Below the pieces are notes generated by a model. It saw only the letters and a program-made list of their open reading frames with translations, searched no databases and was not told the origin of the DNA. From Baffinella frigidus (Eukaryota; Cryptophyceae; Cryptomonadales; Baffinellaceae): a stretch of 22,641 bases of DNA. The stretch spans positions 130,567 through 153,207 of the forward strand of contig MU647195.1 in assembly GCA_026770585.1 (NCBI GenBank), in the 5' to 3' direction. Both the position numbers and the translations under genes were made by a program. Numbering within the stretch: the first letter of the stretch is position 1; every line of letters begins with the position of its first letter. Positions 1 through 22,641 of this stretch are shown here, in pieces.

Positions 1-109
1 ATGCACGGTGGCAGAGAGGGACATAACTGGGACAGAAACGGCCCCCCGGGCGGGCAGGGTCAACGAGGCGTCCACAACGAAGAGCGCAACGGTGCGAACG
101 ATCTACTCC

Positions 110-215
110 CGCCGAGTATTCAAGTTGCATACGATCTGGCAACGAAAATTACTACACGATTGGTTCATACAAGCAATTGTAAAAACATTGTGTGGTAAGT
201 TTCGTTGCGAAATGG
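110..215. mobile_element. Foldback element, family with TACGATCTGGCAACGAAAAT arm
   Basis: Left arm TACGATCTGGCAACGAAAAT then TACTACAC; right arm GTGTGGTAAGTTTCGTTGC. The flank CCCGCCGAGTATTCAAG is shared, in reverse orientation, with the copy at 20811-20925. Non-autonomous MITE-like; no transposase is visible. Confidence 0.7.
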
Positions 216-220
216 CCTTC

Positions 221-378
221 CACACAGCGGGCTTCGAAGGGATTTTGAATAACCCCTAAGCGATAAGACCTAGGACCCTACGGTAGGCAACCCGTAGGGG
301 TATAGGGGGGTTCCTACGGATAAGGTAACGGAAACTCGGCCCGATTCGGGCCGAAAATCCCTTCGAAGCCCGCTGTGT
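221..378. mobile_element. Foldback element, family with CAGCGGGCTTCGAAGGGATT arm
   Basis: Arms CACAGCGGGCTTCGAAGGGA and its complement near 355-378, with the core CCTAGGACCCTACGGTAGGC inside. A diverged copy lies at about 2824-2957. MITE-like, no coding capacity. Confidence 0.75.
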
Positions 379-448
379 GGGTTGGGGCCTCCACAACGAA
401 AAGCGCAATGGTTCGCCCGATCCAGGCATAGTAAATTGAATAGGACGA

Positions 449-592
449 TTTACTATGGACTAAGCGAGATTTACTATGGACTTAGTAAGATTCACTATGG
501 ACTTAGTAAGATTTACTATGGACTTAGTAAGATTTACTATGAACTTAGTAAGATTTACTATGGACTTAGTAAGATTTACTATGGACTTAGCA
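449..592 (+). repeat. 21-bp minisatellite
   Basis: About seven tandem units of ATTTACTATGGACTTAGTAAG, flanked on both sides by related copies of CATAGTAAATTGAATAGGAC (from about 426 and 725) and by ACAACGAAGAGCGCAACGGT (76 and 592). The open frame across it is a translation of the repeat, not a credible gene. Confidence 0.9.
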
Positions 593-609
593 CAACGAAG
601 AGCGCAACG

Positions 610-1200
610 GTGCGAACGATCCCCGATGAAAGCCTAGATGATTTGCAGGCCTGTTTTCGTCTTAATCCCGTGTATCACATCTCTTCCAGGCAACGGTGGG
701 AATGATCCCCGAGCCCGGTCCAGGCATAGTAAATTGAATAGGACGATTTGCTATGAACTCAGTAATTTTACGTAGTTGACGTAATTTTCCCCGAGGAGGA
801 TGAGGAGGCGGCCACACGAGGCTACCGAGGCCAACAGAATAAAACGGACTTTTCAAGTTTTGTGGGCAAATGATCACGTTTCCGCCCGCTGAGCGGTCGG
901 ACCTGTGTAAAGTCGCTGCTTTTCATCTGAAAATTACTACACACGTTTACAATCGACATTTATTCTGTTCGCATAGGTGGCCTCGTGTGGGGAGGAGGAC
1001 CACTAGCCCTTGGAGGTGGCTCAAATTGTGGTCTGGAACAGAAATCCCAAACGTTGACTTTGTACCAAGATTGCGACTTCTCAAGTTGTAGCGGGGTCGA
1101 ATCGACCCCGCTGTAAGGTAAAATGGCTCAAACTCCAAAATGGCTCAAACTCCGAGAAAATGGCTCAAACCCCGGGCTGGTGGGAGGAGGGGCGGGCGGA
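610..1200. other. No gene recognised; scattered repeats
   Basis: Contains a diverged flank of the minisatellite, a GAAAATTACTACACACG relic near 930, a hairpin CGGGGTCGAATCGACCCCG near 1092, and three AAATGGCTCAAAC units near 1120-1170. A related hairpin occurs at about 9225. Confidence 0.5.
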
Positions 1201-1207
1201 GATCGAG

Positions 1208-1579
1208 GTAACCCCTGAACCCGAAGTCCTAAACCCTGAACTTTAGGCCCTGAACCCTAAGCCTTACACCCGAAGCCCTAGGCCCTGAACCCATAGCCCT
1301 AGACCCGAAGCCCTAAACCCTGAACCCTACGCCCAAAACCCTAAGCCCTAAACCCTAAGCCCGAGGCCCTGAACCCGAAACCCTTAACCCTAAACCCTAA
1401 ACCCTAAACCCGAGGCCCTGAACCGTAAGACCTAAACCCTAAGCCCTAAACCCGAAGCCCTCAACCCGAAGCCCTAAACCCGAAGCCCTAAACCCTACGC
1501 CCGAGGCCCTGAACCCTTAACCCTAAACCCGAAGCCCTAAGCCCTGGGCCCTAAGCCCTGAACCCCAAAACCTGACCAG
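1208..1579 (+). repeat. Degenerate telomere-like CCCTAAA/CCCGAAG/CCCTGAA array with intron-like ends
   Basis: About 50 degenerate heptamers occur in tandem, the C-rich strand on plus. The array begins at ATCGAG|GTAACCCCTG and ends at CCTGACCAG|GAGGAGG, so it has the GT...AG borders and repeat composition of the introns in the downstream gene. I find no recognisable protein in the flanks. It may be an intron of an unidentified or decayed gene, or a plain repeat array. Confidence 0.7.
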
Positions 1580-1795
1580 GAGGAGGAGGAGAGGGTGGGG
1601 GGCGGGATGCCGGGCGGCGCGAGTACCGAGGTGCCCCCCTCCCGAAATGTGCGTCAGATGACACACGAGAACGTGTTTCATCAATGCCTGTCTGCCCATG
1701 AAAACTACTACGCACTTGGATCATACTAGGAATAGCAGAGCATGTGTGGTGCAATTTTCATTGCTACGCAAATGGTAAATGTCGGGGTGGTCGGG

Positions 1796-1915
1796 GCGGG
1801 ATAATATCCCTTAAGTGGCCAGGGGGTCAAAATTGACCCCCAAGAGGTCCTAGGCAGGTCCTAGGGCCCTACGGTAGGGCGTCTGAGCCTACTCGCCACT
1901 TAAGGGATAATAGAG
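1796..1915. mobile_element. Foldback element, family with ATCCCTTAAGTGGC arm
   Basis: Inverted ends ATCCCTTAAGTGGC and GCCACTTAAGGGAT enclose AGGCAGGTCCTAGGGCCCTA and CGGTAGGGCGT. Related copies are at about 3001-3104 and 21904-22011. Confidence 0.75.
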
Positions 1916-1984
1916 CATTTGTGTGGTAAATTTCGGGGGGCGGGATGACGGGAGGCACGGTGACCGCCACGAGTACCGAGGTGC

Positions 1985-2131
1985 CCCTAAACCCTAAACT
2001 CTAAACACCAAACCCTAGACCCTGAACCCTAAACCCTACACCCTAAACTCTAAACCCTCAACCCCAAACCATGAACCCTGAACCCTAAACCCTGAACCCT
2101 AAACCATAAACCATAAACCATAAACCCTAAC
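1985..2131 (+). repeat. Second telomere-like array
   Basis: Tandem CCCTAAA, CCCTGAA and ACCATAA units with the C-rich strand on plus. It directly follows GAGTACCGAG|GTGCCCCTAAA. The same GAGTACCGAGGTGCCCC string occurs at about 1620-1636 without an array. Confidence 0.75.
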
Positions 2132-2393
2132 CCCTGGGTGTCGTCATTCGCGAGTAACCCCTGTACCACAAGAGAGATTGATAATTTATTGCCAAACAAC
2201 CAGCGTCAGCGCCGCACATGCTACGCATCGTGCCACTTACTGTACCCCGTGTCGGCCGCTCATACGAGCATTTTTCGGATGGATTCTAACTCCACCTCCT
2301 GCACCCTGTACCACAACAGGGAGGGTGGACCGCGAAGAGGGGGGGGAGATGTGAGTCGCTCGGCAGAGAGGTTATGAGCCCCTCTACAACGAA

Positions 2394-2571
2394 AGGAAGC
2401 ATGGCGTTTCTACAGAACAAGTTCCGGTGTCCGCCTATGTTGGGAGCTCGAAGAACCTAAAGGACCTAAAAATGTACATCCTCGCTGCAATCCGAAAGGA
2501 AGCAGGGCTTTCCCACAGAGCCAGTTCCAGCGTCCGCCTATGGTGGGAGTTAAAAGAAGCTGAAAGACCTT
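2394..2571 (+). mobile_element. Dispersed short repeat (GGAAGCATGGCTTTTCTGCAG type), two tandem copies
   Basis: Consensus GGAAGCATGG then CAAGTTCCGGTGTCCGCCTA and GTTGGGAGCTCGAAGAACCT; copies at 2394-2475 and 2490-2571. Further copies on the opposite strand are at about 3490-3549, 5016-5107, 7271-7372 and 8085-8159. About 80-100 bp, no inverted ends seen, so possibly SINE-like. Confidence 0.7.
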
Positions 2572-2633
2572 ACGGACCGCACGTGTCTCGCGTCTCTCTC
2601 ACTCCTCTGAGCCGCTCCGTTGCGCGGTCGTGT

Positions 2634-2754
2634 TACAGGGGTACCTCGCTCATAAGAAACGCCCACCCCCTTAGGACCACCGTAGGGCCCTAGGCATAGG
2701 CCTACTGCAGGGCCTTAGGAGGAGGCGGTTTCTGATGAGCGAGGTGTCCCTGTA
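2634..2754. mobile_element. Foldback element, TACAGGGGTACCTCGCTCAT family, copy 1
   Basis: Inverted ends TACAGGGGTACCTCGCTCAT and ATGAGCGAGGTGTCCCTGTA with the core AGGACCACCGTAGGGCCCTA. This is the commonest element in the window; open frames that read YRGTSLIRN or LMSEVPL come from its arms. Confidence 0.8.
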
Positions 2755-2823
2755 TGCGATCAATAAACGGCGCTTTCCTGCGGAATCCAACGCGTGCACC
2801 CCCGGAGTGTGTACAAGGGGCAA

Positions 2824-2957
2824 CACAGCGGACTTCGAAGGGGTTTGAATCACCCCTGAGCGATAAGACCTAGGACCCTACGGTAGGCAACCTGTAGGGT
2901 CATGGGGGGGTTCTTACGGATAAGGTACATGTAACGGAAACTCGGCCCGAAATGCTT
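2824..2957. mobile_element. Foldback element, second copy of the CTTCGAAGGG family
   Basis: Shares CAGCGG.CTTCGAAGGG, GCGATAAGACCTAGGACCCT and GTAACGGAAACTCGGCCCGA with the copy at 221-378. The right arm appears truncated. Confidence 0.7.
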
Positions 2958-3000
2958 TCCTACGGAATCCAACGCGTGCAGCCAGAACACACTCCTGGTG

Positions 3001-3104
3001 TATCCTTTAAGTGACCGTAGGGCAAATATTCACCCTTACTCGCCCTAGGCAGTTTCTAGGGCCCTACCGTAGGGCGTATGAGCCTACTGGGCACTTGAGG
3101 GATA
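3001..3104. mobile_element. Foldback element, second copy of the CCTTAAGTG family
   Basis: Starts TATCCTTTAAGTGACC and ends GGGCACTTGAGGGATA, sharing CTAGGGCCCTACCGTAGGGC with the other copies. Confidence 0.7.
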
Positions 3105-3180
3105 AGGGGGTACAGGGGTTACTCGAAGTTATGGACACATACCGCCCCAGGGTCCTACAGTAGGGCTAGTCCTAGAAGCA

Positions 3181-3302
3181 TACAGGTGTACCTTGCTCGT
3201 CAGAAAGCGGCTCCCCCTCTAGGACCGTAAAGTAGGCCTATGCCTACGGCCCTATGGTGGTCCTAGGTGGCTGGGTGTTTCTTATGAGCGAGGTACCCCT
3301 GT
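3181..3302. mobile_element. Foldback element, TACAGGGGTACC family, copy 2
   Basis: TACAGGTGTACCTTGCTCGT at the left, TATGAGCGAGGTACCCCTGT at the right. A further partial arm (CCTCGCTCATAAG) lies near 3386. Confidence 0.75.
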
Positions 3303-3489
3303 CGGACCGCCCTAGGGACGATGGATGTCCTTATTCGCGAGTTACCCTCGAAGATTCACTGGACGCACCCGTTGGTACAGCCTTCCTCGCTCATAAGGAG
3401 GCCTCCTTGGCTCAAACCCGGGCTGGTGGGACCCCCTTAGGATCCTACAGTAGGTGCATCTATGGCCCTACGATGAAAATTCCAAACCG

Positions 3490-3549
3490 GATATCCTTTA
3501 GGTCCTTTAGGTTCTTCGAGCTCCCAACCTAGGCGGACACCGGAACTTG
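3490..3549 (-). mobile_element. Dispersed short repeat, GGAAGCATGG type, partial
   Basis: TCCTTTAGGTTCTTCGAGCT and GGCGGACACCGGAACTTGTT match the family in reverse orientation. Confidence 0.65.
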
Positions 3550-3598
3550 TTAAGAACTGATCTGGGGGCAAATCTGGCAACTTAAGACTTGTTCGTAC

Positions 3599-3826
3599 AG
3601 AGCCAATGTAGTAGGGCTTGGCCGAATTGAACCTCGAAGTTACATTTCAATTATTGAGTTTAAACCACACTTGTAATTATTAGTCAACGGCATGATTAGG
3701 ACTGCAAAATTCAAATGATGCGATGATACATCGAATTAAAAACACTGCATGTCCAAAAGGGTAAATCTAGAAGTTCGCATCTTGTTCGCTTCTTGTCGCT
3801 TTGACCAAGTTCTACCTCATTGGATC
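3599..3826. mobile_element. Foldback element, AGAGCCAATGTGGTAGGACT family, diverged copy
   Basis: Ends AGAGCCAATGTAGTAGGGCT and CCAAGTTCTACCTCATTGGA. The interior shares AATTATTAGTCAAC, ACTGCAAAATT and TCTAGAAGTTCGCATCTTG with the copy at 19921-20125, which is in the opposite orientation. Confidence 0.75.
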
Positions 3827-3942
3827 TACTGCGTTTAAATCTATGTAACCTCTGCAACGAGATTCTGTTTATCTACGAGCTCGCAGAACGACAAAAACTC
3901 TCAAGTCTGAGTTTTGTTTTTTACAACCCCATATGCAAATTG

Positions 3943-4128
3943 GTATTGTAGAATTTGGGCTAGCTAGGAATTTTTCAGGGTCGGGTCGGGCAGAAATCTG
4001 ACGAAAATGCGCCATTTTGTGTTATCTTTTGGGTAGGGGATGCTATTTTCTCATCAATAACATAGCATAAAACTTCATTTTTTCGAATTTGCCGACCCGA
4101 CCCCAAATCCAAGCCAAATTCTACAATA
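3943..4128. mobile_element. Palindromic element, TATTGTAGAATTTGGGCTA arms
   Basis: TATTGTAGAATTTGGGCTAG and GGGTCGGGTCGGGC are mirrored by GCCGACCCGACCCC and GCCAAATTCTACAATA. It abuts the larger palindrome at 4134-4347. Confidence 0.75.
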
Positions 4129-4133
4129 GAGCG

Positions 4134-4347
4134 TTTGCGGTAATTGTTGTCCGTTTCGGACGTACGGTTTCCCCGTTTCCCCGTTTTGAAATGGGACTTA
4201 TAGGACGTGACAAGGATTTTAAGTAGTACCAAGAGGCGCAATTCTGGTACTATTTAAAATCCTTGTCACGTCCTATAAGTCCCATTTCAAAACGGGGAAA
4301 CGGGGAAACCGTACGTCCAAAACGGACAACAATTACCGCAAACGCTT
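4134..4347. mobile_element. Long near-perfect palindrome
   Basis: Arms of about 95 bp begin AGCGTTTGCGGTAATTGTTG and end CAACAATTACCGCAAACGCT, around a loop of about 25 bp near 4230-4250. The string CAACCCCATATG occurs just outside the composite on both sides (3924 and 4360). Confidence 0.9.
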
Positions 4348-4796
4348 TACAAAGTTTTGCAACCCCATATGTAAAAAAGGGTTAAATTCTCAACTTTCAT
4401 TGTAAATGGACTTGATACTGATTACTGATTACTGAATTTATTAAAGAGGTTATACACTGAATTTAAAGTTGAATTTCAAATAAAACTCTGAATATCCCCA
4501 AACCCCGCTTCTCAGGTCCTCAGAATTGGCCAAAAAGTTCTCAGGTTTTCAGAATTGGCCAAGTCGGGAAAACGAGGTTGACTAAATTGTTCAAACACGA
4601 CCGCTGTACGCCAGGTGGACAGGTGGGACGAGACGTGAGGACTCTAACAGCCCAGAACCACCTCGGAGGGTGGGTGGGGGAGGGTACTAGACCACAGGGT
4701 CCACCAGCCCTGGGAGGTGGCTCAAATTGTGCTCTGGAGTTTTTCTCAAAAGTATTTTTTTGGACAAAATGTGTCAACTTTTGTTGTATCTACCCC

Positions 4797-4843
4797 AGCA
4801 CCAAAGCACCAAAGCACCAAAGCACCAAAGGACCAAAGCACCA
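4797..4843 (+). repeat. Short CACCAAAG minisatellite
   Basis: Five or six units of AGCACCAA in the gene-free region upstream of PMVK-APRT. Confidence 0.85.
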
Positions 4844-5015
4844 GATCTGTGGTAGATGTCAAGGTAAAATGAAAATGTTCCAGACCACTATTTGAGGCAC
4901 TTCCAAGGGCTAGTGGGTACGCGTTGGCGCCGACGGGGAGCGCAGGCGCCTGCAGGGAAGTCTTTCCAGATTGGTACTTATCGAATTATGGACTCTAAGT
5001 TGCGAGATCGTAGGT

Positions 5016-5107
5016 CCTTTACATCCTTTATGTTCTTCGAGCTCCCAACATAGGCGGACACCGGAACGTATCCTGCAGAAAGGCCATGCTTCCTTTCGGA
5101 TCACATC
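5016..5107 (-). mobile_element. Dispersed short repeat, GGAAGCATGG type
   Basis: Reverse copy with TTCTTCGAGCTCCCAACATA, GGCGGACACCGGAAC and CATGCTTCCTTTCGGATCAC; about 430 bp upstream of the PMVK-APRT start. Confidence 0.7.
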
Positions 5108-5534
5108 AGCCCCCCCGGTGCAGAACTCAAACGGGTGTGAGTCCTTTTAACCTTTAGTCCCTTTCCTAACTTCAGCAAAAAAATTGAGCTCCAAGGGTAA
5201 AGTTTCAGTTGCTGAGAGAAAGAAAACCGTCAATTCCGTTTGAATTATCTTTTGTCCTTGGATTTTTGTGCAAAATGCTGGTAAGAAAAACCGATTTTTA
5301 ATTTGACCAGTCTCGCATCGTTTTTCTTTCTCCAAGAGGTGATCCCTTCGGCCATAGCGTCCTCAAGAGTGGTCGGCCCGCCACCCCGCTGGCCTCTGCG
5401 CCACTACTGGAGGCAGCCTCGTGTGCTGGAGAGGATGCCGGCTCTTGGTCTTCACAGTGGGCGGGTGTAAAAAACAGTTGAGGAACAGGCAAAATCAGGG
5501 TAACCGGGCTACCCCGGCAAAACCAAGAGCCACG

Positions 5535-6574
5535 ATGGCCTCGATGGCGGTGCTGCTCTTGATCGCAATGGTGGTCACGACCGTGGACGCGACCTCTGAG
5601 GAACCACTCGCCGATGGGCCGCTAGGCGACATGCCTGACGATGCCGGCCCTGAACCTGGCTGCGCACGCTGGGTCGACTGGCCACTCTTCTGTGGTTGGC
5701 AGGAGACACTGCTCAGCGATTGGAGGGAGCATCGTCGGCCTGGCGCTGGCGTGGTGATTATCGTGACCGGCAGGAAGAACACCGGGAAAGACTTCCTTGC
5801 CTCGGAGGTCATCGAACCTCTCCTGTCGGCACTTCAGCTCTCGGTGGCCGTCGAAAGCATATCTGCCGCATTCAAGACAGAGGCCGCTGCGCTCCTGGGC
5901 CTGGACCTCGACCGCTTGCTTCACGACAGAGAGTACAAGGAAGCACACAGGCCACAGCTGCTTGAGCTACTGAGCCGGAAGAGGCAGAGCGATGCCAATT
6001 TTGACGAAAACAATTTCTTGGGGATCGTGGATAGGAGCGACGCCGACGTTCTGGTCCTGACCGGCCTGCGCGAGGCCACGCTCTCGAGCAAGCACTACTC
6101 GTCCCTTGCGCACCGCCAAGTTGTCGTCGTCAAGTTGACTAATCAGAAAAGCGACGCCCAACCCGATCCCGCGGAGGATTCCGTCGATGCCATAACCGAC
6201 TGTAAACCCTCAACCCTAAACCCTAATTCCTCAACCCTAAACCCTGAAGCCTGAAGCCTGAAGCCTGACGCCTGAAGCCTGACGCCTGAACCCTAAACCC
6301 TGAACCCTAAACCCTAAACCCCAAACCCTGAACCTTAAACCAGGTGTCGAGGTGGCGAACAGCAAGGACGGGGCAGAGGGCTTGTCAAACGCGTTCTCGG
6401 CGACCGCGATGCCTCCCTTGCTCGACGCAGTCGGTGTCTCGATGGAGCGGGCCGACCCGAACAAGAGTCTGCGGGAGCGGATCATGGCGATACCTGATTT
6501 CCCGCGCGCTGGTACGCCCTCAACACGAAACCCTAAACCCTAATCCTTAAACCCTAAACCCTAAACACTAAACC

Positions 6575-6641
<67 letters not shown>

Positions 6642-7828
6642 ACCCCAAACCCAGAACCCTAAACCCCAACCCCTAATCCCTGAACCCCACACCAGGTGTG
6701 CTGTTCAGAGACGTCAAAGGCTTTCTCTCGGGGCCCGGCGTTCCTCTACCCCCAATCGACGATGCCATCACCACAATCGTGACGTGCGAGTCAGGCGGGG
6801 TCGTCTTTGCCGAGAAACTCGCAGCGTTTTGGGGGCTTGGGCCTCCGGTGGTGATCAGGAAAGTGAGGGCAGAGGATGCAGACGGGGGGATGGTGACGTT
6901 TGGAGGGTCGTTTGTGTCCGGGGTAAACCCTAAGCCCCACACCCTAAACGCCATACCCTCAACCATCAACCCTGAACCTTGAACCCTGAACCCTGAACCC
7001 TGAACCCTGAACCCTGAACCCTGCACCCTGAACCCTGAACCCTGAACCCTGAACCCTGAACCCTGAACCCTGAAATCCCTCAACCCTACACCCTCAACCA
7101 GGTGCGCACCACGTTCGCGTTGGAGCCATTTATCGTACTTCCCTCCCGCGGCGTCCTGTTCGTGGATGACGTCTTGTCCTCGGGTGAGACGCCGCTGCCC
7201 CAACCCTTAACCCTAAACCCTGAACCCTAAACCCTAAACCCCAAACTCGTCGCACCTGCCAGGGACACAGCGTGCATCCTTTAGGTCCTCTAGGTTCTTC
7301 GAGCTTCCAACATAGGCGGACACCGGAACTTGTTCTGCAGAAAAGCCATGCTTCCTTTCGGATCACATTCAGGCCCCCCGGTGCACAGGATCGCGGCAGA
7401 AACGTGCTAAAGGGCTGCCCCAACCCTTAACCCTAAACCCTCAACCCTCAACCCCAAACCCTCAGCCCTAAACCCCAAGACCAACCCCTTAACCCTAAAC
7501 CCCAACCCCCAACCCCCAAACCCCAAACCTAACCTCTAAACCCTGAACCCTGAACCCTGAACCCTGAACCCTGAACCCTGAACCCTGAACCCTAAACCCT
7601 AAACCCTAACCCCCACCCCCTTAACCCTAAACCCCAAACCCCCAACCCTAAACCCCAATCCCAACACCAGGAGAGACGGCGCTTGCGGTGGGTAGACTGC
7701 TTCGCCGGGCTGGAGTCGGCGGGACCAAAGCGTGGTTCGTGGCGGAGTTCTTGGGGCATCAGAGGGACCCGGCGCTGAACGAGCTGTTTGCTGAGATGAC
7801 TTCGATGGTCAAGTTTGAAGGGACGTGA
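5535..7828 (+). CDS. Phosphomevalonate kinase (animal type) fused to adenine phosphoribosyltransferase-like domain, 5 exons
   Basis: Exons are 5535-6201, 6344-6511, 6696-6922, 7102-7183 and 7671-7828. All junctions are GT-AG, phases 1,1,0,1 agree, and the product is 433 residues. Residues 1-19 (MASMAVLLLIAMVVTTVDA) look like a signal peptide. Residues about 72-240 resemble animal PMVK, which converts mevalonate-5-phosphate to the diphosphate: the P-loop GRKNTGKDF (79-87), LGLDLDRLL, YKEAHR (134-139) and KRQSD are visible. Residues about 263-433 resemble APRT: LRERIMAIPDFPRAGVLFRD spans the exon 2/3 junction, VVIRK follows, and VDDVLSSGET (375-384) is the PRPP-binding loop. The start is the first ATG in the open frame (context GCCACGATGG); a GTG-only extension reaches 5421. 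The APRT part looks shortened after the first strand, and the usual DSRG is ESGG (310-313). Introns consist of telomere-like repeat. The domain identities are clear; enzymatic activity is not established. Confidence 0.9.
6202..6343 (+). repeat. Intron 1 of the PMVK-APRT gene, telomere-like throughout
   Basis: The donor is GACT|GTAAACCCT and the acceptor TTAAACCAG|GTGTCG. Between them are only CCCTAAA, CCCTGAA, CCTGAAG and CCTGACG units. The donor itself (GTAAACCCT) is one base from the repeat unit. Confidence 0.85.
6512..6695 (+). repeat. Intron 2 of the PMVK-APRT gene, CCCTCAA array
   Basis: Donor GCTG|GTACGCCC and acceptor CACACCAG|GTGTGC enclose CCCTAAA units and a run of about twelve CCCTCAA heptamers (6573-6646). 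Confidence 0.85.
6923..7101 (+). repeat. Intron 3 of the PMVK-APRT gene, CCCTGAA array
   Basis: Donor CCGGG|GTAAACCCTAAG and acceptor CAACCAG|GTGCGC enclose about a dozen near-perfect CCCTGAA heptamers (6968-7075). Confidence 0.85.
7184..7670 (+). repeat. Intron 4 of the PMVK-APRT gene, telomere-like arrays around a dispersed repeat
   Basis: Donor TCGG|GTGAGACG and acceptor AACACCAG|GAGAGACG. Telomere-like DNA on both sides flanks a dispersed element at about 7271-7372. The string GCTGCCCCAACCCTTAACCC occurs near the donor (7193) and again after the element (7412), so the start of the intron was probably duplicated around the insertion. Confidence 0.8.
7271..7372 (-). mobile_element. Dispersed short repeat, GGAAGCATGG type, inside PMVK-APRT intron 4
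   Basis: Reverse copy nearly identical to the one at 5016-5107, including the trailing CAGGCCCCCCGGTGCA. Confidence 0.75.
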
Positions 7829-7850
7829 GGCCATGGCTGGTGATGCTTAG

Positions 7851-7977
7851 TACAGGGGTACCTCGCTCATAAGAAACTGCCTCCCCCCCTAGGACCACTA
7901 TATGTAGGGTCCTAGGCATAGTCCTACTGTAGGGTCCAAGGGGGAGGCAGTTTCTTATGAGCGAGGTACCCCTTGTA
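7851..7977. mobile_element. Foldback element, TACAGGGGTACC family, copy 3, just after the PMVK-APRT stop
   Basis: Perfect ends, 22 bp downstream of the TGA stop. It was duplicated together with the terminal exon, since copy 4 sits in the same position in the duplicate. Confidence 0.85.
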
Positions 7978-8084
7978 GATAAGACATCATGCTTTGCTGT
8001 TTTTCTGGCGGTTGCGGCCAGTAGACTGCTCCCCCGAGGGGGCGTCGGCGGCACCACCAAAGCGTTGTTCGTGGCGGAGTTTTT

Positions 8085-8159
8085 CAGGTCCTTTAGGTTC
8101 TTCGCGCTCCCACCGTAGGCGGACACTGCAACTTATTTGCAGAAAAGCCATGCTTCCTT
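8085..8159 (-). mobile_element. Dispersed short repeat, GGAAGCATGG type, interrupting the duplicated exon
   Basis: CAGGTCCTTTAGGTTCTTCG to CATGCTTCCTT breaks the duplicate exon between GGCGGAGTTTTT and CTCGGGGCATC. Confidence 0.75.
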
Positions 8160-8403
8160 CCTCGGGGCATCAGAGGGACCCGGCGCTGAACCAGCTGTTT
8201 GCCGAGATGACTTCGATGGTTGTGAGCCTCGGTCGGACAGGTGATGAGCCTCGGTGGTTGACTAATGAAGGTACGTTCTCTCTCGCTTGTGTGTGGGCCT
8301 TGGCCGGCGCGGCCTCTCTCCTCCCAAGCGGGGTCTCATCTGGGAGCGAAGGTCGGTAATGTCAAGTTTGAAGGGACGTGATGCCATGGCTGGTGATGCT
8401 TAG

Positions 8404-8572
8404 TACATGGGGTACCTCGCTCATACATGTAAGAAACTGCCTCCGCCTAGGACCCTACAGTAGGACTATGCCTAGTGCCCCCCCCCCCAGGACCACTATG
8501 TAGGGCCCTAGGCATAGTCCTACTGTATGGTCCTAGGGGGAGGCAGTTTTTTATGAGCGAGGTATCCCTCTG
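8404..8572. mobile_element. Foldback element, TACAGGGGTACC family, copy 4, in the duplicated segment
   Basis: Same flanks as copy 3 on both sides (GATGCTTAG before, TGCTTTGCTGTTTTTCTGG after) with an extra internal repeat of about 40 bp. Confidence 0.8.
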
Positions 8573-8701
8573 GATAAGAAACCATGCTTTGCTGTTTTTC
8601 TGGGAACAAAATTTCGAAAGAACGAATGCGTTGGAAGTGCAGTTTCTTAAACAGGCCCACTTCGCTCGCAGCCATCCCCGGGAAATGAACAGAGCGAGTT
8701 T

Positions 8702-8839
8702 ATTTCGAAAGATAACTGAATCACTTCCCTATGAGCGTTTTCACTTTAATTAGGAGGCCTAATTAAATTCACTATGCCCCAACTAATTTCTGCTATTCAA
8801 CCTCCTAGTGAAAAGGAACTGATTCAGTTATCTTTCGAG
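8702..8839. mobile_element. Inverted-repeat element
   Basis: TTTCGAAAGATAACTGAATCA (first 20 bases at 8703) is mirrored by TGATTCAGTTATCTTTCGA ending at 8838. AT-rich centre. Confidence 0.7.
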
Positions 8840-8871
8840 ATGAAAGTCGGGCGGGGCCCGGGCGCCAGCGT

Positions 8872-8912
8872 GTACAGGGGTACCTCGCTCATGAGAAACT
8901 GCCCCCCCCCTA
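8872..8912. mobile_element. Half element, TACAGGGGTACC family
   Basis: Only the left arm (TACAGGGGTACCTCGCTCAT then GAGAAACTGCC) is present. Confidence 0.7.
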
Positions 8913-9036
8913 CCACCAGCCCCCTAAAGGATCACAGCGAGACCAAATGCCTGATTTCGAGACGTGTGATCCAGGCACATTTAGGGCTTTAAAACATTGT
9001 ATCCCGGGGTGTCACGTCCAAAATATGTAAACAAAA

Positions 9037-9102
9037 GAGTTTACTACACGCGACTGGGATCACGTGACCGGTCACGTCCTCCCTGTAGCGTGTAGTAAAC
9101 TC
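9037..9102. repeat. Inverted repeat GAGTTTACTACACGC
   Basis: 15-bp perfect arms around CACGTGACCGGTCACGTC, itself palindromic. Confidence 0.75.
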
Positions 9103-9308
9103 GAGAAAAGAGTCGTGCGAAAAACAAATAGGCGTTGGGTCCTGGTCACGGACCACATCTGTCAAGGACACCTGGTCGCGTCCGGAGCCTGGTACACACT
9201 TTTAAAAATATATCGTTTTTGTCAGCGGGGTCTTTTCGACCCCGCTGACCCCTAAAATCCAAGATCTGAGAATCGAGGATTTGGTCTTACCGTGAGGGTT
9301 AGTGGTAG

Positions 9309-9391
9309 GGACCACCATAGGGCCCTGGGCATAGGCCTACTGTAGGGTCCTGGGGGGGGGGCGGTTTCTTATGAGCGAGGTGCCCCTGTAT
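9309..9391. mobile_element. Half element, TACAGGGGTACC family, right part
   Basis: Core GGACCACCATAGGGCCC and the right arm TTATGAGCGAGGTGCCCCTG, without a left arm. Confidence 0.7.
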
Positions 9392-9460
9392 GGCGCCAGA
9401 GTTGTCAACGCTGCAAGCCCCGTGTGTCACACAGAGTCTCTTGTCTTTCGTTAATTTACC

Positions 9461-9501
9461 TCCCCACACGTGGCACGGACTTAAGGGAGTGACACGTGTG
9501 G
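9461..9501. repeat. Inverted repeat CCCCACACGTG
   Basis: CCCCACACGTG and CACGTGTGGGG enclose about 20 bases. It lies between the convergent PMVK-APRT and TBL1 genes. Confidence 0.6.
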
Positions 9502-9895
9502 GGGGACATGTCATGGCTTGGAGCCATTCCCCATATCGAAAGTGAATCTACGTTGTGGAGTCCTCATAACCTTGCATCCTTAGGTGCCCTCAGAGCCTGG
9601 ATGCACACACGAGTGTATGGTTGACCGAAGTTTATTGACAGCAGCTAGCCCCACGACTCGCAAGGTTCGCGACAGGACGCCAGACACCCTGGCATCACGT
9701 TGCCCCCTGCGGCAGCTCCCCTCTGCACGTCCTTCACCCCGTCCGGACGCGACTGGGCGAGATGATCAGGTGACTGGACGAGACATCTCGCGGGCGGACG
9801 AGATGATGAGGTGACGAGGCGGGTCCCAGGCGTAGCCGGGACCCGCGCCAGGACATGTAAAGCGACTCGAGTGGAGCAACTCGAGTAAAGCGACT

Positions 9896-12800
9896 CTACA
9901 TCTTGAAGTCCATGACCGTGACGACTTTGTTGAAGAAGGACGCGGCGACCTTGTCGCCTGTGCTCAGGGCTTAGGGTTTATGGTTTATGGTTTAGGGTTG
10001 TAGGGGTTCCAGGTTCCGGGTTTGGGGTTCAGGGTTCAGGGTTCAGGGTCTTGCCTGTGCTGTTCCACGCAACCTCGAAGAGGCCCGACCCCCCAGGTTC
10101 AGGGTTCAGGGTTCAGGGTTCAGGGTTCAGGGTTCAGGGTTCAGGGTTCAGGGTTTAGGGGGTCCGGGTTCCGGGTTCCGGGTTCCGGGTTTCAGGTTTC
10201 AGGTCTCGGGTTGAGGGGTTCGCCTGTGCTGTTCCGCGCAACCTCGAAGATGCTCGACACCCCAGGTTCAGGGTTCAGGGTTTAGGGGGTTCGGGTTTCA
10301 GATTTTAGGTTTTAGGTCCCGGGTTTCGGTTTCAGGGGTTTAGGTGGTTGCCTGTGCTGTTCCACGCAACCTGAAAGATGCCCGACCCCCCAGGTTCAGA
10401 GTTCAGGGTGTCGGGTTTCAGGCTTCAGGTTTCGGGTTCCGGTCTTGGAGTTTCGGGGTTAAGGTTCAGGTTCTCGCCTGTGCTGTTCCACGCAACCTCG
10501 AAGATACCCGAGCCCCCCCGCAGCGATCGCACCAGTGACCCGTCCTGCACGTGGAAAAAGAGAAATTGGGTTTGATAAATTGGGTTTGATAAATTGTCAA
10601 ATACGACCGCGACGAACCAGGAGGACCATCCACCCCGGTCAACATACAGGGGTATCTCGAATACAAGAACCCACACCCTCCTGGGGCCCTGCGGTGGGCC
10701 TTACCCCTAGGACCCAGTGGTGGTCCTATGGGGGTCCTACGGAAGGGTGTGGGTTCTCGTATTCGAGTAACCGAGTACGACGAGACTGCCTGCACAGGAA
10801 GTTCACAGGGGGGGGGGGTCGGAGGGGAGAGAGGAAACAGCCCTGCCAATGAACCCGCTCTACCTCCCACCCTCCTGTTTCAGACACTGAATTCAAGTGT
10901 TGCCGGGCAGGCATGGCGTAGGGGGAAGAGGGGGCTGGTGGCGCCCATGGCGGGATCGAATCAATCCTACAGGTTCTAAAGGTGCATACCTTGCCAAGAC
11001 AAATGGTTTGAACGCGTCATAGCTCGAGTGTTTGCAAACTAACATTTTGTGAAGGTATGCAGACCTTGACGTCTCACACGCGGATAACTTGCCAAGCGGA
11101 ATGGCGCTTGGGGAGGGGGGGTTCAGAGAAGGGGAGAGGGCCAAAGAGGAACGGGGAATACCTTGACGTTCCAGACATGGAGACACTTATCGAAGGAGCC
11201 CGTCGCCACGAGATCCCCCGTGGGGTTGAAGGCCACGCTGTACACTGGCTCCGTGTGCTTGGCTAGCGTGAAGATGCACTCCCCCTTCTCCATATCCCTG
11301 TGACCACATGCGGAAAAATATTGAGGCCACGCTATACACTGGCTCCGTGTGCTTGGCTAGCGTGAAGATGCACTCCTCTTTCTCCATATCCCTGCGATGG
11401 GGGGAAAGCGGGGGTTAATACATTGTCACACACGACCGTGATGAGTTAGAGGGCGAGGTGAGGCGAGAGGTGAAGGCAGCCTGGCAGCCCTTGACCGCAC
11501 CCAGCCGTTGGTTGATTACAAATCCACCGTCAAGCTGATTTCAAAGGCAAACTATTTTTATTTAAATCATTGCTTTTCAATGAAAATTACTACACGTTTA
11601 CTTTAATATTACTAGTAAAGATCGTGCGGTGTAGAAAATTTCAGTACCGCAATGTCTTAAAATTATATCAGTTTTGCTATGAGATTGGGGTAAAATCGGA
11701 CCGCATGGGCTAAAATTCCCGCAGCCTTTCGTAGCCCGCGGTGTGGGAGAGCGAGGCGCGGACCACAAGTTGACGAGCGAGTCGAACGACGCGGCATGGA
11801 GGGGGGGGGAGGGGAGGGCGGGCGTGGAAGGAGAGGGAGGATTAGGGAGTGGACAGGGTGTAGGGTGTAGGGTAGGGTGTAGGGTGTAGGGTGTAGGGTG
11901 TAGGGTGTAGGGTGCAGGGTGTAGGGTGTGGGGTGTAGGGTGTAGGGTTCATGGTTGACGGTTTCAGAGGGTTGGGGAGCGCACCACAACTTGACGAGCG
12001 AGTCGAACGACGCGGTCGCGAGGAGTAGTGGCTTGTTCGGGTTCTTCGTCCCGGGCCCCGTCGGTGACCACCTGCAACACACCACCGAGTTACAGCCTGG
12101 CAACGTCACCAATTCCCACACACATCCTCTAAATCAGGTTTTACTTAACCACATGCAGGTTTTAGGCGGCGAACCGGTCACCCCTCCTTGCTACACGCTG
12201 CACACTGAATGATCATTTCCCCTGTGACAGGGGGTAGGTAGCGGCGGAAGCGGCGGATAACACCACCGAAACCACCGTTTTTTCATGGCGCGACAAAACA
12301 CCACGAAAAAAACACCGATACTGTACATCACCACATTTCGGGAAACTATCGCCCACGAAACCGTCAACGTCTGGCGGCGCAAACGTTTGAAGTGCGGCCG
12401 TGCAGGGTCCGCGGTGCAGTGCAACGAAACACTGACTAGCTACTCAGCCACCTGGCAGCGTGACTAGCTAGCTAGTTTCCTGGCACACCGGGATGTGACG
12501 CCACTGGGCGCTGCTCGCCGGCATGGCGACCATGCGGCCGCCATGCCGGTGAGCAGCGCCAAGTGGCGTCACGGCCGCTGCAGCTGACGCGCGCTAACCG
12601 CTACAGGGGTACCTCGCTCACCAGGAGCCACGCCCCCCCCAGGACCACCGTAGGGCTACAGGTGCGGGCCTGCTGTAGGGTCCTCGGGGGGCGCGGCGCT
12701 GCTCGCCGGCAGTGCGAGCAGTCAGCGGCACCACGGCCGCTGCTGCCGCTAACGCGCGCAAACAACCACACCCTCACCCCGAACCCTATACCTGAATAGC

Positions 12801-15800
12801 CGTCACGTGTCAGGGCAATGTGGAGGGGGCCCTGGCATTTCGCATGGCGGCAGGTGTTGGGAAATGCACGGTAGAGGGGTTCGGGTGTGGCTCAGGGCGG
12901 GGCGCAACTTGATGGTGTAGATCTCTTTTGTGTGCAGCCTGAAGTCGTGCAGCGGCTCGTCTTGCTTCACTGACCACACCTTCGTTGAGGGTTCAGGGTT
13001 TGGGGTTTGGGGTTTGGGGTTTCGGGTTGAGGGCGGGCATGCTTCAGGGCTTCGGGTTTACGCGTTGGGGTTTCGGGTAAGTGTTTATGTATTATATTTT
13101 ATAGGCGATAGTTTCTGGTGTGAACACTCCTGTGCGCGCGGGCGGGCAGGCGTCAGGGCTTCGGGTCTACGCGATGGGGTCTGACCACACTACACCCTGA
13201 AGGCGAATAAATAAATAATAATAATAATAATAATACGTAATAATGATAATAATACGCCTAAACCCCAAGCGGGCGGGCGGGCAGGAGTCAGGGCTTCGCG
13301 ACTACGCGTTGGGGTTTCGGGTCACTTCTTAGTGATGATAGTTTCTGGTGTGACCACGCCTGTGCGCGCGGGCAGCGTTGAGCGTTTCGGGGTTTGGGTG
13401 TACACCCCGCAGCTTCTTTCGGATTTCGGGTTTCGTGTTTCGGGTCTACGCTTTGGGGTTGAGGGTACATGTGTTTAGGGCTTCTGGTTTGGGGTTTAGT
13501 GTGGCGAGACCGCGAACGGGACTCACTGACCAACCCACCCGAGGAATACGCGTCCTGGCGCGAGTGTTTGCAACGCACCAACATATCTTGTGATTTTTGC
13601 CGGGAATATCCCACTTTTGAAAAGCGCACTTCGAAATTCCCAGAAAAAGACGCAGAGAAATACTACCAGATATCGGACCCTGTTTCCTTAGGCAACTACG
13701 CAGAGCTAGGACGCGTTGGAGGGTCACCCCCCACCGCACGGGTCGCTACCCACACTATGAACCGGGCTTCCATTGTTGGAAGCTGAGGGCAAGTGCAAAG
13801 AATTGGCCTGAGCCAAATATTTTGCAGGATTCTATGTTACTAAACCTGCCCTGCTCGAGTTAAGTCAACAGAGAGAGAGCGCGAGCGCGCGCACGAGAGA
13901 TAGAGAGAGCGCGCGATTAAGAGAGAGATAGAGAGAGAAAGGCCTGCACGTTGTTGGGAAATGAGGGCAAGTGTAAAGAATTGGCCGGAATGCACATTTG
14001 CAGTGTCATCGTCAGAGCAAGAGGCATGCATCGTCACCAGAGAGAGAGCGAGCGAGCGAGCGAGAGAGAGAGCGAGAGCGCGCGAGAGAGGGCGAGCGAG
14101 AGAGCGAGCGAGCAAGCGAGAGAGAGAGAGAGCGAGCGAGAGAGAGAGAGAGAGGGAGGGAGGGGGGGAGAGAGAGACGCACCTTTGCAGTGTAGTCGTC
14201 AGAGCAAGAAGCAAGCATTGTCCCCGTCGGATCCCACTTGATCGCATTCACCTCGTCTGTATGCCCCTGCACCCAGAGAGAGAGCGAGTTGCGTTATTGA
14301 GGTGTACAACTGAGCGGGACTACAGAAAACCACCTATATCAATATGCTCAAGGCTCAAGGGCCATCGAGGTGTGCGCAGCGTCAGGGGCTCGTTGCCCCC
14401 AGAGCGATTCATCAATACTGTGGATCAAGGTCGGAGAAAAGCCCTTGGATCAAGGTTTGCGCAAACCTCGTCTGTATGCCCCTGCATCGAGGTGTGCGCA
14501 GCGTCAGGGTTACTCCGGAGTCCCTGGATCCTTGTGAGGACCATACCATACCCCACCCTACCCTACCCTACCCTACCCTACCCTACCCTGCCCTACGGCC
14601 GTGGTGCAGCGGGCCGCGAACCCCCAAACTCTAGATATACCCAAGGTTGCAGCCAGGTCGAGGCTAGAGACCAGGCCTGGTTAGAAAATGATCAGCACAT
14701 ACAGATGACCGGAGAGAGAGCAAACCAGCAATGCCTGAAATCCGGGCCGGGGGAAGAAAGATGTGTGCTTTCGGGCGTCCAATTTTTTTTTGCAAACGAG
14801 AGGTGTATATCAGCAGCTGAAGGAGGGGGGGGGGCGGGGAGGGTAGGCGAACCCGAAATTCTTTGACTGGCTTCTCCTCCCCAATTTTGCACACGTAGAT
14901 CACCTTGTCGGTTGAGCACCTGCCCCCGTCCAGAAAACACGCGTTATTTCGCATGGCACGCAGACAGGCACATCAGGTCCCGGCGTGGAGTACCGTCTCT
15001 GGCACGAGTTCCAGTCGCACGAGGTGCGCCCCACGCCACCACACATGCCTTGCCTCTCCCCAAAAGTCACCACGCGCCACTTTCCCACTTTCCCACTTTC
15101 CCAGGAAGTGCAACTGAGAAGGGCGCCAGCCGACCATATGATACGACCCCCTATGATAAGCCCCCCCACGATACGACCCCCTATGATACGCCCCGCCCGC
15201 GGAGCGCCACTTTCTGGAAAAGTGGAAAAGTGGCGCTCGCCCTGTGAGGGGAAGCGGCAGCCATTTTTGGAAAGCCCTTTCTGGGAAAACCCAGCGACCC
15301 CAAACCCCCCTCTACGTTGGTGCAAGTTCAGGGGCACGCTAGCCTTCCGCGGAGGACTTGTCCACCGCACGCGGGCAGGGTCCACGCTCCATTTCCTATG
15401 TTTATGCCTACGGGGATGCATTCAAGGTCTCTCAGCATAGATGGCTGCACCGTCAAGCCTCCGGTTTCCCCACACCCCACCCTATTCCGCACACCGCACA
15501 CCCGCTGTGGTGTGAGCTCTCGGGTGGAGGCGGGGGATTGCCGTTGCGAAACCACGCCAGAACAAAATCAAACACAACAAGACGTGGTGTTGCGATGTCA
15601 CACGCGAACGACCAGAAACAAAGCAAGGCTTGACGGTGTGGTGGGGTGTAACGTTGCGGAGGAACCACACGAAAACAACCGCGAACAAAGCCCGACTTGG
15701 CGGGGGGATGGAGGGAGCGGGGTGAGACGTTGCACAGGAACCACCCGAGAACAACCAGAAACAAAGCACGGGTTGGCGGTGGGAGAGAGGGCCGTCTCCT

Positions 15801-16350
15801 GAACCAAACCGGCACCCCCCTGAGGCAATGGTTCCGGAGGTCTCTCGGGGCAGAGATAGGTCCGGGGGGTGGAGGGAGCGGCGTTTCGTAAGGCTCATAG
15901 ACTTTTGTATCACTCAACTCAAGGCTCAAGGGCCTACCTAGGACCTGTATCGCGAGTAATAAAGAAGAAGAAGAGAGGGAGCGGGGTGAGACGTTGCGAA
16001 GAAACCACCCGAGAATTACCCAAGAACAACCGCAAACAAACAAGGCGGGGTGGGGTACAGGGTGCGGGGGCGAAACCACACCACAACAACAATACCAAAA
16101 AATCTTGGCGGGGGGGTTGCACGGAGCGGGGGCATACGTTGCGAAGGAACCACCCGAGAAAAATCAGGAACAAAGCAAGGCTTGGCATTCTGTAAATTGG
16201 AGCTTAGCGACTGCCTTCATGAACTGTTAGGCTGGTGTGTATGCCTTGCAGTCAGGAGGCATATACACACGCTTATGGGTGGAGGGAGCGGGGTGTAACG
16301 TTGCGAAGGAACCACCGGAAAACAACCGAACACACAGCAGGGGTTGACGG

Positions 16351-16384
<34 letters not shown>

Positions 16385-18787
16385 GCCTCTCTCTCTCTCT
16401 CTCTCTCTCCCTCTCTCTCTCTGCCTCTCTCTCTCTCTCTCCCTCTCCCTCTCTCGTTCTTGGTGGAGGGAGCGGGGGCAGACGTTGCGAAGGAGTTCGA
16501 GTTCCGCCAGTCTACATCCAGCGTCGGCGCCGAATGGAACTGAAACTGCACACGTTCGAAAAAGGACTCCAGAATCAGGTTCTCTCTTCGAAACAGGTTG
16601 CGAGCCTCAGCTTGTATCATGCCAAAAAGGGAGCTTCTCTCATGCCAAAAAAGGGAGCAAGACTCAGCTTCCAAAAGCAGCAAAACTCAGCTGAAGCAAT
16701 TCGCCACGATGCTGGGAGGTCACGCAACTTTTGAGAGTGTTTCAACTTTTGAGGTTGAGGATGCTGAGGCGGGTCCGTCATAAGGCGACTATTGGATCAC
16801 TCAACTTGAGGCTCAAGAGTAATCAAAAAGATGAAGATGCTGGGAGGAGGTGAGTGCGCAGCTTCAACGCTTCCTAGCTCTGCCTCAGTCGGGGGGTGGC
16901 TGACTATTCTTAAGTCAACATGCTGGGCGTGTGGCACAAATCCGTCAACTTTGCAGCGGAGAAGATCCTGCTCTCACCAAATTGGCGGTACCAAATAGAC
17001 AGCTAGCGAGAGACGCTTCCGCACTCCACGTCAGACAAGGCGAGCACAGAGACGCTCGCTCTGCAAGCCAGGATAGGCAAAAAAACGAAGCAGCTCATAA
17101 TCCACAGTTCGATATACGGATGCCTAGGGAATTGCGGCACGAACGCCTACCACGTAATGCGAAAAGCTAACGCCATCGGACCCCTTAGCCTGCGGTAGGA
17201 ACCTCCCCTCCTCCTACGACGTTGGAAACAAAAAGGTATTTGAACTTCGCAGGAGGGGGGCTCCTACCGTAGGCAATCCGTAGGCTCTAAGTACCTCGCT
17301 GGCGTTAGCTTTTCTTTCAGATGACACGCACGACCTCGAGACGCACCGCTAACAAACAACATGCTTCGTTTCTGGAACCTGGCCTCCGTGGGGGGAATGC
17401 ATGATGATGGCAACGCTGGTATCAAAAATCGTCCAGTGTCGTTTCGAGTGGGTCGTTTCAACAATTATCCAGTGTCGTTCCGGAACGACCCACTCGAAAC
17501 AATGATCTCCCGCCGTTTCGAGTGTCGTGAGGGTAGGGGGTAAGGACCTGTTGCATGACATCCCCCGTCTTGGTGTCCCACACCACCGCTGTCTTATCGA
17601 CGCTCCCCGTCAGCAGCAGCGACCCCGTGCGGTTCCACTTGAGCGAAAACACTGGGCCTGTTTCGGGTTTCGGGTTTCGGGTTTAGGGAGAGCGATAGCA
17701 CAGCACACGTCCGCCTCGCCAGGCTGCACTGCCGACCTACACTCCTACCAGCCGCTGAGACGCAGGGTAGCGAGGCACTGCCAGGCCCCGTGGGTTGGCA
17801 GGAAATTGCAATCGGACACGGTTTGTGGGTGACGCGAGAGTTTTACGACTCTTGGCCGATGAGAGTTTTTTCGGATGCCAAGGGTTTGCTACCGTCCCCG
17901 GTAGAAAACGTGTGCGGGGCAGTGAAACAGGACACGCGGATGGGGCTCCCCATGTGAGGAAGGGAGAGGTGCGGCAGCTCGGGTTCCGGATTTGGGGATT
18001 CGGGATTCGGGGGCGAGACGCGCCTTTATGCCGCGACAGCGTCATCACCAGCTTCCCTTGCTCGTTCCAGATGCGCGCCTGCCCACACCCCGCGCTAGTC
18101 AGGAACCGAAGAGGATGCGGCGGCAGCAGCTGGGGGCAGAGGAGGGGTGGGCGGGAGAGAGGGCGGGGGGGGGCGCTGGACCTGCCCGTCGTAAGAGCCA
18201 GTCGCGAGGAGGGTGCCGTCAGCGTTCCAGTCCAGCGTGGTCACGTCCTTGGCCTTCTCGTTGGAGGCGGCGTTGACGTGCTCGAGCACGTGCCACTGCG
18301 TGTTGCGCTCCGCCTCTGCGCCAGACTCCCCGGCGGGTATGTGCCAGATGCGCGCTGAGGAATCGCCGGATCCAGACGCGAGGAGAGATTTCACGGGGTT
18401 CCATGCCACCGTGAACACCTCGTTCTCGTGGCCGGAGAGATTGGTGACTTTGGAGGGTTCGATTTCGACGCCGTCCTGATCCATGGCATCCCCCGCCTCC
18501 TCCTTGTCGTCGTTTCCGTCCCGCACGTGGCCGGGCAGCAGAAGCGACATCTTGTCGTCCCCTGTGTCGATCTCTTCGCCGTTGTCGTCGATGTGCTGCT
18601 CAATCTCGACGTACATCATCCCCTTCTGCACGAAGGAGATGAGCGACCCCGGCGGGACATCCGCCCCGTTGATGTTCGCCTTGGTCACAAGGCTCTCGTT
18701 CGCGAAGGAGAACGCTGTGTGCGTGTATCCCGACTCAAGGAGGTAGCGGTACACCAGATAGTTCAGCTCGTCCGACGTGAGCGACAT
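9896..18787 (-). CDS. TBL1/TBL1XR1/HOS15-family LisH-WD40 co-repressor protein, complete, 11 exons
   Basis: Exons on the minus strand are 18787-18182, 18078-18024, 17657-17548, 16545-16484, 14919-14853, 14266-14183, 12979-12909, 12071-11985, 11297-11162, 10544-10478 and 9957-9896. They total 1407 nt, or 468 residues plus TAG, and every phase agrees. The N-terminus ([20 protein letters not shown]) is the LisH dimerisation motif, followed by the F-box-like stretch [19 protein letters not shown] and an acidic linker. Eight WD40 blades follow, with family landmarks [44 protein letters not shown] and [13 protein letters not shown]. In animals such proteins scaffold NCoR/SMRT-HDAC3; in plants HOS15 works with histone deacetylases and a CUL4 ligase. 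A nuclear chromatin role is inferred from the family. Introns 2 and 10 need GC donors. Introns are long (103-1564 nt) and full of exon-fragment copies. Family assignment is secure. Confidence 0.95.
9970..10477 (-). repeat. TBL1 intron 10: three copies of the exon 10 3' end alternating with telomere-like repeat
   Basis: GCCTGTGCTGTTCCACGCAA (plus strand), the complement of the last bases of exon 10 plus its GC donor, recurs at 10053, 10222 (one change) and 10350; the live exon copy is at 10476. Spacings are 169, 128 and 126 bp. Between copies lie CCCTGAA units (sense strand), best seen at 10097-10155. Each copy can still be translated much like the exon ([10 protein letters not shown]). Confidence 0.85.
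10645..10772. mobile_element. Variant foldback element in TBL1 intron 9
   Basis: Ends TACAGGGGTATCTCGAATAC and GTATTCGAGTAACC, inner arms AGAACCCACACCC and GGGTGTGGGTTCT, core CCTAGGACCCAGTGGTGGTC. It resembles the TACAGGGGTACC family with a changed arm. Confidence 0.7.
11325..11391 (-). pseudogene. Partial copy of the 5' part of TBL1 exon 9, with its own acceptor
   Basis: This 67-nt copy of exon 9 (11297-11231) lies 94 bp upstream in the sense direction. It has an acceptor, CGCAG|GGATATGG, and reads [20 protein letters not shown]. It then runs into unrelated sequence, and reading through into the true exon shifts the frame. The full exon at 11297-11162 is therefore the functional one, and this is a decoy or pseudo-exon. 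Confidence 0.8.
11757..11795 (-). pseudogene. Copy of the 3' end of TBL1 exon 8 inside intron 8
   Basis: CTTGACGAGCGAGTCGAACG and the next bases of exon 8 (plus strand from about 11989) recur here with few changes. The minus-strand frame reads [10 protein letters not shown] against [10 protein letters not shown] in the exon. The two copies are separated by the CCCTACA-type array at 11856-11950. Confidence 0.8.
11856..11950 (-). repeat. Telomere-like array in TBL1 intron 8
   Basis: Plus strand shows about twelve GGGTGTA units, so the sense strand of TBL1 reads CCCTACA. It separates the pseudo and real 3' ends of exon 8. Confidence 0.85.
12495..12572. mobile_element. Compact GC-rich palindrome in TBL1 intron 7
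   Basis: GTGACGCCACTGGGCGCTGC is mirrored by GCAGCGCCAAGTGGCGTCAC. A partial copy of the inner arm (GGCGCTGCTCGCCGGCA) lies near 12694. Confidence 0.75.
12601..12691. mobile_element. Truncated TACAGGGGTACC-family element in TBL1 intron 7
   Basis: Left arm CTACAGGGGTACCTCGCTCA and the core CAGGACCACCGTAGGGC are present; the right arm is missing. Confidence 0.7.
12960..13500 (-). repeat. TBL1 intron 6 donor-distal part: G-rich telomere-like stretches and duplicated segments
   Basis: GGGTTTGGGG and GGGGTTTCGGG stretches occur near 12990-13075, 13308 and 13386-13500. GATAGTTTCTGGTGTGA(A/C)CAC with CCTGTGCGCGCGGGC occurs twice (13107 and 13337), as does CAGG(A/C)GTCAGGGCTTCG. The (AAT)n microsatellite at 13206-13255 lies between them. 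Sense is C-rich. Confidence 0.65.
13206..13255. repeat. AAT microsatellite
   Basis: AATAATAAT run with a few interruptions, within TBL1 intron 6. Confidence 0.9.
13867..14177. repeat. GA/GCGA-rich simple sequence
   Basis: Two blocks of AGAGAGCGAGCG-type sequence (about 13867-13940 and 14039-14177) flank the pseudo copy of exon 6 in TBL1 intron 6. The long Arg/Glu/Ser open frames here are an effect of the repeat. Confidence 0.9.
13995..14037 (-). pseudogene. Copy of the 3' end of TBL1 exon 6 inside intron 6
   Basis: TTTGCAGTGTCATCGTCAGA (plus) matches the end of exon 6 at about 14184-14203 with two changes. The minus-strand frame reads [10 protein letters not shown] against [10 protein letters not shown] in the exon. 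The copies are separated by a GA/GC-rich simple-sequence block. A further flanking duplicate (GAGGGCAAGTG.AAAGAATTGG) occurs near 13788 and 13963. Confidence 0.75.
14466..14486 (-). pseudogene. Copy of the 5' start of TBL1 exon 6 with its acceptor, inside intron 5
   Basis: CCTCGTCTGTATGCCCCTGC (plus) is identical to the first bases of exon 6 plus the CAG acceptor (14252-14271). It sits about 215 bp upstream in the sense direction, next to a duplicated ATCGAGGTGTGCGCAGCG segment (14364 and 14488). Confidence 0.75.
14551..14596 (+). repeat. CCCTA pentamer array in TBL1 intron 5
   Basis: About nine CCCTA units on the plus strand. Its orientation is opposite to the other telomere-like arrays in this gene (sense is G-rich here). 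Confidence 0.85.
15530..16483 (-). repeat. TBL1 intron 4: about six tandem copies of the exon 4 donor junction
   Basis: The live junction in sense is CTCCTTCGCAAC|GTCTGCC. Its complement ACGTTGCGAAGGA recurs, with small changes, at 15541, 15651, 15727, 15991, 16136 and 16298, besides the exon itself at 16482. Each is followed in the sense direction by a CCCGCTCCCTCCACC-like stretch and is preceded by GAACAACC and CAAAGCAAGG-like sequence, so units of about 80-160 bp were duplicated repeatedly. Confidence 0.8.
16351..16455. repeat. CT-rich simple sequence
   Basis: CTCTCTCT with CTCCC and CTGCC interruptions just downstream (sense) of the exon 4 donor of TBL1. Confidence 0.9.
17162..17313. mobile_element. 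Foldback element in TBL1 intron 3, AAAAGCTAACGCCA ends
   Basis: AAAAGCTAACGCCA and TGGCGTTAGCTTTT at the ends, CCTGCGGTAGGA and TCCTACCGTAGG inside. Confidence 0.75.
17441..17500. repeat. Short inverted repeat in TBL1 intron 3
   Basis: GTTTCGAGTGGGTCGTT and AACGACCCACTCGAAAC, with CCAGTGTCGTT repeated directly between them. Confidence 0.75.
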
Positions 18788-19558
18788 CCTCGCCCACGCC
18801 GAATATCCCCCTCAAGTCCCCCCCCCGGGCCCTGCCGCACTCCCTCCTCTCACGCCCGCGGACCCAGCGGGTCCCCGCCACGTTTCCAGCGACGGGCACT
18901 GGCTTCCCCGCGGCCCCGCGCCTTCTTTCGGGAAGAAAAAAACTGTATCACCCGCCCAGGATATCCTCCTCGCGCCACGCCCTCACTCTCGGCGTCGGGG
19001 GGGACCGCTAAGGAGGGCCGGAGGGAAGAAGGAAGGGCCCCTCTGCTGCGTCGAGGAAAAGTTAGGTCAACGAGTTGATCTAAAATTTTCTGACCTCATC
19101 ACCTGAGGAAATGCAGAATTGACTTTGTGTTGTGGGTTGACTTTCAAGATTTGATTTGATTTGGTTTGGTCGTCAACATTTTTCAGTTCGAAAGTCGGGA
19201 TCGAGTGCGAGCGGGGTTGCGAAGGTGAGGGGCAGGGAATGCGTCCTTGGTGGGTTGTTGCATCTGAGCCGCGGCGTTGAACCCCACAGAACCACCGCCA
19301 CCGATGTAAAACTCACCTCGCAGCACATATGTTCCTCAGCAGGGTGCAGAGACCTCTGGATTTCGTCCGTGGAACCGGCAGCGTCTTTTTTGCATCTTCT
19401 TATGCTGTCGCTCAGCATTTCACCCCAGGATGCTGCGGCGAGCCAGGGTAGGTTTGCTGTGTAGCGCGTTCCACCTCAGCAGGCGCGCTGCTGCTGTTGA
19501 GCCCTTCCAACAGAGCGACTCAGCCGCGCCCACTCCACCGCGCAGCCAGGCCGCGAGG
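18788..19558. promoter_or_regulatory. Shared intergenic region of the divergent TBL1 and KAP3 genes
   Basis: The TBL1 start codon (18787, minus) and the KAP3 start (19559, plus; or 19430) face away from each other across at most 771 bp. Promoters and 5' UTRs of both genes should lie here. The stretch next to TBL1 is very C-rich on the plus strand, with an AT-richer middle near 19080-19190. I see no convincing TATA box. It lacks the telomere-like arrays and foldback elements that fill the rest of the window, which fits selective constraint. Confidence 0.55.
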
Positions 19559-21883
19559 ATGGCCCCGGTCGTAGACGGGGAGAAGTCGAAGCGCAAGGTG
19601 CGCCCGGGGCTGATCGAGAGCGACCCCGTCGAGAGCGCCATCCTCGTCCACTATGAAGTCGAGGAGATTGTCGACGGACAGGTAACTCCTCCCACCTGTC
19701 AGCACGGTCGATCTTACTGGCTGGGGAGGAGAGGTCGGCGCTTGGGCGGCTTTGGCGGTCGGTTAGTCGGGCGCTGACTTCCTGAGGCTCCAGACGCGTG
19801 CGAGAGGCCAGCCGGAGGTTACGGATCCGGTAACCGCAGACGGACACGCCTCCACATTCTCCACTGCAAACCACCAGCAACCCGTAGCAGCTTTTACCGG
19901 ATCCTTGCAAGAATCCGGGTAGAGCCAATGTGGTAGGACTTGGCCAAAGCGAACTTCGAAGTTAGAAGATGCGAACTTCTAGATGGACCCTTGTGGACAT
20001 GTAGCGTTTTAAATTCAAATTTTGCAGTACAAATCATGTTGTTGACTAATAATTACGGTCCATCTAGAAGTTCGCATCTTGCAAGTTCGAAGTTCGATTT
20101 GGCCAAGTCCTACCACATTGGCTCTATGAGAAAAAAGAGTTTTATTTGTTCGTAGGACCCTACGGTAGGAGGCCCTAGGGACCTGGATATTGCTGACGGG
20201 GAGATTCAAGCAGATATCCTTGGTTTGGCTGAAAATTACTACAGTACCCGACCCAGCTTATAAGATGCTGCTGGTGGTACTGCGTTGCTGGTCCGCGCCG
20301 CTGCAGCAAGGGAAAGCCTACCTCTGTCTCAGTCTAGTTGGGCCCACCAATTTGGTGAGCCCGGGCTCTTTCCCGCTCCACAGTTGCCGAATCTGTACCG
20401 TAGACCCAGCATGTCAGCTTGAGAATAGTCGGCCAGCCCTAGTGAGGCAGTGCTAGGATATGGACCAGAGGGATGCATGGAAACGCGTGCAGCTCCCGGA
20501 TGCATGGAAACGCGTGCAGCTCCCGTCATCATTTGCCTCTGCGATCAACAACCTGCCTCCTCTGAGATCCGCCACCCGGTGAAGGGGTTGTTGGTCTCCA
20601 CCACTCTGCCCCCCCCTCCCTCCATCAGCAGCGAGCGCTTCGCCGAAGATTGGATCCAATCTACGGCGAAGATCCCTAACGTTGGCAACGTTAGGGATGG
20701 GGACCATCGGGCGATCCGCAGGCTTGGCGGCGCAGGTACCACGACGCGCTGGAACCCGCCACCCGGGGGGCTTGGTGTCGAATCGACTCCGGAAGAGTGT
20801 TCACGTTGATTACGATCTGGCAACGAAAATTACTACACAGGTGTTTTACTATTACTTGTAAGGACCAACTGTGTGGTAATTTTCGTTGCCAGATCGTATT
20901 GACCTTGAATACTCGGCGGGATTAAGTAGACCTGGCAGGTAACCGGTGGGATCGACGGCGAAGCGCTGCTGATGGAGGGGGGGGGGGGCAGGGTGGTGGA
21001 GAGGAGGCAGGGTACCCACAGAAGGGGAAGCACTAGGGGTGAAGTCTGGGGACAAGTCCTGTGTAAAGTCACTCCGGCTATTCCTAGACGGGATTGTCCC
21101 CAGACCCTAAACTCTCAACGCTAAATGCTAGACGGTGAGCAGATGGTGCACACCCTAAAATCTCACCCCTCACCTCTCAATCCTCAACCCTCACCCCTCA
21201 ACCCTCACCCCTCACCCCTCACCCCTCACCCCTCACCCGTCACCCCTCACCCCTCACCCCTCACCCCTCACCCCTCAACCCTCAACCCCAAACGCTAAAT
21301 CCGAAACCCCTTGACAGGTTGTGGAGAGGAAGCAGGCAGTGAAGAAGGTGAAGCTGACCTCGCTCTCATCGGACAGCGACTTGAACGCCGTCGCTCAGGT
21401 CTTCGCTGCAAACCCTCAACACCAACCCCGAAAACCCGAAAGCCGAAACCCGAAAGTCGAAGCCCGAAACGCGAAACGCGAAACGCGAAACGCGAAACGC
21501 GAAACGCGAAACCCCAACCCTCAACCCGAAATCCGAAACCTGAAACCCGAACCCCCAATCCCACGATCTGATCCCCAACGCCGTCACTCAGGTCTTCTTG
21601 TCGAACCCTTAACCCTCAGCCCGAACCCCTAAACCCTCAACCCGAACCCCTAAGCCCAAAACTCGAACCCCTAATCCCTAACCCCCAATCCAACGATGTG
21701 ACCCTAAACCCTAAACCCCAAACCCTCACCCCTCACCCCTCACCCCTTAACTTTAAAACCCGAAACCTAAGACCGAAACCCTAAAACCTAACTCCCACAC
21801 ACTCCCACGATCTGACCCTGAAAGGTCTCACGCAGGATGTTGTCGACAAGTGCAAGCTCGTCTCCCAGAGCAAGCTCCCCATG
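19559..21883 (+). CDS. Kinesin-associated protein 3 (KAP3), N-terminal exons; gene continues past the window
   Basis: Exons seen are 19559-19681, 21318-21398 and 21836-21883, all phase 0 with GT-AG introns. Exon 1 gives KSKRKVRPGLIESDP then ESAILVHYEVEEIVDGQ. Exon 2 gives VKKVKLTSLSSDSDLNAVAQ and exon 3 DVVDKCKLVSQSKLPM. These align in order with the N-terminal region of metazoan KIFAP3 (KRKV, ALIVHYEVE, KIIRLKSL, EECKLIHPSKL), from memory of the family. KAP3 is the armadillo-repeat non-motor subunit of heterotrimeric kinesin-II, which drives anterograde intraflagellar transport. I chose ATG 19559 because KAP3 proteins begin shortly before KRKV. An in-frame ATG at 19430 would add 43 residues, but it sits just after CACCCCAG, a possible 3' splice site. 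A second copy of exon 3 lies at 22232-22303. The armadillo repeats lie outside the window. Confidence 0.85.
19921..20125. mobile_element. Foldback element, AGAGCCAATGTGGTAGGACT family, well preserved, in KAP3 intron 1
   Basis: Inverted arms of about 70 bp: AGAGCCAATGTGGTAGGACT at the left, AGTCCTACCACATTGGCTCT at the right, with AGATGCGAACTTCTAGATGG mirrored inside. No coding capacity. Confidence 0.85.
20472..20525 (+). repeat. Direct repeat, about 27 bp twice
   Basis: GGATGCATGGAAACGCGTGC followed by AGCTCCC occurs twice in a row in KAP3 intron 1. Confidence 0.85.
20599..21003. repeat. Widely spaced inverted repeat in KAP3 intron 1
   Basis: CCACCACTCTGCCCCCCCCT then CCATCAGCAGCG and CGCTTCGCCG (20599-20645) are mirrored by CGGCGAAGCGCTGCTGATGG and the following G run (20956-21003). 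The arms enclose smaller hairpins (AACGTTGGCAACGTT) and the foldback element at 20811-20925. Confidence 0.7.
20811..20925. mobile_element. Foldback element, second copy of the TACGATCTGGCAACG family
   Basis: Near-perfect 29-bp inverted arms (20811-20839 and 20870-20898) around a short loop, followed by CTTGAATACTCGGCGGG, which is the reverse complement of the flank at the copy near position 110. Partial relatives containing GAAAATTACTACA occur near 930, 11581 and 20230. Confidence 0.8.
21098..21317 (+). repeat. CCCCTCA array at the end of KAP3 intron 1
   Basis: A run of CCCCTCA and CCCTCAA units (densest 21172-21290) leads into the acceptor CTTGACAG|GTTGTGG. C-rich strand is sense. Confidence 0.85.
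21399..21835 (+). repeat. KAP3 intron 2, telomere-like and GAAACGC repeats
   Basis: Contains six GAAACGC units (21467-21508), CCCTAAACCC and CCCCTCA stretches, and recurring CACGATCTGA near 21562 and 21807. The acceptor is CTCACGCAG|GATGTTG. Confidence 0.8.
21577..21597 (+). pseudogene. Copy of the KAP3 exon 2 3' end and donor, inside intron 2
   Basis: AACGCCGTCACTCAGGTCTT matches 21384-21403 (one change), which is the last 15 bases of exon 2 plus the GTCTTC donor. About 190 bp of CCGAAACG and CCCTCAA-like repeat lies between them. Confidence 0.8.
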
Positions 21884-21903
21884 GTCCCCCGCCCGCTCGG
21901 TTC

Positions 21904-22011
21904 ATCCCTTAAGTGGCGCGGGGGTCTCAAAGGACCCCCTACAGGTCCTAGGCAGGTCCGAGGGCCCTACGGTAGGGCGTATGCGCCTACTCGCCACTTA
22001 CTTAAGTGGGG
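21904..22011. mobile_element. Foldback element, third copy of the CCTTAAGTG family, in KAP3
   Basis: ATCCCTTAAGTGGCGCGGGG at the left and CTCGCCACTTACTTAAGTGG at the right, lying between the two copies of KAP3 exon 3. Confidence 0.75.
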
Positions 22012-22060
22012 ATACGATCCGACTGAGGCAGAGCTAGGAAGCGTCGAAGCTTCATAGGCT

Positions 22061-22208
22061 AACGGCCTGAAAACGGGGTAGTTAGGCATACGGCATTGCC
22101 TAGGACCTCCTACCGTAGGCCAAGGGATCCTAAGACCAAAAAGTCTCGGCCTACGGTAGGAGGTCCTAGGCAATGCCGTGTGCCTAACTACCCCATTTTC
22201 AGGCCGTT
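22061..22208. mobile_element. Foldback element, AACGGCCTGAAAACGGGGTA family, copy 1
   Basis: Arms of about 62 bp (AACGGCCTGAAAACGGGGTA at left; its complement ends at 22208) with CCTAGGACCTCCTACCGTAGGC cores (20 of them shown: CTAGGACCTCCTACCGTAGG). It lies between the two KAP3 exon 3 copies. Confidence 0.85.
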
Positions 22209-22231
22209 ACCCCATTAAGCTGTGCACGCAG

Positions 22232-22303
22232 TCGCCCGCCCCTTCTGGTTCTTGGTTGCTTATCGACAAGTGCAAGCTCGTCTCCCAGAGCAAGGTCCCC
22301 ATG
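22232..22303 (+). CDS. Duplicate KAP3 exon 3 (alternative or pseudo-exon)
   Basis: Bases from 22263 to about 22307 repeat 21843 to about 21887 almost exactly, at a shift of exactly 420 nt. The copy has its own CACGCAG acceptor ending at 22231 and an open phase-0 frame reading SPAPSGSWLL then IDKCKLVSQSKVPM. The first copy reads DVVDKCKLVSQSKLPM. Both are followed by the same ATG|GT potential donor. Only one is expected in a normal KAP3, so they could be mutually exclusive exons or one may be dead. The first copy keeps the more family-like residues before DKCKL. The DNA between them carries two foldback elements. Confidence 0.5.
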
Positions 22304-22333
22304 GTCGCCCCCCCCCCCCGCCTCCACACACCA

Positions 22334-22500
22334 TTGACAGGAAAGATCAGGAGGAGGAGGAGGAGGTGGATGGGAAACAGTCGAGGAGTAGGATTGGAGC
22401 GTGGCTGGCCTCCACATAATATTGACAGGAAAGATCAACACGCCAAAAGTTGAAAGGAAACATCAGGAGGAAAAGGTTGAGGACGTTGATGGCGGAACGA
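22334..22500 (+). other. Two or three tandem exon-start-like copies, possible KAP3 acidic linker
   Basis: The string TTGACAGGAAAGATCA occurs twice (from about 22334 and 22428). A third, diverged GAAACATCAGGAGGAAAAGG starts near 22457. Each could follow an AG acceptor. One frame reads KDQEEEEEVDGKQ in the first copy and KHQEEKVEDVDGG in the last. KAP3 proteins carry a charged linker after the region encoded by exon 3, so these may be copies of a linker exon. The splice phase does not clearly join to exon 3, so the coding assignment is weak. Confidence 0.25.
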
Positions 22501-22537
22501 TGATGAGTAGGATCTCATCGCGCCGAGTTCATAGGCT

Positions 22538-22641
22538 AACGGCCTGAAAATGGGGTAGTTAGGCCTACGGCATTGCCTAGGACCTCCTACCGTAGGCCGA
22601 GGGATCCTAGGACCAAAAAGTCTCGGCCTACGGTAGGAGGT
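22538..22641. mobile_element. Foldback element, AACGGCCTGAAAATGGGGTA family, copy 2, cut by window end
   Basis: Same left arm and loop as the copy at 22061-22208; the right arm runs off the window. Confidence 0.85.

What the first reader, a model, noticed from the sequence alone, without database searches (positions are those of the whole stretch)
9958..22310. Splice-junction fragments repeatedly duplicated into introns of all three genes
At least nine separate cases are visible. Exon 3' ends with their donors: TBL1 exons 4, 6, 8 and 10, KAP3 exon 2. Exon 5' starts with their acceptors: TBL1 exons 6 and 9. Whole or terminal exons: KAP3 exon 3 and the last PMVK-APRT exon (7671-8605). The copies are short, sit in the adjacent intron or downstream flank and are usually separated by telomere-like DNA. 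This suggests introns grow here by tandem duplication across the exon-intron boundary, with the surplus junction left as a decoy splice site. I know of no named process that describes this combination; tandem duplication as a source of introns is an established idea, but not with telomere-like filler.
Basis: partly seen in the sequence, partly recalled or inferred. Interest (0 to 1): 0.85.

Follow-up and report, generated by a model that had tools for sequence, protein, structure and literature searches.

The report
Exon pieces copied into nearby introns
In this alga short stretches of DNA, about fifty letters long, are very often copied next to themselves, so introns are littered with leftover pieces of neighbouring exons that still look like splice sites; it resembles a known kind of repair scar, but is unusually dense.

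Summary
In detail: all nine named copies are present, and no case was matched by any of its 120 null alignments. The window ends a contig of a 382-Mb genome whose nearest TBL1 proteins are cryptophyte. In 17 kinesin loci from one Pfam search plus the window's three genes, 44 of 130 exons (16 of 20 genes) have partial direct copies in neighbouring introns or flanks: 100 copies, median 54 nt, 90% identity.

Position fits tandem duplication: 43 of 44 exon-start copies lie upstream, 34 of 34 exon-end copies downstream. But junctions are not special: introns carry local direct duplications as densely as exons (6.0 against 5.3 per kb). Telomere-like DNA is no commoner between copies (9 of 58) than in random intron segments (16%). 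Named processes exist for duplication across exon-intron boundaries and for break repair that lengthens introns.

Best reading: repair of staggered breaks duplicates about 50 nt, often around filler, anywhere; splicing hides exon-derived copies. Unexplained: copies ending flush at the splice site exceed simulation (25 of 53; only 7 of 25 in batch 2).

The parts
9896..18787 (-). TBL1-like gene, 11 exons, host of six of the nine named cases
   Evidence: spliced model gives an uninterrupted 468-aa protein; closest proteins cryptophyte; WD40
10478..10517 (-). real 3' part of TBL1 exon 10 up to its GC donor
10055..10094 (-). copy of TBL1 exon 10 end with donor (farthest of three)
   Evidence: 42/46 over 10049-10094
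10224..10263 (-). copy of TBL1 exon 10 end with donor (middle)
10352..10391 (-). copy of TBL1 exon 10 end with donor (nearest)
11230..11303 (-). real TBL1 exon 9 start with acceptor
11324..11397 (-). copy of TBL1 exon 9 start with acceptor; separated by a short non-telomeric filler
   Evidence: 70/74; the only other match of exon 9 reported in the genome search
11976..12015 (-). real TBL1 exon 8 end with donor
11755..11794 (-). copy of TBL1 exon 8 end with donor
   Evidence: 37/40
14179..14225 (-). real TBL1 exon 6 end with donor
13992..14038 (-). copy of TBL1 exon 6 end with donor
   Evidence: 40/47
14250..14271 (-). real TBL1 exon 6 start with acceptor
14465..14486 (-). copy of TBL1 exon 6 start with acceptor
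   Evidence: 22/22
16469..16494 (-). real TBL1 exon 4 end with donor (about 11 exon nt shared with the copies)
15643..16312 (-). stretch holding five related copies of the exon 4 end
   Evidence: best 25/26 at 16123-16148
21384..21420 (+). real KAP3 exon 2 end with donor
21577..21613 (+). copy of KAP3 exon 2 end with donor (thin case)
   Evidence: 30/37, score 39
21840..21894 (+). real KAP3 exon 3, nearly whole
22260..22314 (+). copy of KAP3 exon 3
   Evidence: 51/55
7671..7827 (+). real last exon of the PMVK-APRT gene
8000..8392 (+). pieces of the PMVK-APRT last exon in the downstream flank (8000-8240 split by an insert, and 8358-8392)
   Evidence: 57/60 at 8161-8220

Best explanation
The copies are scars of a general and very active local duplication process. 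A break whose two nicks lie about 30-85 nt apart is filled in on both sides and rejoined, usually with extra DNA in between, which leaves copy - filler - copy in direct orientation; at most about a quarter are plain tandem repeats. The filler is whatever was captured: telomere-like repeats, elements with inverted repeats, or unidentified sequence. It strikes exons and introns alike. When the duplicated stretch crosses an exon start, the upstream copy is the old exon start, now stranded in the intron, and the downstream copy becomes the working exon start; at an exon end the first copy keeps working and the second is stranded. Duplications wholly inside exons would break the protein and are not seen, so exon copies survive only in introns and flanks. 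Stranded copies keep a splice site but only part of an exon, so exon definition probably ignores them. Shown here: local direct copies, the position rule, equal density in exons and introns, no direct exon-exon pairs, mixed filler. Inferred: staggered breaks as the cause, neutrality of the copies, exon definition.
For: 100 copies in 44 of 130 exons of 16 of 20 genes, median 54 nt (5th-95th percentile 30-86). Position: 43 of 44 start-copies upstream, 34 of 34 end-copies downstream, as a duplication with its break in or beside the exon requires. In 44 of 58 exon sides the spacer is not itself duplicated on the far side. Pairs per kb of source: exon 5.3, intron 6.0; coverage 15.3% and 16.6%; 0 of 195 direct pairs exon-exon; batch 2: 24 exon-intron and 66 intron-intron direct pairs in 2,478 and 14,972 nt, 0 of 90 exon-exon. 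Readable parts of two loci picked only by contig number show 2.7-7.7 on the same scale, shuffles 0. Spacers of batch 1: 4 with a strong inverted repeat, 8 telomere-like, 32 neither, of 44. TBL1 exon 9: only itself and the local copy reported genome-wide. Known precedents: passages of PMC4202315 and PMC8355091 (tandem duplications from breaks with 43-nt overhangs).
Against: No empty site, relative or allele was available, so no single event is proved. Copies that stop within 6 nt of the splice site are 25 of 53 against 6-20% simulated and 7 of 25 in batch 2, which a location-blind process with uniform ends does not predict. 14 of 58 spacers match the far flank and may be plain tandem repeats, among them L023 exon 4, L026 exon 3, TBL1 exon 6 start, KAP3 exon 3 and PMVK exon 5. 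One exon has an inverted 115/116 copy (L025, weak model). An intron-birth signature found in batch 1 (8 of 75 against 1.6 expected) was absent in batch 2 (0 of 29 against 0.33). One intergenic stretch of the window (8621-9890) had no direct pair.
Confidence: 0.65

Rival explanations
1. Replication slippage or unequal exchange: ordinary short tandem repeats (minisatellites) that expand and then diverge, without break repair or captured filler.
For: 14 of 58 spacers are at least partly duplicated on the far side; 24 of 58 exon sides have more than one copy; L023 exon 3 is a near-perfect tandem repeat.
Against: In 44 of 58 sides only the end segments are repeated and the DNA between them is unrelated.
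Confidence: 0.15
2. Templated insertion: a break in an intron is patched by copying a nearby stretch (strand-annealing or polymerase-theta repair), as in repair-mediated duplication of proximal DNA.
For: Copies are short and local, and 20 of 100 do not reach a junction; such duplications, including exons and splice sites, are described in vertebrates (PMC2671141, abstract and passages).
Against: It does not predict that start-copies lie upstream (43 of 44) and end-copies downstream (34 of 34), nor the shortage of inverted copies with exon sequence (7 against 100).
Confidence: 0.1
3. A junction-aware process, perhaps coupled to splicing or transcription: the duplicated stretch tends to end at the splice site or, for acceptors, near the branch-point region.
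For: 25 of 53 copy ends lie within 6 nt of the splice site against 6-20% simulated; start-copy overhangs fall at 2-14 and 24-40 nt with 0 of 44 at 15-23 (noticed afterwards, overhang capped at 40, copies not independent).
Against: Weaker in batch 2 (7 of 25); overhang grows with identity (Spearman 0.31, n 55), as loss by divergence would give; densities in exons, exon middles and introns are alike.
Confidence: 0.1
4. Introner-like elements: mobile elements that bring splice sites and leave target duplications.
For: The L023 exon 4 spacer has long inverted repeats flush with both copies and its end supplies the acceptor AG.
Against: Only 2 of 44 spacers have an inverted repeat (score 42 or more) flush with both copies, 4 of 44 any; the flanking repeats are about 30-86 nt and variable, not the 3-9 bp given for DNA-type introners (PMC9860276, passages).
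Confidence: 0.04
5. Assembly artefact: doubled or misjoined reads.
For: One assembly only; no reads were available.
Against: Copies are diverged (median identity 90%, 5th-95th percentile 81-99%), occur in 16 of 20 genes on different contigs, and obey a position rule.
Confidence: 0.02

Closest known systems
Staggered-break repair in Daphnia introns (PMC4202315, passages)
   Same: Direct repeats left by staggered breaks, repeated in one intron, proposed to lengthen introns passively; a repeat of the exon end at the other end of the intron.
   Different: There exon-derived repeats are 4-12 bp and internal repeats mark young introns (55 of 90, against 100 of 617 established ones); here the copies are about 30-86 nt with a median identity of 90%, and found in 44 of 130 exons.
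Tandem genomic duplication across an exon-intron boundary (potato RdRp, PMC4974935, passages; review PMC3443670, passages)
   Same: A tandem duplication that spans the boundary and duplicates splice signals.
   Different: There one case, which made a new intron; here many, and most leave stranded half exons in existing introns. A signature of intron birth did not repeat in batch 2.
Small tandem duplications from Pol alpha-primase and CST at breaks (PMC8355091, passages)
   Same: Duplications of the size of the overhang (43 nt in the assay); the same complex fills in telomere C-strands, a possible link to telomere-like filler.
   Different: Shown in mouse and human cells; here only the sequence pattern is seen, and no repair gene was examined.
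Repair-mediated duplication of proximal DNA (PMC2671141, abstract and passages)
   Same: Short local copies, including exons and splice sites, attributed to break repair.
   Different: Donor and copy placed freely within 5 kb, acceptors median 147 bp; here the order around the exon is fixed.
Interstitial telomeric repeats inserted at breaks (PMC7215372, passages)
   Same: Telomeric repeats joined in at breaks, sometimes with direct duplication of the target.
   Different: Plain duplication is reported for 3 horse loci (4.5%); here telomere-like filler is a minority and not enriched between copies.

Membership tests
Staggered-break repair scars | Direct repeats on both sides of unrelated filler | tested here: met
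   44 of 58 exon sides; the other 14 have a spacer that matches the far flank
Staggered-break repair scars | Not restricted to particular sites | tested here: met
   exon 5.3 and intron 6.0 per kb; batch 2 similar. The flush-end excess is the exception
Staggered-break repair scars | One-step change against an empty site | not testable with these tools
   no relative, allele or reads at hand
Tandem genomic duplication across an exon-intron boundary | Duplicated segment spans the boundary, direct and adjacent | tested here: met
   78 of 100 copies reach one junction and 2 both, 20 neither; position rule
Tandem genomic duplication as a source of new introns | New introns flanked by repeats at both splice sites | tested here: inconclusive
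   8 of 75 against 1.6 expected in batch 1; 0 of 29 against 0.33 in batch 2
   acceptor 24 of 81, donor 21 of 80, exon middle 16 of 46, intron 27 of 144; but exon bases over 60 nt from a junction are covered less (6.6%)
   9 of 58 against 190 of 1160 random segments; 23 of 72 when all batch-1 copies, also distant ones, are counted
Introners | Filler with terminal inverted repeats and short target duplications | tested here: not met
   inverted repeat flush with both copies in 2 of 44; flanking repeats about 30-86 nt
Introners | Many copies of the same filler in the genome | not tested
   the search for the L023 filler did not complete

The most novel reading that the evidence does not exclude
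A cryptophyte nuclear genome in which staggered-break repair is a main builder of introns and leaves real-looking splice sites on half exons beside a large share of true exons, and in which part of the process is coupled to splicing or transcription: copy ends gather at the splice junction and, for acceptors, again 24-40 nt upstream, where a branch point would lie, with the telomere fill-in machinery supplying both the duplications and some of the filler.
Probability: 0.12. Interest if true: 0.85.

Novelty: new variant of a known kind. Interest (0 to 1): 0.56.

Why it matters
If the sampled density (44 of 130 exons with a copy) holds genome-wide, this genome is a natural experiment in splice-site choice: real-looking junctions on half exons lie a few hundred bases from the true ones, and using them would nearly always give a stop (55 of 58 testable copies). 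It would also be a strong case of introns growing by break repair, proposed mainly from short repeats in young Daphnia introns (PMC4202315, passages), and a warning for gene prediction in cryptophytes.

Tried and rejected
Random sampling of the genome: of 20 stretches asked for, 6 did not exist and 12 came back wholly withheld (N); only L015 (8.2 kb) and 4.1 kb of L014 were readable. I therefore sampled genes through one Pfam kinesin search, which does not depend on copies: 17 of the 22 places in its table were taken (5 left out: two on C82, and C197, C289, C391).

A palindromic-element arm was sought in viral and prokaryote contigs: 0 hits.

Rejected as main causes: telomere-like filler, exon-edge specificity, introner insertion. 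Intron birth by the same process: excess in batch 1, none in batch 2. Selection keeping the stranded splice sites: in batch 1, 19 of 20 ungapped start-copies keep AG and 16 of 16 ungapped end-copies keep GT or GC, but the alignment favours this, so I make no claim. A soft-scoring extension of the copies ran to the ends of the sequence and was discarded. Depletion of AG and GT in telomere-like arrays: weak, left. A first reading-frame test (56 of 58) left dropped exons out of the frame in batch 2; one search replaces it (55 of 58).

Rows dropped before counts: 7 of 83 kinesin exons in batch 1 (micro-exons) and 11 of 46 in batch 2 (micro-exons and low-confidence ones, picked by hand in the script before its copy search); 15 of 87 batch-1 hits with under 12 exon nt. 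Only ungapped copies with 2 or more nt of overhang entered the frame test. Models of L025, L026, L031 and L032 are weak; L020, L026, L028, L031 and L032 hold withheld stretches. Masking of simple repeats hides some copies: L018 has copies at 4 of 8 exons by the script, 6 of 8 by eye.


Full report
What the window is. The TBL1-like gene on the minus strand splices into an uninterrupted 468-aa protein. Its closest listed relatives include P0001, which a source names Hemiselmis andersenii (86% over 100%), and P0004, named Hanusia phi (84% over 97%), both cryptophytes. The other genes are a phosphomevalonate kinase domain joined to a phosphoribosyltransferase domain and the start of a KAP gene. 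So this is most likely nuclear DNA of a cryptophyte alga; the species was not identified.

The observation. All nine named cases are real. Each was realigned alone against its neighbouring region, and none of 120 alignments per case to DNA of the kinesin loci, both strands, reached its score. Two are thin: TBL1 exon 4, with about 11 exon nt, and KAP3 exon 2 (score 39). Some are arrays: exon 10 has three copies that begin at the same exon point, exon 4 five copies with a shared non-exon left part. TBL1 exon 9, searched against the whole genome, gave two matches, itself and its neighbouring copy (the tool scores only its best candidates).

A sample chosen without looking. I searched the genome with Pfam PF00225 (45 matches in 22 places) and took 17 places in two batches (then 67, 69, 73, 75). 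Exons were placed with a spliced profile alignment written for the purpose; the profile came from 110 kinesins returned, among them P0121, named Guillardia theta (83% over 100% of the L018 motor region). Telomere-like and simple repeats were masked. Batch 1 (11 kinesin loci plus the window's three genes, 95 exons) gave 87 direct hits of score 42 or more, against 9 inverted and 1 to introns of another gene. Of these, 72 direct and 6 inverted hits held at least 12 exon nt; the 72 fall in 34 exons of 10 genes. Batch 2 (6 loci, 35 exons) gave 28 direct copies in 10 exons and 1 inverted. Together: 100 direct copies, 44 of 130 exons, 16 of 20 genes, median length 54 nt, median identity 90%. Four of the 20 genes had none. 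L018 is a striking case: 4 of 8 exons have copies by the script, 6 of 8 by eye.

Position rule. Copies that reach an exon start lie upstream of the real exon in 43 of 44 cases, copies that reach an exon end lie downstream in 34 of 34. The exception, in L023 exon 3, is a near-perfect tandem repeat. Free insertion of exon pieces would not do this; a tandem duplication with the break in or beside the exon must. In 44 of 58 exon sides the DNA between the copies does not match the far flank, so it behaves as filler; the other 14 may be plain tandem repeats, and include L023 exon 4, L026 exon 3, TBL1 exon 6 start, KAP3 exon 3 and PMVK exon 5. Of 44 batch-1 spacers, 4 held a strong inverted repeat (L021 exon 9, L023 exon 4, L026 exon 3, PMVK exon 5), 8 others had telomere-like units, and 32 neither. 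In L023 exon 4 the end of the element supplies the acceptor AG; in L023 exon 1 the spacer is telomere-like; in TBL1 exon 9 it is about 34 nt of unidentified DNA.

Junctions are not special. The share of 90-nt windows with a local direct copy was 24 of 81 at acceptors, 21 of 80 at donors, 16 of 46 in exon middles and 27 of 144 inside introns. Counted as pairs, exons were copied 5.3 times per kb and introns 6.0; coverage was 15.3% and 16.6%; 0 of 195 direct pairs were exon-exon. Batch 2 agreed: 24 exon-intron pairs in 2,478 exon nt, 66 intron-intron pairs in 14,972 intron nt, 0 of 90 exon-exon. The readable parts of two loci picked only by contig number gave 2.7 to 7.7 per kb on the same scale; of two intergenic stretches of the window one gave 4.3 and one 0; shuffled sequence gave 0. 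Exon copies are noticed because exons are recognisable and constrained.

Telomere-like DNA. Of 58 spacers, 9 hold two or more CCCTNAA units, against 190 of 1160 random intron segments of the same genes and lengths. Counting all 72 batch-1 copies, distant ones too, it is 23. Introns with copies hold such units more often than introns without (56% of 32 against 33% of 55), but are also longer (median 685 against 291 nt).

What remains odd. Copy ends within 6 nt of the splice site were 25 of 53 in batch 1, against mean values of 6-20% in simulations with neutral decay and uniform overhangs up to 40, 60 or 100 nt (highest 97.5% bound 28%). Batch 2 had 7 of 25. Overhang grows with identity (Spearman 0.31, p 0.02, n 55), so decay explains part. 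Direct repeats spanning both splice sites of one intron were in excess in batch 1 (8 of 75 against 1.6), with TBL1 intron 10 the best case, but not in batch 2 (0 of 29 against 0.33).

Mechanism. The pattern matches repair of staggered breaks: fill-in of both ends duplicates the stretch between the nicks, and filler is joined in. Passages of PMC4202315 describe this for Daphnia introns and propose it as a passive cause of longer introns; passages of PMC8355091 show small tandem duplications from breaks with 43-nt overhangs through CST and Pol alpha-primase, the complex that also fills in telomere ends; passages of PMC7215372 show telomeric repeats inserted at staggered breaks with duplication of the target. 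Similar work on rice insertions and on paired nicks in plants is recalled, not read. The step from pattern to break repair is inference.

Fate of the copies. If a stranded site were used instead of the real one, the reading would meet a stop in 28 of 30 start-copies and 27 of 28 end-copies that could be tested. Only 2 of 100 copies had both splice sites. I infer that exon definition ignores the rest; no RNA was available.

Novelty. Duplication across an exon-intron boundary is known (potato RdRp, PMC4974935, passages; review PMC3443670, passages), as is break-driven lengthening of introns. In the listings of ten full-text searches I saw no title or abstract start describing this in cryptophytes; the library holds open papers only. 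What seems new is the density, the length of the copies and the lineage, though no other eukaryote genome was run through the same scripts. I class it as a new variant of a known kind.

Noticed in passing
introns of TBL1, KAP3 and PMVK-APRT in the window; introns of L016-L026: Telomere-like repeats in introns are almost always C-rich on the sense strand: 377 CCCTNAA against 13 TTNAGGG over 88 introns of 14 genes, on both genome strands. The perfect CCCTAAA unit has neither GT nor AG, so it may be the only orientation that splicing tolerates.
   Followed up: partly
whole genome G000: Perfect (TTTAGGG)6 matches, overlapping ones counted: 5,644 forward and 6,075 reverse; the places listed (first part of the list, C1 and C2) lie inside contigs.
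   Followed up: partly
window 6202-6343; L020 intron 6; L021 intron 4: Some introns are telomere-like from end to end, of the form GTAAACCCT...CAG, as if telomeric repeats had been inserted and spliced out.
   Followed up: no
window 5535-7827, + strand: One reading frame over five exons joins a phosphomevalonate kinase domain (PF04275) to a phosphoribosyltransferase domain (PF00156).
   Followed up: partly
L025 (reverse strand) 595-710 and 1052-1167: An inverted copy of a modelled exon and its flank, 115 of 116 identical; the gene model is weak.
   Followed up: no
75 introns of 14 genes: Donors are 68 GT and 7 GC, and 63 of 75 exons begin with G after the AG.
   Followed up: no
window 9958-10477 (TBL1 intron 10): The intron is flanked by an 11-nt direct repeat across both splice sites (AGCACAG|GCGA), as if born from a duplication.
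   Followed up: partly
window 22528-22641: The contig ends inside a palindromic repeat that also lies at 22051-22221 (96% identical over 114 nt).
   Followed up: no
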